Source: an uncultured Acidobacteriia bacterium
GTDB taxonomy: Bacteria; Acidobacteriota; Terriglobia; Bryobacterales; Bryobacteraceae
Direction: 5' to 3'
Assembly: GCA_903923395.1 (NCBI GenBank)
Contig: CAIXXM010000037.1
Span: 1-64,000, forward strand
Length of the DNA stretch: 64,000 bases
In this document: positions 1 to 64,000 of the stretch, piece after piece
How the letters are laid out: the number at the start of each line of letters is the position of its first letter
Numbering within the stretch: position 1 is the first letter of the stretch
The notes under the pieces: model-generated
The model's input: only the letters and a program-made list of their open reading frames with translations
The model's database searches: none
Told to the model about the DNA's origin: nothing
Position numbers and translations under genes: made by a program

Positions 1-1
1 A

Positions 2-1879
2 AAGCTCGCCGAACTGGCCCCATGGTTTCGGTCCATCGCCCCAGAGGTTGCCCGTGAGTTTTATGACTGGCAGTTTGAGTTTGAGGCTACCCGCAGATTC
101 TTCGAACGTTTTGCGAAGGCCCGGAAAACCACGCTGCAGGAACTGCGCCGGCATCTGGAGCGCGCACAAACCGAGTATCTGACACAGGTGTTCGAAGGCG
201 TTGACGGCGACTTCGGACTGGCCTATTTCGAACGCCGCTTGAAGGTCGGCGTGCTGCACGAAACCATAAGCCTGCCGCAGAAATGGGTGGTCGGCTCCTA
301 TCCCGAGTGGCAAATGCTGATTGCACGCAGACTCCGGGACAAGATCAAAGACCCGGCGGAACTCGAATACACCGAGCGCGCCATTTCCAGAGTGATGAAC
401 CTGGACCTGCAACTGTTCGTTGACGGCTTCCTGCTGGCGACATTCGAATCCATGGGCTTCAACGTGGCGGCCATCGAATCCGATGGTGACCGCACGGACA
501 ATCTGGGCGGATTGCGCCGTTCCGTGGAAACGTTGATCAAGCAAACCGAAGCACTCGCCGCCGGTAATCTGGAAAGCCCGGCGCTCGCCACCATCGGCAG
601 CGGCATGGACTATGAAACCGCGGGCGTGCTGGCGCGCAACATGTTCGATCTGGTGACCACCTTCCGTACCTTCATTGACGAAATGAAGAACATGGCCGAT
701 GAGCACAACCTGGGTGACATCGACGTCGTCATCGCGGCCGATAAGTTCGAAGGTGCTTATGCCGACATGGCAGCGGGAGTGAATGAGATGGTGGGCGCGC
801 ACATTGCCGTGAAGAAGAAGGCGATGAGCGTGATGGCGGAATTCGGCAAAGGGAATTTCGAAGCCCACATCGAAAGGCTTCCCGGCAAGAAGGCCTTCAT
901 CAACGAAATTGTGGAAGCGGTTCGCGCCAATCTGAAGGGCTTGATGGCGGACGTTGATATGCTCTCCGCGGCCGCATCAAAGGGCCATCTGAACGTTACC
1001 GCTGATGTGGAGAAGCACCAGGGCGGCTATCGCAGGATAGTGGAAACCATCAACAACACAATGAAGATGGTGGTGGAACCCATCCGCGCGGTCTCAGAAA
1101 ATGCCACCGTACTGGCGTCTGCTTCCGAAGAACTGACCGCGGTGAGTCAGCAAATGGCAGGGACGGCGGAAGAGACTGCAGTCCAGGCCAGCGCCGTCTC
1201 AGCAGCCAGCACGCAGGTGAATGACAACATCTCCGTAGTGGCCTCGGCGGCGGAAGAAATGCGCGCCTCCATTGCGGAGATTGCCACGAACGCCAACAAT
1301 GCAGCCAGGGTGGCCAAGAGTGCCGTGACGGTTGCGGCCACCACCAATCAAACGGTGCAGAAACTTGGGGAATCCAGTCACCAGATTGGCAATGTGATCA
1401 AGGTCATCACTTCCATTGCACAGCAAACCAATCTGCTGGCCCTCAACGCGACCATTGAAGCGGCGCGGGCCGGGGAAGCAGGCAAGGGCTTCGCTGTCGT
1501 CGCCAATGAAGTGAAGGAACTGGCCAAGCAAACGGCCAAGGCCACCGAAGAAATCAGTCAGAAGATCGAGGCAATCCAGGGTGACTCCAAAGGCACGCTC
1601 GATGCCATTGGTCAGATCGCCGCGATCATCAATGAAATCGATGGGATCTTCAACACCATCGCCTGCTCCGTGGAAGAACAAAAAGCCACCACGAGCGAGA
1701 TCAGCCACCGCGTCAATGAAGCGGCGCAGGGCAGTGCGGATATTGCAAAGAACATCGCTGGCGTTGCCGAAGCGGCCAAACACACCACGCAAGGGGCTTC
1801 GGATACCCAGATCTCATCGAAGCAACTCAGCAATATGGCTGCGGAACTGCAGGCCATCGTCTCACGCTACCGGTTCTAA
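2..1879 (+). CDS. globin-coupled methyl-accepting chemotaxis protein (HemAT-like), 5' partial
   Basis: The frame is open from base 2 with no start needed, so the N-terminus lies outside the window; 625 residues are visible. Residues 1 to about 110 look like a protoglobin sensor domain. The proximal haem histidine is probably the His encoded at 257-259, followed by the LPQKW segment seen in HemAT proteins. There follow two or three HAMP-like helical modules and then a methyl-accepting signalling domain; the conserved hairpin tip ([20 protein letters not shown]) begins near visible residue 473. No transmembrane segment is seen, so it is probably a cytosolic oxygen/aerotaxis receptor acting through CheA/CheW. 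No other che gene is in the window. Confidence 0.9.
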
Positions 1880-1895
1880 CCGGGCAGGACACCGA

Positions 1896-1928
1896 AGGGA
1901 GGAGGACGTTCGCGTCCTCCTATTCCCT
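1896..1928. terminator. hairpin between convergent genes
   Basis: GGAGGACG (1901-1908) pairs perfectly with CGTCCTCC (1913-1920) around a TTCG loop. AGGGA/TCCCT extends the stem beyond a 3-nt bulge. It lies between the convergent chemoreceptor and PspC genes and overlaps the PspC stop codon. There is no U-tract on either side, so termination is inferred from position and stability only. Confidence 0.45.
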
Positions 1929-2219
1929 CGGCAGTACAATCATGCAAATGATGTAGGCCAGCAGGCCGATGTGGGGCGGCATCAGCAGCAGCGCCACCCA
2001 GATGATCCGCATCAGGGTGACATCCACCTCAAAGTATTCCGCAAAGCCGAGACAGACGCCGGCAATTTTCTTGCCCGCGCGGACCTTCCTCAAACGCCGC
2101 GTGGCAGCCGCTTGCGCGCCCGTGTGTCCAGGGGTCGTGGGTGCGCCGCAACTGGTACAGAACCGCGCCGAATTATCAAGCTTCGTCCCGCAACGTGTAC
2201 AGTACATGGCCGTCTGCAT
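1920..2219 (-). CDS. zinc-ribbon PspC-domain membrane protein
   Basis: About 99 residues. The N-terminus has a CxxC...CxxC zinc ribbon (CTRCG and CTSCG). A PspC domain follows: a basic segment (RRLRKVRAGKKIAGVCLG), then one or two hydrophobic helices ending in ICMIVLPRE. PspC proteins belong to the phage-shock/envelope stress response; no pspA homologue is nearby. The start is uncertain: a TTG at 2255, ATG at 2219 and ATG at 2207 are in frame and none has a clear ribosome binding site. The ATG at 2207 would put the zinc ribbon directly at the N-terminus. Confidence 0.8.
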   Translation of the reverse strand: MQTAMYCTRCGTKLDNSARFCTSCGAPTTPGHTGAQAAATRRLRKVRAGKKIAGVCLGFAEYFEVDVTLMRIIWVALLLMPPHIGLLAYIICMIVLPRE

Positions 2220-2270
2220 ACATTTAACTACGTTGCCGGTTACAGATCTGTTCAATGAAGGAAAGGCCAG

Positions 2271-5200
2271 TCAGAAAATCAGCTTCATCGCAATTTGCAC
2301 GTATCGCGGGAAGTTGCTCTGCTGGACCGGCAGCTGCCCAAAGCGGGAGCTGTGGATGTCCGTGTCCGGAGGTCCAAAGATCGGCGTGTTGGTGAGATTG
2401 TAAGCTTCCCCGCGGAGTTGCAGCAGCCAGCGCTCTCCCAGCCAGAAGGTCTTCTCGACGGAAAAATTGATCTGCGGAGCGCTCGGCACCCGGATATTGC
2501 TGAAGCGGTCCTCTGTGGTTCGAAGCGTATATAGCGCCCGGGATTGGTAGCAGTTCGGGTCGTTATTGAACCAGTGCGCGGCGGTCTGCCCTCCTGGAGC
2601 GAAGTAACTCCCGCAGGTGAACACCGCATCCGGTTTATTCACAGGCACGCCGGAGTAATACGTTGCAATCCAGTCCACTGCCCAGCCGTTGACGAACGCG
2701 GCGGCGACTGGCCCGATGTTCGGCAGAAACTTGCGGCCCCAGCCCAGGGGCAGATCCCAAGTCCCGGCGAAAGCAATCGATTGCGGCTTGTCCATCGGAC
2801 TCAACTCGTGCACCGGCGCTTCCGCCAGGTTCCAGGAGTTGAGCCGGTTCGCGGCCTGGAATGACTTGGAGTAGGTATAGCTGAAGACAAACGACAGGAT
2901 TCCCGCCGAAGAACTGGCATCCAGCACACGCTTCTCAAGCTGCGTCTGCAACGAATCATAGCGGTATCTGGCCCAGGGCGTATTGTTGATGGTGACCCCG
3001 TTAAACAGCGGGAAGGGCCGCAGCAGGTTATACGCCTGGATCTGTGTCGGCGAACCAAGTGCCGTCGCCGGGTCAAAGATACCAGCAAAGGGATCAGGAA
3101 GAGAGCGGTTCAGGTAAAAGGGATCGGCCTGGCCTTTGAGGAAATCGGAAGAAGAGACAGAGCCTATGTCCACCGCAAAGGGCGCGTGCACCGTTATGCT
3201 GCCTGAGTAAGAAGCGTCGAGCAGCATCTTCCAGGGGAGTTCGCGCTGGAACCCCACCGAGTATTCATAGGTCCGGGGCAACGGCCGGTGACGGTCATCC
3301 ACCGCAATCGCCTGCCCCACATTGGAGCCCAGCCCACGGCCCGGAAATAGCAGTCCGGAAGGAAAAGGATTCACCAGTGAGTACGCGCCATTGATACTTC
3401 CTGAAGGGGTTAGCCCGCCATCCAGACTGCTGACGTAACTTGCCGTTTGGCTGAAGCCGTAAGTTGAACCGTAGGACGCCGGGGATTGATAGAAGATCCC
3501 GGCGCCCGCGCGCAATACGGTCTTGCTCATAAAGTTCCAGGCCACGCCGACTCTGGGTTGCACGTCTGTGAAATCAGTGTTGTAAGGACGGGAATACTGC
3601 CCGCCGCCGAAGAGGATCCCTCCGTTCAAAGAAGCCGGAACGTCCGGATACGGGTAACGTGGATTCGTCGCATCATACTGCGCCTTCAACACCGCCCAGT
3701 TCGCCAGCACAGCGCTGCTGTAAGGATTCTGCTGGTTGACGGCGAACCCGGTATCGAAACGGTTGTAGCGGTCTTTATAGGGAACCTGCACGTCGTAGCG
3801 CAGACCCAGGCTCAGCGTCAGGTTGTGGCGGATCTTCCAGGCGTCCTGGATATAGCCCGCGAAGTAAGGTGCAGTGCGGTAGAAGTTGTCATTGAAATCC
3901 ACGGCACCGTTGTAGGGCAAGCCGAGAAGCACATCGGCGACACCATTGCCATCGAGCGGCCCCCGGTTCCGGAAAGCGTATTCCTGCGTCCACTGGTGGG
4001 TGAATGAGAAGTCCCCGTTGGCGCGCCCCGGGCCGCCGCTGCCCACTGCGGCATACGCAAACTCCGCACCCACGTGCAGCACATGGCCGCCCTTGATAAA
4101 GATCACGCTCGGGGCCAGGTCGAGCTGGTTTTCTGTATTCCACGAGTAAGTGCCGCCGATAACAGACGAATACTGGTCGATGTCGAACTGTGGCGCGAGA
4201 CTCCCGGCGTAACCGGGGGGCTTGGGAAGCTGGGTGATCCCCAACTGTTGCGGCGTGATGCAGGCCGAGCAGTTGTTCTGCGGAAAGAATTCCGTAAAGC
4301 GGCCGAGAGAAGCACGGAAATCCCAAACCCTGCTGGCGGAAGAGATGTGGGTCCATTCGGCGATGTAGTTCTGGTCCTGACGCTCAGTCGTCCCGCTGCC
4401 CAGTGCCGAGGGACCGGGGAAGCCCGTGGAGTTCTCGATATCAGTCCCGTGCTGGAAAGTCAGAACGGCATAAAAACGGTCTTTGTCGTTGAAGTTGTGG
4501 TCGTATCTGGCCACGGGCTGCAAGTATTTGTAGTTGCCCGTATTCCCGCCGGCAATGTAGTTCTGCGTCAGCCCCGACGCATTTGGAGTCGGGTACAGCG
4601 CCAGAATCGACTTGCCAATCGGACTGATGCGGGACGCCGGGATCGTATTGGCTGGAAACGGACTCCGGATATAAGTGCTGAAACAGGCCTGCCCGATGGG
4701 GGTATCAATGCCGACCCTGCAGCGGCGCGTGGTCGTCGGGTCATAGATATGAATACCGTAGTTCGTAAAGTGGCTGCCATCGCGGAGATCCAGCGGAGGA
4801 GTGTCTGACACCACCGGCAGAGGAGCAACTTCCCTGTAGCCTTCCAGACTGACAAAGAGAAAATCCTTTTCCTTCCGCAAAGGACCGCCTGCAACACCTC
4901 CAAACTGATTCGTGATATGTTTCCCGCGCGGAGCCCCCACCAGGTTCTTATCGAAGGCATTGGCATCCAGGTAGGCGTTATGAAAAAAGTAGTAGTCTGT
5001 ACCATGCCAGTCATTGCCACCCGCGCGCAACGTCGTGTTGACCGTGCCACCGCCGGTTCTGCCGAACTGCGCATCGTAGGTATTCACCATCACACGGACT
5101 TCCTGCACGGCCTCCACGCTGGGTGAGATCTGCCAGCGTCCCGTAAGACTGACCGGTGCGCCGTTGAGCAGGAACTGATTCGTCCCTTCCAGACCGCCAT

Positions 5201-5687
5201 TGATAATGTACTTGCCATTGTTATCCCAACTGCGCAGACCCGTAAAGCCATTCGAGCCAAACTGTTCCTGCGTGAAAAGCACGCCGGGAGTGAGGCTGAT
5301 GAGGTTATAGGCCTGGCGGCCCAGCAGGGGAAGGCTTTTCACTTTGGCCTGGTTGATGGTCTGCGAGCGCGAGGCCGAAGTGGTATCCACCGTGGGAGGA
5401 TCGCCCGTGACATCCACCTTTTCAGCCACCTTGCTCAAGTTCAGATGAATCGGAAGGTCGACCGCATCTGAAGAGTGCAGAACAATGTTGCCCTCTTTGA
5501 AGCTCTGGAAGCCTTTGGCGGAGACTTCCAGCCGGTAGACTCCGGGCAGAAGGAAGGAAAGCGAGAAACGACCGTTGGCCTCTGAGTGCGTCTCGGAAAC
5601 CTCATTCGTCTGCGAGAGCGTTGCCCGAATCAGCGCGGAAGACAGTGCGCCGCCGCTCGAATCAGTAATAGTACCCGTGATCGTCAC
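2271..5687 (-). CDS. TonB-dependent receptor, Oar-like, with carboxypeptidase-regulatory domain
   Basis: 1138 residues from a GTG. Residues 1-80 form a carboxypeptidase-regulatory-like (transthyretin-like) domain; a plug domain with the PLLGRQAYNLISLTPGV segment follows, then a long outer-membrane beta-barrel ending in a terminal Phe (MKLIF), as expected for BAM-inserted barrels. This architecture is expanded in Bryobacteraceae and is thought to import large carbon substrates. The reading frame continues upstream of the GTG to a stop at 5822-5820. That extension encodes a clear Sec signal peptide (basic residues, hydrophobic core, LSCAQ cleavage region) over about 5777-5700, yet contains no ATG, GTG or TTG. 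The true start is probably a CTG near 5777 or ATT near 5771, or the sequence carries an error. Confidence 0.9.
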   Translation of the reverse strand: MTITGTITDSSGGALSSALIRATLSQTNEVSETHSEANGRFSLSFLLPGVYRLEVSAKGFQSFKEGNIVLHSSDAVDLPIHLNLSKVAEKVDVTGDPPTVDTTSASRSQTINQAKVKSLPLLGRQAYNLISLTPGVLFTQEQFGSNGFTGLRSWDNNGKYIINGGLEGTNQFLLNGAPVSLTGRWQISPSVEAVQEVRVMVNTYDAQFGRTGGGTVNTTLRAGGNDWHGTDYYFFHNAYLDANAFDKNLVGAPRGKHITNQFGGVAGGPLRKEKDFLFVSLEGYREVAPLPVVSDTPPLDLRDGSHFTNYGIHIYDPTTTRRCRVGIDTPIGQACFSTYIRSPFPANTIPASRISPIGKSILALYPTPNASGLTQNYIAGGNTGNYKYLQPVARYDHNFNDKDRFYAVLTFQHGTDIENSTGFPGPSALGSGTTERQDQNYIAEWTHISSASRVWDFRASLGRFTEFFPQNNCSACITPQQLGITQLPKPPGYAGSLAPQFDIDQYSSVIGGTYSWNTENQLDLAPSVIFIKGGHVLHVGAEFAYAAVGSGGPGRANGDFSFTHQWTQEYAFRNRGPLDGNGVADVLLGLPYNGAVDFNDNFYRTAPYFAGYIQDAWKIRHNLTLSLGLRYDVQVPYKDRYNRFDTGFAVNQQNPYSSAVLANWAVLKAQYDATNPRYPYPDVPASLNGGILFGGGQYSRPYNTDFTDVQPRVGVAWNFMSKTVLRAGAGIFYQSPASYGSTYGFSQTASYVSSLDGGLTPSGSINGAYSLVNPFPSGLLFPGRGLGSNVGQAIAVDDRHRPLPRTYEYSVGFQRELPWKMLLDASYSGSITVHAPFAVDIGSVSSSDFLKGQADPFYLNRSLPDPFAGIFDPATALGSPTQIQAYNLLRPFPLFNGVTINNTPWARYRYDSLQTQLEKRVLDASSSAGILSFVFSYTYSKSFQAANRLNSWNLAEAPVHELSPMDKPQSIAFAGTWDLPLGWGRKFLPNIGPVAAAFVNGWAVDWIATYYSGVPVNKPDAVFTCGSYFAPGGQTAAHWFNNDPNCYQSRALYTLRTTEDRFSNIRVPSAPQINFSVEKTFWLGERWLLQLRGEAYNLTNTPIFGPPDTDIHSSRFGQLPVQQSNFPRYVQIAMKLIF

Positions 5688-5900
5688 CCATGCTGTTTGG
5701 GCGCACGAGAGAGATGCCCAAGAGAGCCATAGCGCAACGAAAAGGAATCGGGGGAAGAGTTTCGCGCGAATCCTCAGATTATATCCGCTTTCGCGGGTGC
5801 GCGGGCGAAGGAGCGCGTTTCATCACCTTCGCAGCGGCAAGTGCGGCCCGGTAATAGGACTATAGAGGCGTTGTTTGCGTACACTGATTTGTTCAACCAC

Positions 5901-5907
5901 GGAGGAG
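5901..5907 (+). promoter_or_regulatory. ribosome binding site deciding a start
   Basis: GGAGGAG two bases before ATG 5910 (AGTA ATG spacing). It supports the start at 5910 rather than the upstream in-frame start at 5841, which would place a non-signal-like segment before the signal peptide. Confidence 0.7.
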
Positions 5908-5909
5908 TA

Positions 5910-6674
5910 ATGAAATTCTCCATGGCAAAAGCCCTCCCTTTGCTGGCACTCCTCTCCGTTTCGACAGCGTTCGGGTCAACGGCTTACACCTTCACCAGCA
6001 ATTCCGGTTCGAACAGCTATAAGGTGATCATTACCGTGGATAGCCTCGGCATTGGCGGCACCGGCGATCTGATCGTGCAGCTCATCAACAACACCGCTGC
6101 ATCGACGAACGCTGCCGACACCACGATGCTCTCCGGCGTTTACTTCACGCTCAGCGGGTCAGTTGGCGCGCTGAACACGCCCACCAGCTGGTACAGCGGC
6201 ACCTCATCCTCGGACACGAGTGATCCCGTTGTTACGTTGAGCCAGGATGGCACCTACACCACGACGTACACCAACCTCAGCCAAATGAGTTCCTCCGCAC
6301 TCCGCTGGAAGAATCTGGGCAGTGGAGATAACGTGGACCTCAGCACTCTCACTGGCGGCAGCCCCAATGAGTTGATCATGGGCGCTCTCGGTGGAACCTT
6401 CAATCCTTCCGTGACCAATCACAACCCCACCATCGTGGGCGGTGCCACGTTCGTGTTCGCGAATGTCGCCGGAATCTCCAGCGCAACGACTGTCAGCAGC
6501 GTGTATTTCGATCAGGGCACCGCAGCTTCCCCCAGCAATGCCAACGGCCCGAATACGGAAACGGCAGCACTTACCTCCACCGTCACCACGGCAGCGCCGG
6601 AACCCGCCAGCTTTGGCCTCATCGGCCTCGGTCTGGCTGGTGTGACCATGCTCGCCCGCAAGCGCCGCGCTTAA
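5910..6674 (+). CDS. PEP-CTERM sorting domain protein
   Basis: 254 residues. There is a signal peptide (MKFSMAKALPLLALLSV) and a Ser/Thr/Asn/Gly-rich extracellular body of unknown function. The C-terminus is a canonical PEP-CTERM tag: a PEP motif, a hydrophobic helix (FGLIGLGLAGVTML) and a basic tail (ARKRRA). Such proteins are cut and anchored or exported by an exosortase (EpsH family); none is encoded in this window. It is a single gene followed by a strong intrinsic terminator. Confidence 0.88.
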   Translation: MKFSMAKALPLLALLSVSTAFGSTAYTFTSNSGSNSYKVIITVDSLGIGGTGDLIVQLINNTAASTNAADTTMLSGVYFTLSGSVGALNTPTSWYSGTSSSDTSDPVVTLSQDGTYTTTYTNLSQMSSSALRWKNLGSGDNVDLSTLTGGSPNELIMGALGGTFNPSVTNHNPTIVGGATFVFANVAGISSATTVSSVYFDQGTAASPSNANGPNTETAALTSTVTTAAPEPASFGLIGLGLAGVTMLARKRRA

Positions 6675-6677
6675 TTT

Positions 6678-7418
6678 CTACCGACCGGCACTCAAACGGT
6701 TTCCCAAAGATAGAGGCAACCCGGCTGCGATGATTCGCAGCCGGGTTTTTTCGTGATCATAGACGGTCCGGTGGAAGCTCACACTGCTGCTTTCCGTGTC
6801 ATAGATCAGGTAGGCGGCGCGGTAATCGGAATCTCTCGGCTGCCCAACCGACCCCGGATTGATCAGATAGGCTGCGTCCGGCGACAGCATCAAACGGCCT
6901 TCCGTACCCTGCGCGCAGGGTAGATAGCGGGCATCCACAGCGTCGCCCTGCCTCGAAAAAACGCACTGGATGTGGGTGTGGCCAAAGAAGATCAGACTCT
7001 TTGGCACGTACGGAAAGACGTTCGCCGCTTCGTCCCGGGTGGTGACATATTCGTCTTCGTCCAGGGGCGAGCCATGCACCAGAGCAAATCCATCCAGTTC
7101 CACAGGGCCCCGCGGAAGATCATGCAGGAAAGCCAAATTCTCGCTGGAAAGCTGCCGCCTCGTCCAGAGGGCCGCAGTCTTCGCCGCGGGACTGAACCAC
7201 TCCAGATCATCGAGACCAGCGCAGGCCCGGTCATGGTTCCCGCGGATGACAGCTGTCAGAGATGTTCTGGCCCAGTCCAGCACGGTATTGGGATCAGGTC
7301 CATAACCAGCCAGATCCCCGCAGCAGAGAATCTGGTCATAGAGTCCATTGGAATCTTGCAGGACGGCTTCGAGAGCGTCCCAATTGGCATGAATGTCGCT
7401 AAGAATGAGATATCGCAC
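6678..7418 (-). CDS. metallophosphoesterase, YfcE/MJ0936-like
   Basis: 246 residues, calcineurin-like fold. The metal-binding motifs are all present in order: SDIHAN near the N-terminus, GDLAGYG, GNHD and GHTH. Small stand-alone members hydrolyse phosphodiesters such as 2',3'-cAMP or bis-pNPP in vitro; the physiological substrate cannot be read from sequence. It is the last gene of a minus-strand run, starting 17 nt after the next phosphoesterase stops. Its last residues are encoded through the terminator of the convergent PEP-CTERM gene. Confidence 0.85.
   Translation of the reverse strand: MRYLILSDIHANWDALEAVLQDSNGLYDQILCCGDLAGYGPDPNTVLDWARTSLTAVIRGNHDRACAGLDDLEWFSPAAKTAALWTRRQLSSENLAFLHDLPRGPVELDGFALVHGSPLDEDEYVTTRDEAANVFPYVPKSLIFFGHTHIQCVFSRQGDAVDARYLPCAQGTEGRLMLSPDAAYLINPGSVGQPRDSDYRAAYLIYDTESSSVSFHRTVYDHEKTRLRIIAAGLPLSLGNRLSAGR
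6718..6751 (+). terminator. intrinsic terminator of the PEP-CTERM gene
   Basis: A perfect 13-bp stem (6718-6730 with 6735-6747) with a TGAT loop and a run of T to 6751. It lies inside the 3' coding end of the convergent phosphoesterase gene. The opposite strand has no T-run after the stem, so it should act on the plus strand only. Confidence 0.88.
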
Positions 7419-7435
7419 GGGTTGGCAGCTAATTG

Positions 7436-8605
7436 TTATGACCGGCGGAGCTTGAGAAGCATGATCTCCGGCGGTGCGCCGATTCGGACTGGCATTCCAA
7501 TGGTACCGATTCCCGCAGTCACATAACAGGCTTTGTTGTTTTCCAGATAGAGCCCGGCCACGTAGCTGGTCAGAAAGCGTGCCACATTGGTGTACCGGTT
7601 CAGGATCTCAACCGTCACCTGCCCGGCATGCGTATGGCCCGCGAGAGTGACATCGAAACCGAGTCGTGCGGCGACCGGAAATACATCCGGATTGTGCGAC
7701 AGCAAGACGTTCGGCATTCCGTTGCGAAGCAGCTTCTCCGCACCTTTCAGGTAGCGCTGCCGTTCCTTGAAGGGCTGAAAATCAACGCCCGCAACATTGA
7801 GCGCCCCGTTCCCTCGCCGGATTTCGCGGTTGCGCATCCGCAGAAAATCCATACCGTAGCGGGCGGCTTCGCGCTCCACGTAGGCCTCGGCATCGCAGTA
7901 GATTTCATGGTTTCCCAGGCAACCCAAAACGCCCTGGTCGGCACGAAGCCGGGCAATTTCCCGGATGGTGGCATCCAGAGGATCCCCGGGATAAGAAATC
8001 AGATCTCCAGTGACGAAGGTGAGAAAGGGCTTCAACTCATTCGTCATGTCCACCGCCCTCGCCAGTTCTTTGATCTGCAGATAGGGGCTCACATGCAGAT
8101 CACTGATCTGGGCGATTCGGACACCCTCGAAATCGGCGTGCAGGCCCGGCACGGGGAGCTCCACTTCCCTGACTTCAAAAGCGGTCCGTTCCAGAAAAGT
8201 GCCGTAGCCGATCGCAGCGAACGGGGCCGCCAGTGAGGCGGAGGCAACCCGTTGCAACAGCACGCGGCGGGACGGCGACACTTCTGCCGCTGGCAAAATC
8301 CAGCGCCGGACCAGAAAGTACAGCAGCAGACTGGCGGTGCTCGCAAAGCTCCATACAAGATAGAAGCCCTCCATCCAGGCCCGGTACTTGCCCGGCACGG
8401 AGATGCCCGTCAACGGGCGCACCAGCGTCGTGATGATGCCCGGCAACATCAGCAGCGAGGGAATCAGCGCGGCCCAAAACACCAGGCGGAATTGGGCCAT
8501 GGAGAGCCTTGGCTTAACGATTCGTTGCAAGATGCGGTAAATACCGGTCTGTGTCAGAATCGTTGCGCCAAGGAATACAAAGTCCAATACGTGCGGAGTC
8601 TTCAC
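7436..8605 (-). CDS. membrane-anchored metallophosphoesterase, YaeI/YkuE-like
   Basis: 389 residues. Several hydrophobic helices fill the first 120 residues, with a basic segment resembling a twin-arginine region at SRRVLLQRVASASLAAP. The phosphoesterase domain follows, with SDLHVSPY, TGDLISYP, GNHE, LSHNPD and AGHTHAGQ metal-ligand motifs. YaeI/YkuE relatives act at the membrane surface, some on lipid A or UDP-diacylglucosamine-like substrates; the substrate here is not determined. It starts 10 nt after the lipase-like gene ends and precedes a second phosphoesterase, suggesting one transcript. Confidence 0.85.
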   Translation of the reverse strand: MKTPHVLDFVFLGATILTQTGIYRILQRIVKPRLSMAQFRLVFWAALIPSLLMLPGIITTLVRPLTGISVPGKYRAWMEGFYLVWSFASTASLLLYFLVRRWILPAAEVSPSRRVLLQRVASASLAAPFAAIGYGTFLERTAFEVREVELPVPGLHADFEGVRIAQISDLHVSPYLQIKELARAVDMTNELKPFLTFVTGDLISYPGDPLDATIREIARLRADQGVLGCLGNHEIYCDAEAYVEREAARYGMDFLRMRNREIRRGNGALNVAGVDFQPFKERQRYLKGAEKLLRNGMPNVLLSHNPDVFPVAARLGFDVTLAGHTHAGQVTVEILNRYTNVARFLTSYVAGLYLENNKACYVTAGIGTIGMPVRIGAPPEIMLLKLRRS

Positions 8606-8615
8606 ACTATCCAGA

Positions 8616-10391
8616 CTACTGAATGGCCAGTGTGACTGCGTTCGCCGTCCGTGTGCCGGAGGTCACAGTGACCACCTGCGGACCGCTGGACAACCCCGCC
8701 GGAATCTGGCAGTTGATCTGGTCCAGACCACTGTAGGTGGGGTTGCGTCCCGCGAAATTGACGATGCACGCTTTGCCGCCAACGGTGACCACCGGTTGCA
8801 CGTTGGCATAGGCAAAGCCTCCTTTGGTGGTGGCGAGTCCCAGTCCGGTGAGATAGAGGGAGACATAATCCCCCGCGCGTAACGGTGAGGCAGACGTCAC
8901 CAGCGAACCCGTCACGGCATTCACCGCCGCAGCAGGTCCGGCACCGGAGGCATCCTGCGTGAAGAGAGCAGGCACAGAGGCTTCCACCAGGACGTTGATG
9001 GTGTGCTGGCCAGCCGAATTCTTCAGGGTCAGCGAATACAGGCCCGGCGCAAGATCCGGGAAGATGATATTCACCTGCGTTGGCCCGGCGTACTGCACTG
9101 GCACCGCGGTGTTATTTACCGTCACCTGCACATCGCCAAGCTGGGTAGGATAAGGCTGCACGGCAGTGTTGGCGGTCGTGGTGAGATTGGCGCCGTAGAG
9201 TGCGGTAAAGCTGCCTCCCGCGATGCTGTACGGGAAGACCGCCGCGGCTGCGGGCAACACACGCGCGATAAAGGGTCCGTCTTTCAACGTCAGCGCGGCA
9301 GTGGTGCCACCGGTAAACGTCCTGGTCGTGGACACGGAAATTCCACCTGCCGTGGAGAGTTTCAACGCGAGCGAACTGCCGGCCGGAGCATGTTCGGAAA
9401 ATGCCGCAGTGCCGACGCCCAGCGACGTCGAATTATACGTTCCGGAAGCAACACTCAGGGGCTGTCCATTGGCCGTAACCGCTTTCAGCAACAAGCCAGT
9501 GTTGGTGGAGCCAAGCGCGTTGGCTTCGACCGCCTGGCCAATCGACTTCCAATCAGGCGTCCCGGCCAGGAAGGAAAGAATCATCTTCGATTCATCCGCG
9601 GCGGGATCAGTGATCTTGTTCAGTGCGGTACCGCCCGGGCACGAAAGGGCAATCAACGGATTCCCTGTGTGGCAGATCGGCAGCAGACGTGTGCGCCCGG
9701 GCAGAGCGAACGAAATCGAGCTGCTGGTAATGCCGACGACACCGTCATCAAAGTTGGGCAGTCCGGTAGCAAGGCCGTTGCCGGTGTTGCCGCCAATGGC
9801 GAGAGCATCAATCCCGCGCAAATCATCCGTGCCCTGATTCCAGGTGGCGAGATCAAAGAGAAAACTGCTGCCGAGGGCCATTTGCTTCGATTGCGTATCG
9901 TTTCCGAACGCCAGCGAGGCAACCGCTGTCCCGAAGTGCGGTGTGCCCAGGAAGATCGCCTTGCGAATCGGCACCGTCACCGGGGGAATAAATGGAGCAG
10001 TTCCCGAGGCCTGTTTGCCCGAGAGGTAACTCCGGAGAATCAACCCGCCCATGCTGTGCACAATCACATCCACCTGCGTGACCGCAGTGCCATCGTCATA
10101 TTTCAAGCCAGCCAGAAAAGTGCCAAATGCCTGCCCCAGCACCTCAATCGCAGGATTGCCCGGTACAGTGCAGTTGCCGAAGTAAACACTGGCAATATTG
10201 GCAGTCTGCAGAACCTTATCCGCAGTCGCAAAGTAGGACGCAAAGTCAGAGGCCGACGTACAACCGGATTCGTAACCGTCCAAAAAAACCACAGGTGGGC
10301 TGGAACGCTTTGGAATGGGTTGTCCGGCGGGAATCAATTGAGCCGCAGCAGGGACGGCAAACAATGCAAAGACGGCGATTAAGAAACGCAT
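8616..10391 (-). CDS. secreted lipase-like alpha/beta hydrolase with Solibacter C-terminal domain
   Basis: 591 residues. There is an N-terminal signal peptide (ending AVPAAAQ). Residues 30-250 resemble a triacylglycerol lipase/esterase: VVFLDGYESG near the start, then the nucleophile elbow VHSMGGLI and GTPHFG. The C-terminal 230 residues match the extracellular domain common in Solibacter proteins (TIGR03437 type: PYSIAGGSFTALYGANL, VNIIFPDLAPG, LYLTGLG). It is predicted to be an extracellular hydrolase carrying an Ig-like appendage. It is the first gene of the lipase-phosphoesterase-phosphoesterase run and is divergent from the beta-propeller gene. Confidence 0.82.
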   Translation of the reverse strand: MRFLIAVFALFAVPAAAQLIPAGQPIPKRSSPPVVFLDGYESGCTSASDFASYFATADKVLQTANIASVYFGNCTVPGNPAIEVLGQAFGTFLAGLKYDDGTAVTQVDVIVHSMGGLILRSYLSGKQASGTAPFIPPVTVPIRKAIFLGTPHFGTAVASLAFGNDTQSKQMALGSSFLFDLATWNQGTDDLRGIDALAIGGNTGNGLATGLPNFDDGVVGITSSSISFALPGRTRLLPICHTGNPLIALSCPGGTALNKITDPAADESKMILSFLAGTPDWKSIGQAVEANALGSTNTGLLLKAVTANGQPLSVASGTYNSTSLGVGTAAFSEHAPAGSSLALKLSTAGGISVSTTRTFTGGTTAALTLKDGPFIARVLPAAAAVFPYSIAGGSFTALYGANLTTTANTAVQPYPTQLGDVQVTVNNTAVPVQYAGPTQVNIIFPDLAPGLYSLTLKNSAGQHTINVLVEASVPALFTQDASGAGPAAAVNAVTGSLVTSASPLRAGDYVSLYLTGLGLATTKGGFAYANVQPVVTVGGKACIVNFAGRNPTYSGLDQINCQIPAGLSSGPQVVTVTSGTRTANAVTLAIQ

Positions 10392-10411
10392 AGAGCCATA
10401 GTACCTTCATT

Positions 10412-10424
10412 ACTACCCGGTAGT
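10412..10424. promoter_or_regulatory. short palindrome in divergent promoter region
   Basis: ACTACC-C-GGTAGT in the 104-nt gap between two divergent genes for secreted TIGR03437-type proteins. Position and symmetry suggest a shared operator. No regulator can be assigned. Confidence 0.3.
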
Positions 10425-10495
10425 GTCCCTATAGCGAAAGGAAGTACACCAAAGACAGGCTTGTCTCCGCTGCAGGATTTCCATACATGTAGTAC

Positions 10496-12565
10496 ATGGT
10501 CCGAAGTCTCTTCCTGCTCCTCTTGCCGGCGCTTCTTTGCGCCCAGAACCTGCGCGTGGTCAATGCTGCGTCATTTCTGGATTCCGACGCCGTGATCCCC
10601 GGTTCAGTGATCAGCGTCATCGGAAATAATGGTGCCACGGGAATTGTGGTTTCGCCGGACCCCGTGAAACTCCCCACCACACTGGGCGGCGTCACGCTCA
10701 AGATCGGGACGCTCCAGATGCCGCTGCTGTTCGTGGCCCCGAACCAGATCAACGCACAGATCGACCCCAAGACACCGCTGGGACCCAACACTCTGGCCGT
10801 CACCACGCCGCTGGGAACCTACTACATTCCGATTCTGGTCAGCACCACGTCGACACCCGGTCTCTTCTCCTTCCCCGGCACCGGAACCCGTGATGCAGCC
10901 GTGCTCAATGGACTGACCTATGCCCTGGGACCTTACACCGCAACCACGCAGGGCATCCCCACCTACCTCGCCCTCTACGCAACCGGTCTCGATGTCACCA
11001 GCCTTCCCACAGTGACGGTGGGCGGTGTCAATGTCCCGGTGGTCTACGCGGGTTCACCCGCCTGCTGTATCGGGCTCCAGCAAATCAACATCATGCTGCC
11101 CCCTTCGCTGGCGGGGGCAGGCCGGGTGGAAATGACAGTGACGGACCCCTCTGGCAAGACCAGCAACGTGGTGGAAGTGGTCATTCTGCCGAGTCCCGGC
11201 CAGGGAGCGTTTCCCACCACTGCCGAGGATACAGCCAGAAACCGGGAAGCTGCCAATGTCACATGGATTCCGGGAACCTCCACGGTGATCGTCGCCGATG
11301 AGGCAGATGATGTCCTGCGCATCGTCGATATTGTGAAATCTAAAACGCTCACCACCATTGTGCTGCCCGAAGGTGCCCACCCCAACGCGATAGCAGTCAC
11401 GCCCGATGGACTCACGGCGGTGGTCACCGAGCGGTCGCGCTCCAGAGTAGCGCTTGTCGACCTGGTCAAACTGACCGTCACCCAGGAAGTGGTCACAGGC
11501 TCCGGCCCTAGCGCTGTCGGGATCTACAATGGCACCGCCGCGGTGGTGAATCAGGATTCGGATTCTGTTTCGCTGGTGACGATCAAGACCGGCGGCGTCC
11601 GGTTGACGGTGCCGGTGAAGCGCGGGCCACGTTCCATCGCGATTGATCAAGCCACCGGCACTGCCTATGTGGTGAATCAGGATGCCGGCTCGATTTCCGT
11701 CATCAACCTGGCGAACGGGCTCATCGTGAGCACCCTTGATCTAGGCGCGAACACCCGCCCGCAATCAGTGGATTTCTTCACCTCCCTCAAGCTGCTGCTG
11801 GTGACCGAACCCAGCGGACCGGCGGCCAGTAAGGCAGTGGTGGTTGATCCGGCAACGGGCAAGGTCTACCCGACCAGCCTCGCGGTCAGTGCCGCCGCCG
11901 GGCTTGACGCCGTGGTGGTGAATGGCTCTGTCGCGTATATGCTTTCTCCTGCTGGAGGGGCCGTCCTGGCAGCCAGCATTTCTCTGGTGAAGGGAGCGCC
12001 CGCGTTCACCACCAGTGAGATCAAAGTGGACCTGGGGCCGCGCGGCCTGGCAGTGGATACGAAAGACAATCTGCTGGTGGTGGTGAATGAGGGTGACGCC
12101 ACGCTGGTGAGTGTCGATCTGAATTCTTTGAACGTGACCGGCCGCGTCAGTGGAGTGCAATCCGAAAATGAGAGTTCGCCGCAGAATGACAACTCTGACC
12201 GTGCCTCGGCCCCCAATATTCCGGTCATCACTTCCATTACGCCCGCCGTTCTGCCCTCTGGCAGCACGACGACCATCACCGTTCTGGGGAAGAACCTGAC
12301 CGGAATCACGGACGTGTGGTTCTTCATCCCCTCGCTTGGTAATTCGAACGGCAGCGGCTATGGCAATGGTCTCGGCTCGCTGGCGAAGGCGGATAGCAAC
12401 CTTGTGGTGAACAAGATTCTGATAAACGCCACCGGCACACTGCTCACATGCAGTGTTTCCGTTGACCCCAAGGCGCTGAAGGGAACCAGAGTGATGCGCG
12501 TGGGCAGCCTGAACGGCTACTCCTCCGTGCAGACCCTGCCCGTCAACACAATCTCAGTGCAATAG
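10496..12565 (+). CDS. secreted YncE-like beta-propeller protein with TIGR03437 and IPT/TIG domains
   Basis: 689 residues. A signal peptide (MVRSLFLLLLPALLCAQ) leads into a TIGR03437-type domain (NAASFLDSDAVIPGS, VAPNQINAQI, LYATGLDV). A YncE/NHL-like beta-propeller of repeated blades follows (VIVADEADDVLRIVDI, TAYVVNQDAGSISVINL, LLVVVNEGDATLVSVDL). The C-terminus is an IPT/TIG immunoglobulin-like domain (ITSITPAVLPSGSTTTITV). It is probably a cell-surface or secreted binding protein. The ribosome binding site is poor. The next gene begins 6 nt after its stop, so the two may be cotranscribed. Confidence 0.85.
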   Translation: MVRSLFLLLLPALLCAQNLRVVNAASFLDSDAVIPGSVISVIGNNGATGIVVSPDPVKLPTTLGGVTLKIGTLQMPLLFVAPNQINAQIDPKTPLGPNTLAVTTPLGTYYIPILVSTTSTPGLFSFPGTGTRDAAVLNGLTYALGPYTATTQGIPTYLALYATGLDVTSLPTVTVGGVNVPVVYAGSPACCIGLQQINIMLPPSLAGAGRVEMTVTDPSGKTSNVVEVVILPSPGQGAFPTTAEDTARNREAANVTWIPGTSTVIVADEADDVLRIVDIVKSKTLTTIVLPEGAHPNAIAVTPDGLTAVVTERSRSRVALVDLVKLTVTQEVVTGSGPSAVGIYNGTAAVVNQDSDSVSLVTIKTGGVRLTVPVKRGPRSIAIDQATGTAYVVNQDAGSISVINLANGLIVSTLDLGANTRPQSVDFFTSLKLLLVTEPSGPAASKAVVVDPATGKVYPTSLAVSAAAGLDAVVVNGSVAYMLSPAGGAVLAASISLVKGAPAFTTSEIKVDLGPRGLAVDTKDNLLVVVNEGDATLVSVDLNSLNVTGRVSGVQSENESSPQNDNSDRASAPNIPVITSITPAVLPSGSTTTITVLGKNLTGITDVWFFIPSLGNSNGSGYGNGLGSLAKADSNLVVNKILINATGTLLTCSVSVDPKALKGTRVMRVGSLNGYSSVQTLPVNTISVQ

Positions 12566-12571
12566 GTAGAC

Positions 12572-13402
12572 TTGAGCGTGATGCTTTCGCGCGCGTTCTG
12601 TCTTTCCCTGCTGCTGAGTGCCGCTGCCTGCGCGGACGAAGGGTATATCGAAAAGATATTCCGCGCTGGCACAGGTGAAGTCCCCAAGCTCGGCTGGTTC
12701 GTACCGGACAAGGGCTTTGCCGCGAAAGAAGATGCAGCCGGCATCCTGATTTATGCGCCACTCGGCTTGCCGGTGGCCGGGCGTAAGGCATCGGCCTTGA
12801 CCGCCGCCGGAGTCAAAGAGATCCAGAGAACTTACGGCGAAGCCTGCGAAGTGCAGGAAAACACGTCTCTAACGGTTTACGCGGCAGGAACCGGGGATGA
12901 AGAAGGCCGCGCCCTTTATACACGCAAAGCTTTACCCGGCGAAATGCACTTCGGCCTGCTCACCATGCCGCTCGAATTGGCACCGGTCAACAAGCTGCTG
13001 GGCTGGCCGGAACGCGGTACGCTGCGGCGCGATGAAGCCGTCGGCGTGCGCGCAAACTCCGCGTTTTATTCGTTCCACCGGATCTATAACGCCAAGACCG
13101 GACTGCTCAGCCAGGAAGCGGTGGTGCTGCATGACAAAGAGGGCAAAATCCTGGCCCACTTCGTTCACCGTGCCGTGGAAGGCGAGGTGCAGTGCGATGA
13201 CTGCGGGAATGCGAATTACCTGGACCCGAGAAGCGGCATCTACATCCCTTTGAACATGTTCGAGTTGCCGGGTCTGCCCTATCCCGTCGTGTTGCTGGAT
13301 ACCGGCACTGTGACCGCAGCCGGCTTGTCGATGATCACGTTCACACCGGAGGGGAAACTCGACCAGTTCCACCTGGAAGAGAACGTCGCAGGCTGCAAGT
13401 AA
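12572..13402 (+). CDS. secreted protein of unknown function
   Basis: 276 residues. The signal peptide MLSRAFCLSLLLSAAAC could be Sec type I, or a weak lipobox at AAAC. The mature part has no domain I recognise. It contains a CDDCGNANY pair of cysteines near residue 213 and a final Cys. It follows the beta-propeller gene by 6 nt and precedes a PEP-CTERM gene. An internal start (MLSRAF, 12581) is equally possible. Confidence 0.65.
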   Translation: MSVMLSRAFCLSLLLSAAACADEGYIEKIFRAGTGEVPKLGWFVPDKGFAAKEDAAGILIYAPLGLPVAGRKASALTAAGVKEIQRTYGEACEVQENTSLTVYAAGTGDEEGRALYTRKALPGEMHFGLLTMPLELAPVNKLLGWPERGTLRRDEAVGVRANSAFYSFHRIYNAKTGLLSQEAVVLHDKEGKILAHFVHRAVEGEVQCDDCGNANYLDPRSGIYIPLNMFELPGLPYPVVLLDTGTVTAAGLSMITFTPEGKLDQFHLEENVAGCK

Positions 13403-13460
13403 CAAAAAACATCCTCCGGGTTGACACAGAACCTCCCGGAATCCTGTTTTCCCTGGTGAG

Positions 13461-14192
13461 ATGAAAAATATTGCGCTCGCCGCGGGGACGCTTCTGCTGG
13501 GACTCTTCTCTGCGCAGGCCGAAATCGTACCCATCGTCCTCACCGGGTGGAATCAAGACGTCATTGCGGAGAACAATGCAGGAAGCACGCCCCTGCTGGA
13601 AACAACAGCAGCCACTCCGTTCGGCTGGTCATTCTTCGCGCAGGGAGCGCCCAATTCCAGCGGCTTGACCGGATTGCCGGTGAATGGCACCATCCAAAGC
13701 GCCTTCAATTCCGCCGTGACCTTCCAACTGCAGCCCTTCACGGGCAACAACGTGATTCTGAACAGCGGTACCCTGACACTCAGCACACCCGGGCGCTACG
13801 CAGCGCTATCCTTCCTCTCCACGGGCACGGTCCACACTGACAGTGCCGTTCTGAACTTCTCTGACGGAACCAGCACCACACTTTCCGCCTCTGTTCCCGA
13901 TTGGACCCAAAACGGGAACGTGGCATTCCATGGCACCGGCCTGCTGGTCACCCGTGGCTCCAGTTGGAGTGGCTTTTGGACCGGTGGACTCTCACTGTTC
14001 GAAGATGACTTCACGCTTTCCGCCGTGGACCAGGCGAAGACGCTGGACTCGATCAGCATCAACTCCACCTCCGTGCTCATGGCCGTAAGCGGCACAAACC
14101 TTTCGACGGCGACGCCCGAGCCATCCACCTTCCTGCTGCTGGGCACCGTTCTTACTGGCCTCGGCATCATTCGCCGCCGCAAGAGCGCGTGA
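13461..14192 (+). CDS. PEP-CTERM sorting domain protein
   Basis: 243 residues. A signal peptide ends near GLFSAQA, followed by a beta-rich, Thr/Ser/Asn-rich body of unknown function. The PEP-CTERM tag is ATPEPSTFLLLGTVLTGLG plus a basic tail RRRKSA. GGTGAG just before the ATG is a fair ribosome binding site. The protein is predicted to be processed by an exosortase that is not encoded here. Confidence 0.85.
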   Translation: MKNIALAAGTLLLGLFSAQAEIVPIVLTGWNQDVIAENNAGSTPLLETTAATPFGWSFFAQGAPNSSGLTGLPVNGTIQSAFNSAVTFQLQPFTGNNVILNSGTLTLSTPGRYAALSFLSTGTVHTDSAVLNFSDGTSTTLSASVPDWTQNGNVAFHGTGLLVTRGSSWSGFWTGGLSLFEDDFTLSAVDQAKTLDSISINSTSVLMAVSGTNLSTATPEPSTFLLLGTVLTGLGIIRRRKSA

Positions 14193-14238
14193 CGTTTTCC
14201 ACCTTTCGCCGTCGAAGTCTTTGCAGGAGAAATTGCAG

Positions 14239-15108
14239 ATGATGTTCACGGTTCGATTAGTTGGAATTGGTCTGGCAGCGATGGCTGGGTTATCCGCGCA
14301 GGAATTGCCATTGCCCGGTTTAGCGATGCAGCAGAGCGCACCCCGCGTGACGCGGACTGTTACCAATATGCGCACGGGTTCCACTTACCTGGGTGTGGGA
14401 GTGGTGGAAGTGACTGAGGAACGGGCTAAGGCACTGAATCTCAAAGACGCGCACGGTGTTGAAGTCAAACACGTGGAAGAGAACAGCCCGGCGGCGAAAG
14501 CCGGCGTGAAAGAAGGCGATGTTGTTCTGGATTACAACGGGCAGCGCGTCGAAGGCGTGGAGCAGTTCATCCGGCTGATCTCAGAAACCCCTGCCGGGCG
14601 CAAGGCAAACCTCAATGTCTGGCGGAACGGCAGCGCCCAAACCCTCTCTCCGGTGCTGGAGATGAAGAACCGGTCCATGAACACCATGGTTATCCGGATG
14701 CCGGATGTTCCCATGCCGCCATCAACGCCGGAATTATCGACCAGCATCCGCAGCATGATGAATGATCAGTTCTCCACCATGTCGCTGGCAAGTCCAAGAG
14801 TAGGTATTGAAGCGGAATCTTTGACCGGGCAACTGGCGGACTTCTTCGGCGTGAAACAGGGCGTGCTGGTCCGGTCAGTAACGGCGAAGTCCCCGGCGGA
14901 AAAGGCTGGCATGAAGGCGGGTGACGTCATTATCAAGATTGGCGGAACACCCGTGATGACACCGCGTGAAATTACCGGTGCGGTCCGCAACGCCAAGGGC
15001 AAGGTTTCGATCACCGTGGTCCGCAGCAGGAAAGAAGTTACGCTCGAAGTGGAGATGCCCGAAAATCACGGGGCAATGCTGACTCCAGACCGCCTGGTGC
15101 TCGAGTAA
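14239..15108 (+). CDS. secreted double-PDZ domain protein
   Basis: 289 residues from ATG 14239, with AGGAG at 14225-14229 nine bases upstream; a TTG at 14221 is in frame but would place the SD inside the gene. After a signal peptide come two PDZ domains, about residues 40-135 (carboxylate-binding loop YLGVGV) and 190-283 (PRVGIE), each with the AGVKEGD/AGMKAGD turn. The pattern is that of DegP/HtrA and S2P-associated PDZ pairs, but no protease domain is present. It is probably a periplasmic adaptor or a protease relative that has lost its catalytic part. Confidence 0.82.
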   Translation: MMFTVRLVGIGLAAMAGLSAQELPLPGLAMQQSAPRVTRTVTNMRTGSTYLGVGVVEVTEERAKALNLKDAHGVEVKHVEENSPAAKAGVKEGDVVLDYNGQRVEGVEQFIRLISETPAGRKANLNVWRNGSAQTLSPVLEMKNRSMNTMVIRMPDVPMPPSTPELSTSIRSMMNDQFSTMSLASPRVGIEAESLTGQLADFFGVKQGVLVRSVTAKSPAEKAGMKAGDVIIKIGGTPVMTPREITGAVRNAKGKVSITVVRSRKEVTLEVEMPENHGAMLTPDRLVLE

Positions 15109-15112
15109 GTAC

Positions 15113-18100
15113 TTAGTTCTTCCATGGGGCGGCAAGTTGTGGCTTGCCCCATGCTTCGTAGAGGCGGGCAAGCCAGGTGCGAACCAGACGGACATCCTCA
15201 AGGTCTGTCCCGTGTAAGTTCGCCTTACCCGCCTCAAGAGCCTTCCAGCCCGCCATCAATTCTTGCTCCGCTTCCCCAAACTTCCCTTCCAACGTAAGTG
15301 CGGCACCAGCCACGGCTCGCGCAAATGACAGATGCCATTCCTCCGGGTTCTGCCCGCCCGCATGTATAGCCTCTTTTGCGAAGCTTTCCGCCTCCGCCGC
15401 TTTTCCCTGCAGCAAGAGCAATAAAGATAGTTCCACCGTGGTCTTCGCCACTTCCGGATGCACCGGGCCAAGCTTGTTTTTTTCGGCTTTGAGCGCAGAC
15501 CGTACAAGAGTTTCGGCCGTTGCCAGCGAACCCTGTTTCCGCTGCGTCACCGCGAGACCGCGCATGGTGCCCGCTGTAGCGGGGTTATCCGGACCCAGCA
15601 CCTTCTTCCGCAATTCCAGCGTCTGCTGAAATAACGTGGCGGCTTCCGCATACTTGCCTTCCGCGAGATAAGTTTCCGCCAGCCCACCCATATCATTGAG
15701 CGTGTAAGGGTGCTCCACTCCTGGAGAAGTCCGGTGCGCCGCAATCGCTTTGCCGTAAAGCTCTTCCGCCGAAGCATAGTTACCCATCATCCGGCGGACC
15801 CAGGCCAGACCGGAGACCGCCATGATTGTGGAAGGGTGCGAAGGACCCAGCTTTGCCGTGCGCAATTCGATGGTTTCGAGATATAGCTTCTCCGCCTTGG
15901 CATATTGACCGGAAAGCAGATAGTTATCCGCCAAATGTCCCATGGTGCTCAGCGTGCTGGGGTGGGATGCCCCAAGAGTCTTCCGGCGCAGTTCCAGGGT
16001 TTCCAGAAACAAGGGTTCCGCCTCGGAATACCGGCCAAGGTCATAGCGGCATTCCGCGAGATTATTCATCAATACGAGTGTGAAGGAATGTTCCACCCCG
16101 CGCAGCTTGCGGCTCAACGCAAGAGCTTCCTCATGCATCTTCTCCGACTCATGGAGTTTCCCTTCCGTGCCGTAGATCGCAGCCAGCGTGCCCATGATCT
16201 GCAGTACCAGCGGATGCTCCGCGCCCAGGATTCGGCGACGCGTCCCGTGGACCTGGACCGCCAGAGCTTCCGCCCTCTGAAACGAACCGCGCATCACATA
16301 AGAGATTGCAAGATTCTCCATCGCGGAGAGCGTGTTCAATCCGTCTGGACCTTCCGTCTTGAGAAAACCTTCGAGCGCTTCTTCTCTGACTTTTTCCGCC
16401 TGTGCACCTTTGCCCTGCGCGAGATAATTGTTTCCCAGATTCGTGAGCGTCATGAGGGTCTCCGTATGCAGCTTCCCCAGCACCTTCTGCTGGGCGGCCA
16501 ATACGGAAGTCAGTTCCCGCTCCGAGTCAGCGAACTTACCCACGTCATAGAGAAACGCCGCATGCAAGAAGCGGGCGTGCAGCGTTTTCGGATTTTCCGC
16601 TCCCAGACTCGCTGTATAAAGCGACGCAGCCTTCTCCGTCTGCAATATTGCCTGCTCGCCTACACCCAGACTGTGGTAAGTGCTGCCGATCGTCTCCCGG
16701 ATAGCGGCTTCCACTTGCGGCTGATTCGCAAATCTGGTATCGATTCGCCCGGCCGCGAGATCGAGCGCGCTCCGTACGGTGATATCTTTATCGAGACCTT
16801 TGGCCCCGGGGTTCTGACGATAAATATCCGCCTGCGCCAACATATCGTTGCGCAGAAAGCTGGTTACAGCCAGCGCGGAAGCAGCCTCCGCATCGGCCCT
16901 CTGCTTTTCCCGCAGTGCCGCAATCTTTTCACTCCGCGCGACCGCTTCCGCCGCCAGCGCGAGATTCCGTTCCTCTTCAGCCGCACGGCGCTCCCTCTGC
17001 GCGGCCTCCTGCCCGTTACGCGCCAGCTTTTCCGCTGCCAGTGCCCGCTGCTGTTGCTGCAACGCAACCCGCTCCGCCCGAACAGCCCGCACTGCCTGCA
17101 GCGTGCTGGCCACAATACCCACGGAGAGAACCAGCATGACGCTCGCCGTCGCCCCGACTAACACCCTGTGCCGCCGCGTAAATTTCGAGATCTTATAAAA
17201 CGCGCTGGGCGTGCGGGCGAAAATTGGCTGATCGGTCAGGTGCCGGCGAAGATCCTCGGCTAACTCACCAGCCGATTGATATCGCCTGGACTTATCCTTC
17301 TCCAGCGCCTTGGCAACGATGTTTTGTATGTCCCCGCGGTAACTGCCGTTGATACTGCTGAGCGGTGCCGGGTCATCTTCCCGGATCGCCCGTAACATCT
17401 CCTGCATCGGCAGGTTCGTATCATGCGGCAGTTTCCCAGCCAGCAGTTCGTAAAGAATCAGTCCGAGAGAGTAAACATCACTGCGGCAATCCAGTTCCAA
17501 GCTATTGCCAAGCGCCTGTTCCGGACTCATATACGCAACCGTACCCACCAGTTGCCCGATATCTGTCTGGCGCGTGACCTGCGTCTCCGCATCCACAATC
17601 CGGGCAACACCGAAATCCAGAATCTTGGGCTGGCCCGTGCCATCCACCAGAATGTTTCCCGGCTTCAGATCTCTGTGGATGATGCCGCGCTGATGGGCAT
17701 GCTGTACAGCGTCGCAAACCATGGCCATCAGTTCCAACCGTGTGCGCACCTTGACGTGGCGCACCGCCGGGACACTCTGCGGCCGCGCTGCACCGGAGAG
17801 TTCGATCATCGCGGTGACGCCCGGCATCTGGCTGGGCGGGTCTTGCGCTTTGGCATATTCCGTCAAAGGCACACCGGAGATGAACTCCATGGCGAAATAA
17901 GGCTGCGGACCAAAGCCCGTATCCGCCGTGCCCGCATCATGAATTTGCGCGATGCCGGGATGCTGCAAACGTCCCAGCGCTTCCGCCTCCAGTTCGAAGC
18001 GCCGCAGCACTTGTTCACTGCTGAAACCGGCCCGGATCACCTTGAGCGCAACAGTGCGCCGCGGTGTCTGTTGTTCGGCCTCATAGACCGTACCCATGCC

Positions 18101-18400
18101 GCCTTCCCCAATCACACGGCGGATGCGGTAAGGCCCAATCGTCGCGGTCTTGCGCGTCGAAGGTTGATTGCCGTCCCCGCCCATCAGATCGGCGGCAAGA
18201 CGTGCCGGCGGACCGCCCAGAAACGAAACGTTGGCCAGTTCAGCCGCAAGCAGAGCTTCCACTTCCCGCCGCAAATGCGGCAGCGCAGCCAAACTTCCTG
18301 CGGCGAAGGCACGGTCAAGGAAGGCGACCCGCTCTTCGGGTGGAAGGTCCGAAGCCTCCAGGAATACCGGTTCAATCTGCTGCCAGTCGCCCGAACTCAA
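15113..18400 (-). CDS. transmembrane Ser/Thr protein kinase with C-terminal TPR array
   Basis: 1095 residues from a TTG. Kinase domain residues about 90-390: GEGGMGTVYEA loop, Lys120 in VALKVI, catalytic HRDLKPGN with Asp244, DFG Asp262. One transmembrane helix at about 413-437 is followed by a coiled coil rich in Arg/Glu/Ala. A long array of kinesin-light-chain-like TPRs (repeated HPxTL motif) fills the rest. The TTG at 18400-18398 overlaps the stop of the sigma-factor gene as TTGA, which makes it a better start than the upstream TTG-less frame to 18460; the product then begins LSSGDWQQIEPV, matching the MTSGEWREIEPV start of the paralogue at 18994-22215. Confidence 0.9.
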   Translation of the reverse strand: MSSGDWQQIEPVFLEASDLPPEERVAFLDRAFAAGSLAALPHLRREVEALLAAELANVSFLGGPPARLAADLMGGDGNQPSTRKTATIGPYRIRRVIGEGGMGTVYEAEQQTPRRTVALKVIRAGFSSEQVLRRFELEAEALGRLQHPGIAQIHDAGTADTGFGPQPYFAMEFISGVPLTEYAKAQDPPSQMPGVTAMIELSGAARPQSVPAVRHVKVRTRLELMAMVCDAVQHAHQRGIIHRDLKPGNILVDGTGQPKILDFGVARIVDAETQVTRQTDIGQLVGTVAYMSPEQALGNSLELDCRSDVYSLGLILYELLAGKLPHDTNLPMQEMLRAIREDDPAPLSSINGSYRGDIQNIVAKALEKDKSRRYQSAGELAEDLRRHLTDQPIFARTPSAFYKISKFTRRHRVLVGATASVMLVLSVGIVASTLQAVRAVRAERVALQQQQRALAAEKLARNGQEAAQRERRAAEEERNLALAAEAVARSEKIAALREKQRADAEAASALAVTSFLRNDMLAQADIYRQNPGAKGLDKDITVRSALDLAAGRIDTRFANQPQVEAAIRETIGSTYHSLGVGEQAILQTEKAASLYTASLGAENPKTLHARFLHAAFLYDVGKFADSERELTSVLAAQQKVLGKLHTETLMTLTNLGNNYLAQGKGAQAEKVREEALEGFLKTEGPDGLNTLSAMENLAISYVMRGSFQRAEALAVQVHGTRRRILGAEHPLVLQIMGTLAAIYGTEGKLHESEKMHEEALALSRKLRGVEHSFTLVLMNNLAECRYDLGRYSEAEPLFLETLELRRKTLGASHPSTLSTMGHLADNYLLSGQYAKAEKLYLETIELRTAKLGPSHPSTIMAVSGLAWVRRMMGNYASAEELYGKAIAAHRTSPGVEHPYTLNDMGGLAETYLAEGKYAEAATLFQQTLELRKKVLGPDNPATAGTMRGLAVTQRKQGSLATAETLVRSALKAEKNKLGPVHPEVAKTTVELSLLLLLQGKAAEAESFAKEAIHAGGQNPEEWHLSFARAVAGAALTLEGKFGEAEQELMAGWKALEAGKANLHGTDLEDVRLVRTWLARLYEAWGKPQLAAPWKN

Positions 18401-18978
18401 GCCGTTGGACCTTTGTGGAGTTCCAATTCCCGGGCCAGCCAGGCGCGGGCGGAGCGCCATTCCCGGTTGACCGTTGCGTCGGAAATGCCCAGAGCCTCAG
18501 CGGTTTCTTCAATACTCAGTCCGCCGAAGTAGCGCAATTCCACTACCACGCATTTGCGCGGGTCAATCTCCTGCAAGCCGTTCAATGCTTCATGCAGTGC
18601 CAGCACGCTTTCGGCTTCTTGATACACCGCGATATCGGCCTGCATCAAGGGAACCTGAACGTCACCGCCACCCCGCTTCGACGTCAGTTTCGCCTTTGCG
18701 TGATTCACCAGCACCTGACGCATGGCCCGCGAAGCGAGGGCGAAGAAATGCGTGCGGTTCTCAAAGGCCCCGCCATGACTCTTCAGTTTCAGGAAGGCCT
18801 CATGGATCAACACCGTGGGCTGCAGAGTATGATCGCGCCGCTGCCCGCCCCAGTGATACTGCGCGATCCGGTGCAGTTCGTTATAAACCAGCGGCATGAG
18901 TTGTTCCAGGGCCTGCGGGTCACCGCCCTTCCAGGCTTGAAGAAACTGCGTAACGTTGCCGTCTGGATTCTGACTCAT
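18397..18978 (-). CDS. ECF-type RNA polymerase sigma factor (TIGR02999-like)
   Basis: 193 residues. Region 2 runs over about residues 15-95 (LMPLVYNELHRIAQ, HFFALASRAMRQVLVNHA). Region 4 covers about 130-185 and has the helix-turn-helix LSIEETAEALGISDATVNREWRSAR. This is the ECF subfamily typical of Acidobacteria and Planctomycetes, which is usually encoded beside Ser/Thr kinases and lacks a classical anti-sigma factor. GGCGGA precedes the ATG. It starts 15 nt after one kinase gene ends and overlaps the next by TTGA, so phosphorylation by a neighbouring kinase is a plausible mode of control (inference). Confidence 0.93.
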   Translation of the reverse strand: MSQNPDGNVTQFLQAWKGGDPQALEQLMPLVYNELHRIAQYHWGGQRRDHTLQPTVLIHEAFLKLKSHGGAFENRTHFFALASRAMRQVLVNHAKAKLTSKRGGGDVQVPLMQADIAVYQEAESVLALHEALNGLQEIDPRKCVVVELRYFGGLSIEETAEALGISDATVNREWRSARAWLARELELHKGPTA

Positions 18979-18993
18979 TTTCCGCCTGCTGTA

Positions 18994-21900
18994 TTATCTT
19001 TCATTGCCCCGGGCTTTGGATATGTTCATTGCTGTGCCTGTCCGTTCACGCTGGAACTGCTCCTCCCAGCCCCGCACCAGAACCGTATGATACCGGTCGG
19101 CAGCATCCATCTTCAGATCCAGTAATTCCAGGCCCTGCAGCCCGGTGGAGAGCGGCAACGCAGCCTCTGCAAAGCGCTTCTGCCCCGCCAGTCCGGCGCC
19201 GAGAATGCCTTCGGCAAAGTAATATTGCCAACTGCCCTCCTTGAGTTTTGCCCGCCCGGAAAGCGCCTGCCGCGCGAGGTTCTCCGCTTCCACGAACTTA
19301 TTCTGGCGGAGACAAACCGCCGCCAGTTCCACCACAATCTCAGGCGCACTCTCATGACGCGTCACCGCGGAGCCCCGCTGTATCTCCAGAACCTGCCGGT
19401 AGAAAGACTCCGCCTCGCCGAAGCGGCCCTGCAGCGTGAAACTGCGGGCCATCTGCGTCATCACAGTCAGAGTATGCGGGTGCTCCGGCCCGCGGACCCG
19501 CCGTTCCAATGCAAGCTCCTTGCCGCCCAAAGCATCCGCCAGCGCGTACTTACCCTGCGCGATATAGGCTCCCGCCAAACCATACATATTGTCGATGGTG
19601 GTCGGGCGGTCAGGCCCTGAGATACGCGTCTGTATTTCCAGCGTCTGGCTGTAAATCGCTTCGGCCTCCGCGAACCTGCCCTGTTTGTAATAAGCACCGG
19701 CCAGACTGTTGAAGCTGAGGATCGTGCTCGGATGTTCCGGCCCCAGTGTGCGCCGCTTGATCTCCAGCGTCTGCCCATAAAGAGCCACTGCCTCGGGGTA
19801 CCGACCGAGCGACGTATATGTGCTGGCGAGATTGTTCATCGTCCGCAGAGTATCCGGATGTTCGGGTCCCAGTGTCCGCTTCCGGATCTCGAACGTCTTC
19901 TGATAAACCTGCTGAGCTTCTTCATAATGGCCTTGCGAGTAACTGGCATTGCCCAGATTGTTCATGTAACCGAGCGTTGCCGGGTTTTCCGGGCCCAGAA
20001 TCCGCGTGGCTACCGCGAGAGCTTCCCGGTAAAGAGCGGCAGCCTTCTCATGGTTCGCCTGCAAAGAGTAAGCATTCGCCAGATTGCCCATGGTGCGCAA
20101 AGTATCTGGATGCTCATTGCCCAGGCTGGCACGCCGGAGTTCCAGCGTCCTGCTGTTGATCGCTTCAGCCTGCGCGTACTTACCCTGCAAGCCGTAAGTA
20201 TCCGCCAGGTTTTCCATGCTGGCCAGAGTATCTGGATGTCGCGCTCCCAGCACCCGTGTCTGCACTGCGACGAGTGGAATCCGGATCTCTTCTGCCTTGG
20301 CATATTTCGCTGCCGCCGAGTAAGTTGTCCCCAGCGCCGCCATGGTGCGCAGCGTATCAGGATGCTCCGGCCCCAGCGTTCGCTTTTGCGCCGCGAGTGT
20401 CCCGGCCAGTATCTCCTCCGCCGCGGCGTACTTCCCAAGATCATGCGCAATGATCCCGAGCCGTGCCGCCGTCAACAGAGTAAGTGCATGGTCACGGCCC
20501 AGTAACTTCACCCGCAGTTGATGTGCGGTCTCCATCTGCCGCTGTGCCTTATCAAAGATGCCGATATTGCGGTAAGTCCAGGCAATGGTCTCCCGCAGGG
20601 CGGCTTCCACCAAAGGCTGTTTATCGAAGCGGCCTTCAATCCCCGCTGCCGCGCGGTCCAGCGCAGTCCGGACGCGGATATCGGGGTCGAGTGCCGCCTT
20701 CAGGCCTGTCTGGTTGCGGACGTCAGCCTGCGCCAGAAGATCATTCTGCAGAAAATTCGCCACGGCGGTTGCCGTTGCTGCCTCCAGATCTGCCCGCTGC
20801 TTTTCCTGCAGCGCGAGATTCCGTTCGCTTTCCGCCGCGATGCGCTCCCGCAGCGCCATTGCCTGGCCTTCGAGCGCCGCCTTGCGGGCATCGAGAGCGC
20901 GCGTCTTTTCGACCAGCGCTTCCCGTTCCGCCCGGACCGCGCGGATTGCCTGCCAGGTGCTGGCAACGAGGCCGCCCACCAGCAGGATGACCATCGCCCC
21001 TGCGCCGGCCACCACAGTCTTGTGGCGCTTGGCGAACTTCTGTATCCGGTAAGCTGTGCTCGGGGTCCGGGCAATAATCGGCTGATCACTCAGATGCCTG
21101 CGAAGATCTTCGGCCAGCGCCGCGGCGGATTGATAACGGCGCGAAGCATCTTTTTCCAGCGCCTTCAGGACAATCGTCTCCACGTCGCCCCGGTAGCTGT
21201 GATGGATACTGCTCAGCGAGGTGGGTTCGTCTTCCCGGATCGCCCGCAGCACATCCTGCATTGGCGCATTCGTAACGTAAGGCAGCTTGCCCGCCAGAAG
21301 CTCATACAGAATCAAGCCCAGCGCATAGACGTCACTCCTCGCATCCAGGTCGCGCGTGTTGCCCAGAGCCTGCTCCGGACTCATGTAGGCCACCGTGCCA
21401 ATTAACTGCCCCAAATCCGTTTGCCGGGTGACCTGCACATCCGAATCGACAATCCTGGCTACACCGAAATCAAGAATCTTCGGCTGCCCCGTGCCATCCA
21501 CCAGAATGTTGCCGGGCTTCAAATCACGGTGGATGATACCCCGCTCATGGGCGTGCTGCACGGCGTCGCACACCAGGGCCATCAGTTCCAGCCGCAGACG
21601 GATTTGCTTGTTCCCTGCGCCGCCCGCGGTATCGTGTATGCTCGAACGGACTTTCGCCGCCTCCAGTTTCGCCGGATAATCCAGCAGCGGCAGCCCTCCG
21701 ATGTACTCCATCGCGAAGTATGGCTGTAGTCCATAGCCGCTGTCGGCGGCACCGGCATCGTAAATCCGCGCAATGCCCGGATGCTGCAAACGGCCAAGGG
21801 CCTCGGCTTCAAGCCCGAAACGCCGGAGCACCTGGTCGCTCGAGAGTCCCGGCTTGATCACCTTCAACGCCACGGTGCGGCGCGGTGTCTGCTGTTCGGC

Positions 21901-22215
21901 CTCATAGACGGTGCCCATCCCGCCCTGCCCAATCACGCGCCGGATGGCGTACGGCCCAATCGAAGCGGGTCCTCTGTAGGAAGGGGAGTCTGGAGAGCGC
22001 TGCAACAGATCCGCCACCAGCTTCGCGGGAGGCGCGGAAAGGAACGAATCCTGTTCGGCCGCGAGCAAGCCCTCGATCTCAGCCCGCAGCCAGAGCTTGT
22101 CAGCGAATCCGGCACCGGCGAAAACATCATCCAGAAACGCAGTCCTGCTGCCGGGAGGAAGATCGCCCGCCGCCAGATAGACCGGTTCTATTTCCCGCCA
22201 CTCGCCAGAGGTCAC
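18994..22215 (-). CDS. transmembrane Ser/Thr protein kinase with C-terminal TPR array
   Basis: 1073 residues from GTG at 22215. Kinase motifs: GQGGMGTVYEA, Lys118 in ALKVI, IIHRDLKPGN with Asp231, DFGVAR. A transmembrane helix (VVAGAGAMVILLVGGLVAS) near residue 410 and a coiled coil come next. Then follow about ten TPRs of the kinesin-light-chain type, each with a GPEHPDTLRTM-like signature; the TPR side is predicted to be extracytoplasmic or to scaffold partners. It is closely related along its whole length to the kinase at 15113-18400, so the pair arose by duplication. It is the first gene of the kinase-sigma-kinase operon. The 211 nt upstream show no promoter I can call. Confidence 0.92.
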   Translation of the reverse strand: MTSGEWREIEPVYLAAGDLPPGSRTAFLDDVFAGAGFADKLWLRAEIEGLLAAEQDSFLSAPPAKLVADLLQRSPDSPSYRGPASIGPYAIRRVIGQGGMGTVYEAEQQTPRRTVALKVIKPGLSSDQVLRRFGLEAEALGRLQHPGIARIYDAGAADSGYGLQPYFAMEYIGGLPLLDYPAKLEAAKVRSSIHDTAGGAGNKQIRLRLELMALVCDAVQHAHERGIIHRDLKPGNILVDGTGQPKILDFGVARIVDSDVQVTRQTDLGQLIGTVAYMSPEQALGNTRDLDARSDVYALGLILYELLAGKLPYVTNAPMQDVLRAIREDEPTSLSSIHHSYRGDVETIVLKALEKDASRRYQSAAALAEDLRRHLSDQPIIARTPSTAYRIQKFAKRHKTVVAGAGAMVILLVGGLVASTWQAIRAVRAEREALVEKTRALDARKAALEGQAMALRERIAAESERNLALQEKQRADLEAATATAVANFLQNDLLAQADVRNQTGLKAALDPDIRVRTALDRAAAGIEGRFDKQPLVEAALRETIAWTYRNIGIFDKAQRQMETAHQLRVKLLGRDHALTLLTAARLGIIAHDLGKYAAAEEILAGTLAAQKRTLGPEHPDTLRTMAALGTTYSAAAKYAKAEEIRIPLVAVQTRVLGARHPDTLASMENLADTYGLQGKYAQAEAINSRTLELRRASLGNEHPDTLRTMGNLANAYSLQANHEKAAALYREALAVATRILGPENPATLGYMNNLGNASYSQGHYEEAQQVYQKTFEIRKRTLGPEHPDTLRTMNNLASTYTSLGRYPEAVALYGQTLEIKRRTLGPEHPSTILSFNSLAGAYYKQGRFAEAEAIYSQTLEIQTRISGPDRPTTIDNMYGLAGAYIAQGKYALADALGGKELALERRVRGPEHPHTLTVMTQMARSFTLQGRFGEAESFYRQVLEIQRGSAVTRHESAPEIVVELAAVCLRQNKFVEAENLARQALSGRAKLKEGSWQYYFAEGILGAGLAGQKRFAEAALPLSTGLQGLELLDLKMDAADRYHTVLVRGWEEQFQRERTGTAMNISKARGNER

Positions 22216-22426
22216 GGCTGCTGGCCTGGATGTGTTTGTTTTGTCACGTTCAGCAGAACCTTTTGACTGCTAATTTATCGGAAAAGTCTTTTTTCTTCAA
22301 TCTCTTGGGAATAAGAAAAGGACGGACAAGGTGCCTTTTTTCATTTGCGGAGACAAGAATAGATGCTTCCCGAAGCCTCTCTCTCATGAGGAAGCGGGTT
22401 CTGTCAGAAAAGGGGACCAAACAAGG

Positions 22427-22888
22427 TCAGCCGAGCACGTTGATGGTGCCGCGGCAAATCTTTGAACCGCACTTGCAGGGCACGCGCTCCACGTCTTTGC
22501 TGAAGTGGTAGTCAATGGTGAGTTCTTCACCGGCCTTGATGTCGCGCCGTGCCACGTAGAAGATCCGCCCGCCTGTGATCAGCGCCTGCAGGTTCGGATC
22601 GCAGCAGTGGTTCACCCGCTCCGCCCCGCTGCCGCCAACTGCACCATCCAGGCACCAGTAGGAATCCACGGTAAACAGGTAGATCAGCTTGTGCTGCAAA
22701 TCGCTGCGGCGCTTGGTTTCCCGGCGGCTGATGCGCTCCCCGGTGTACTCCATCACGCGGCGGCGCTTGGGAATATCCTCTTTCGCGTACACGCCCCAGC
22801 GGTGGATCTTGCTCGGCCGGATCTCCAGATCGAAGTAGGCATAGTCGCTATTGATGACGGGTGTCTCTTCTATCTTGCGCCTGGCCAT
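22427..22888 (-). CDS. SET-domain protein (predicted lysine methyltransferase)
   Basis: 153 residues from the ATG of MARRKIEE; 13 further residues upstream are in frame but look like non-coding sequence. SET motifs in order: HRWGVYAKEDIP, MEYTGERIS, VNHCCDPNL (AdoMet/lysine channel region), GEELTIDYHF. The post-SET cysteines CKCGSKICRG are present. Bacterial SET proteins methylate lysines on DNA-binding or ribosomal proteins; the substrate is unknown here. It is divergent from the P-loop kinase gene. A short GACC/GGTC stem plus CCCTTTT at its 3' end may act as a weak terminator. Confidence 0.88.
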   Translation of the reverse strand: MARRKIEETPVINSDYAYFDLEIRPSKIHRWGVYAKEDIPKRRRVMEYTGERISRRETKRRSDLQHKLIYLFTVDSYWCLDGAVGGSGAERVNHCCDPNLQALITGGRIFYVARRDIKAGEELTIDYHFSKDVERVPCKCGSKICRGTINVLG

Positions 22889-22938
22889 TTTTTGCGATTG
22901 TAGCGCGCCGGATGTTTTCGCGCACATACTGGAAGCGC

Positions 22939-23451
22939 ATGCTGGTGATGCTGACCGGACTTCCCGGCACAGGCAAATCGACCCTCGCCGCGCAGATCGC
23001 GGAACGCTGCGGCGGCATCATCCTTTCGAAAGATCGAATGCGCGCGGCCCTCTTCCCGGGCGACCTCACCGAATACTCCAGCCGCCAGGATGATTTCTGC
23101 TTCGATCTCATGCTGCAAACCGCCCGCTGGCTCTTGGAACAACAGGGCCGGAAGCTCATCCTGCTCGACGGGCGCACGTTCTCGAAGCAATGCCAGCGCG
23201 ACATCGTCATCCAGTTCGCTGAAGCACTAGCGCTGCCGCTCGTCACGGTCGAGTGCATCTGCAAACCGGAGACCGCCGTGGCCCGTCTGCAGGCGGACCT
23301 CGCCGCCGGAACGCACCCTGCCAGGAACCGCACACCCGAACTCTACTGGCAGGTCCGAAGCTCATTCGAGCCCGTCCAGGCACCCAAGATCACAGTCGAC
23401 ACAGATTTGGCAGTGCCCGAATCGTTATACTCGAATTTCCGTGTTTCATAA
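22939..23451 (+). CDS. P-loop kinase, AAA_33 / zeta-toxin-like
   Basis: 170 residues from ATG 22939. The Walker A motif GLPGTGKST is at residues 7-15, with LILLDGRTFS as the Walker B-like region. Small stand-alone AAA_33 proteins resemble polynucleotide, gluconate and zeta-toxin kinases; the substrate is not inferable. ATGs at 22912, 22939 and 22948 are all possible; 22948 has GGAAG 12 nt upstream and would start directly before the P-loop. It overlaps the argS start by 11 nt, so the two are probably cotranscribed. Confidence 0.75.
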   Translation: MLVMLTGLPGTGKSTLAAQIAERCGGIILSKDRMRAALFPGDLTEYSSRQDDFCFDLMLQTARWLLEQQGRKLILLDGRTFSKQCQRDIVIQFAEALALPLVTVECICKPETAVARLQADLAAGTHPARNRTPELYWQVRSSFEPVQAPKITVDTDLAVPESLYSNFRVS

Positions 23452-25390
23452 TCTGGAAAAACAAATCCAGGCGGTGTTTCAGGCCCGCCTGCGCGAACAT
23501 TTCGACATCACCACAGAGATCGTCATCGAACAGCCGAAGCAGGCATCGTTCGGTGAGATCGCTCTGCCCGTGGCTTTTCAACTTGCCCGCAGCTTGAAAC
23601 AGGCTCCGCGCAAGATCGCGGAGGAACTGGTCAAACTGGCCGGGGAGATTCCCGGCGTCGCCGCCATGGAAGTGGCAGGCAACGGCTATATCAACGTGCG
23701 TTTTGACCGCGGCAGCTATGGTGCCGGATTGTTGGCCGCGCCGGAAACCCGCGGCGTCAGCGGCACCAAGACCGTGGTGGAGCACACCAACATCAACCCC
23801 AACAAAGCTGCCCACATCGGGCATCTGCGCAATGCCGTGCTGGGCGATACCTTCGTCCGCATGATGCGGTTCCTCGGCCAGCGCGTGGAAATCCAGAACT
23901 ACATCGACAACACCGGCGTGCAGGTAGCCGATGTCGTCGCCGGGTTCCATTTCCTGGAAAAGAAGACCACCGCCGAGGTCGCCGCGCTGCTCAACGGCGA
24001 ACAGAAGTTCGATTACCTCTGCTGGGATCTCTACGCCCGCACCTCGCAGTACTACAAGGAACATCCCGAATCCCTGGCCTGGCGCGCGGAAACCCTGCAC
24101 TCGATTGAAGCCGGACACGGCGAACTCGCGGAGATGGCTCATTTGGTGGCCGACGCCATCGTCAACTGCCACCTCGCGACCATGCTGCGTCTCAACATCC
24201 AGTACGACGTGCTGCCCCGCGAGAGCGAAATTCTCCATTTGCAGTTCTGGGCTTCCGCCTTCGAACAACTCAAAGAGCGGAAGGCGATCTACCTAGAAAC
24301 CGAAGGCAAGAACAAAGGCTGCTGGGTCATGCCGTCATCCGCCTTCCGCGGCGAAGATGATGCCAATGAAGACAGCAAGGTGATCGTCCGCTCCAACGGC
24401 ACCGTGACTTACGTGGGCAAAGACATCGCCTACCAGATGTGGAAGTTCGGTCTGCTGGGGAAAGATTTCCATTACAAACTGCTGACCCGCTATACCGATG
24501 GTCATCCGGTGTGGGTCTCGACCGCCGAACCGCAACCCGCCGGTGCCCCGGCATTTGGCGGAGCGAGCCGCGTCTATAACGTGATCGATGTCCGCCAGTC
24601 TTATCTTCAGGATGTGGTGGTCGCCGGCTTGAATGCTCTCGGCTACAACCAGGCAGCGGAAAACTCCATCCACTTTTCGTATGAAATGGTGGCTCTGTCC
24701 CCGCGTTGCTGCGTGGATCTCGGCATCGAACTTTCCGAAGAAGATGCGAAGCGGCCCTACATTGAAGTCTCCGGGCGCAAGGGCCTCGGGGTGAAGGCAG
24801 ATGATCTGATGGACAAGCTCATCGAAACCGCGCTCGCGGAGGTCGTCTCGCGCCATCCCGAAGACAACCTCGCCGCCCAGAAAGCCGTAGCCACTGAAAT
24901 CGCCATGGGTGCCTTGCGTTACTTCCTGCTGAAGTACACACGCAACACCGTGATTGCCTTCGACTTCCAGGAGGCACTGAGCTTCGAGGGCGAGACCGGG
25001 CCCTACGTGCAATACGCCGCGGTTCGCGCGCAGCGAATTCTCTCCAAACTCGAAGACCGGGGCGAAGCACTGCCTGACTTCGCAGCCATCCTCACCCGGG
25101 ACGCCCTCGCGCGGCAGCTCAAAGATGAGGATTGCTGGCAGGTCCTGCTGGCCGCGTCCAAAGCCGAAGCCGCCGTGGAGCGCGCCGTTGCCTCCGGCGA
25201 GCCCGCCCACGTCGCGAAATATGCGTTCCAACTTGCACAGGAATTCGCGTCGTTCTACCAGAAGTTCAAAGTGCTGGATGAACCCGACGCCGAACGCCGC
25301 ACCCTGCTGCTCTGGATGACCCATTTCTTCCGGCAACAACTCGAAAAGACGCTGGCCGTGCTCGGCATCGCCGTGCCTGCCTACATGTAG
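23441..25390 (+). CDS. argS: arginine--tRNA ligase
   Basis: 649 residues from GTG. The N-terminal Add-1 domain is typical of ArgRS (VFQARLREHFDI, GNGYINVRF). The class I HIGH motif is AAHIGHLRNAVLGD; the KMSKS position reads SGRKGLGVKADDL, one of the degenerate forms common in ArgRS. The C-terminal anticodon-binding helical bundle contains YVQYAAVRAQRIL and ends HFFRQQLEKTLAVLGI. It charges tRNA-Arg in the cytosol. It overlaps the upstream kinase by 11 nt and is followed by coaX 11 nt later. Confidence 0.97.
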   Translation: MFHNLEKQIQAVFQARLREHFDITTEIVIEQPKQASFGEIALPVAFQLARSLKQAPRKIAEELVKLAGEIPGVAAMEVAGNGYINVRFDRGSYGAGLLAAPETRGVSGTKTVVEHTNINPNKAAHIGHLRNAVLGDTFVRMMRFLGQRVEIQNYIDNTGVQVADVVAGFHFLEKKTTAEVAALLNGEQKFDYLCWDLYARTSQYYKEHPESLAWRAETLHSIEAGHGELAEMAHLVADAIVNCHLATMLRLNIQYDVLPRESEILHLQFWASAFEQLKERKAIYLETEGKNKGCWVMPSSAFRGEDDANEDSKVIVRSNGTVTYVGKDIAYQMWKFGLLGKDFHYKLLTRYTDGHPVWVSTAEPQPAGAPAFGGASRVYNVIDVRQSYLQDVVVAGLNALGYNQAAENSIHFSYEMVALSPRCCVDLGIELSEEDAKRPYIEVSGRKGLGVKADDLMDKLIETALAEVVSRHPEDNLAAQKAVATEIAMGALRYFLLKYTRNTVIAFDFQEALSFEGETGPYVQYAAVRAQRILSKLEDRGEALPDFAAILTRDALARQLKDEDCWQVLLAASKAEAAVERAVASGEPAHVAKYAFQLAQEFASFYQKFKVLDEPDAERRTLLLWMTHFFRQQLEKTLAVLGIAVPAYM

Positions 25391-25401
25391 GACTGGACAT
25401 C

Positions 25402-26166
25402 ATGCTTCTCGCCCTGGACGCCGGGAATACCAACGTCACCATCGGACTCTTTGAAAACGGCACCCTGCTGGACCACCGTCGTCTCCGCACGGTCCGCGAA
25501 CAAACCTCCGATGAATGGGGCATCCTGCTGACCAGCCTGCTGCGGTATTCCTCGCTGGACCCCGCCACTGTGGACGGCATGATCATCTCGTCCGTGGTGC
25601 CGCCCATCAACGCGCGGCTCACCGAAATGGCCAAGCGCTACTTCGGCCTGGTTCCCCGCTTCGTCAATGCCAATACGGACACTGGCATCCGGATTCTCTA
25701 CGACAACCCGGCCGAAGTCGGCGCGGACCGGATCGTGAACGCCGTCGCCGCATTTCAGAAGTACGGCGGCCCCGTCATCGTGGTTGATCTGGGGACAGCC
25801 ATCACCTTTGACACCATCTCCGCCAGCGCCGAGTATCTCGGTGGCATCATCGCTGCCGGGATCGGGATCTCCGCCGAAGCACTCTTCAGCAAGACCGCGC
25901 GCCTGCCCCTTGTCGATTTCCGGAAACCGAAACGCGTCATCGGCACCAACACTGTTGCCAGCATGCAGTCCGGCTTGTATTACGGGGCCATTGGTGCCAT
26001 TGACGGCATGATTGAGCGCCTGATGGAAGAACTGGGGCCTGAAACCCGCATCGTCGCCACCGGCGGGCAGGCGGAACTGATCGCCAGCGGCTCCCGGTAT
26101 GTCAGGACGGTGGATGAAAACCTGACGCTCGAAGGGCTTCGTATCATCTGGGACCGCAAAGCGTGA
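25402..26166 (+). CDS. coaX: type III pantothenate kinase
   Basis: 254 residues, full length. ASKHA-fold motifs: DAGNTNVTIGLFENG at the N-terminus (phosphate 1), GADRIVNAVAAF, DLGTAITFD (phosphate 2), SGLYYGAIGAIDGMIE and TGGQAELI (adenosine). It phosphorylates pantothenate in the first step of CoA synthesis. CoaX enzymes are not feedback-inhibited by CoA and need a monovalent cation. The 3' end overlaps the next gene as GTGA. Confidence 0.96.
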   Translation: MLLALDAGNTNVTIGLFENGTLLDHRRLRTVREQTSDEWGILLTSLLRYSSLDPATVDGMIISSVVPPINARLTEMAKRYFGLVPRFVNANTDTGIRILYDNPAEVGADRIVNAVAAFQKYGGPVIVVDLGTAITFDTISASAEYLGGIIAAGIGISAEALFSKTARLPLVDFRKPKRVIGTNTVASMQSGLYYGAIGAIDGMIERLMEELGPETRIVATGGQAELIASGSRYVRTVDENLTLEGLRIIWDRKA

Positions 26167-26843
26167 GCGAGCCGTTCAATTACTTCAACTACTTCACTGA
26201 GATCGAGGAGCACTTCCAGCGCGTCCGCGGCACCAGTCTGTTCCTGCTTTCCCCGCTCGACTGGGCGCTGATTGAAACCTGGAAGAACTCCGAAGTGCCG
26301 CTCGAGGCGGTGCTGCGCGGTATCGACACAGCCTTTGAAAAGTGGCGCTCGAAGAAGGTCAAAACGCAGGCTGTCAATTCGCTGGCCTATTGCGCGCAAG
26401 CCGTTCTCAGCGAAGCCCAGCGCATGGCCGCCGCTCCGGGCCAGCCAGGCTCCAAACCGGCCGAATCCCCATTTCCCGAAGCCGATATCCGGAACTTCCT
26501 CGAAGCCAATGCCCGGCAGCTTCGTGCCACGGAAGTGCAGGACTTTGGTACCATCGCCGAGCAACTGGAGTCCCTGGTGGCCAACCTTCCAGAGCTGTTC
26601 AACGATCTGGAACAACTGGAACAGAGGCTCACCGCACTGCACGGAAAAATGATCGCCACCGCCCGCGCACGGCAAAACGAGGAAGAGGCTTTCGAAGCAC
26701 GCAGGCAGTTGGACGGCTACCTGCGGCCCTACCGCAGCAAGATGACGGCGCCCCAATTGGCCATGCTCGAAGCCCAGTTCCTGGAGCGCCAAGTTCTGGA
26801 ACAATCGAAGCTGCCGCATTTAAGTCTCTTCTACCTGCGATAG
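26163..26843 (+). CDS. conserved hypothetical protein, coupled to coaX
   Basis: 226 residues from GTG at 26163, overlapping the coaX stop (GTGA). It is a soluble, mostly helical protein rich in Glu/Gln/Leu, with a probable coiled coil over about residues 110-195. The N-terminal segment contains FLLSPLDWALIETW and PLEAVLRGIDTAFEKW, which looks like a helical domain seen in other acidobacterial hypothetical proteins. No catalytic motif is visible. The tight coupling to coaX suggests shared transcription, not necessarily a related function. Confidence 0.75.
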   Translation: MSEPFNYFNYFTEIEEHFQRVRGTSLFLLSPLDWALIETWKNSEVPLEAVLRGIDTAFEKWRSKKVKTQAVNSLAYCAQAVLSEAQRMAAAPGQPGSKPAESPFPEADIRNFLEANARQLRATEVQDFGTIAEQLESLVANLPELFNDLEQLEQRLTALHGKMIATARARQNEEEAFEARRQLDGYLRPYRSKMTAPQLAMLEAQFLERQVLEQSKLPHLSLFYLR

Positions 26844-26873
26844 AGGACGCTTATTTGCGTTAGAATTAGTACG

Positions 26874-29012
26874 GTGAGTACCTTTCGGTTTCTTACACTC
26901 TTCGCCGCCTTCGGGGCAGCCGCCCTTGGGCAAACGTGCGTGACGACACGAAACATCGCCACCGCGGCCACTGTTACCGGCACTCTCGATGCCACCAGTT
27001 GCAATCTGTCGGACGGCACGCCCGAGGAAAGCTTCCGGCTGGTTCTGCCCCGCCGCGGCACTCTGCACGCCGCCATCACCTCAAAGAACCCCGGGTTCGC
27101 GGCGCTGATCAGAGCCTCTGATTCTTCTCTGATCGCGACCGGGGCCACCATCGACCAGCACATGGAAGCCGGAATCTACACCGTTGTCGCCAACACTGCT
27201 CTGCCCTCACAAACTGGCGATTACTCTCTCACCACCAGCTTCCGGCCGGACGCGGAAGACCTTTGCCATTACTACCCGCTCACGGGAGTCGGCTCGGCGA
27301 TTCACTATGCGCTCTCTGACGCCAGTTGCGTGCTGCCGGATTCCAGCCGCGCCGAAACGTACCGCATGACCGTCTATGGCAGCGGCACCCTGACCGTGAC
27401 ACTCGACTCTTCCGTCTTTTCCCCATACTTGATCCTGCGCTCTGAGGACGGGTATCCAGCAGCGGTGTCCGATGCGGCTGGCGGCAACGAAGCCTCGATT
27501 TCGATTCCTGTGGCTGGCGGCCAGACCTACTCCATCGTTGTCTCCGGCTCCACGGCAAATGCCCAAGGTGCTTTTGATCTCAGCACTTCTTTCTTGCCCG
27601 ATGACGATGTGAACTGCCGCGCCTCCGGAGCCTATACAGACACGCAGGATCAAACCGGCAGCTTCGATACCACCAGTTGCACCTTCAACCTGCCGGGCCG
27701 CGATGACGCCGCACTGTTCAACTACTACGACGTGACCGTGCCGCAAGCCGGCGTCCTGAACTTCCAGCTGAACAACGCCACGTTTACGGGCTATCTGCTG
27801 GTGGTCGATTCGGACGGCAACACCATTGCCGAGGACCATGGCAGCGGAGACGGCGGGATTCCGTTCATCCAGCAGCAACTGCCCGCCGGTCAATACCGTG
27901 TGTTCGTCTACAACGGAGACTCCTTCACCGGCACGTACACGCTGTCGTACACGTTTGCCGCCCAGAACCCCGGCAACTGCGCCGTTACCAACCTCGCAAG
28001 CGCACAATTGGTCATCGGAAACCTGAGTGCCCGCACCAGTTGCCGCCGCGCCAGCCTGATGTCAGATACCTACCAGATTTCGGTGCCCGCGGATGGACTG
28101 GTCACAATTGGAATCTCCTCCGGCGACTTCACGACTGTGATCGAACTCCATGACACCAAGGACAATCTCCTGGTATCGGGAGACCAGTCCACGGACGGGA
28201 CCAGCGCACAGATTTCCACCAAACTCCCGGCAGGGCTTTACACGCTGGTGGCATCCAGCGATGACCTGGCGGGCGGTTATACGCTTTCGTTCACCACCTC
28301 GCCCGCAACACTTCCCGCCTGTAACAACCCTGTCAATGTTCCGCCGAACACCGGTTATATTTCGTTTTTCGGCCTCGGGAACTGCACCATGCCAAACGGT
28401 CAGCAGACGGATTTGTATACATTCACACTTCCCTCTGATGGCATGACAGCACTGGTCGTGACATCTTCGGCCATCGAAGGAGTACTTACTCTGCTCGATG
28501 CCAAAGGGAATGTGCTGCGCTGGAATCAGGATGGTTATATTGGCAGCAATCCAGCGATCTTTCAATATCTGCCCGCGGGCACTTACAACGTCCAGCTGCG
28601 GGGAGCTTACCCCTCCACTGGTAAGTACCGCTTCGATGTTCTCTTCAACGGCATTCCCACGCTGCCGGGTTGCGCTGCCACGCCGTTAAGTCTGGGAGCG
28701 AGCCAGGCTGGCGTTCTGGGTTACTCCTCCTGCAGATATCCCGATGATACGTTCGCACAGTGGTATCAAATCGTACTTCCGTCAGCGCAATCAGTCCAGA
28801 TGCAAATTACATCTTCGAGCTTTGTACCAGGGATGATTCTCTTCGACGCGAAGGGGAATCTTGTGGCCTCGGGTGATGCCGGCGGAACAGCAACAGCCAT
28901 TCTTACCGCAGATTTAGCCGCTGGAAGCTACTATCTGGTCAGCAAAGCGTCCGACGATGCCAGCGCCAACGGCAACTTCGCAATTACGCTTTCCCCCGTG
29001 CCACAACCGTAA
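26874..29012 (+). CDS. large secreted repeat protein, PPC-like domains
   Basis: 712 residues from GTG. There is a signal peptide (FLTLFAAFGAAALGQ), then about six repeats of 110-120 residues. Each repeat contains a Cys pair (for example TCVTTRN...TSCNLSDG, NCRASGA...TSCTFNLPG) and a beta-sandwich core of the form LPAGTYNVQLRGAYPSTGKY, like bacterial pre-peptidase C-terminal (PPC) domains. Paired cysteines suggest one disulphide per repeat. No enzymatic domain is present, so a surface or matrix role is likely. The start has no clear ribosome binding site. Confidence 0.75.
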   Translation: MSTFRFLTLFAAFGAAALGQTCVTTRNIATAATVTGTLDATSCNLSDGTPEESFRLVLPRRGTLHAAITSKNPGFAALIRASDSSLIATGATIDQHMEAGIYTVVANTALPSQTGDYSLTTSFRPDAEDLCHYYPLTGVGSAIHYALSDASCVLPDSSRAETYRMTVYGSGTLTVTLDSSVFSPYLILRSEDGYPAAVSDAAGGNEASISIPVAGGQTYSIVVSGSTANAQGAFDLSTSFLPDDDVNCRASGAYTDTQDQTGSFDTTSCTFNLPGRDDAALFNYYDVTVPQAGVLNFQLNNATFTGYLLVVDSDGNTIAEDHGSGDGGIPFIQQQLPAGQYRVFVYNGDSFTGTYTLSYTFAAQNPGNCAVTNLASAQLVIGNLSARTSCRRASLMSDTYQISVPADGLVTIGISSGDFTTVIELHDTKDNLLVSGDQSTDGTSAQISTKLPAGLYTLVASSDDLAGGYTLSFTTSPATLPACNNPVNVPPNTGYISFFGLGNCTMPNGQQTDLYTFTLPSDGMTALVVTSSAIEGVLTLLDAKGNVLRWNQDGYIGSNPAIFQYLPAGTYNVQLRGAYPSTGKYRFDVLFNGIPTLPGCAATPLSLGASQAGVLGYSSCRYPDDTFAQWYQIVLPSAQSVQMQITSSSFVPGMILFDAKGNLVASGDAGGTATAILTADLAAGSYYLVSKASDDASANGNFAITLSPVPQP

Positions 29013-29079
29013 TATTTCTGCTTATTTTTGCTTGCAGATATCATTGGTTATCGTTGACAAGTTGTGGTATGTTGAAATT

Positions 29080-29304
29080 TGAGGTGACGATTGGGTTTCA
29101 CCTCTTCTTGAGGGTGAAACTTCCAACGAATTCAAGCGTCTATTGAGACGTAGGCTGGAAGCCTCAAACAGTTTCTCCGAGTGGAACCCCCAGTCATTAT
29201 TTCTGGGTGGTCCAGCCAGTAGACGCAAACCTCCGAGCGTCTAGTGGCTTTCTGGCAGAGCCGGCAAGCATACTCCTCCGATAGCTTGCCGGCCTTTTTA
29301 TTTC
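29080..29304 (+). ncRNA. probable structured small RNA with intrinsic terminator
   Basis: The 343-nt gap between two convergent genes (29013-29355) has no coding signal. It does have a dense set of helices: GTTTCACC/GGTGAAAC (29095-29102/29113-29120), CGTCT/AGACG (29137-29141/29146-29150), GGCTGGA/TCCAGCC (29153-29159/29211-29217) enclosing CCCAG/CTGGG, and TAGACGC/GCGTCTA (29220-29226/29237-29243). A 10-bp terminator hairpin closes it. TAGACGC could also pair with GCGTCTA at 29136-29142, giving a switchable fold. TTGACA (29054-29059) and TATGTT (29068-29073) lie upstream but are not ideally spaced. Ends are estimates. It does not look like tmRNA, RNase P or SRP RNA; 6S or a lineage-specific RNA remains possible. 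Confidence 0.55.
29260..29304 (+). terminator. intrinsic terminator of the candidate small RNA
   Basis: GCCGGCAAGC (29260-29269) pairs perfectly with GCTTGCCGGC (29284-29293), followed by CTTTTTATTT. Confidence 0.88.
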
Positions 29305-29355
29305 TCCGCCTCAAAAAAATTCGCGCACCGCGGACGGCGGCCTGTGCGCTCTGCA

Positions 29356-29850
29356 CTACCAGCCAGAAGAACCAGCCTCACCCTTGAAGGGCCCCACGAT
29401 ATCCGCAGTGATCCAGCCGCCGTAAAACCCGCCAGGCTGTGGAACCACACGTTCTTCTTCCACGAAACACTCATCCACACGGCTCGCATAGAACGCCAAG
29501 TGCCCACGAATCGCCACAAACGCAGGCGTGGGAGCATCATACGACCACGCAGCCTTAGGACTCTTCCGCCCCCCGGCCACCACGGTCCAATACGACGCTT
29601 CCCCCTTCCATTCGCAGACCGAACAACCGGCTTCCCGTTGCAGGAAGCGGGTCTGGATATCCTTGAGCGGAATGTAATAGACCGGAGGATGACTGGTTTC
29701 CAGCACACGGTACCCCGCCACGGTATCCGCAATGGTCACTCCCGCAAACACCACGCGGAGCCGCTTCTGTGTCGCTTCCAGCCTCGGCGGCCGCGGATAG
29801 TCCCAGACAGATTCTTGTCCTGGCTTTGGTTCGATACGCTCGTTCTTCAA
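29356..29850 (-). CDS. DUF427-family protein
   Basis: 164 residues from a TTG at 29850, which overlaps the upstream MFS gene's stop as TTGA. DUF427 features: RVVFAGVTIADT near the N-terminus, SHPPVYYIPLKDI, then CEWKGEASYW, AAWSYDAP and a C-terminal FYGGWITADIVGPFKG. The fold is a small beta-tent; the biochemical function is not established. The frame stays open far upstream but overlaps the MFS gene, so that extension is a shadow. The TTG is the only start compatible with coupling. Confidence 0.85.
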   Translation of the reverse strand: MKNERIEPKPGQESVWDYPRPPRLEATQKRLRVVFAGVTIADTVAGYRVLETSHPPVYYIPLKDIQTRFLQREAGCSVCEWKGEASYWTVVAGGRKSPKAAWSYDAPTPAFVAIRGHLAFYASRVDECFVEEERVVPQPGGFYGGWITADIVGPFKGEAGSSGW

Positions 29851-31061
29851 GATACTTTGTCCTTCCGCAGGCTCAATACCAGACCGGCACCTGACACAAT
29901 CGCGATGCAGACCGCCCAGGCAGCCAATGCCTGCTGTTGAATCAAAGCTCCCGCAATTACGGGAGCAATGATCGAGGAGACAGACGTCAGCGATTGCGTC
30001 AGTCCCAAAACAACGCCCTGTTCGCGCTTCGGGGCTCTGTGCGTGATCAAAGCAGTCACGGCCGGCCTCACTACCCCGTTGCCATAGGAATTGACCATGC
30101 TGGCTGCCAGCAACTGTGGCACGGTTTGGGTCCAGCCCAGCGCCCCATAGCCCACGGCACTGGCAAGAAAACCCGTCCACACCAGTTTGGCTTCTCCAAA
30201 GCGCTTGACCAACTTCCCGATGAGAAAGCCCTGCAGGATGATCCCGAGAAAACCAACAAAAGCGAACACATAACCCACTTCCCGCGCGCCGAACGGATGG
30301 CCCTGCCACGAAAACCGCTGCGCGGCGTATAGCGAGAATCCGCTGATGAAAAAAGAAAACGAAAAGGCAAAACACAGGAACTGCCACAACAGCGGACCAA
30401 GCTTGGCATCGGCAAAATATTGCGCATACGCCTTCCAATCCAAAACACTCAAGCGTCGCCCGCCCGGACCCGGCGCGCCGTCATCTCCGTGCGGCCGAAC
30501 GGCAGGCAACAAGAATGTCGTACACAGGACGCTGGTCATTGAGAGTGCTGCAGCCGCCAGAATCGGATAACTGTAGCCATACTGCGCCAGAAAGCCGGAG
30601 ACCGCCGGGCCGATCAGAAAGCCAATGCCGAACGCGATCCCGATGACGCCGAACGACTTAGCCCTCTTCTCTGGCGTCGTCACATCCGCAATATAGGCTT
30701 GTGCAAGCGATAGATTGCCGGCAGTAAGTCCATCAATGACGCGCGAGACAAAGATCCAGAAGAGTGACGGGGCGGCAGCAAGCACCAGGAAGCCAATAAA
30801 TGTGCCGATCTGACTCACAATCAAGAGAGGCTTGCGGCCAGTGCGGTCAGAAAGCTTGCCCAGAATGGGGCCGGCGATTAACTGACAGAAGGCGTAAGTC
30901 GAGACTAGTAAGCCGACCGTGGACGCCGATGCACCAAAGTGCTGTGCATAAAACGGCAGCAGCGGCAGGATGATCGTGAGGCCGAGAATATCAACCAGAA
31001 CAACCAGGAAGATAGCGAGCAGTGGAGATCTTTCTTTTGGGTTGGATGGGGATGAGGACAA
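29847..31061 (-). CDS. MFS transporter, TetA/TCR-like
   Basis: 404 residues, 12 predicted transmembrane helices. The MFS motif A between TM2 and TM3 reads GKLSDRTGRKPLL, and the GxxxGPxxGG-like motif C region is IGIAFGIGFLIGPAVSG. This is a drug:H+ antiporter-like sequence; the substrate is not inferable. It is followed by the DUF427 gene with a 4-nt overlap, so the two form an operon. Confidence 0.9.
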   Translation of the reverse strand: MSSSPSNPKERSPLLAIFLVVLVDILGLTIILPLLPFYAQHFGASASTVGLLVSTYAFCQLIAGPILGKLSDRTGRKPLLIVSQIGTFIGFLVLAAAPSLFWIFVSRVIDGLTAGNLSLAQAYIADVTTPEKRAKSFGVIGIAFGIGFLIGPAVSGFLAQYGYSYPILAAAALSMTSVLCTTFLLPAVRPHGDDGAPGPGGRRLSVLDWKAYAQYFADAKLGPLLWQFLCFAFSFSFFISGFSLYAAQRFSWQGHPFGAREVGYVFAFVGFLGIILQGFLIGKLVKRFGEAKLVWTGFLASAVGYGALGWTQTVPQLLAASMVNSYGNGVVRPAVTALITHRAPKREQGVVLGLTQSLTSVSSIIAPVIAGALIQQQALAAWAVCIAIVSGAGLVLSLRKDKVS

Positions 31062-31075
31062 ACTCTATTGTAGAA

Positions 31076-31106
31076 AACAAAAAGCCCCGGCGCGAGGCCG
31101 GGGCTT
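31076..31106 (-). terminator. intrinsic terminator of the FecR-like/GAA-repeat gene
   Basis: On the minus strand AAGCCCCGGC, loop CTCGC, GCCGGGGCTT, then TTTTTGTTTTC. It follows the stop at 31130 and sits before the MFS gene, isolating the two units. Confidence 0.9.
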
Positions 31107-31129
31107 CTGTGAACAGGTCGGTGACCGTC

Positions 31130-32101
31130 CTACTTGCAGGTAGTGCCGGAGCTGATTCCGACGATGCATCCATTACCACCACCACTTGCTGACACACCAG
31201 CGGCTGTGCCGACAACTGCGGCAGCAGCTACACCAGCGACGACTGCGGTGGTTGCGCTGATACCAGCTGCGGCAGCACCGGCTGCAGCGGCACCCGCCGC
31301 ACCAGCGGCACCGGCAGCCCCTGCTGCGCCAGCAGCACCTGCTGCGCCCGCAGCTCCGGCTGCACCCGCCGCACCAGCGCTCGAAAGTACGGCGACAGCC
31401 GGTTTCTTCGAATCAGCTTGGAGCACCTGGGTTGCAGGAGAAGTAGGAGCGGGGTTGGGGCTCTGCGCGTTCGTACCGGAAACCTTCACGCGGGTACCAG
31501 CCTTGAGATTGGAGAAGCCCCGGAGTTCGAAGGTTACGTTGGAGGTTTCATCCGTGAGCTGGAAAGCAGAGCCAACCTTCTTGACGGTTCCGATCACGGT
31601 GGTGGCTGCTGCTGCACCCGCGTCCTGCGGGGTCAGATCAAGAGCCTTGCCCGGAACGAGATTCGCAACATTCACGCCATAAGCGTTGTACACATGAACA
31701 TTGCCAGCAATCGAAGCGACTTCAACCGTGGCCCCCTTCATCATCACGGTTGCAGAACCAGCAGCTTCCGTCTGAATCTTCAAACCATTAGCATTTGCCG
31801 TGTACCCATCCACGCGTGCGGTACCCTTTTCCAGGACCACACGATCACTGTAGAACTTTCCGCGTGACTCAGCGCCGAGCTGAACCCGGGAGCCGTTGTT
31901 CATACGAACCTGGCTCGCAGCGTTCTGCGTCTGAATCGTGCTTCCATCGAATACCGTTGCGTTCGCGGCGGTCTTCGCATCATTCAGCAAAATATTGCCA
32001 TTCGAAGTAACGACACCAATGGCGGATGTCGCAGCCAGTGCAATGGACAAGCTCGCCGAAACTGCGAGCGCCGAAACGGCCTTAGCGGTGAATCGAATCA
32101 T
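31130..32101 (-). CDS. secreted FecR-like protein with Gly-Ala-Ala repeat tract
   Basis: 323 residues from ATG 32101, with GGAGG at 32110-32106. It has a signal peptide, then a FecR-like beta region (about residues 30-150: NGNILLNDAKTAANATVFDGS, RVQLGAESRGKFYSD). A small beta domain follows at about 160-220 (GTVKKVGSAFQLTDETSNV). A low-complexity tract of consecutive Gly-Ala-Ala units runs over about residues 240-275. The C-terminus is a hydrophobic segment followed by GCIVGISSGTTCK with two cysteines. It is likely an abundant envelope protein. The 294 nt upstream are AT-richer than the surroundings but show no promoter I can assign firmly. Confidence 0.8.
   Translation of the reverse strand: MIRFTAKAVSALAVSASLSIALAATSAIGVVTSNGNILLNDAKTAANATVFDGSTIQTQNAASQVRMNNGSRVQLGAESRGKFYSDRVVLEKGTARVDGYTANANGLKIQTEAAGSATVMMKGATVEVASIAGNVHVYNAYGVNVANLVPGKALDLTPQDAGAAAATTVIGTVKKVGSAFQLTDETSNVTFELRGFSNLKAGTRVKVSGTNAQSPNPAPTSPATQVLQADSKKPAVAVLSSAGAAGAAGAAGAAGAAGAAGAAGAAGAAGAAAAGAAAAGISATTAVVAGVAAAAVVGTAAGVSASGGGNGCIVGISSGTTCK
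31265..31380. repeat. GC-rich 9-bp-period repeat encoding (Gly-Ala-Ala)n
   Basis: A degenerate trinucleotide/9-bp tract (gcagc, gccgc, gctgc units) inside the FecR-like gene. It codes for collagen-like Gly-X-X spacing but without proline. Synonymous variation between units shows selection on the peptide rather than fresh slippage. Confidence 0.7.
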
Positions 32102-32395
32102 ACTGCCTCCCTTAAAAACCATAATCAAATTCCATGATCCCGGTAGGGCTCTGTTGAAGTCAAGTGCCTTAATATTAAAAACTTGCGAACAAAACAGCCT
32201 ATACAGCCAACAAAAAAAGGTTATAGGCCGGATCAATCGGGCGGGCAGTATGGGGACGGACACCTTACCGCAGCGGCAAACCGTTTAATATCAAGGACTT
32301 AATAGACACACGTAGAGCGGGGCCTTCTTGGGCCGCTTCAGCTTCATGGCCGCGCTACACGTACGATACACCACTTTACCCCTTCGTGCGCAACA

Positions 32396-32881
32396 TTACG
32401 CCAAAGAAATCCTAGGAGTAATTAACCACTGCAGTTCCCCCCGCGGCACCCCGCGCAACCCCAAAACGTCGATTCTCATGATCGACGCCTTCCGAACTTC
32501 TACCCGCAGCGCCGGACTGTTCAACAGAAAACCCATCAACGCGCCAAGCAACGGCTCATGGCTCGTCAACAGAATCGAGCCCGCTTCCGGGAACAGCCGG
32601 ATCTCCTCCCATACCTCCTCCGGCGACCCATGCGGCACCAGCGACGGAACCACAACCGTCTCTCCCCGATGCTCAAGCACCTCTGCGGCCACCTCCGCCG
32701 TCTGCAGCGCGCGAAGGTAGGGGCTCGTCAGCACCAGCCCGGGGTCCATGCCGCCCTGTTGGGCCAGCCGCACCACCGCCGCCGCCTTCTCGCGGCCTTC
32801 CAGTGTCAGTCTCCGCCCGGCGTCAGGCTGCCCTGCCCGGGGTTCTTCGGCGATGCCGTGGCGCATCAGGTACAGTTCCAT
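32396..32881 (-). CDS. SixA-like phosphohistidine phosphatase
   Basis: 161 residues, histidine phosphatase superfamily. The catalytic LMRHG motif has His8, followed by the GRRLTLEGREKAAA segment and LTSPYLRALQTAE characteristic of SixA. A second catalytic His is probably in LTSHEP. SixA removes phosphate from phosphohistidine of HPt/PTS proteins. It is divergent from the Ppx/GppA gene, with a 48-nt gap. Confidence 0.88.
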   Translation of the reverse strand: MELYLMRHGIAEEPRAGQPDAGRRLTLEGREKAAAVVRLAQQGGMDPGLVLTSPYLRALQTAEVAAEVLEHRGETVVVPSLVPHGSPEEVWEEIRLFPEAGSILLTSHEPLLGALMGFLLNSPALRVEVRKASIMRIDVLGLRGVPRGELQWLITPRISLA

Positions 32882-32929
32882 TGGTTCTACTCCGCAGGTT
32901 CGACTCAGCCCGTATGATACCGATTAACT

Positions 32930-34465
32930 ATGCCGCGTTATGCCGCCATCGACATCGGGAGTAACTCGCTCCGGATGGAAACAGCAGAAATACTGGACGG
33001 CCCCCCGAAAATCCTGGCCTCCGAACGCCAGGTCACACGCTTGGGCGCCAGCGTTTTCAAAACCGGCAAAGTCAGCCAGGAATCCATGGATCTCGTCTGC
33101 GGCATCCTGGTCCAAATGGCCGCGTCCTATCGAAAACTGGGCGTCGATCAGGTTCGCGCCGTCGCCACCGCCGCAATCCGTGACGCTGCCAATCAGCAGG
33201 AATTCCTCGCGCGTGCCTCCGCGGCACTCGGCACAGACGTCGAGATCATCTCCGGGCAGGAAGAAGCACGACTCATCCACCTCGGCGTCCAAAGCCGCTG
33301 GCCCCACCCGAAAGAACGCTTCCTCATCATCGATATCGGCGGCGGCAGCGCCGAAATCATCCTCAGCGAGAACGAAAATCTCTCCCAGGCCTCCAGCAAA
33401 CCGCTCGGCGCGCTGCGGTTGTATGAAATGTTTTTCAAGTCTGACCCGCCCCGGCCCGAGGAACTCCACCAGATGGAAGAGTACATCGCGGAAAAGATCC
33501 AGCCGGAACTGCGCAAGGTGAAGCACCTGGGGATTGACCGCATCATCGGCACGTCAGCCACAGCGTCCGCAGTCGTCTGTGCGGCCAACAGTATTCCCCG
33601 GGCCCGCCGTGACGAAGCCGACAAGAAACGCGCCACCACGGCGCAAATCCGCAAGCTCTACCGGGAACTCACGATGCTCGATGTCGCACACCGCCGCGAT
33701 GTGGTCGGGATCGGCCCCCGGCGCGCGGAGATCATCATTCCCGGGACTGCCGTGCTCCTACACGTGCTCGCCGGGCTGGAGATGGCGGCCCTGCACTATT
33801 CCGCCGCGGGCGTTCGCGACGGCATCATTGCCGACCTCGCGCAGCGGCGGTCCGGCGATGATTCCGCCAGGCTCTCCTTCGAGCAGCGCAAGACGGCAGA
33901 AGAAATGGCGGAACGCTACGGCGTCTCGCTCCGCCACGCACGCAAGGTGGCCAGCCTGGGTGCCGATATCTTCCGTACCCTGCAGCCATTGCACAAACAA
34001 CCGGCCACTGCAGCGCGACTCCTGGAGGGTGCCGCGTACCTGCATGACGTCGGTCATTACGTGAGCGACACGCGTCACCACAAGCATTCGTATTACCTGG
34101 TGGCGAATTCCGACATGCCCGGCTTCACGGAAGAAGAACGGGAACTGGTGGCGAATCTCTGCAGGTACCACCGGAAGTCCATGCCAAAGCCGGAACATGC
34201 GAATCTGCAGCCGCTCACTGCGGAGGGCCGCAGGACCATCGGTTTGCTCATCCCTTTGCTGCGGTTGGCGGACAGCCTGGACCGCAGCCACGGCCAGCGC
34301 ATCCGGTCTGTGGAGTGCAAGATCCGCGAGACCGATATTCTGGTCCAGCTCAATGGTCCTGCAGCGGCAGATTTTGATCTGGAGATCTGGGCCGCGGAAC
34401 GCCAGAGCGACGTCTTCCGGCAGGTCTACGGAAAGTCGGTGACCGTTACCAGGACCGCCGCTTAG
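32930..34465 (+). CDS. ppx: Ppx/GppA exopolyphosphatase with HD domain
   Basis: 511 residues. The N-terminal ASKHA domain has AIDIGSNSLRM, ATAAIRDAAN, GQEEARL and the second phosphate motif IDIGGGSAEI. The C-terminal HD-type helical domain has LHDVGHYVSDTRHHKHS. It is predicted to hydrolyse polyphosphate and/or pppGpp, linking phosphate and stringent signals. The last codon overlaps the convergent permease gene by 4 nt. It may share a promoter region with sixA. Confidence 0.92.
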   Translation: MPRYAAIDIGSNSLRMETAEILDGPPKILASERQVTRLGASVFKTGKVSQESMDLVCGILVQMAASYRKLGVDQVRAVATAAIRDAANQQEFLARASAALGTDVEIISGQEEARLIHLGVQSRWPHPKERFLIIDIGGGSAEIILSENENLSQASSKPLGALRLYEMFFKSDPPRPEELHQMEEYIAEKIQPELRKVKHLGIDRIIGTSATASAVVCAANSIPRARRDEADKKRATTAQIRKLYRELTMLDVAHRRDVVGIGPRRAEIIIPGTAVLLHVLAGLEMAALHYSAAGVRDGIIADLAQRRSGDDSARLSFEQRKTAEEMAERYGVSLRHARKVASLGADIFRTLQPLHKQPATAARLLEGAAYLHDVGHYVSDTRHHKHSYYLVANSDMPGFTEEERELVANLCRYHRKSMPKPEHANLQPLTAEGRRTIGLLIPLLRLADSLDRSHGQRIRSVECKIRETDILVQLNGPAAADFDLEIWAAERQSDVFRQVYGKSVTVTRTAA

Positions 34466-36711
34466 CCAATCGTCTCGTCGAGTTCAGGCGCAGGGTCCAG
34501 GTGATCCTGCAATTCCTTCCGCAAATCGGCAATCGCTTCCTCGCGGCGGCCATCTTCGTTGAGGTCCTTCTCCAGGCGGCGCAGCGCCACACCCAAAACG
34601 TCGCGGTGATGCAGCTTCGAACCGAAGACTTCCTCGGTCAAGCCAAGCCACAAACGGTGCGTCAGGTCGACATCTTCGGGCCACAAACGCGGCGGATGCG
34701 GTCCCAGATTGACGAACAGAGACGGACGCCCCGGCGCAATGACTTCGAGCGAGAACGGCTGACGCGGCTCCGGCAAATGCTCCCACGCCTGCCCGATACG
34801 CCGGGCCAGTTCATCGGAATCCATGCGCAAGGAGGCACCGGTAACCACTCGGGAAGCAGTTAATTTGGCGGCTGTGTGCACAATGGCATCGAAGGGGTCA
34901 ACGCTGGGAACCACCAGCAGCTCCACCGTCTTGCCTTCCTTTTCCGCCATCTCCACGACCTTGGTGAACAACTCGCGCTCATAGTCAGTGAAGAGCTGGT
35001 TTTCAGCCAGTTGGTATTCCCCGGCACCGGAAGATACCTGCCGTACCGTCATCACGATGATGTCGTGCCGGCGCAGATTGGTCTTCTGGAGAATCGACCG
35101 CAGGTGCGACAAATTCGTGGTATCACGCACCGCCACAAGAATACTGCCCGGGCGCGCCCGCAGACTCGCCTCGGCAATCTCAGGCTGCATGTCGAGATTG
35201 AACTCTTCGAGGGCATGGCCCTTGTGCCGCTTCTTCTTGTTGTTGATGTGCTCAGACACCGTGAACACAACGAACAGTGCGACGGTGAATATCACGCCGT
35301 AGATCGTCGCGTACTTCTTTGAGAACAGGTTCGCAATCGCAACAAAGCCCAGCAGAACCGTAGTCGCCGCCAAACCGACCGGGAGTTCCAGCTTCCCAAT
35401 CTGGATATTGAACGGGAACTTATATTCCTGGTCATGGCGGTGGTAGCGCAACACCAGCACCCCCAGTGACTTCAGGAAGAAACTCCAGACCACACCGAAC
35501 GCATAGGCTTCACCCAGCAGGTAAACATCGCCCTGGCTGAGCACAATGGTGATGATCTGCAGAATCGCCACCAGGTTGATGATGCGCGACGTAGTGCCGA
35601 ATTTGCGGTGCGGCTTGCGGAACCAATCCACCAGAACGCCGTCCTCCGCAACCCGGTTCATCACGCCGTTGGCACCGATAATCGCCGTATTCACAGCACC
35701 GGAAAGAATCAGGACGCCCACAATCACAACCAGAACGTGGAAGGCCAGGCGCAGAATTTCCGGTCCGGCCAGATGCATCGCCAACCCGCCGAGCAGGTTG
35801 TCCACATAAGTGGGCCGGATCTTGTCCGGAATAATCAATCCAGCGAATAAAGTGATTAACCCCGTGCTCACCGCCGCATAGATACAGACGATGTTCCCGG
35901 TAATCTTGAGGTTCTTCAGCTTCGGGTAGGCGATTTCCCGGTACACCTGCGCCAGGGTTTCAAAGCCGCTCATGGAGAGCAGTGAGTGCCCGAACGCGAC
36001 GAGGATGGCAATCGCGGGAATGGTGGGCCAAATCGTGCCCTGGAACCAGCCCAGCGAGTCTTTATTAAATTCGATGTACTGCGGCAGCGGTGGCGGAGGC
36101 ACCTGTGCCGGCCCGCGCACCAGCAGCGTGATCGGGCACCAGATGAGGAAGATCACCACCATCACCGTCGTGATCTGCATAATCCGCAGGGCTTTGCCGC
36201 TCGATTCATGCATGCCCTTGATATTCAGCCACCAGAAGTAAAACGTGACAATCACCGCAAAGCCGGCGGAAAACCAGTTCGAAGGGATTTCGTAGGAATA
36301 GTGCAGCAGCTTGCTGATCTCATTCAGCAACCCGGCCAGATACTGTCCGGCGGACACCACGCTGATGGGTCCGGTGAGAATGTAATCAAACAGCAGCGAC
36401 GACACCGACAGGCGCGCGATAAATGGCCCCATGGAATCCCGCACCACGACGTAGACGCCGCCGCGTACGAACATCGAACTGCTTTCCAGATAAACAGAAC
36501 GAACCGCGAAGCTGAACAGCATCACGCCAAGGACGAACCATGGCGCACTGCGCCCGATTGCATGCTCCGCGATGCCGCCCGCGTAGAAGGCAGAAGAGGC
36601 GAGGTCCGACAGCACAATGGCTGAAGCCCGCCAGAAAGAGATAAATGCCAGCGCCACAGTGGTCGCGACTACTACTTTCGCGCCTGGACGGCTGACCTGT
36701 TCGTTGGCCAT
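34462..36711 (-). CDS. APC-family amino acid permease with cytosolic C-terminal domain
   Basis: 749 residues. The first 500 form about 12 transmembrane helices of the APC superfamily (YAGGIAEHAIGRSAPWF, FVRGGVYVVVRDSMGPFIARL, SMSGFETLAQVYREIAYPKL). Residues about 510-749 are soluble: a universal-stress-like fold (GSILVAVRDTTNLSHL, ELLVVPSVDPFDAIVHTAAKL, ASRVVTGAS) followed by an acidic helical tail. Such permease-tail fusions suggest nucleotide- or signal-gated transport. The substrate is unknown. It is divergent from cca. Confidence 0.88.
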   Translation of the reverse strand: MANEQVSRPGAKVVVATTVALAFISFWRASAIVLSDLASSAFYAGGIAEHAIGRSAPWFVLGVMLFSFAVRSVYLESSSMFVRGGVYVVVRDSMGPFIARLSVSSLLFDYILTGPISVVSAGQYLAGLLNEISKLLHYSYEIPSNWFSAGFAVIVTFYFWWLNIKGMHESSGKALRIMQITTVMVVIFLIWCPITLLVRGPAQVPPPPLPQYIEFNKDSLGWFQGTIWPTIPAIAILVAFGHSLLSMSGFETLAQVYREIAYPKLKNLKITGNIVCIYAAVSTGLITLFAGLIIPDKIRPTYVDNLLGGLAMHLAGPEILRLAFHVLVVIVGVLILSGAVNTAIIGANGVMNRVAEDGVLVDWFRKPHRKFGTTSRIINLVAILQIITIVLSQGDVYLLGEAYAFGVVWSFFLKSLGVLVLRYHRHDQEYKFPFNIQIGKLELPVGLAATTVLLGFVAIANLFSKKYATIYGVIFTVALFVVFTVSEHINNKKKRHKGHALEEFNLDMQPEIAEASLRARPGSILVAVRDTTNLSHLRSILQKTNLRRHDIIVMTVRQVSSGAGEYQLAENQLFTDYERELFTKVVEMAEKEGKTVELLVVPSVDPFDAIVHTAAKLTASRVVTGASLRMDSDELARRIGQAWEHLPEPRQPFSLEVIAPGRPSLFVNLGPHPPRLWPEDVDLTHRLWLGLTEEVFGSKLHHRDVLGVALRRLEKDLNEDGRREEAIADLRKELQDHLDPAPELDETIG

Positions 36712-36791
36712 AGGGTCAGGTGTTGACGTCTGTCATTGTAGCGGGTTGTCTGCAACGTTAGTACGGGAACTTACGCGTTTACTATGAAAGC

Positions 36792-38129
36792 GTGACTGGA
36801 CAACAACTCGCGGAATCGATCACACGGCGCATCCGGGAGTCCGGGGGTGAGGCGTTTTTCGTCGGCGGCTGCGTGCGGGATCTGCTGCTGGGCCGCATTC
36901 CCAAGGATTTTGACGTCGCCACTTCCCTGCCCCCGGAACGCCTGCAGTCGCTCTTCCCCGGCGCCGGCCTGGTTGGCGCACACTTCGGCGTTGTGCTGGT
37001 GTCACAGGGAGGAGTGAGTGTCGAAGTCGCCACCTACCGCAGCGATGGCAACTACGTCGATGGCCGCCGCCCGGAGACCGTCCAGTTTGAAACAGACGCC
37101 CGCCAGGATGCCCTACGCCGGGACTTTACCGTCAACGCCCTCTTCCTGGACCCTTTCACGGGAAAAATAGAAGACTTCACCGGCGGCCAGGCAGATCTGC
37201 AAGCCCGCCTCATCCGCGCCATCGGCAATCCGCGCTCGCGTTTTGAAGAAGATCACCTGCGGCTGCTGCGCGCGGTGCGGTTTGCCGCTGTCCTGGATTT
37301 CGAGATCGAACCAGCCACCCTCGACGCGATCACGCAGATGGCACCGCTCGTCGCAAACGTTGCGCCGGAGCGCATTCGCGATGAAATCAGCCGCATTCTG
37401 ACGGGCGCGCACCCCCGCCGCGGCTTCGAACTGCTGCATGCAACCGGACTGCTGCGCCAGATCCTGCCCGAAGTGGAAGCCCTGCGGGGCGTGGAACAAC
37501 CGCCGCAGTTCCATCCGGAAGGCGATGTTTGGACCCACACGATGCTGATGCTCGACAGTCTGTGCGAACCTTCACTGACTCTCGCGCTGGGCGTCCTCTT
37601 CCACGACATCGGCAAGCCCGGCACCTTCCGCATTGCCGACCGCATCCGCTTTGATGGACACGTGGAACTCGGCATGAAAATCGCGGCCGAAGCGCTCCAT
37701 CGCCTGCGCTATCCAGGCCAGATCGTTGAACAGGCCGTCGCTTTGGTGGAAAACCACATGAAGTTCGCTGCGGTGACCAGAATGCGGGAGAGCACACTGA
37801 AGCGCTTTCTGCGAATGCCGCGCTTCGAAGAGCATCTCGAACTCCATCGCGCGGACTGCCTGTCAAGCCACCGCCAACTCGACCACTACGAGTTCGCCAA
37901 ACAACGGCTGCAGGACTTGCCGCAGGAGGCACTGCGTCCGGCGCCGCTGATTACGGGCCGCGATCTACTGGCGCAAGGCTGGCAACCGGGGCCCGCGATG
38001 GGTGCTGTGCTGCGCGAAATCGAGGATGCCCAACTCGAAGGGACACTCACCACCGCGGCGGAAGCTCTCGACTACGCGGCACAGAAGCTCAAAAGCGCAC
38101 AGGGTGCGGTGCGCACCATCAGAAGTTGA
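36792..38129 (+). CDS. cca: CCA tRNA nucleotidyltransferase with HD domain
   Basis: 445 residues from GTG. Class II nucleotidyltransferase motifs: FVGGCVRDLLLGRIPKDFDVAT (DxD metal site), RRDFTVNALFLDP, and the RRxxR-like nucleotide-selecting segment EDHLRLLRAVRFAA. A C-terminal HD domain (FHDIGKPGTF, VENHMKF) is present. It adds or repairs the 3' CCA of tRNA. An ATG 8 nt upstream is out of frame. The tRNA-Gly gene in this window already encodes its CCA, so a repair role there is likely. Confidence 0.93.
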   Translation: MTGQQLAESITRRIRESGGEAFFVGGCVRDLLLGRIPKDFDVATSLPPERLQSLFPGAGLVGAHFGVVLVSQGGVSVEVATYRSDGNYVDGRRPETVQFETDARQDALRRDFTVNALFLDPFTGKIEDFTGGQADLQARLIRAIGNPRSRFEEDHLRLLRAVRFAAVLDFEIEPATLDAITQMAPLVANVAPERIRDEISRILTGAHPRRGFELLHATGLLRQILPEVEALRGVEQPPQFHPEGDVWTHTMLMLDSLCEPSLTLALGVLFHDIGKPGTFRIADRIRFDGHVELGMKIAAEALHRLRYPGQIVEQAVALVENHMKFAAVTRMRESTLKRFLRMPRFEEHLELHRADCLSSHRQLDHYEFAKQRLQDLPQEALRPAPLITGRDLLAQGWQPGPAMGAVLREIEDAQLEGTLTTAAEALDYAAQKLKSAQGAVRTIRS

Positions 38130-38149
38130 GAAACACCGTCGCACCGCAC

Positions 38150-38271
38150 TCCGTTGTGCGGCGGTTCCGCTAAAGCCGCACAGGCGCAAGGGCCGCGCCC
38201 GCAAACTCGATCAGCAACCGCAGTGTTCAGGCGGCCCGAAGTCGTCCGTTGTGCGGCGGTTCCGCCAAAGC
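38150..38271. repeat. pair of 27-bp direct repeats after cca
   Basis: The unit TCCGTTGTGCGGCGGTTCCG plus YAAAGC occurs at 38150-38176 and 38245-38271 with one mismatch. The copies are 68 bp apart between cca and the convergent rmuC; the second reaches the rmuC stop codon. The intervening sequence is GC-rich and has no gene. Confidence 0.7.
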
Positions 38272-39518
38272 TAGTCGCCGCCCGCCGCGAACAGCCGTGG
38301 CATTTCATGCACGTCCGCCAGCACCTCCGGCGTTTCCACACCCCGCAGCTTCTTCTCAATCACACGGTTGCGGCGCTCGGCTTCATCAATCGTGTTGCCG
38401 GCCTCTTCGATCTTCTTCTTGACCTTGGCAAGCACGCCGCCATATTGCTGGAATTGCGATTTCACCTCGCCCAGCACCTTCCAAACCTCGCTCGACCGTT
38501 CCTGGATCGCCAGCGTCTTGAAGCCCATTTGCAGGCTGTTGAGGATCGCGGCGAAGGTCGTGGGTCCGGCGAGAATCACGCGGAAATCCCGCTGCAGCGT
38601 TTCCGTCAACCCCGGTCGCCGCAACGTTTCCGCATACAAACCTTCCGTGGCCAGGAAGATGATTCCGAAATCCGTGGTCTTCGGAGGCGCGAGATACTTC
38701 GAAGCAAAGGTCTTCGCGCAGCCCTTCACCGCCGTCTCCAATTCCCTGGCAGCATCCTCCACCGCGGCCGCATCGCCCTTCTCCGCCGCCAGTGACAAGC
38801 GCTGGTAGGCCTCCATCGGGAACTTGGCGTCAATCGGGAGCCACACATCATCGCCCTTGCCGGAACCGGGCAGGCGGATGGCAAACTCCACGCGCTCTGT
38901 GTTGCCCTTCGGCGAAACATTCCGCTCAAACTGTTCCGGTGCCAAAATCTGTTGCAGAATATTCTCAAGCTGAACTTCGCCCCAGGCGCCGCGCGTTGTC
39001 ACATTACTGAGCACGCGCTTGAGATCGCCCACGCCGGAGGCCAGCGTCTGCATCTCCCCAAGACCGCGCTGCACCTGCTCCAGCCGTTCGCTCACCAGTT
39101 TGAAGGACGCGCCGAGGCGGGCTTCCAGCGTGCCCTGCAGCTTCTCATCCACCGTTTGGCGCATTTCATCGAGCTTCTTCTCATTGCCCTGTTGCAGCGC
39201 AAAGAGCCGCGCATCCACCAAACCGCGGATCTTCTCGAGCGAGGCTTCCGTGGCCGTGCGGTTCAGTTCCAGCGCTTCCATCAATTCGCGGCGGAGCGCC
39301 CGGCTGTCCTCGGCATTGCGGATTTGCGTCCGCCCCAGTTCCTCACGCAGACGGTGCTCCAGCGCTTCCTGCGAACGGAGAATGGCCGCATGGCGCTCTG
39401 CATCCAGAGGTTCCGTGTTCACAGGCGGTGGCACTTCCACTCGCCGCGTGCGAAAGATCAGGATGAGGTTCAACAGGACAAGCGCGACAAGCAGGGAGGT
39501 GGTGAGGATAGAAAACAT
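38271..39518 (-). CDS. rmuC: RmuC-family DNA recombination protein
   Basis: 415 residues. An N-terminal transmembrane helix (TSLLVALVLLNLILIF) is followed by a coiled coil over about residues 40-150. The RmuC nuclease-like core has GAWGEVQLENILQQIL, LPIDAKFPMEAYQRL and VILAGPTTFAAILNSLQMGF. RmuC limits recombination at inverted repeats and may act as an envelope-associated nuclease against foreign DNA. It is the last gene of the minus-strand operon starting at 46148. Confidence 0.92.
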   Translation of the reverse strand: MFSILTTSLLVALVLLNLILIFRTRRVEVPPPVNTEPLDAERHAAILRSQEALEHRLREELGRTQIRNAEDSRALRRELMEALELNRTATEASLEKIRGLVDARLFALQQGNEKKLDEMRQTVDEKLQGTLEARLGASFKLVSERLEQVQRGLGEMQTLASGVGDLKRVLSNVTTRGAWGEVQLENILQQILAPEQFERNVSPKGNTERVEFAIRLPGSGKGDDVWLPIDAKFPMEAYQRLSLAAEKGDAAAVEDAARELETAVKGCAKTFASKYLAPPKTTDFGIIFLATEGLYAETLRRPGLTETLQRDFRVILAGPTTFAAILNSLQMGFKTLAIQERSSEVWKVLGEVKSQFQQYGGVLAKVKKKIEEAGNTIDEAERRNRVIEKKLRGVETPEVLADVHEMPRLFAAGGD

Positions 39519-39535
39519 TTTCGGTACCGCTTGTT

Positions 39536-40921
39536 CTAGGGTACCGCGCCGGGAGAGGCCCAGATCGATTGACAGGCCTTCGCCACCGCCGGATCATCCA
39601 CGCCCGAAAAGCCGAAGCCGTTCCAATGGTAGGCAGCCGTCCGTGTCTCTTTCGAGCCGGGTTGCAGCGCCACAAAGGAATCCTTCCTGTGCAGTGCGCA
39701 GATCACTCCATCGCCGCCTGGCAGGATTTGCGCGTCCAGCAGCGGCCAGGCCAGAGCACTGCCGCGCCACTTCGCCACCAGACCGCGCGGCCCAAGCTCA
39801 TACACATATGGACGGACGCCCTCTTCCCCGTCGATGGGCGAAGCGTGACGCTCCAGAGTAAAGAGCAGTTCCTTGCCATCAAACCGGCCGGACTCCACCG
39901 AGAGCAGTGACATCACCTGGGAACGCCAGACACGCTGCGTTCCATTCCAGCCTTCGATGTGATGGCCCGCTTCCGTACTTCCACCGCGTAACTGAATGTC
40001 GCTGACTGTTTTCACGGCCAGGTTGACCGGGCAGGCGTCGAGCACGGCCTTCTTCCCGGTAAGTGCGGGAAACGAAGAACCTGCTGGCGTCTCCGTCCCG
40101 ATCCCGCTGCACTGTAACTTGCCGCCATGAATCCGGCAATCCGCAATCAGCCCCTGCTTGGTTGCCGGATACTTCTGATCAAACAAGTGATTTCCCAGGG
40201 AATAAAACACTGGTTTGCCGCTGATGCATTGCGCGTCCTGCACCACGTGCGGATGATGCCCCATAATTACATCCGCACCATTGGCGACCAGCCATGCCGC
40301 CATGTCCTGCTGCTGTTGATTCGGCCACTCCAGTAACTCACTGCCCCAATGGATAGAGAGGATGACCAACTCCGCAAGATTGCGCGCCAGGCGCAGCTTT
40401 TGACGCATCGCCACGGATGAGATCTCTTCCTTCGCTCCATCCCGCCCAGGCACAGTAGAAACGGCAATGACCGCGACCTTGTGACCTGCCACAGTGACAA
40501 ACACAGGAGATTGTTCGAAGGAAATGGCCTCCAGCCCACCTTGCTGCAAAGCCGCCGCAGTGTCAAGCACGCCCTTGGGGCCTAAGTCATGGGCATGGTT
40601 ATTGGATATCCCCATGGCCCGAAAGCCGGCCTGCTGCAACATAGGAATGAGCGATGGTGGAATCGCAAAGCACGGCTGAGATAACTCCGCAGGCAAACAG
40701 TCCGCCCCGCTTCCCACTGCACCTTCCAGATTTCCCAGTACCCAATCCGCGCTTTGCAATAACTTCTGCACACCTGCAAATGGGAACTGATGCGTTTGTT
40801 CTATCTCCACACGGACCTGTCTCGACAGCAACACATCTCCGGTAAATAAGAAGCGTGCGTCCTGCGCGGATGCCAGCATACAGGCGATGAAGAGAGTTAG
40901 AAAGGCTTTCGCGCCGGGCAT
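39536..40921 (-). CDS. CapA-family (PGA_cap) metallophosphatase-like protein
   Basis: 461 residues from ATG 40921. The N-terminal hydrophobic segment is a signal peptide (KAFLTLFIACMLASAQ). PGA_cap motifs: FTGDVLLSRQV, NLEGAV, GISNNHAHDLG, IHWGSE, MGHHPHV and YSLGNHLFDQ, all predicted metal ligands of a calcineurin-like fold. CapA proteins are linked to poly-gamma-glutamate capsule export; without capB/C here a broader envelope role is likely. The start lies 25 nt inside the 3' end of the upstream DUF3160 gene. Confidence 0.85.
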   Translation of the reverse strand: MPGAKAFLTLFIACMLASAQDARFLFTGDVLLSRQVRVEIEQTHQFPFAGVQKLLQSADWVLGNLEGAVGSGADCLPAELSQPCFAIPPSLIPMLQQAGFRAMGISNNHAHDLGPKGVLDTAAALQQGGLEAISFEQSPVFVTVAGHKVAVIAVSTVPGRDGAKEEISSVAMRQKLRLARNLAELVILSIHWGSELLEWPNQQQQDMAAWLVANGADVIMGHHPHVVQDAQCISGKPVFYSLGNHLFDQKYPATKQGLIADCRIHGGKLQCSGIGTETPAGSSFPALTGKKAVLDACPVNLAVKTVSDIQLRGGSTEAGHHIEGWNGTQRVWRSQVMSLLSVESGRFDGKELLFTLERHASPIDGEEGVRPYVYELGPRGLVAKWRGSALAWPLLDAQILPGGDGVICALHRKDSFVALQPGSKETRTAAYHWNGFGFSGVDDPAVAKACQSIWASPGAVP

Positions 40922-43656
40922 GAGAGGTTCTTCTCCGTAACATAGGGCGTAACCCATGCAGGCCGCTGCCGGGAACTTACTTGTTTCAGCCACTCCGCAT
41001 CATTCATCAACCCCGGGGAGGAAAATTCATAGAACGAATAAACCGGACCCTTCACAATCTCGCGTCTTCCGTAGAAAGGCACAACATGATTCCATTCCAG
41101 TGGCCGGCCCACAGCGACCATCTGATAGGGCGGACCACCCCGGACACCGGCGATCTCCACAATCTTCGGGATGGGATTCGGAGTGGAAAGTGCCAGATCC
41201 TTATTCGCGAGACTCTTGAAGACCAGAAAGTGATGTTCCGCCACACGCCCGAAGTAGAGAATCTCTTCATAGTCCTGCGCGCTGGGGGCTTCGCCGCGGA
41301 GCTCCTTCTCGGCAATACTCTGGAACAAACGGGCTTTCGCGGCGGTTTCATTCAGCCGCTTGATCAACCCTTGTTGCAGTGCCGCGCCGTTGTCTTTTCC
41401 GGCTTCAGCATCCTTGCCGATCATTGCCGCGGCTGAGGTAAACATGCCCGCGATACTGCCGAAAGTCGCCGGATCCGGTTCCACATAACCGCGCGGCGGA
41501 CGCATCACAATTGCCTCGAAGCCCGCCTCGCCACATTCCGCACTGACGCGCTCATTGACCAGCACCGTGGCGTGCCGCAACGTCGCCCAGGAGGCAAGTC
41601 CCGTCTGCAGCCGCTTGGTGCGCCACAGACCTTCATCGAGTGGTCCGCCAGGGGACGGCACAGTATCGGCCCATTGCTGCGCCAGCGTGGAGAGCCACTG
41701 GTCATAGAGGGTTGGGTTCCGCACCGTTTGATTCCTCGCCTGTAACGCAGTGATCGCGCTCTTCAGTTGCGGATGCCGGGCCATATCTTCCCCGAGCAGC
41801 GCGATCGCGAAGTTGCTCCCCAGCGCCGCAGCGACATCAAGCGCCGCGGGTTGCAGACGTCCCGTGATGCGTTCCCCGGCCGGCCAATCCGTATGATCGA
41901 CCGTCGAATACAGGGCTTCGTTGTCAAAACCCCAGCCCAGCGGGAATAACTGCGGAAACAGCTCCGGCCGCTTCACATAACTTCTTGTTACCTTTGGTGA
42001 ATCATCCCAAAGTAATGGCGCTCTGCCGGGTGCGATGAAGTCCTGATAAGTGGCTGCCCAATTGCGGGCGGCACGCTTTACCTCCGCGGGCAGTTGTTCC
42101 AATTCCGCAGTCGGCCACCGAAGTGACGCCACCCGCGTCAGGTAATGGAAGGCCTTGAAGTACTGCGCGGATGCCGTATCTGCCGTGTAATGCCCCCTTG
42201 GTTTGAGTTCGCTGTAATCAAACGGCACACCCAGGACAGCAGAGCTGAAGCTCCCTTCTGCCTTCGTGATACGCTGCACCTCCGCACTGCCCTGCTGTTC
42301 CTTCCGCAAAGCACCGAGCGTGGCAAATACGTTGGCCCATTTTGAACCGGGATGCGCCTTCTGCAAAGCTGCATGCGCCTGTTCCACGAAAGACCAAAAG
42401 GCGGGAATCCCGGCCTGCCTTTCGCGCAGGATAAAGGTGCCTTCGTAAGCGGCTGCGAATAACTCCCAGAAACTATCCGTCGTCACCAGGTAAGGGCGGG
42501 TCGGCGTCGATGCATCAAAGTCACCGCAGTAATACAGTTCTGTATCGTAAAGCTGGTAGAGTTGGTCGTGATCCTCACGGTTTCGAAACAGGCCCCCCTG
42601 CTTCGTGAATAAGTTCGTGTCAGACGCTGACTCGGTAAACATCCACGCATTCTCCACGTCCGCCAAAGGGATCTGCAGCGGAATGAATTGCAACACGGAT
42701 GCCGTGGCATTGCGAACCAGGCCCACAATACCGCGTCCATCGGGCACCGAAGAGGGTGCAGAGATGAGCCGTAAGCCTTCTGCCTGCTTCTGCTTCACGG
42801 CTCCCCGCTCCAATAAGACCTCGATGCCATCGGTGCCACTTGTCCAATGCAGGACACCCATGCCGTTCGGCGTTGCTGTTACCGTGCCGCCGCAGAAATC
42901 TCTGCCAAACATCCGCGCTGACTTACCCCAGTGATCCCTGTCATAGGCAGCAGACTGGAAACATCCGCCACCGTTCTCCCAGATCAACAAATGCCCGGCG
43001 GGATGAAAGCCCACGGGCAGAGCCGAAGCCGCGGTCAAAGTGCTGGGAACCACATCGGCTTCCAGCGACTCCGCTGTTGTTACACCGTCCTTAGGGCCAA
43101 TGACTTGATACTCACGCGTGCCATCTTCGGTAATGGACTGCGTGGCATAGCCGCCCGCATCCAACTTAGTCCCAAAGAAGAGGCGGTACGCTTGCACATC
43201 GCCTTTACCCTTCGGGTTCGGCACCAGGAAGGGCCTTGGCCCCGGCACTAAGCGGCGAATCTCACGCTTCGACGAATAGATCTGGCGCGCCTGCCAAGTG
43301 TTTCCGGTCCGGTCCACACGCAGGATCACCCACATCCCGTCCCGCTGCCCCGCCACGAAGAACGCATCACCCAGGGGATGCCACGCAATGGCGCGGGCCT
43401 GTAGTCCGGCAGGAACATCCCAGGCATTCCGCAACCCGCCAGCAACGATATCCCACAACTGCACCCGCTGCGGCGTCAGCACCGCGACAACCGGCCCCGT
43501 TGTTGCCACGTCATAATCCAACACACGCACCCCAGCGGGCAGCGCGATTTGCCGGGGAGTATCTGGAGACGGAATAACCCGGACCGCAGGGGCATCAAAG
43601 ACAGAAGCCCCGTACAGCGGAGCAAGAAACAGCAGGAATGCCGGCAGCACGCGCAT
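40897..43656 (-). CDS. secreted DUF3160-family protein with N-terminal propeller-like region
   Basis: 919 residues. A signal peptide (FLLFLAPLYGAS) leads to a WD40/propeller-like N-terminal region over about residues 20-330 (VLTPQRVQLWDIVAGGLRNAW). A DUF3160 domain follows (YFKAFHYLTRVASLRW, RGYVEPDPATFGSIAG, VNERVSAECGEAG, VPFYGRREIVKGPVYSFYEF). DUF3160 proteins are extracytoplasmic and uncharacterised. The gene begins 11 nt after the acyl-ligase fusion stops and overlaps the CapA gene. Confidence 0.8.
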   Translation of the reverse strand: MRVLPAFLLFLAPLYGASVFDAPAVRVIPSPDTPRQIALPAGVRVLDYDVATTGPVVAVLTPQRVQLWDIVAGGLRNAWDVPAGLQARAIAWHPLGDAFFVAGQRDGMWVILRVDRTGNTWQARQIYSSKREIRRLVPGPRPFLVPNPKGKGDVQAYRLFFGTKLDAGGYATQSITEDGTREYQVIGPKDGVTTAESLEADVVPSTLTAASALPVGFHPAGHLLIWENGGGCFQSAAYDRDHWGKSARMFGRDFCGGTVTATPNGMGVLHWTSGTDGIEVLLERGAVKQKQAEGLRLISAPSSVPDGRGIVGLVRNATASVLQFIPLQIPLADVENAWMFTESASDTNLFTKQGGLFRNREDHDQLYQLYDTELYYCGDFDASTPTRPYLVTTDSFWELFAAAYEGTFILRERQAGIPAFWSFVEQAHAALQKAHPGSKWANVFATLGALRKEQQGSAEVQRITKAEGSFSSAVLGVPFDYSELKPRGHYTADTASAQYFKAFHYLTRVASLRWPTAELEQLPAEVKRAARNWAATYQDFIAPGRAPLLWDDSPKVTRSYVKRPELFPQLFPLGWGFDNEALYSTVDHTDWPAGERITGRLQPAALDVAAALGSNFAIALLGEDMARHPQLKSAITALQARNQTVRNPTLYDQWLSTLAQQWADTVPSPGGPLDEGLWRTKRLQTGLASWATLRHATVLVNERVSAECGEAGFEAIVMRPPRGYVEPDPATFGSIAGMFTSAAAMIGKDAEAGKDNGAALQQGLIKRLNETAAKARLFQSIAEKELRGEAPSAQDYEEILYFGRVAEHHFLVFKSLANKDLALSTPNPIPKIVEIAGVRGGPPYQMVAVGRPLEWNHVVPFYGRREIVKGPVYSFYEFSSPGLMNDAEWLKQVSSRQRPAWVTPYVTEKNLSCPARKPF

Positions 43657-43667
43657 ATTGGCCTAGA

Positions 43668-46148
43668 CTACCAAGGATTTGACGCGCCAGACTGTAATTG
43701 CCGGACCGCTGCCTCCACCTGCGCGGCAATCGCCGCATAATCCCCGCCCTGGCACTGCATCGGCTTCCCGAAGATCACCTTGGCTCTCCCCGGTGTCGCG
43801 AACTTCGCGTCTTTGTGGAGCACTTTGTCCAATCCAACCAGCCGCACAGGCACCACGGGAATTTCCAGACGGGAAGCCAACATCCCCACGCCGGGCTGGA
43901 AGGCATTTAGTGCACCGTCTTCCGTTCTCTTGCCTTCCGGAAAGATCAGAATCGACCAGCCATCCGCAGCCATCTCCGCCGCATACCGCAGAGACGACCT
44001 TGCACCGGACTCCCTTTGCGGCAGCGGGAATGTATTCAACAGCAGGCAGGAAAGGTAATACATGAGGCTGCTGCGGAAGCGTTCCCCGAAACCATAGTTC
44101 GCCGGATAGAAGTGCGGATGGAAAAACTCCTTCGACATGGCCGTTGCCAAACGGTACCGCCGCGCGGCAGGCAGCGCAGACAAGATACACGGCACATCAA
44201 AGTGGCTCTGGTGGCTGGAGGCGAAGATGACCGGACCATCCACCCCACGGAGATTCTCAAGGCCCTCGACCTTCAGCCACGCAAATGCCCTGGCGAGCGG
44301 CAGAATGACCAAGGGCAGAGCCAGCCGCCGGACGAATTGCGCGAGGCCTCCGCGGTTCCATTCCGGGAAAGTGAAGGTTTCGGGCGCAGCGGAGGGCTTC
44401 AAACGGGCCAGATCTTCCACGGTTTTCGCCTGCGCAAACTGGGCTTCTGTCACGGGCGCGCCGGAGCGGGCTTCCAGTTCCATCAGCAACTGAATGCGGT
44501 CGAGGGAACTCAGGCCCAATTCGTCGATGGTGGTCCCGGCGCTGACCGCTCGGCCGCCGGCGAACTTGCTGAGAATCGCCTCCACGGATTCGCCGGAGGA
44601 GACCGCGGGTGCGGCGGTTCCCTGCACCCACTGCGATACCGCGGCGCGCTTCAACTTTCCGGTACCGGAGGTTCGCGGCAGGGCGGGTTCGGGCCAAAGT
44701 GAGAAGCCGCGCACTCTCTGGTGGCCTTCGAGCAACTGGTTCGCCGCACGGATGACGGTGTCGGCGTCGGTCCCGGGCGCCAAAACCAGCACGGCATGGA
44801 CGCTTTCCCGCCCGTCGCGCTTCGCCGCAACCACCGCCGACTCCACCACGCCGGGTTGTGCGTTCAAAACCCGCTCCACATCCTGCGGGTAGACGTTCAG
44901 ACCGTCGGGTGAGACGATCATCTCCTTCTTGCGGCCCAGGATCGTGAGCCGTCCGTCAGCATCCTGGCTTCCGATATCACCGGTGTGGAACCAGCCCTCT
45001 TCATCCACGGCAAGCGCTGCGGTTTCGCCGTAATACCCGGGCGTGACATTTTCGCCGCGCAGCAGAATTTCTCCATCTTCGGCAATCCGGACCTTCACGC
45101 CGTGGATCGGCTTGCCAACGCTGCCCTGCCGCGTTTCGAAAGGGTGGTTCAGCGTGGCGACCGGTGCCGTTTCTGTCAAGCCATAGCCTTGGATCACGAC
45201 GAAGCCGAGCTTGCGCCAGAAGGCCTCGAGTTCGGAATCGAGCGGGGCCGCGCCAACCACGAACGCCCAGAACTTCCAGCCGAGCAATTTGTGGACTCGC
45301 CGGTATTGCCACCAGGCCCAATACCAGCGCTGGCGATGCTTAGGTTCTGCGGCTTCCGGGCAGGTTTGCAGCACGTAATCCCGCAGCAGTTCCAGCATTT
45401 GCGGTACGCAGACAATCACGGAAATCCGCCTCCTGTGCACCAGTCTCGCGACGGCTTGCGGGTTGTAGCCCGACATAAAGAAGACCGTGCCCGAGATCAT
45501 CGGCGGAATGAAGGCGGCCATCGATTGACCGAACATGTGGCTCAAAGGCAGCAGGTTCAGGAATCGTATGGGGGAGAAAGGCCCCATGTATTTGCGGTAC
45601 TTCTGTATACCGCCGCTGATGGGAATCAGATTCGCGAGGATGTTGCGGTGCGTGAGGGTGACGCCCTTGGGATCGCCCGTGGCACCGGAGGTAAACAGGA
45701 CTTCCGCAAGCTGCTCCGCGGGTGCAGGGGGGTAGTTGGGCGCGGCGGTTTCTTCGAGCAGTGTCGCCAGATGCCAAATGGGGAAAGGAAAATCGGCGGC
45801 AGACACGCTGTCACCGGTGAGGATGAGTTTTGCCTCCACAATGGCCCCGATGCGGGCCACCAGAGCCGGGGACGAGCGGTAATCCACGGGCACGCAAACA
45901 ACGCCCGCCAGCAAAGCACCCCAGAGAGCGACCACCCACTCGGCGCGGTTCTCACTCCAAATGAGAATCCGGTCACCGGAGGCAATTCCGGCATTGCTGA
46001 GACGGGAGGCGAAGGCAGCGGCCCGGTTGGCGGCCTGTGGATAGGAGATTCGCCGGATACCGAAATCGCCCTCATCCTGGAGGAAGGTACCTGCGTTGCC
46101 GCGCCAGATATCGAAGAATGCCGCAAGAGACGGCGGGTCACCAATCAC
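43668..46148 (-). CDS. acyl-CoA/ACP ligase - acyl carrier - acyltransferase fusion (Aas-like)
   Basis: 826 residues from GTG 46148. Residues 1-480 form an AMP-forming ligase (P-loop TSGATGDPKG at about 153-162, YGLTETAPVA, the GWFHTGDIG hinge region). A carrier domain follows, with the phosphopantetheine site in ELGLSSLDRIQLL (coded near 44488-44525). The C-terminal 210 residues are a PlsC-type acyltransferase (SSHQSHFD, FPEGKRTEDG). It is predicted to activate a fatty acid, hold it on its own carrier and transfer it to a lyso-phospholipid or related acceptor. The in-frame ATG at 46205 is rejected because it would translate the upstream gene's terminator hairpin. Confidence 0.87.
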   Translation of the reverse strand: MIGDPPSLAAFFDIWRGNAGTFLQDEGDFGIRRISYPQAANRAAAFASRLSNAGIASGDRILIWSENRAEWVVALWGALLAGVVCVPVDYRSSPALVARIGAIVEAKLILTGDSVSAADFPFPIWHLATLLEETAAPNYPPAPAEQLAEVLFTSGATGDPKGVTLTHRNILANLIPISGGIQKYRKYMGPFSPIRFLNLLPLSHMFGQSMAAFIPPMISGTVFFMSGYNPQAVARLVHRRRISVIVCVPQMLELLRDYVLQTCPEAAEPKHRQRWYWAWWQYRRVHKLLGWKFWAFVVGAAPLDSELEAFWRKLGFVVIQGYGLTETAPVATLNHPFETRQGSVGKPIHGVKVRIAEDGEILLRGENVTPGYYGETAALAVDEEGWFHTGDIGSQDADGRLTILGRKKEMIVSPDGLNVYPQDVERVLNAQPGVVESAVVAAKRDGRESVHAVLVLAPGTDADTVIRAANQLLEGHQRVRGFSLWPEPALPRTSGTGKLKRAAVSQWVQGTAAPAVSSGESVEAILSKFAGGRAVSAGTTIDELGLSSLDRIQLLMELEARSGAPVTEAQFAQAKTVEDLARLKPSAAPETFTFPEWNRGGLAQFVRRLALPLVILPLARAFAWLKVEGLENLRGVDGPVIFASSHQSHFDVPCILSALPAARRYRLATAMSKEFFHPHFYPANYGFGERFRSSLMYYLSCLLLNTFPLPQRESGARSSLRYAAEMAADGWSILIFPEGKRTEDGALNAFQPGVGMLASRLEIPVVPVRLVGLDKVLHKDAKFATPGRAKVIFGKPMQCQGGDYAAIAAQVEAAVRQLQSGASNPW

Positions 46149-46176
46149 GTGTATTAGGGTAGCCTGAGCACACAAC

Positions 46177-46203
46177 AAAAAGGCCTCCGGGATACCGGAG
46201 GCC
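46177..46203 (-). terminator. intrinsic terminator of the PEP-CTERM gene
   Basis: On the minus strand GGCCTCCGG, loop TATC, CCGGAGGCC, then TTTTTGTTG. It separates the PEP-CTERM gene from the downstream ligase operon. Confidence 0.9.
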
Positions 46204-46229
46204 ATTCAGAATTGCGGATCGGACGGGAG

Positions 46230-47003
46230 TTAGCTGCGGCTCTTGCGGCGCTGACGGGCAGCCACCAGCAGAGCGAGACCCATGCCGCCGATAGCGAGGG
46301 TGGCCGGTTCCGGAGCAGCAGAAACCTGAGTGTTCAGAGTGACGCCGTCGAGGAACAACATCGGAGGAACACCGGACGGGCCCTGGGAGAGGAACGACAG
46401 CGTTTCACTGGTGCTGTGCGCACCCGTGGTGAATGTAGTAGTCTCCAGCGTCCAGCCGCTGAAGGAGGAACTCACCGCCTGGGACACGCTGTAGGTCGCG
46501 TAGCCGTCCGTGGCGTTGCCGAAGCTCACTTGCCAGTCGGCCGATCCAGACGGGCTGAAGCCGGCCTGCGAACCGGTCGCCTGGTAGTACTGCACAACGT
46601 AAGTCGTATTGGCTGCCAGGTTCGTGAACGTCTGATAAAGGGTGACGCTGTTGCCGGAATCACCATCGGCGACGACGAAGTTTCCGCCGTCAGTAGACGC
46701 TGTGATGTGGCTGGAATCAGCGAGAGCAAAGCCGCCGTACTGATCGTTCACGTTGGCACCGTAGTTGCCGGAATAAACAAAAGCCAGATCCGAGCTGGCG
46801 TTGTTGCCCTTCACATTCCAACCCGTGAGGTAGCTCGCCACGTTAAAGCTGCTGCTGCCGAGGCCGCTGTAGTTGTAGATGATACTGTTCGGCGTGACGG
46901 TGTTGACCGTGGAGAAGTTGCCGTTCACCACGTAGTTGGCACTCGCGCTCGATGCAGCAGCGAGGAAGGTCAACACAGCGCCCAAATAAATTGATGGCTT
47001 CAT
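46230..47003 (-). CDS. PEP-CTERM sorting domain protein
   Basis: 257 residues from ATG 47003, with AGGAAAAG about 8 nt upstream; an upstream start at 47048 is in frame but precedes the signal peptide (YLGAVLTFLAAASSASA). The body begins NYVVNGNFST and contains a carbohydrate-binding-like beta-sandwich pattern, as in DUF642/choice-of-anchor PEP-CTERM proteins. The C-terminal tag is APEPATLAIGGMGLALLVAA plus RQRRKSRS. The protein is predicted to be exosortase-processed and surface-associated. Confidence 0.88.
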   Translation of the reverse strand: MKPSIYLGAVLTFLAAASSASANYVVNGNFSTVNTVTPNSIIYNYSGLGSSSFNVASYLTGWNVKGNNASSDLAFVYSGNYGANVNDQYGGFALADSSHITASTDGGNFVVADGDSGNSVTLYQTFTNLAANTTYVVQYYQATGSQAGFSPSGSADWQVSFGNATDGYATYSVSQAVSSSFSGWTLETTTFTTGAHSTSETLSFLSQGPSGVPPMLFLDGVTLNTQVSAAPEPATLAIGGMGLALLVAARQRRKSRS

Positions 47004-47161
47004 AAAATCACTTTTCCTAAAGGGTAAATCTCGGCGCACAGCGTTCAACCGACAATCTCAGCGTAAATCTGAAGTGCGGGTCCGCACAATGGCTTGAGTA
47101 CCATCGACGAAAGTACGGGTACCGGGGGTGGGCGGCGTGGAACTGGGCTGCCCGCGTGGTA

Positions 47162-47187
47162 TATTTATTCAGTCAAGTGAATAAATA
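47162..47187. promoter_or_regulatory. 10-bp-arm palindrome directly before argC (candidate arginine operator)
   Basis: TATTTATTCA and TGAATAAATA are perfect inverted arms around GTCAAG, ending 3 nt before the argC ATG. The AT-rich TGAAT/ATTCA halves are reminiscent of ArgR/AhrC half-sites, although arranged outward-facing relative to the E. coli box. The element occupies the place of the ribosome binding site. It could act as a repressor site or as an mRNA hairpin masking initiation. Confidence 0.55.
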
Positions 47188-47190
47188 ACC

Positions 47191-48198
47191 ATGAACGTAT
47201 TGGTCGGAATTGTCGGCTTCCGCGGCTACAGCGGCGCAGAAGCAGTAAAACTACTTTCACATCACCCAAATTGCGCGCCTGTCTTGCTGGAACACCGTTC
47301 CGATGGCGGGGATGAAGCAAGACTTCTGCGCAAATCCACAGTGAAGCGCCTGGGTGCCTCGGCGGAGGTGATTCGCGACAACAATATCGGTGCAGTACTG
47401 CTTTGCACGCCGCCGGAAGTTTCCATGGAACTGGTACCCCAGTACCTCTCCGCAGGCGCGAAGGTGGTGGATTTGAGCGGTGCATTCCGCCTGGGCACCG
47501 TGGAGCGTTACGCGCGCTGGTACAAAGAGGCACATACGCAGCCGGAGTTGCTGGGCAGCGCACCCTACGGTTTGCCGGAGTTTTACCGCGAAAACCTGCG
47601 GGGCAAGAGCTTCATTTCGAACCCTGGCTGCTATCCGACGGCTGCGAATCTGGCGATCCGGCCCCTGGTGGAGGCGGACATTCTGGATCCGGCCGCGGGC
47701 GTGATCTGTGACGCCAAGAGCGGTACGAGTGGCGCGGGGCGCAAAGCTTCCCTCAAAACCAGCTATTGCGAAGTGACAGAGAACTTTTCGGCCTACTCCG
47801 TACTGCAGCACCGCCATGTGCCGGAAGTTCTAATGAACAGCGGCCTCGACGAAGCGGCCTTCAGCTTCACAGCGCAGTTGCTGCCGCTCGACCGGGGCAT
47901 TCTGGAGACGATCTACTTCAAGACAGTTGCGCCGATGACGGCCGCGGAAATTCTGGCGGTTTATCAGGCGAAGTACGCCAATGAGCCGTTTGTCCGTCTT
48001 TATGAGGCGGGGAATGTGCCGGATCTGCATGCCGTGCAGCGGACAAACTTCTGCGACATTGGTGTGATTTCCGACCCGGCGACGCGCCGCTGCGTGGTGG
48101 TGAGCGCGATTGACAACCTGGGCAAGGGCGCGGCTGGACAGGCCATCCAGAATCTGAATCTCATGCTGGGCATCGAAGAAACGGCGGGATTGTTTTGA
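47191..48198 (+). CDS. argC: N-acetyl-gamma-glutamyl-phosphate reductase
   Basis: 335 residues. The N-terminal NADP-binding fold has VGIVGFRGYSGAE. The catalytic Cys is in SNPGCYPTAANLAI, and the substrate-binding region includes GTSGAGRKASL and HRHVPEV. Third step of arginine synthesis. First gene of argC-argB-argA; its stop overlaps the argB start as TTGA. Confidence 0.97.
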   Translation: MNVLVGIVGFRGYSGAEAVKLLSHHPNCAPVLLEHRSDGGDEARLLRKSTVKRLGASAEVIRDNNIGAVLLCTPPEVSMELVPQYLSAGAKVVDLSGAFRLGTVERYARWYKEAHTQPELLGSAPYGLPEFYRENLRGKSFISNPGCYPTAANLAIRPLVEADILDPAAGVICDAKSGTSGAGRKASLKTSYCEVTENFSAYSVLQHRHVPEVLMNSGLDEAAFSFTAQLLPLDRGILETIYFKTVAPMTAAEILAVYQAKYANEPFVRLYEAGNVPDLHAVQRTNFCDIGVISDPATRRCVVVSAIDNLGKGAAGQAIQNLNLMLGIEETAGLF

Positions 48199-48965
48199 AA
48201 GTTCTGATCAAGATTGGCGGCAGTTTGCTGGATGATCCGGCGCAGCGCAGTGCGGTTGCGGCCCAGATTGCGGCGCTTTCGGGAAACATTGCGGTAGTCC
48301 ACGGCGGCGGCAAACAGATGACGCGCTATCTGGACGAGCGGGGAGTGGAGAGCCGCTTCGTAAATGGACTGCGTGTGACGACGCCCGAAACCGTGGATGC
48401 GGTGTTGAAGGTTTTCGCGGGGACAGTGAACACGCAACTGGTTGCAGCGCTTGGCGTTGCGGGGTCCAAAGCGGTGGGGCTCACCGGCATCGATGCAGGC
48501 CTGGCCATGGCCACACAGCTCAATCCGGAACTGGGCTTTGTGGGCCGGGTCACTTCGTCTGACCCGCGTCTGCTGGACGTTCTGACCAGTGCTGGCTATC
48601 TGCCCGTGGTGGCTTGCGTTGCGGGCGGGTCTGGCGGGGAAGTTTTCAACGTCAACGGTGATTCGATGGCGGTGGCCTGCGCCTCGGCCTGGCAGGCGGA
48701 CCGGTTGCTGTTCCTGACCGATGTGGATGGCGTGCTGGACAGCAACAAACAGTTGCTGCCCGTGCTGACGCCGGCGGATTGCGCATCGCTCATTGCAACG
48801 GGCGTGGCTTCGGGCGGTATGCAGGCCAAGCTGAACGCAGCCACCGATGCGGTGGCGGGTGGCGTCAGGGAAGTGCGGATCGTCAGGGGTTCGGCGGAGA
48901 ATGTGATTGCGCGGGTCTTCGCCGGCGAACAACTGGGCACCGCCATTGTGAAAGACAGGAATTAA
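48195..48965 (+). CDS. argB: acetylglutamate kinase
   Basis: 256 residues from a TTG that overlaps the argC stop (TTGA). Amino-acid kinase fold: IKIGGSLLDD, VHGGGKQMT (phosphate loop), RFVNGLRVTTPETVDAV, FNVNGDSMAVACA and FLTDVDGVLD. Second step of arginine synthesis. The length is that of short, E. coli-like ArgB enzymes, without the N-terminal helix linked to arginine feedback inhibition; this suggests control lies elsewhere (inference). Its stop abuts the next gene with no gap. Confidence 0.96.
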   Translation: MKVLIKIGGSLLDDPAQRSAVAAQIAALSGNIAVVHGGGKQMTRYLDERGVESRFVNGLRVTTPETVDAVLKVFAGTVNTQLVAALGVAGSKAVGLTGIDAGLAMATQLNPELGFVGRVTSSDPRLLDVLTSAGYLPVVACVAGGSGGEVFNVNGDSMAVACASAWQADRLLFLTDVDGVLDSNKQLLPVLTPADCASLIATGVASGGMQAKLNAATDAVAGGVREVRIVRGSAENVIARVFAGEQLGTAIVKDRN

Positions 48966-49586
48966 GTGATCAGCGGACTTACCGAAGAGATGGTCCAGAA
49001 GCCGACCGTCACCAGCGCCAATATTGTTGTGCGCAAGGCTTCCATGAAGGACATCGCGCCGTTGCTGGACCTCATTAATGACTATGCGGCGAAGGGGATC
49101 ATGCTCGCGCGCACGGAGTTTGAGCTGTCCGAGAACATGCGCGATTTCTGGGTGGCTTATGAGGGCTGGAAGCTGATCGGTTGCGGTGCGCTGCACTTCT
49201 ACTCGCCGACGATGGGTGAGGTCCGGTCATTGGCTGTGGCGGAAAGTCATAAGAAGTACGGCATCGGGCGGCTGATTGTGGATGCGATCGTCCGTGAGGC
49301 CTGGGACTACAACCTCGATGCGGTGTTTGCTTTTACGTATGTGCCGGGATTCTTCGCGAAGGTTGGCTTCAATGAGATTGAGCGCGGTGAATTGCCGTTG
49401 AAGGCCTGGAAGGATTGTTTGCGGTGTCCGAAGTTCCATAACTGCGACGAGATTGCGGTGTTGCGGGTGCTGCAGCCGGAACGCTGGGAGCAGCGGCAAT
49501 CAGTGCCAAAGGTGTTTGGCGTGGAAGGCGGAACGGTGGTCCTGCTGCCGTCGATCCGACGCGCGGCGGGCAATTACGGGCTGTAA
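48966..49586 (+). CDS. argA: GNAT N-acetyltransferase, probable N-acetylglutamate synthase
   Basis: 206 residues from GTG, starting at the base after the argB stop. GNAT fold: IVVRKASMKDIAPLLDLI at the start, the acetyl-CoA loop region VRSLAVAESHKKYGIGRLIVDAI, and FAFTYVPGFFAKVGF. The C-terminal CLRCPKFHNCDEIAV (CxxC-x5-C) is typical of the short ArgA-type enzymes in arginine operons. It makes N-acetylglutamate, the first step, so the operon covers the first three steps. The symbol rests on context and motif. Confidence 0.85.
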   Translation: MISGLTEEMVQKPTVTSANIVVRKASMKDIAPLLDLINDYAAKGIMLARTEFELSENMRDFWVAYEGWKLIGCGALHFYSPTMGEVRSLAVAESHKKYGIGRLIVDAIVREAWDYNLDAVFAFTYVPGFFAKVGFNEIERGELPLKAWKDCLRCPKFHNCDEIAVLRVLQPERWEQRQSVPKVFGVEGGTVVLLPSIRRAAGNYGL

Positions 49587-49629
49587 GGTGGTTTCGTCCC
49601 GGGGAAGTCTGGAGTGCTGCGCCGGGCCG

Positions 49630-49657
49630 TTCGGACAGGGATGGATTGGGCTATACT
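49630..49657 (+). promoter_or_regulatory. candidate promoter of tRNA-Gly
   Basis: TATACT (49652-49657) as -10 and TTCGGA (49630-49635) as a weak -35 with 16-bp spacing, 33 nt before the tRNA 5' end. Confidence 0.45.
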
Positions 49658-49690
49658 AGGGTTGTTCGAGTGTTACCGTGAATGTCCTGA

Positions 49691-49765
49691 GCGGGAGTAA
49701 TTCAGCGGTAGAATGTCAGCTTCCCAAGCTGAACGTCGCGAGTTCGATCCTCGTCTCCCGCTCCA
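49691..49765 (+). tRNA. tRNA-Gly (anticodon CCC)
   Basis: Cloverleaf read directly: acceptor GCGGGAG/CTCCCGC, D arm TTC/GAA, anticodon stem TCAGC/GCTGA with loop TTCCCAA (anticodon CCC), T arm GCGAG/CTCGT (one G-T closing pair) with loop TTCGATC, discriminator T and encoded CCA. Its 3' 40-47 bases are repeated twice downstream, so the gene serves as an integration site while staying intact. Confidence 0.96.
49719..49765 (+). repeat. att-like repeat, copy 1 (3' end of tRNA-Gly)
   Basis: 47 bases from the anticodon stem to CCA. They match 53666-53712 with one mismatch (G to A in the T loop), and the last 40 match 51782-51821 exactly. All copies are in the same orientation. Confidence 0.9.
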
Positions 49766-49905
49766 TAAAAAATCAACAACTTACAGAGCCTTGGGAATTC
49801 GGCCACGGGTTTTCACTCCAAAGTACACGAGCGCGGCGATGTCGGGTTCAACCTCCTTTACTGTCAAGGCGCGAGTCGGTTCCGTTATTCGATTTCCGCT
49901 ATGAG

Positions 49906-50868
49906 TCAATGGCCGCGCTGAGCCTCCAAAATCCTGAATGAACCGGCTCCACCGGCGAAAAGGACACTCTCCAGTAGACGAACCAGTCGATCACGCTCGT
50001 CTTTCGTGAGCAAGGCGAGGTTTTGAAGCCTCCAGCGAACTGCGGGAAGATCGCTGGCGGTCGGAACACTCAAGAGGGCCCAGTCTGGTTCACCGCGCTC
50101 GAATGACAGGAGAAAGCGGCGATGATGATCCGGGAGTTGACCCACTATCACCGAAACCAATGTTTCTCTTGTCTCGCTCAATTCCTCCAGGGAGACCGGG
50201 AGCGTAGTCATTCCGACGAATCCCCGATCAAATTCGGCGGTCAGTGATTTCCGGCTCGGCGCAAGGATCTCTGCCATGGGCCGGTTGTGGCTGAGCAGAT
50301 AGACAATGAAAGCCGTCCTGAGATCATCGCCAATACCTTCGTTTGCAAGGAGGTCCCGCACATCAAAGAGATCGCGCGGATGCTGGCGATCCAAGGCGGC
50401 GACTATCTTCCCGGCATATAGGTCAGCAAATGAAACAACGCGCATTTCCGCGAAGCCGAACGAAGCTTCTACGGCAGGAGAGACCGTCCGAAGTTCTGGC
50501 TCAAAGACGCAGCCTCGCAGAACGGGCGTCACTTCGATCTTTACCTGAGTATTCCGTTGCCGAACCAAGACCTTTGTCGCGGTGTTATCAGGCGTGATCG
50601 TGGAGAAACTGATCGACACATCCCGCAGCCTGTCCTGGATACGGTTTGCAATACGCCGAAGGGCAGCATCGATAGCGGCGAGCGACTCGACGCGGCCCGC
50701 TATCGGCAAATAGGTGAGATCGATATCGACCGACAGGCGCGGCATGTCGCGCACAAACAGGTTGATCGCGGTTCCGCCCTTCAAAGCGAAGCAGTCTTCC
50801 ATTGCGACCAGTGGAAGGAGTTGGAGCAACAGCCTGACCTGACGCTCGTAGATTTCACTGAAGGCCAT
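49906..50868 (-). CDS. AbiEii-type nucleotidyltransferase toxin
   Basis: 320 residues, complete. Pol-beta-like nucleotidyltransferase motifs of AbiEii/AbiGii: LKGGTAINLF (Gly31-Gly32) then SVDIDLTYL (Asp48 and Asp50, metal ligands), VKIEV (Lys110, Glu112), FADLYAGKIVAALDRQHPRDLFDVRDL (Asp149, Lys154, Asp166, Asp169). AbiEii toxins cause reversible growth arrest; related MenT toxins modify the 3' CCA of tRNA. The start overlaps the antitoxin 3' end by 14 nt, consistent with antitoxin-first coupling. Confidence 0.9.
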   Translation of the reverse strand: MAFSEIYERQVRLLLQLLPLVAMEDCFALKGGTAINLFVRDMPRLSVDIDLTYLPIAGRVESLAAIDAALRRIANRIQDRLRDVSISFSTITPDNTATKVLVRQRNTQVKIEVTPVLRGCVFEPELRTVSPAVEASFGFAEMRVVSFADLYAGKIVAALDRQHPRDLFDVRDLLANEGIGDDLRTAFIVYLLSHNRPMAEILAPSRKSLTAEFDRGFVGMTTLPVSLEELSETRETLVSVIVGQLPDHHRRFLLSFERGEPDWALLSVPTASDLPAVRWRLQNLALLTKDERDRLVRLLESVLFAGGAGSFRILEAQRGH

Positions 50869-51670
50869 CGAGATCCTTGGGTACGGTTATTTGGTAGGTT
50901 TTATTCAGCATGCCGCCCCGGACAAGCAGACGCTTTCCTTTTCCGAGATCGATGGCGGTCTTGTTGATCCGTGATAGCCATGCATGCTTGTGCCGGTCGG
51001 CGAAGAAAAAGAAGAGGCGCTTCACTTTGACACTTTGGCAGTCGAGCAGAAGCTTTTCTAAACGTCGAGGGCTGAGGTTGGTAAGCCCCTCGAATAACTG
51101 ATCGACCTGATGAAAGCTCTCGTGATCGGGCAACTCGTCCAGGACTTCGAGCACGGCTCGTTCAGGCGATGAGAGAAGCATGCGCTCTCCGGTTTGCCCC
51201 CAAAGGTAGGATGTGACATCGTCGAGAGTGGAATCGGATTCGGTCGCGATGGTCCCCAGATTGACTGTATAGTTCCACAGTCGCCCGCTATTGTGATAGA
51301 CGAACTTTGCGGGGATAGGCAGCTTGTTTAGCCACGTCGGCGGGTGCTGCGGCCCATAAAGATGCACCTCGGTTTGGTGGTAGCTCAGATAGTGTCCGTA
51401 GCCCTTGAGTTCCAAGGCGGTTCGTCCGCCCACAGCCAAATCCCGCTCCAACAAGGTCTGGAGAGATATGACAACTTGCTGCCAGTTCAGTTCGGATCGC
51501 GATCTCTGATAGACCTGCCGGGTGGGCTGCACCAGCCAGCCGGAGTCCAAATACTGGCTACGCAGCGAGGTCGAATAGCCTTGCGCTGCAAGCCAAGCCG
51601 CATCGACCAGAAACCCCTCGGGCAGGATTCGGTTGAGACGGTTTAGCTTTCCGTTATTTTGCTCAGCCAT
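50855..51670 (-). CDS. AbiEi-type antitoxin
   Basis: 271 residues from ATG 51670 (the upstream TTG at 51706 is less likely). The N-terminal 90 residues have a winged-helix pattern (LNRLNRILPEGFLVDAAWLA, LVQPTRQVYQR). The C-terminal part resembles the AbiEi C-terminal antitoxin domain (SPERAVLEVLDELPDHESFHQVDQ). AbiEi proteins neutralise the toxin by a type IV mode and also repress their own promoter through inverted repeats. A 15-bp palindrome lies 39 nt upstream of this start. Confidence 0.85.
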   Translation of the reverse strand: MAEQNNGKLNRLNRILPEGFLVDAAWLAAQGYSTSLRSQYLDSGWLVQPTRQVYQRSRSELNWQQVVISLQTLLERDLAVGGRTALELKGYGHYLSYHQTEVHLYGPQHPPTWLNKLPIPAKFVYHNSGRLWNYTVNLGTIATESDSTLDDVTSYLWGQTGERMLLSSPERAVLEVLDELPDHESFHQVDQLFEGLTNLSPRRLEKLLLDCQSVKVKRLFFFFADRHKHAWLSRINKTAIDLGKGKRLLVRGGMLNKTYQITVPKDLDGLQ

Positions 51671-51708
51671 ACTGCGCAAATTAGCAGATTGCCAAACCAA
51701 AGACAAGT

Positions 51709-51723
51709 TTGAAATTATTTCAA
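51709..51723. promoter_or_regulatory. palindrome upstream of AbiEi-like antitoxin (island A)
   Basis: TTGAAAT-T-ATTTCAA, a perfect 7-bp inverted repeat about 39 bp before the antitoxin ATG, a good candidate autoregulatory operator. Confidence 0.55.
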
Positions 51724-51781
51724 TACGCTAAGTCCGACTAAGCAAGATCAATGATCGATAAACCGCTGGCTCTCCGGCGGG

Positions 51782-51821
51782 AAGCTGAACGTCGCGAGTT
51801 CGATCCTCGTCTCCCGCTCCA
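51782..51821 (+). repeat. att-like repeat, copy 2 (between the two islands)
   Basis: 40 bases identical to 49726-49765, the tRNA-Gly 3' end from the anticodon loop to CCA. It is not a full tRNA: the upstream sequence does not complete the anticodon, D or acceptor arms. Confidence 0.93.
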
Positions 51822-51851
51822 AACCCGCCCGCAGATTCCCATTGTCGCTTT

Positions 51852-52819
51852 CTATAGCCAGTCCTGTAGTTCCAGAAACCGTGCCTTGACCTCAGTCCAG
51901 AGCGGATATGGTCCGAAACACAGCATGCGGCATTGAGCCTCATATTCACTTCCGAGAATGACGTCGATGTCTGATGACGGGAATAGTGCAGCACTCACGG
52001 CAAAGCGCATTTCTGGAGGAAAGAAGTAGCCCCTGTCGAAATATTCACGGCTGATACGGTCGTAGTCAGCTTTGATTTCGCCATACTCAGAGGACTTCAG
52101 CATTTCGACAACTTCAGGCTTCGCTGCCAGTTGAAAGAGGTCATAGTAGTGTCGGGCATACGATCCGAGGGGCTGGCCGCTTCGTGGCATCAACTCGACC
52201 TTGCCGTGGATGGCAAACATCTTTTCGACAAAGGTTCGCCGGTAATGTAAGGGCGCATCATGAATGGCCCTTCATCCTCCGCCCCGAGCGACGTGTTTCG
52301 ATCTCTCAAGAACTGGCCAAGGTAGGAACTGAGTTCGACGACCGTGGTGGGCTCCCACCCGCTGGCGGTTCCGGCTTCGAGAAGAACGCGGTTTGCGACT
52401 TCACCCGGTCCACCGAAACGCTGCCGGTAAGAAAAGCGGTCATTTCGTCCAAATCCGCCAACGGTCTGGCCTTCCCCTTCAACGAACCTTAAGGCCGGGT
52501 GCTCGCTCACCGTGTCACGCAACCGCTTGAGTTGTCGGTCAATACCCCGTTTGCCGAGCGGTGGATTGTAGGTAAGAGGGTCGAGGAAGATGTCAATGTC
52601 TTCCGAAAAACGCGCAATCAGATTCCAGCCTTTGGTGAGGCTGGTGCCTCCTTTGAACATGATGCTGTTGATGGTGTTGTCGGCGTTGGCAATGGTGCGC
52701 AGCACTTCGGTGACGTAATAGTCTTTCTCGATAATGGCGGGTCGCAGACCCTGGGGGCGAAAGTGCGCAGCCGCCTGAATGATGGCCTGCTCAAAGTCTG
52801 GATGTTCGAAAAGTCTCAT
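51852..52819 (-). pseudogene. AbiEii-like nucleotidyltransferase toxin, frameshifted
   Basis: Two overlapping frames make one toxin. The N-terminal part (from ATG 52819) holds EKDYYVTEVL (Glu31), FKGGTSLTKGW (Gly57-Gly58) and RFSEDIDIFLD (Asp74, Asp76), then runs to a stop at 52190. The expected continuation (RTFVEKMFAIH...ARHYYDLFQL) lies in another frame ending at 51852. The break is near 52232-52248. The span is 968 nt, one base short of a whole number of codons, so a single-base deletion explains it. The ATG overlaps the antitoxin stop as ATGA. The catalytic half is intact, so a truncated protein may still be made. Confidence 0.8.
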
Positions 52820-53565
52820 ACTGTCACAGTGCTCTTGGCTTGCCACTTCCTTGCGTGCGCCAACCCGGAGAGCAACCCAAAATCATATTTGGAGAATGGA
52901 TTCAGCAACTCACGAAGTGACTGCAAAGCGCTGGGTTGCTTTCCAAGTTGCTCGCCGATTGCGCCCAACATGGCGCGAACGCGGGGCGGTTCGCTATCCT
53001 CTACCTTTAACAGTTGCTCAAAGCGTTCTTTTTCGCCAGCCAGGGCCAGCGTTCTTTGAACGGTTTGTTCCGGTGACAACTCACTCGTTTCCCCTCCGCT
53101 GCGGAGGAATTCAAGGAACGCGGCATCCAGCGGTGAAAGCGTATTCCACGCCTGCGGTCGCCGTGTGTGAATGATGGTGTCCTGTCCAACGAGTTTCCGG
53201 GGTAGACTCCCGGCGCTGGTTGAAACTTCATTTTGCTTGCCTGTCTGTCTACTGAAACCAAGAAGGTTGGCCGCTGCGAGACCAGACGGGAAAATCGGCT
53301 TGTGTTTCGCCGCAAGAGTCTGGATTGCTGTGGGGTTGGGTCGGCTGCTGCCAAACGCCGTCTCTCTGGTTCGGTAGTAAACCCCCTTGCTCAACCTCTC
53401 AATTGCTCCCCGACGTGTTAGGCGCGAAAGTGCCTGGGCGACAGCTTCGAAGGGCAAGTCCCGGAAGTCATCCAAACGCCACAACCGCTCGCCCCCGGTC
53501 TCGATCCTTTGACGGATGGACGCGGTGATGTGCGCAGGGGATGGCAAAGTGGATGTCTGTCCCAT
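52816..53565 (-). CDS. DUF6088 / AbiEi-family antitoxin
   Basis: 249 residues. The N-terminal winged helix (ITASIRQRIETGGERLWRLDDFRDLPFEAVAQALSRL split by turns, RRGAIERLSKGVYYR) is followed by the DUF6088-type region (FPSGLAAANLLGFSRQTG, LDAAFLEFLR). The C-terminus is LRELLNPFSKYDFGLLSGL. This family is the usual partner of AbiEii-like toxins. Its stop overlaps the toxin ATG (ATGA). An inverted repeat at 53601-53624 lies 36 nt before the start. Confidence 0.85.
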   Translation of the reverse strand: MGQTSTLPSPAHITASIRQRIETGGERLWRLDDFRDLPFEAVAQALSRLTRRGAIERLSKGVYYRTRETAFGSSRPNPTAIQTLAAKHKPIFPSGLAAANLLGFSRQTGKQNEVSTSAGSLPRKLVGQDTIIHTRRPQAWNTLSPLDAAFLEFLRSGGETSELSPEQTVQRTLALAGEKERFEQLLKVEDSEPPRVRAMLGAIGEQLGKQPSALQSLRELLNPFSKYDFGLLSGLAHARKWQAKSTVTV

Positions 53566-53600
53566 AGCCGGAGTATGAGATCACCTGCCAAGTCTTATCA

Positions 53601-53624
53601 AGTTTTTCCGCTATAAAACTTGAC
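53601..53624. promoter_or_regulatory. palindrome upstream of DUF6088 antitoxin (island B)
   Basis: CAAGTTTT, 8-nt spacer, AAAACTTG: perfect inverted arms 36 bp before the antitoxin ATG, a candidate autoregulatory operator. Its sequence differs from that of island A. Confidence 0.55.
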
Positions 53625-53665
53625 ACACTCGACAAGCCACCACCAGTTGGAAGTTATGCCACGAT

Positions 53666-53712
53666 GCTTCCCAAGCTGAACGTCGCGAGTTCAATCCTCG
53701 TCTCCCGCTCCA
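53666..53712 (+). repeat. att-like repeat, copy 3 (distal end of the island array)
   Basis: 47 bases matching 49719-49765 with one G-to-A change in the T loop. It is longer than copy 2, extending through the whole anticodon loop. Confidence 0.92.
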
Positions 53713-53750
53713 AACTCTCAACAATTGAGCTCTACGCCAGTTTCCCGGGC

Positions 53751-54050
53751 TTATCGGCTCGGCCCCTCAGAATCGCTGCCATGGCCCGGGGGCTGCGGTA
53801 ACGCGACTACCCACAGAGGCTGTTCGGGAGCATATTCAATCAGGTAGTTATATACGCGGATGAATCGCAACGGGCGGGATGTGAGGTCCGTTCGACGGTG
53901 GCCTTGTTGCGGAAAAGGGACAAGGGCACCGATTGCATCAAAAATTTCGGTGATTACCCGTTTGGCTGCCGCAGGGCTGTCGTCAGCTATGTACTGGCCG
54001 ATTTCGTGGAGGTCAGTGTATGCCTCCGGGTGGAGTTCATACCGCCTCAT
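53751..54050 (-). CDS. ParE/RelE-family toxin, possibly C-terminally frameshifted
   Basis: 99 residues. The ParE pattern is clear to about residue 82: LHPEAYTDLHEIGQYIA, SPAAAKRVITEIFDAI, FPQQGHRRTD, LRFIRVYNYLIEYAPE. The tail (LPQPPGHGSDSEGPSR) does not fit, whereas another frame from about 53795 reads SPRAMAAILRGRAD, like the normal ParE C-terminus, and stops at 53732. A one-base insertion is a likely cause. ParE toxins poison DNA gyrase. The ATG overlaps the antitoxin stop (ATGA). Confidence 0.8.
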   Translation of the reverse strand: MRRYELHPEAYTDLHEIGQYIADDSPAAAKRVITEIFDAIGALVPFPQQGHRRTDLTSRPLRFIRVYNYLIEYAPEQPLWVVALPQPPGHGSDSEGPSR

Positions 54051-54301
54051 GCCGTGGGGTATCGAGCTTCGATGCTGTCCATCAACTGCGCGTAAGCCAG
54101 GTCGCCGGGAATCATCTTCACTTTGCCGCCCTTGATGTCGTCATACCGCTTGTCGAGGGTAAGGCGCACCTGTGTCAACTCATCAAAATACCCGGCTACG
54201 GCATCCACAACCAGTTCTTCAGCGGAACGTCCGGTGGATTTCACCCATTGATCGACCTTGGCCTGCAGTTCGGGATCGTTAAAATGCACCGTCATGCCCA
54301 T
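54047..54301 (-). CDS. antitoxin of ParE-type toxin
   Basis: 84 residues from ATG 54301 (ATG 54295 equally possible; the ORF extends upstream without signals). The N-terminus VHFNDPELQAKVDQWVKSTGRSAEELV has the spacing of a ribbon-helix-helix DNA-binding antitoxin; the acidic/basic C-terminus would wrap the toxin. The ATGA overlap with the toxin gene supports a TA pair. It lies just outside the third tRNA-Gly repeat. Confidence 0.8.
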   Translation of the reverse strand: MGMTVHFNDPELQAKVDQWVKSTGRSAEELVVDAVAGYFDELTQVRLTLDKRYDDIKGGKVKMIPGDLAYAQLMDSIEARYPTA

Positions 54302-54374
54302 GACGATAGCTTTACGTACCGCCGGTGTCAAGAAAGCCCTTTGGTGGAAGTCTCCGCGTCAAACGGTCAACAAC

Positions 54375-55613
54375 TCAGGCATCCTTCAGATCACAGGACA
54401 GGCCGGGTTCCTGGGGCGTCCGGTACACGCCACCTTCCACGCGCGCAGCGTGCACAAAATATTCGCGAAGGTGCGGAATGTGCTCAAGGAAAATCACTTC
54501 GTGCCCCAGCGCCACATGATTAAAGAGCACCAGGTGTTGATGGATCTGCCCCATGTCGCCCACATGCGGCACCACCGGCAGTCCAAATTTGCGGGCCAGC
54601 AAACTCACCGTGAGGAACTCAGCAACTCCTGCCAGCCGGGTGCAATCCGCCTGCACAAAGTTGACGGCACGCGCCTGCATATAGTTCTTGAACAGGACGC
54701 GGTTGGGAACATGCTCGCCCAGCGCAATCTTTCCCGGCGCGACACTCCCGGCGAGGAAGCGGTGGGCTTCAATATCATCCGGGTGCGTGGGCTCTTCAAT
54801 CCAGAATGGATTCACCGGAGCCAGATCGCGGCACATGCGCTCCGCGGCAGCCAGCGTCCACTGCTGGTTGGCATCGAACATCAGCCGGCAGTCATCCCCT
54901 GCAACCTCGCGCAGCATGGACGCCCGGCGCAGATCGCGGTCGGCATCCTTGGAACCAACCTTTAGTTTGAAAGCATGGAAGCCACGTCCCAGGGCGCGGC
55001 GGACATTCTCCCGAACCACCGCGTCGTCATATTGGAACCACCCGACCGACGTGTCATACCCGGGATAGCCCGTGCCGAGAATGCCTTCCCTCTCACCCCG
55101 GCTGCCCGCCTGATTTCGCAGGATATCCAGCGCTTCCCGGGCATCCATCACATCCTCGATGTAACTGAGATCGAGCAGCGCCACCACCTGTTCCGGGGTG
55201 AGATCGAGCAGCAGCCGCCACAAAGGCACCCCGCGCGATTTCGCCCAGAGATCAAAGCAGGCATTCGTCACCGAGGCCAGCGCCAGATGCACCACGCCCT
55301 TGTGTGGACCCAGCCATCGCAGCGCAGGATCGTCCGCAAGACGCCGGGAGAACGTGCCGAACCCGGCCATCAACTCCTCGATTTCGCACCCGGCCAGCAT
55401 GCCGGCATAACGCTCAATCGCGTCACAGACGATGCGGTTACCGTCGCCCAGCGTTAGTACGATGCCCGTGCCGGCAATCCCATCGGCAGTTTCCAGACGT
55501 GTCACCGCAAGCGCATATTCGCAAGAGGTGTGCACGGCGTCTGATCCGGCTCCTCCTTTCAGTGCAAAGCGCCGGTCTTCGGCGCGAACCGTTTGGATGG
55601 TGATTGGTTTCAT
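54375..55613 (-). CDS. L-fuconate dehydratase-like enolase-superfamily enzyme
   Basis: 412 residues from ATG 55613. Mandelate-racemase-type barrel: acid/base AFKLKVG (Lys216, Lys218), metal ligands in MFDANQ (Asp247), WIEEPTHPDD (Glu274) and LGEHVPN (Glu300), and VPHVGDMGQIHQH (His350). These positions agree with L-fuconate dehydratase of Xanthomonas. FucD dehydrates L-fuconate to 2-keto-3-deoxy-fuconate. No other fucose gene is adjacent, but the GntR gene 40 nt upstream probably controls it. The in-frame upstream extension lacks conserved sequence. Confidence 0.87.
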   Translation of the reverse strand: MKPITIQTVRAEDRRFALKGGAGSDAVHTSCEYALAVTRLETADGIAGTGIVLTLGDGNRIVCDAIERYAGMLAGCEIEELMAGFGTFSRRLADDPALRWLGPHKGVVHLALASVTNACFDLWAKSRGVPLWRLLLDLTPEQVVALLDLSYIEDVMDAREALDILRNQAGSRGEREGILGTGYPGYDTSVGWFQYDDAVVRENVRRALGRGFHAFKLKVGSKDADRDLRRASMLREVAGDDCRLMFDANQQWTLAAAERMCRDLAPVNPFWIEEPTHPDDIEAHRFLAGSVAPGKIALGEHVPNRVLFKNYMQARAVNFVQADCTRLAGVAEFLTVSLLARKFGLPVVPHVGDMGQIHQHLVLFNHVALGHEVIFLEHIPHLREYFVHAARVEGGVYRTPQEPGLSCDLKDA

Positions 55614-55653
55614 TGGCAGGACCCCAGTTTCTTTGCAGGCAACATTTGGCTCG

Positions 55654-56337
55654 TTACTGCTTTTTCTTGCGTGTATCCGGCCACCAGACACGATGGGCGG
55701 AGTCGGCGAAGCGGTTCACACAGTGCTCCACGTATTGCCTCGCGACGAGAGGGTCGCTCTCCCGGATCAGTTCGATGATGCGGCGGTGGCGCGGGAGGTC
55801 CGGCTGCCAGTGCAACGCCGTCTCCTGCGTCTCCATCATTCGCAGCAGGACGAAGCCAAACAGGGGGCGCAGCAGACGTTGCAAAGCCTCCATAAGCACC
55901 GCATTTCCCGATGCCGCAGCCAGCGCCAGATGGAAATCAAGATCGCTTTGGACCATCTCCCGCACGTCATTGCCGGGGGCAGCCGCTTCCATGCGGGCCA
56001 GGGCCAACTCCATCGGCGAGAGGTCCGCGGCGGTTTGGGCTGCCAGTTGTGCGGCCAGGCCTTCCAAGGCACCCCGGATTTGGTAGATGCAGCCGACTTG
56101 TTCGGTGGTGTATCTGGTGACGCGGGCACTCCGGCCCCCGGCCTTTTCGACAAAACCTTCGGCGATCAGCAGGTTGATCGCCTCCCGGACCGAGGCCTGT
56201 GCGACCCCGAATACCGCGGCCCAATGGCTCTCGACAACCCTTTCACCGGGCTGCAAGCGACCGGAGAAGACCGCTTCTTTCAATTGGGCGGCGAGCTGCT
56301 CTTTGACCAGGGAGCCAGCGGAGATACCACGCTGCAT
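55654..56337 (-). CDS. GntR/FCD-family transcriptional regulator
   Basis: 227 residues. N-terminal winged helix-turn-helix at about residues 5-75 (LKEAVFSGRLQPGERVVE, FGVAQASVREAINLLIAEGFV). C-terminal FCD ligand-binding domain with the metal-ligand histidines of FadR/VanR types (LDFHLALAAASGN, RHRRIIELI). FCD members commonly sense sugar acids; the adjacent fuconate dehydratase gene suggests fuconate or a related acid as effector. The ATG lies within a TAAGCGCTTA palindrome. Confidence 0.88.
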   Translation of the reverse strand: MQRGISAGSLVKEQLAAQLKEAVFSGRLQPGERVVESHWAAVFGVAQASVREAINLLIAEGFVEKAGGRSARVTRYTTEQVGCIYQIRGALEGLAAQLAAQTAADLSPMELALARMEAAAPGNDVREMVQSDLDFHLALAAASGNAVLMEALQRLLRPLFGFVLLRMMETQETALHWQPDLPRHRRIIELIRESDPLVARQYVEHCVNRFADSAHRVWWPDTRKKKQ

Positions 56338-56400
56338 AAGCGCTTAGAATACTACCATCAGTGATTCCGACTGGCACGCTTGCACAAACCAGCGCTTAAA
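56337..56400. promoter_or_regulatory. TAAGCGCT repeats before the GntR gene
   Basis: TAAGCGCTTA at 56337-56346 overlaps the start codon. AGCGCTTAAA at 56391-56400 lies about 50 bp upstream. The shared TTAAGCGCT-like core suggests an autoregulatory operator pair. Confidence 0.35.
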
Positions 56401-56404
56401 CCTC

Positions 56405-57736
56405 CTACGCTGAATATTCCCGAATGCGCACCATCAAGCCGAAGAAGCCCAGACCCGCGATAAGCAATGCGGCGACCGGGGCCACCACTTCGAAACCCGC
56501 GAGGCGCTGAAAGCCCTTTTCGGCAGATTTGTCGAAGGCGGTCTGATTGATCCCGATGGTCTTGCGGATGGAGCCTTCCAGACGGTCAAAGGCCCAATTG
56601 GATTCTCCCGGCTTGGAACCGACGCACAGGGTCACAGCCTCCTTCACCTTGCCTGACTGATTCAGGTCGCGAATCCGGTGATCGATCTCCAGATAAACTT
56701 GCCAGTTCTTCAGCGTCTCCAGCGCGGCTTCGCGCTCACCTTCATAGGTGATGTTACGGAGTTCGTCCGCCAACAGCCCTTTGAAATCCAATGGCAGGGC
56801 ACGGCTCTTGGCGAGGTCAGCTGCTGTCAGCCCTTTTGGCACAGAGGCGATTTGGTTCGAGTGAGTTAGAAAATCCCGCACCCAGGCTCCGGCGTTGGGT
56901 GCGTCGAAGAGATAGCGGCTTTCCTCCGCATTGGCGTCGTAAACCGTAGCCATGGTTTTCCAGAGAGCATGTATGGAATCAAAGGCATCCTCTTTCACAT
57001 GCTTCAATTCCTGCGCCCCAGAGGAAACAGCGCTGTCGGTATAGATCCAAAAGCCTGCCGTAACTCCAGTGGCAGCCAGCAGCATGACATTCAGGAGACG
57101 CCGGGTGCGGTTACTCAGGAATGCCTGCACCCACGCCAGCACCAACAGAAGCGCTATCGCAGCGAGACGCAGCACCATCTTACTGACACCGGAAGCGGCC
57201 TTCACCTTCTCGTACGTCTTATCGAGTTCCTTTTGATTTGCCTGGTCCAGATCTCCGGCCGCGCGGAGTAACTGTCCCGACATGAGGCCCGCTGCTTCGC
57301 GATAAGCGATACGGGCAGCCTCATGATCCTGCCGGAGCAAGTCCCTGGCGCGCTGTACCTGCCGTTCATAGTTACTTAACCCGAAGATAAGCGTCTGCAG
57401 GGGGAGCCTCTCCGCGTCCCCGTAAGTAACATTTTCCGCAGCGACCACCAAAGCGTCGCCAACCTGCTTCCGGCGCAATTCGTAAGCCTTCAGCGCTTCC
57501 TTGGGATCGGTTGCACCGAGAAGCTCATTGGCCACATTGGCATCCATATCAGACAATGCCGCCCGCATCTGCTGCGCGGCGATGATACTCGGCGCAGCAT
57601 CTTTCGCGACGGTCTTCAGTGCCTGACGGTGCAGAGAGACCGCCCACAGAGCGGCTGTCATCAAAGCAACTGCCAACACTGCGATTGCGGCCACTGAAAG
57701 CCACATCAACTGCGGTGTATTGAACTTTCTCTTCAT
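56405..57736 (-). CDS. four-TM tandem helical-bundle sensor, GlnX-like
   Basis: 443 residues from ATG 57736 (overlapping the FHA gene stop as ATGA). TM1 lies at about residues 10-30, then an extracytoplasmic helical bundle resembling a four-helix MCP sensor (IIAAQQMRAALSDMDANVANELL split by turns). Two adjacent TMs follow at about 190-240, a second helical bundle (about 250-410), and a final TM near the C-terminus. This matches the layout of GlnX, the membrane partner of PknG in mycobacteria, which receives a signal from a solute-binding protein. No kinase or cytosolic output domain is present. Last gene of the PknG operon. Confidence 0.75.
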   Translation of the reverse strand: MKRKFNTPQLMWLSVAAIAVLAVALMTAALWAVSLHRQALKTVAKDAAPSIIAAQQMRAALSDMDANVANELLGATDPKEALKAYELRRKQVGDALVVAAENVTYGDAERLPLQTLIFGLSNYERQVQRARDLLRQDHEAARIAYREAAGLMSGQLLRAAGDLDQANQKELDKTYEKVKAASGVSKMVLRLAAIALLLVLAWVQAFLSNRTRRLLNVMLLAATGVTAGFWIYTDSAVSSGAQELKHVKEDAFDSIHALWKTMATVYDANAEESRYLFDAPNAGAWVRDFLTHSNQIASVPKGLTAADLAKSRALPLDFKGLLADELRNITYEGEREAALETLKNWQVYLEIDHRIRDLNQSGKVKEAVTLCVGSKPGESNWAFDRLEGSIRKTIGINQTAFDKSAEKGFQRLAGFEVVAPVAALLIAGLGFFGLMVRIREYSA

Positions 57737-58323
57737 AACTCCGCCTTGACTTGAATACGGGTCCAGTGTCCGAGAGTGAGGATATCCCCATCTTGAAGCT
57801 GAATATCTTCGAGAGGAGTTACCTCGCGACCGTTGAGTAATGTGCCGTTGGAGGAGCCGATATCCCGAAGCCATAACGTTCCATCGCTGTGAAGATCGAG
57901 GAGGGCATGGCGGTGCGACACGGCGTCATCATGTTCAAGAGCGATCTCCGGATGGACGGCGCGCTTGGCGCTGGTTCTTCCGATCAAACTGGAGCCAGGC
58001 TCTAATTCGAGTTCGAGCGCAGCAAACCCGGCGGGTGGCTCCGGACTATCTTCGTGCCGCACAGCGCCATCGACTGTGATCAGCACCTTCCAGGCCGGCA
58101 CACGCGGGGGCGCGGGCTTTGCTGCAGGGAGTTCGCCGTGCGCGCCGGTGGTGTAGTTGTAACCGCACACCTCACAAAACTCCGCACCCTCGCGCGGGGA
58201 CTCACAATCCGGGCAATTCTCAGGGCCGGCCGCCGGCAACTTATCTTCCAGCTTGAGACCACACTCGGAACAAAAGTCGGCCTCAGTAGATTCATGCCCT
58301 TTCGGGCAGATTGGCGCGCTCAT
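57733..58323 (-). CDS. zinc-ribbon FHA-domain protein
   Basis: 196 residues. Two N-terminal zinc ribbons (CPKGH..CSECG and CPDC..CEVCG), a Pro/Ala linker, then an FHA domain at about residues 110-190. The phosphothreonine-binding residues are seen in LIGRTS, SHRHALL and DIGSSNGTLLNG. In mycobacteria the PknG substrate GarA is an FHA protein; this one is the obvious counterpart, though larger. The TT pair in YNYTTGAHG just before the linker is a candidate phosphosite (inference). It starts 1 nt after the VWA gene stops. Confidence 0.88.
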   Translation of the reverse strand: MSAPICPKGHESTEADFCSECGLKLEDKLPAAGPENCPDCESPREGAEFCEVCGYNYTTGAHGELPAAKPAPPRVPAWKVLITVDGAVRHEDSPEPPAGFAALELELEPGSSLIGRTSAKRAVHPEIALEHDDAVSHRHALLDLHSDGTLWLRDIGSSNGTLLNGREVTPLEDIQLQDGDILTLGHWTRIQVKAEL

Positions 58324-58324
58324 A

Positions 58325-59605
58325 TTACGCTTTCTGAATCCGCTTGGTCTTGGTGGAGCGTGTTTCCAAAGCCATAGCGTCTTCCTTTGTTACATTCCGC
58401 TTCAGACGAACTGTGCCAGTGGCGGCATCATCAATATCCACCACGGCCCGCAATAGTTTCGCGGTAGCTTCATTGCCGGATTCGTGTGCAATGCGCACCG
58501 CCTTGCCCAGCAAAGCGGTGGCTTCATCCTCCCTGCCCTTTGACTTCGCTTCCAGTCCGGCCTGGATCGATTCGGCGAGGTCCGCCTGCCCGGTGTAATG
58601 GGCGACATGGCGTTCAATGCGGGTGGACTTTGCCTCATCGTCGGTCCAAACCGCAAGAATGCGGGCCTCGGCGATCTTCGTTTCGACACTGTTCTGGGTC
58701 ATCACCAAGGTGGCGCGGCCTGCCAGCATTTCATCCCCTACACCGCCGGGGTTTACCTCGATAGCAAAGTGATAATCGCGGGATTCATTACCGCTCCAGG
58801 CTCCAGTGGGATATTGGAGAGTTCTTGGATTCGGCGAGGATGCCATGCCAGTTAGATCGACCAGCGCGGGGCTCACCTGCTTGCAGAACAATACCTTCGC
58901 GCCCGCGGGAGTCCAAAGGCGAATGGCGATATCACTTACACTTTTCCCGACAGCACTGGCAAGAACCGCCTGAAAATCCGAGGCCATGTCAGCGGGTCTG
59001 GCGATGATATCCGTTGTGCCGAGCAGACTGTTGCCGATAGCCTTCAACTGCTGGACGTCCCAGTCCGTGCCCACACCCCGGCAATCGCATTGAAAGATAC
59101 CCTGGCAATGCGCGATGGTTGCCGCGAGCGGGCCTGCATCCGTGCGGTCATTCTGCCCGTCCGTAAGTAACAAGGCCTGACGCACCGCACCGGGCATCAT
59201 CTGAAACTGCTCAAGCGCCTTCTGCAGCCAGGTGGAGATCATGGTTGCCCCGTCGGCGCGCAGCTGCTTGACTGCCCGCACGGCTTGGGTCTTATGATCA
59301 GGGATGGCCGGGGCTGGAGGGACAATCACGGTGGAACCGGTTGCGCCCGCAATCACGAAGAAATGGACATCCGGGGGAATCAACTCAATCACCTTGAGCA
59401 TGGCATCCTTCGCAGCCTGTAACTTCTCGCCCTCCATGGAACCAGAGACGTCACAGAGAATGCCGAACATCTTTCCACCGGGCAGAAAGGATGGCGGACT
59501 CCCGACTGCTGCTCCTTCCGAGGCCACAGTTACAATGGCATGGACCTCACGGGCACCCTGCGGCAGGTATTGATTCTGAAACACTTCAGCACGAAACGTT
59601 GTCAT
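58325..59605 (-). CDS. VWA-domain protein
   Basis: 426 residues from the ATG at 59605, which overlaps the phosphatase stop as ATGA; an ATG at 59617 is also in frame. The von Willebrand A domain lies at about residues 38-220 with a complete MIDAS: DVSGSMEG, a Thr in the ADGATMISTW loop, and LLTDGQND. A beta-sandwich and a helical C-terminal region (AHYTGQADLAESIQAGLEAK) follow. It is cytosolic (no signal peptide). VWA/PP2C/kinase triads are known from TerY-P type systems; here it probably scaffolds phosphoproteins. Confidence 0.85.
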   Translation of the reverse strand: MTTFRAEVFQNQYLPQGAREVHAIVTVASEGAAVGSPPSFLPGGKMFGILCDVSGSMEGEKLQAAKDAMLKVIELIPPDVHFFVIAGATGSTVIVPPAPAIPDHKTQAVRAVKQLRADGATMISTWLQKALEQFQMMPGAVRQALLLTDGQNDRTDAGPLAATIAHCQGIFQCDCRGVGTDWDVQQLKAIGNSLLGTTDIIARPADMASDFQAVLASAVGKSVSDIAIRLWTPAGAKVLFCKQVSPALVDLTGMASSPNPRTLQYPTGAWSGNESRDYHFAIEVNPGGVGDEMLAGRATLVMTQNSVETKIAEARILAVWTDDEAKSTRIERHVAHYTGQADLAESIQAGLEAKSKGREDEATALLGKAVRIAHESGNEATAKLLRAVVDIDDAATGTVRLKRNVTKEDAMALETRSTKTKRIQKA

Positions 59606-60501
59606 TTCCTGATCCATATCGCGGCAGTGATGTTATCCACACCACCGCCGGCATTCGCAAATTCCACGAGCGTCCGGGCGGTGATCAACGCATCGCAGGG
59701 CTCGCCCGTCAGCCCTTCGAGATCACTTACCGTTTGCGCGTAGTTCCAAAGGCCATCTGTGCAAAGCAGCAGAAAGCCATCGCCGGGGTATTCGAAGCGC
59801 AACACGGAGGGCTCCAGATCTGCTGCATCACGCCCCAGCCACTTCGTTACAGCATGGGCATTTCTGGAGGCGAGTGCCGAAGCTTCATCCATCACGCCAC
59901 GAGAGACGACTTCATTCAGCCAGGAATCATCCCGCGTCAATTGTTGTGAGGTACCGGGCCCGAACCAATAAGCACGGCTGTCTCCCGCCCAGGCGATTTC
60001 TGCGGAATCCGCACCAATTCGGGCCGCGACAATGGTGGTGGATGGCGCATCCGCGTCACTGCGCGCCACCGGCAGAGCCACTACTGCGGCCAAGGCATCG
60101 GCAATGGCATCTTGCATTGACTTACCGGCTGCGATAGAGTCCGCCGCCGCATCCCCCGCGGCTTTTGAAGCGAGCATCGCATCCTGCGAACTGGAGACGC
60201 CATCGCACACAACGATGATGCCGTCGCGCATTACAAGATAGTCATCGTTCGAAGAATGCTTGCGACCGCGGTCACTTACTCCGGCCATGTTCGGTGACAA
60301 CTCGATCTCGATATGGTCCCGCTCATGAGGCACACGGCGGAAACCGCAACTGGAGCAGTAACCATCGCTATCGATTTCCTCCGCGCCCGCGTGGCACTTC
60401 GGGCAAAGCGGACCAGCAGCGTCCAGAGTCATCGGTGCGCCGCAATCTTCGCAGTAGATATCATCCTCGGGCATGTCAGCAGTGCAAGCGGGACAGAGCA
60501 T
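59602..60501 (-). CDS. zinc-ribbon PP2C-family protein phosphatase
   Basis: 299 residues. Two N-terminal zinc ribbons (CPAC..CEDCG and CPKC..CSSCG, residues 3-55), then a PP2C domain: SDRGRKHSSNDD, VCDGVSSSQD (metal Asp-Gly), AGDSRAYW, CTDGLWNY and GGVDNITAA. AAAGGAG precedes the ATG. It should reverse Ser/Thr phosphorylation set by the PknG-type kinase 18 nt upstream. The familiar mycobacterial pknG locus has no such neighbour. Confidence 0.92.
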   Translation of the reverse strand: MLCPACTADMPEDDIYCEDCGAPMTLDAAGPLCPKCHAGAEEIDSDGYCSSCGFRRVPHERDHIEIELSPNMAGVSDRGRKHSSNDDYLVMRDGIIVVCDGVSSSQDAMLASKAAGDAAADSIAAGKSMQDAIADALAAVVALPVARSDADAPSTTIVAARIGADSAEIAWAGDSRAYWFGPGTSQQLTRDDSWLNEVVSRGVMDEASALASRNAHAVTKWLGRDAADLEPSVLRFEYPGDGFLLLCTDGLWNYAQTVSDLEGLTGEPCDALITARTLVEFANAGGGVDNITAAIWIRK

Positions 60502-60519
60502 TCTGGATCTCCTTTCGAC

Positions 60520-62706
60520 TTAGAACAAAGATCCCGGGCGCACACGGTTCGCCTCGTCCACCAGTGCGATTTTGTCCGCGCCTGAGGCCAGTTTCGCCGT
60601 TTCCCGCAGGCACTTTTCCAACCCCAGACGCAGAGCTTTCTCATCGAGCGGATAGCCCAGCAGTTTCAATTGCGGTGCGGGTGGCAGCTTTTTGGCACAG
60701 ATCAGTGACAGTGCGGCGGATAAGATCTGACGCGATAGAGCGAGACGGTCCGCGGTATCCAGCAGCAACTTATCGATGACATTTCCGGCCTGCTCAAAGT
60801 CAACGGGTTGCGGAACTGCCCTGGAGTTTTCAATCAGTGCACGCGCTGCCTCCACGCGGGATTGCACATAGAGGCCTGATGTTTCCGGTACGCGGGACAG
60901 AGCTTCCAGTGCTCCAGCGCGGTTCCCCATCGCAACGCGGGTTCGTGCCAAACCGAAGAGGCTCGCTATGTAATTGGGATCCGTACGGGTCACCAAATCA
61001 TACATACGCTCTGCCGTGGGGAAAGTTCCGGCGAGTTCCGCCGCGAGCGCCAGGCCTGCTTTTGGAGCAAGTTCGCCCGGCAGGTCGAAGTACGCCTGTT
61101 CGAATTGTTCCGTGGCTTTCACAGGGTCACCCGCGGCAAGAAAGTTTCTTGCCCGGTACCAGACGACTCGCCAATCCCAGGCATCCTGCGCGGCCGCTGC
61201 GTCGAGAAGTTGGTCCGCTGCTGCGAAATCACGGTTATCCGCCAAAGCCGCCGAGAGTCGGAACTTCGCCTCAATGGATTTGGGGAACTGCTCCAGGACG
61301 GCGCGTAACGCGTCTACGCGCCTCGCCTTATCCAGAATGCCCGAAGCGTTTTGGACTGCCCGCATCGCAGTATCAGCGGCATCTATGGAAGGTACGGGCA
61401 GATGCAAGTACGAGGGTCGGGGTGGCTCGATATGACTATCATGCGCGAACGCCAGCATATCCGGGCCGAAGAGATTACTGGAGGCCGGACGGGGAATGCC
61501 GGTCTCGACGGCCGCAACTTCGCGCAGCACGCCGAGTAACTGGTCCGCCATCTCATCTGCAGTCTGAAAACGGTCATCCGGATGCTCTGCAGTCGCTTTA
61601 AGCAGCGCCCTGTAGAGCGATTCCTGCTTCGAGAAGGCTGGATCATCGGGTGCCGGCGGAAGGGTGAAGCGGTTTTCCCGGCTGAAGCCTGGAATGTCCG
61701 TGACCAGGACGGCAAGCGTACGGCCGATAGTGAATAAGTCAGAAACAACGGTTGGCCCTTGTCCGGCTTCCGGAGCAGAGTAGCCAATCGTTCCGTAGAT
61801 ATCCCCATTCGGATCATCGATGCGGCGGACACCACCCATGTCAATCAGCTTGATGTCATTGCCCTCCACCATGACGTTATCGGGCTTGAAATCGCAGTAC
61901 ACCAGGCCCGCTGCATGTAGATAGGCGAAGGCGCCCAGCACGCGGTGAATATACGCGATGGCTTCCGCCGGAGGCAGCGGTCCACGCTCCTTCCGTATCT
62001 GCTTCAGCGTGCGGCCATTGACGAACTCCATCACGATGAAGCCTTCACCGCCGTGACGAACGAAGTTATAAATGCCGACAATATTGGGATGCTTGACGGA
62101 CGCCAGGAACTTCCGTTCCGCGACTGCGACGGCGGCGCTTGCTTCATCCTCAATATTCAGCAAACCCTTCAGCACCACATAGCGCGTTAGGGTCCGGTCG
62201 AAGGCGAGATAGATCCAGCCCAGTCCGCCATAGGCCATCGGTCCACGGACCTCATACTGATCCGCAACAACGTCTCCGGCCTTGAGGGAAGGCAGGAAGG
62301 AATACTTTCTGCCGCACTTGCCGCAAAAGCCACGGTCACGGCTGAGCGCGGCATCGCAATTGGAACAAAAGCGCTTGTGCTCGGGGACTTTAGGGTCCGC
62401 CATCAACTGCTTTTCGGGATCGGTGGAGGGCAGTTCCGGCAGTTGGATCAGGCCCGCGCCCAGCACACTGCGACTGCTGCGCGAGGAGGCGCGGGTGGAT
62501 CTCCGGACACCGGAAGCCCCGGCCCTGCTGCCAGGACTGGAACCCGTGTTACTCATGCCGTGAGAACTTTCCCGAGGCCTGGTCTGTGCCGTGAAGATAC
62601 TGGAGCGGGTTACTTCAGGCTTTGCGCCGGCCAACCCGCACTCATTGCAGTAACCATCTTCAATAATCCCCTTACAGCCCTTTTTCCCGCAGACATCACC
62701 GTCCAT
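60520..62706 (-). CDS. pknG: PknG-type Ser/Thr protein kinase (zinc ribbon - kinase - TPR)
   Basis: 728 residues. A zinc ribbon at Cys6/11/20/23 and a second at Cys114/117/128/131 stand where mycobacterial PknG has a rubredoxin-like domain. Kinase about 150-400: GGLGWIYLAFD, Lys180 in VVLKGLL, GLVYCDFKPDN (Asp272), LIDMGGVRR, IYGTIGYSAPE, GPTVVSDLFTIGRTLA. TPR region about 430-690 with LPGELAPKAGLALAAELAG, and an ending VDEANRVRPGSLF. These are distinctive PknG sequences over the whole length. In Actinobacteria PknG controls glutamate/2-oxoglutarate metabolism through an FHA protein. The Ser/Arg-rich linker (about 45-85) may be autophosphorylated. Confidence 0.94.
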   Translation of the reverse strand: MDGDVCGKKGCKGIIEDGYCNECGLAGAKPEVTRSSIFTAQTRPRESSHGMSNTGSSPGSRAGASGVRRSTRASSRSSRSVLGAGLIQLPELPSTDPEKQLMADPKVPEHKRFCSNCDAALSRDRGFCGKCGRKYSFLPSLKAGDVVADQYEVRGPMAYGGLGWIYLAFDRTLTRYVVLKGLLNIEDEASAAVAVAERKFLASVKHPNIVGIYNFVRHGGEGFIVMEFVNGRTLKQIRKERGPLPPAEAIAYIHRVLGAFAYLHAAGLVYCDFKPDNVMVEGNDIKLIDMGGVRRIDDPNGDIYGTIGYSAPEAGQGPTVVSDLFTIGRTLAVLVTDIPGFSRENRFTLPPAPDDPAFSKQESLYRALLKATAEHPDDRFQTADEMADQLLGVLREVAAVETGIPRPASSNLFGPDMLAFAHDSHIEPPRPSYLHLPVPSIDAADTAMRAVQNASGILDKARRVDALRAVLEQFPKSIEAKFRLSAALADNRDFAAADQLLDAAAAQDAWDWRVVWYRARNFLAAGDPVKATEQFEQAYFDLPGELAPKAGLALAAELAGTFPTAERMYDLVTRTDPNYIASLFGLARTRVAMGNRAGALEALSRVPETSGLYVQSRVEAARALIENSRAVPQPVDFEQAGNVIDKLLLDTADRLALSRQILSAALSLICAKKLPPAPQLKLLGYPLDEKALRLGLEKCLRETAKLASGADKIALVDEANRVRPGSLF

Positions 62707-63805
62707 TGAGAACCCTTTCGTATTCGCGGACTAACTGCTCCGCGCGTGGCATTGGCGTGGGGCGCTGGTAAAGCAGAGTATCTGCTTCACTGGCCAGTTG
62801 CACTAATGCCGGATCTTCGACTGTACCCCGGGCAACTGCTTTCGCACGCAAGGCACGTAACAACCCGCGCAACTCCCGCCGGGCTTGCAGCACGGCTCCG
62901 GCGGCATGGCGCGACGCGTTCATTTGCTCCCGCAATACCTCTGCCTGCGTGTGCCAGTGCTGGAGCCCAATGAGAGCAGGCTTGCACTTGCCATCCCCGA
63001 CTTCAGCCTGCAAGACTTCGAGCCACTGTGCAAGGGCCTGGAGCGAAGGCGGCGCAGACAAAGGCACGCCGCTGGTCTTCTCTGTTGCTTCGAGAAATGC
63101 AGCCTGTGCTTCATCCGCAAGCGTATGAAGTTGGACGAGAAGAGCCGCGGCATCTGCCAACCCATCTGTAAGTTGCCGTTTTGCTGCAGCCGCCGCGCCG
63201 ATGGTCTGCCGCAAGCCTGCCAGTGGACTTTCCACTTCCGCCGCAAACACGGCTGCAGCGGACAGCGGATCAACCTCCACCATTTCCCGAAGAGCTTCCA
63301 GCTTGGCGCGGACACGTTCGATCTGGTGCGCGGCACTGGCGTCAGCAGATGAAACCAGTTCCCGCAAGGACCCAGTTTCCGTGTACGCGGCCAGAGTCTT
63401 CTGCTGTAATTGGCTCCAGGTCAGATCGAGCACTTCGACCTCTTCCTGGACTTGCCGGATGTCCGCCGCGAGATGGTCCATGGCATCCGGCGTCAAGCGG
63501 GCTTGGGCTTCGAGTAACCGCTGCGAATTCCCCAGCATGCCGCTGCCTGCCTCGATAGCCTCATCCGCAAGATCCAACTCGGCATAGATGCGGTCCAGGG
63601 CTTCGAATAACTGGCATAACTTATCTGACAGCGCATTGGCCCGGTCCAGTGTTTGGCCGCGCAACGGCGCGCGCGCCACACCGGCCAGGCGCATATAGGC
63701 CGGGAGAGCCCGAAATTCCGTAAGTGCCTGCGCGATGGAACCGGCCCGCCGCCGCATTGCGCTCGAAAGCTGTGCCAGAGATTCCGCCGTGATCATGCGA
63801 GCCAT
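62696..63805 (-). CDS. coiled-coil protein of the PknG operon
   Basis: 369 residues, almost wholly alpha-helical and rich in Ala/Leu/Glu/Gln, without membrane segments or a signal peptide; long coiled coils at about 85-215. No family recognised. The start at 63805 is preferred because GGAGG lies 10 nt upstream; the ATG at 63796 would overlap the previous stop as ATGA. Its 3' end overlaps the kinase start by 11 nt, so it is translated with the kinase and may be a structural partner. Confidence 0.75.
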   Translation of the reverse strand: MARMITAESLAQLSSAMRRRAGSIAQALTEFRALPAYMRLAGVARAPLRGQTLDRANALSDKLCQLFEALDRIYAELDLADEAIEAGSGMLGNSQRLLEAQARLTPDAMDHLAADIRQVQEEVEVLDLTWSQLQQKTLAAYTETGSLRELVSSADASAAHQIERVRAKLEALREMVEVDPLSAAAVFAAEVESPLAGLRQTIGAAAAAKRQLTDGLADAAALLVQLHTLADEAQAAFLEATEKTSGVPLSAPPSLQALAQWLEVLQAEVGDGKCKPALIGLQHWHTQAEVLREQMNASRHAAGAVLQARRELRGLLRALRAKAVARGTVEDPALVQLASEADTLLYQRPTPMPRAEQLVREYERVLNGR

Positions 63806-64000
63806 TGCAGGAATTCCTCCGGCACAAAGCCGAAGTCACTGGCCTCATTTACAGCAAGCCGGATCTGTTGTTCCAGAACCGCGGGCTGCACGGGAGGCCT
63901 GTAATCCTTGATGATCCGGACCAGCGCCGTAATCGGCGTACAGCCTGAGGTCTTAACTTCGCGGTACATCTTCGACACAAGAGACTCCGCGGCGCCAGCT
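63793..64000 (-). CDS. C-terminal tail of an unidentified protein, 5' end outside the window
   Basis: 69 residues are visible, open to the window edge, ending ASDFGFVPEEFLQWLA. The stop overlaps the coiled-coil gene by 13 nt, so it belongs to the same operon. The fragment is too short for a family call. By analogy with mycobacteria a solute-binding protein (GlnH) would fit, but nothing in the fragment proves it. Confidence 0.55.
   Translation of the reverse strand, partial: AGAAESLVSKMYREVKTSGCTPITALVRIIKDYRPPVQPAVLEQQIRLAVNEASDFGFVPEEFLQWLA

Follow-up and report, generated by a model that had tools for sequence, protein, structure and literature searches.

One of the closest described relatives of the locus studied here is the GlnH-GlnX-PknG-GarA/OdhI pathway of Mycobacterium and Corynebacterium. 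The two have in common a PknG kinase with rubredoxin (absent in Corynebacterium), kinase and TPR domains, a GlnX protein with two four-helix bundles and four transmembrane (TM) helices encoded near PknG, and an FHA protein. In GarA and OdhI, an N-terminal phospho-acceptor Thr-Thr motif precedes the FHA domain. TerY-P triads, in which a kinase, a PP2C phosphatase and a VWA protein are encoded together, resemble the locus in gene content; the kinase here is PknG and is accompanied by GlnX and FHA. Published views on the distribution of PknG differ. Orthologs are described either as mostly restricted to Actinobacteria (Lisa et al. 2021, PMC8546545) or as widely conserved in diverse bacteria (Bhattacharyya et al. 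2018, PMC6069109). In the open-access literature, as far as titles, the beginnings of abstracts and some passages go, no description of the cassette reported here or of PknG together with PspA was found.

The window (the whole stretch of DNA that was analysed, 64,000 nucleotides) contains six genes of a minus-strand operon of eight, the other two being pspA and an AAA ATPase gene upstream. The six are closely spaced, with overlaps of 11, 16 and 4 bases and gaps of 18 and 1 bases at their junctions, and the run of genes described in the initial annotation is real. Its extent of 56405-64000 was right for these six genes and wrong in taking the cassette to be complete there, for the operon begins upstream of 64000 with PspA and the AAA ATPase. 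The proposal that writer, eraser, reader and sensor are all encoded in one operon was borne out, and the PknG cassette itself is well supported. Compared with the GlnH-GlnX-PknG-GarA/OdhI pathway, no GlnH was found, the FHA protein has a zinc ribbon and is not GarA, and GlnX belongs to another clade. Dedicated PP2C, VWA and coiled-coil genes are present, and PknG carries an N-terminal zinc ribbon. Reading the ORFs as far as contig position 74500 showed that a divergent, probably esterase-like gene precedes pspA.

PknG (60520-62706, minus strand, 728 aa) was identified by its match to 2pzi (E 5.8e-137, aa 81-728), by Pfam, by trees and by an N-terminal alignment. An N-terminal zinc ribbon and a Ser/Thr/Arg-rich tail are joined to rubredoxin (aa 78-141), kinase and TPR domains, so that rubredoxin, kinase and PknG-type TPR are found on a single chain (PF16919 PknG_rubred 61.4 bits, cut-off 28.5; PF00069 Pkinase 110.2 bits, over cut-off; PF16918 PknG_TPR 203 bits, cut-off 27). 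The translation contains YCDFKPDN, LIDMGGV, GPTVVSDLFTIGRTLA and the C-terminal VRPGSLF, all quoted earlier as PknG motifs; its tail is devoid of the TQAx[FY]RPxF stretch that the N-terminal alignment shows in L170-L173. A grouping with generic TPR kinases had been named as the outcome that would speak against PknG. The phylogeny places the kinase with canonical PknG, and it is a true member of that family. In the kinase tree, 44 PknG and PknG-like rows stand apart from 20 kinases of the same genome and three neighbour kinases (SH-aLRT 98), and in the PknG tree 43 rows are united with 100/100 support against the outgroup. PF16918 was rejected as a census tool for Acidobacteria, where it gives matches at E <= 0.001 in 225 of 396 genomes, 92 of them over cut-off; among the matches listed G000 and G202 alone exceed 200 bits, the next best reaching 44.4. 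Such a drop below the two top scores indicates that generic TPR proteins produce matches.

The membrane sensor (56405-57736, minus strand, 443 aa; start at 57736 inferred from an ATGA overlap with the FHA gene) exceeds the cut-off of the NCBIfam model NF058618 'GlnX family' (265.2 bits vs 250) and remains far below that of the canonical equivalog NF041460 (60.4 bits vs 780), on which the canonical-type locus L173 scores 861.4. NF058618 matches 47 of 396 acidobacterial genomes, two of them over cut-off. An AlphaFold2 model (pLDDT 91.8, pTM 0.86) predicts two periplasmic four-helix bundles and four TM helices, the TM topology being read from the helix order. The bundles match LytS (5xsj; Z 17.3, rmsd 1.8, 120 aligned) and MCP2201 (6its; Z 15.4, rmsd 2.3, 144 aligned), bearing in mind that helical bundles easily score high, and these are the two entries that PMC9769921 names for C. 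glutamicum GlnX. With Foldseek, the model matched nothing in the PDB at E <= 0.001. Together, the family model, the predicted structure and the LytS/MCP2201 matches support the four-TM protein with tandem bundles proposed initially as a GlnX relative, and the assignment thereby passed the check set for it, a lack of structural similarity to GlnX. The GlnX tree (80 rows, 76 different) has two sides: on one, 47/47 rows are without a neighbouring solute-binding protein (SBP), and on the other 32/33 have one. The GlnX of this operon falls in the former. The motif R..[ND]R...P.G, which maps to the predicted outer tip of GlnX, marks the SBP-linked clade; it occurs in 31/32 SBP-linked rows and in none of the 48 scored SBP-free, eight of which have a flank of <3 kb on one side. 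It is missing from the GlnX studied here.

The remaining four proteins of the window were assigned by domains, motifs, alignment, fold match and neighbourhood. The FHA protein (57733-58323, minus strand, 196 aa) combines an N-terminal double zinc ribbon (DZR, 22.4 bits, under its cut-off of 27.3) with a C-terminal FHA domain (58.4 bits, over cut-off). Its proposed equivalence to GarA/OdhI did not hold, with 23.8 bits against the cut-off of 200 for NF041660. This OdhI model has eight matches in the genome, none of which reaches the cut-off; in controls, it matches four of 14 genomes, C. glutamicum included, one of them over cut-off. By eye, the GarA-type Thr-Thr motif is absent from 25 aligned cassette FHA proteins, and the double zinc ribbon is found there instead. 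The VWA protein (58325-59617, minus strand, 430 aa) has VWA_3 and VWA_3_C domains over cut-off and the motifs DVSGS and TDG. The PP2C phosphatase (59602-60501, minus strand, 299 aa) has the motifs ND, CDG, DG and DN, a PP2C_2 score of 31.8 bits (cut-off 24) and an N-terminal zinc ribbon whose DZR score of 26.7 bits is just under the cut-off of 27.3; against the Stp1-type model it reaches 112 bits, under the equivalog cut-off of 230. The all-helical coiled-coil protein (62696-63805, minus strand, 369 aa) has EzrA (4uy3) as best fold match (Z 15.1, rmsd 2.8, 183 aligned), a likeness of helical arrangement only, and its relatives adjoin PknG in cyanobacteria and other bacteria.

This cassette is common to many other bacteria and not peculiar to this acidobacterium. 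PP2C, VWA, FHA and GlnX are all present at 64 of 98 PknG loci (PknG >500 bits, picked by likeness to this PknG; at least 578 relatives were found and 80 kept), and their adjacency therefore exceeds chance. At four of 64 wide loci (L062, L063, L183 and L186), PknG stands alone, with no partner gene in the flanking 6.5 kb or more on either side. Cultured carriers of the cassette include Granulicella rosea DSM 18704 and, for the form lacking PspA, Nostoc. The neighbourhood map was drawn from profile searches, because antisense frames in GC-rich loci led ORF clustering astray. Operons of the type GlnX-SBP-(coiled coil)-PknG-PP2C-VWA-FHA occur in Kribbella, Nocardia, Kitasatospora, Acidimicrobia and other Actinobacteria. 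They share with the locus the PknG, PP2C, VWA and FHA set in identical order; unlike it, they keep the solute-binding protein and the GlnX tip motif and have no adjoining PspA. In the PknG tree, six canonical and two solo kinases adjoin the Nocardia cassettes (support 100/99), inside cassette-bearing kinases. Since canonical GlnX-GlnH-PknG operons are nested in this way, the mycobacterial pathway looks reduced, and the sequences suggest that it may be a reduced form of the larger cassette. Forcing the other 35 PknG rows together gave p 0.0123 in the AU test, for a group chosen after seeing the tree, and the root depends on a distant outgroup (branch 1.54). In the N-terminal alignment, the outgroup kinases L187-L189 have the N-terminal zinc ribbon and canonical PknG rows do not. 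The four acidobacterial rows do not form one clade in the quick tree of either GlnX or VWA (two changes each).

Upstream of the coiled-coil gene lies the gene of a 548 aa AAA ATPase, Cdc48-class (contig 65439-63793, minus strand), whose 3' end reaches into the window (63793-64000), followed further upstream, outside the window, by pspA (251 aa, minus strand, from an inferred start at contig position 66203 to the stop at 65448). PspA scores 42.7 bits on PF04012 (PspA/IM30, ESCRT-III superfamily; cut-off 33.9) and the ATPase 77.2 bits on PF00004, over cut-off. PspA-associated AAA proteins have two AAA domains, of which the N-terminal one is inactive. In the ATPase found here, a single Walker A and B lies in the C-terminal half, and a sequence comparison of the first 255 aa with solved AAA chains gave no match. 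Among acidobacterial loci with intact flanks (this one, L034, L069 and L064), PspA is present in 4/4 and AAA in 3/4, PspA being located either ahead of the coiled-coil gene or behind glnX; in L064 it is at the opposite operon end and AAA is absent. A fifth locus, L065, has no PspA upstream and was left uncounted, as the contig end cuts it within FHA. Over 105 loci, a broad PspA profile matched no further locus save L190, a second copy of L064.

Taken together, we give a probability of about 60% to a self-contained, GlnH-free PknG phosphosignalling cassette with PspA/AAA output in Acidobacteria, of which the canonical operon would be a reduced version. The cassette would be an old unit; on the way to the canonical operon, the genes for PP2C, VWA, FHA and the coiled coil would have been lost along with the zinc ribbon at the PknG N-terminus, GlnH being retained and the system coming under GarA-type use. 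GlnX would sense an envelope signal directly through its two periplasmic bundles and, if the published Mycobacterium/Corynebacterium model can be transferred, relay it through the membrane to PknG, where the TPR domain would receive it. The kinase would then autophosphorylate its Ser/Thr-rich tail and phosphorylate cassette partners. Judging from their domains, the zinc-ribbon FHA protein may dock on phosphothreonine, a scaffold may be formed by the VWA protein and the coiled-coil protein, and the zinc-ribbon PP2C may reset the phosphorylation state. From gene order alone, in four genomes, we infer that the output in Acidobacteria is PspA with the AAA ATPase, probably acting in membrane remodelling or repair.

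Ordinary amino-acid sensing would require a GlnH-like partner for GlnX, encoded at another place, and an FHA protein that takes the role of GarA in the control of 2-oxoglutarate metabolism. GlnX and PknG are indeed true family members, actinobacterial cassettes retain a solute-binding protein between the two, and the L034 genome has three SBP_bac_3 matches; on the other hand, none occurs in the L069 genome, and the genome of L064 yields a single, marginal one (E 6.7e-4). The search, confined to the SBP_bac_3 (GlnH-type) family, was run genome-wide and therefore covered the entire contig; it found five domains, all on other contigs and in open frames of 686-968 aa, and the GlnH partner expected initially did not turn up on this contig (C37). 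Nor did the ORFs upstream of 64000, where a solute-binding protein had been sought, contain one up to contig position 74500. Given also the GlnX without tip motif, the lack of any OdhI/GarA over cut-off and the PknG tail described above, we consider amino-acid sensing unlikely, and the best reading is that the cassette works independently of GlnH.

The link to PspA can be explained differently, too. PspA-AAA might only share a promoter as a separate membrane-repair unit, with the cassette signalling to another target. PspA and AAA+ ATPases are a known pair, and in the dyad as outlined by Ravi et al. (2024, PMC11237479) PspA likewise adjoins AAA; here, the Walker motifs are confined to the C-terminal half and the pair is joined to a PknG cassette. 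A Granulicella locus is without AAA, and the cyanobacterial loci examined show no PspA beside the cassette, which also fits a shared promoter. Against it, the linkage is kept in two different positions in four acidobacterial loci, and the operon's PspA is the only one detected in this genome and in that of L034 (22 genomes searched), which makes a mere shared promoter rather doubtful. A VWA-centred stress or defence system, similar to TerY-P, that took up a PknG kinase would account for the grouping of kinase, PP2C and VWA and for the VWA gene adjoining the nearest outgroup kinases, L187-L189. PADLOC defence models, however, match the generic kinase domain (PD-T4-6 and others) and, weakly, PP2C and AAA, and GlnX is the steadiest cassette partner, with one change on the PknG tree compared to four for VWA. 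Such an origin appears very improbable.

A broader reading, held tentatively and at somewhat less than even odds, is that PknG signalling was ancestrally multi-part (GlnX, often SBP, coiled coil, PknG, PP2C, VWA and zinc-ribbon FHA) and that the mycobacterial pathway is a relic of it. GlnX would come in two kinds, those that dock GlnH through the outer tip and those that sense the envelope unaided. In Acidobacteria, the GlnH-free kind would drive membrane remodelling by PspA and the AAA ATPase under the control of phosphorylation.

PknG is much studied, and models of how the signal reaches the kinase still draw on few components. Should the cassette be the older form, it would supply the missing partner types, namely a PP2C of its own, an FHA protein with zinc ribbon, and VWA and coiled-coil proteins as scaffold. 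GlnX would then divide into sensors that dock GlnH and sensors that do without it, the docking motif being open to test. The spread of the cassette refines the two published views on PknG distribution (PMC8546545, PMC6069109). The link to PspA and the AAA ATPase, if true, would provide a Hanks-type kinase route to the control of ESCRT-III-type membrane repair in bacteria.

Translation of the window confirmed the six genes described in the initial annotation, which span 63805-56405 on the minus strand and encode a coiled-coil protein, the kinase PknG, a PP2C phosphatase, a VWA protein, a zinc-ribbon FHA protein and a membrane protein. The coiled-coil and PknG genes overlap by 11 bases, the PP2C and VWA genes by 16, and the FHA and membrane protein genes by 4; gaps of 18 bases and 1 base separate PknG from PP2C and VWA from FHA. 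The window covers the first 64,000 of 85,042 contig bases, and two more minus-strand genes follow in contig coordinates: pspA (66203-65448, predicted start), the first gene of the operon, and an AAA ATPase gene (65439-63793) that shares 13 bases with the coiled-coil gene. Upstream of pspA lies a divergent gene. With these two additions the unit comprises eight genes, and their spacing suggests a single transcript. A same-strand gene at 55654-56337, presumably for a GntR-like regulator, starts 67 bases past the end of glnX and is probably a separate unit. Two ORF pairs at 49906-53565 and 53751-54331 resemble nucleotidyltransferase and antitoxin genes of the AbiE type and a pair of the ParE type.

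The kinase is a PknG and not a generic TPR kinase. Its PknG_rubred, Pkinase and PknG_TPR domains each exceed the Pfam cut-off, and residues 81-728 align with the solved PknG chain 2pzi (E 5.8e-137). The genome encodes 31 kinase domains. A tree of 67 kinase domains sets 44 PknG and PknG-like rows, with the window kinase among them, apart (SH-aLRT 98) from 20 further kinases encoded in this genome and three neighbour kinases. In an alignment of 38 N-terminal tails, a zinc ribbon is found in the non-canonical rows and is absent from six canonical (GlnX-GlnH-PknG) and two solo rows. Most non-canonical tails have a Ser/Thr/Arg-rich stretch, L091 being one exception, and four canonical tails (L170-L173) carry a TQAx[FY]RPxF stretch with acidic residues. 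The outgroup kinases (L187-L189) also possess the ribbon. Two further Ser/Thr kinase domains occur on the contig, one at window positions 17276-18130 in an open frame of 1127 aa and one at 21112-21951 in an open frame of 1091 aa.

The membrane protein belongs to the GlnX family. It passes the broad NCBIfam GlnX model (265.2 bits, cut-off 250) and falls under the equivalog for protein kinase G-activating GlnX (60.4 bits, cut-off 780), whereas the canonical-type locus L173 scores 861.4. An AlphaFold2 model built from 30 sequences (pLDDT 91.8, pTM 0.86) has a first helix of 67 residues. According to the accessible parts of PMC9769921, the first helix of C. glutamicum GlnX is its longest and has the same length, but the window protein has a longer later helix (residues 138-211). 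Bundle 1 best matches LytS (5xsj, Z 17.3, rmsd 1.8, 120 aligned) and bundle 2 MCP2201 (6its, Z 15.4, rmsd 2.3, 144 aligned; 9a65 does equally well); LytS and MCP2201 are the two entries named for C. glutamicum GlnX in the same parts of that paper. Helical bundles match easily and Foldseek alone gave no match at E <= 0.001, so the assignment to GlnX draws more on the sequence model than on these matches. The structural likeness to GlnX proposed initially is upheld.

The parallels drawn with GlnH and GarA did not hold. The whole-genome profile search found no SBP_bac_3 domain on the contig, including the part upstream past 64000; five lie on other contigs, in open frames of 686-968 aa. Among related acidobacterial genomes, that of L034 has three, that of L069 none, and that of Granulicella rosea (L064) a single marginal match (E 6.7e-4). 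As for the FHA protein, it scores 23.8 bits against the OdhI model (cut-off 200), none of the eight matches in the genome passes, and an alignment of 25 loci shows a double zinc ribbon in place of a GarA-type acceptor motif.

PspA is encoded in all four acidobacterial loci with intact flanks (own, L034, L069 and L064; L065 is cut), three of which also encode the AAA ATPase. A profile of the own protein and 36 sequences from several phyla matched no further locus of the 105 apart from L190, which duplicates L064. Among 22 genomes searched, 21 had a PspA match; the operon copy is the only one found in the own and L034 genomes, and the genomes of L064 and L069 contain two and three, respectively. 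The ATPase carries an AAA domain of the Cdc48/p97/AFG2 class (E 3.3e-33), with both Walker A and Walker B. PspA has been described with AAA proteins having an inactive N-terminal AAA copy (Ravi et al. 2024, PMC11237479); the terms vwa, fha and pp2c do not occur in its main text as far as accessible. Kribbella offers a parallel to the acidobacterial operon: immediately upstream of GlnX-SBP-PknG (SBP, solute-binding protein) it encodes an AAA+ ATPase of a different type, AAA_lid_6 (L093, 4713-6458).

Similar cassettes are found in several phyla. One genome per species was scanned and the best 80 of at least 578 PknG relatives were kept, which with the own locus and 24 from further searches gave 105 loci, or 101 without four second copies (L184, L190, L192, L193), identified as such by the length of the contig or the position on it. 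PknG exceeds 500 bits in 98 of these (L187-L189 dropped), and 64 of the 98, mostly picked for likeness to the query and thus not a census, combine PP2C, VWA, FHA and GlnX, spanning cyanobacteria, actinobacteria, Acidobacteria and Burkholderiales. Both Bacillota loci, one truncated by a contig end, have VWA, FHA and GlnX without PP2C. Among the 64 loci flanked by at least 6.5 kb on each side, a set that does not include the own locus (L002), 48 have all four partners and two lack PP2C alone; six have only GlnX and an SBP, two only GlnX, two only the coiled coil, and four no partner (L062 and L063 from Chamaesiphon, L183, L186). Four gene orders recur: GlnX-SBP-PknG; GlnX-SBP-(coiled coil)-PknG-PP2C-VWA-FHA; coiled coil-PknG-PP2C-VWA-FHA-GlnX, in most cyanobacteria and in Acidobacteria; and VWA-FHA-GlnX-coiled coil-PknG, with PP2C after PknG in Burkholderiales and L191. 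In a rough census, which kinases without rubredoxin escape and in which some positives were already in the locus set, PknG_rubred passed in 5/194 cyanobacterial and 14/198 actinobacterial genomes. Strong PknG_TPR and GlnX matches occurred in 2/396 acidobacterial genomes, own included. In their accessible parts, one paper describes PknG orthologs as mostly restricted to Actinobacteria, with Ktedonobacter and Calothrix as exceptions (Lisa et al. 2021, PMC8546545), and another reports wide conservation in diverse bacteria (Bhattacharyya et al. 2018, PMC6069109). No description of the cassette was found in the open-access literature searched.

Two kinds of GlnX can be distinguished. A tree of 80 rows (76 different) has two sides: the first has no neighbouring SBP in any row (47/47), and the second has one in 32 of 33, L092 being the sole exception. 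Of the 48 rows scored SBP-free, 8 have one flank shorter than 3 kb. With second copies counted, all in SBP-free rows, 31/32 SBP-linked and 0/48 SBP-free rows carry the motif R..[ND]R...P.G, and 7/32 and 44/48, respectively, carry N[ILV][TS][YFL]. By helix order in the model, the former would lie at the outer end of bundle 1, between helices 3 and 4, and the latter probably at the end of the bundles close to the membrane. The title of entry 5xsj names LytS in complex with XylFII, presumably a solute-binding protein. The GlnX sensor may have been exchanged in L097, L100 and L104, because these combine an actinobacterial PknG with a GlnX of the SBP-free clade. In Nocardia stercoris (L100, 8150-13761, the same place as L184), two GlnX genes of that clade flank PknG, and the genome has two more PknG_rubred copies.

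The PknG tree (46 rows, 701 columns) was rooted with the PknG-like/VWA pairs, a distant outgroup. Six canonical and two solo kinases adjoin the Nocardia cassettes (100/99). A further clade (100/100) joins the cyanobacterial and acidobacterial rows with a group drawn from Burkholderiales, Bacillota, Armatimonadota and Verrucomicrobiota; within it the acidobacterial rows form one group (97/86). Constraining the other 35 PknG rows together, apart from these eight and the outgroup, was rejected (AU p 0.0123), for a group named only after the tree was seen and including two cassette-less rows (L097, L100). Across the 40 rows scored on this tree (L080, L089, L090 and L187-L189 omitted), GlnX changes once, SBP five times, and each of PP2C, VWA, FHA and coiled coil four times; these counts are upper bounds, since genes cut off by contig ends counted as absent in at least two rows (L084, L098). 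On the simplest reading, the canonical operon arose by loss of the PP2C, VWA, FHA and coiled-coil genes. The main groups also emerge in quick trees of GlnX (39 rows) and VWA (33 rows), in which the four acidobacterial rows form no single clade. In L187-L189, from three actinobacterial genomes, a rubredoxin-bearing PknG-like kinase adjoins a VWA gene. As these kinases are the outgroup, the PknG-VWA link may predate PknG itself.

Starting from the GlnH-GlnX-PknG model (accessible parts of PMC6069109 and PMC9769921) and the observed domains and gene order, we infer how the cassette might work. GlnX would sense an envelope signal without GlnH and act on the TPR domain of PknG. PknG, FHA and PP2C would form a loop of writing, reading and erasing, for which the VWA and coiled-coil proteins might serve as scaffolds, and PspA with the AAA ATPase may be its output in Acidobacteria.
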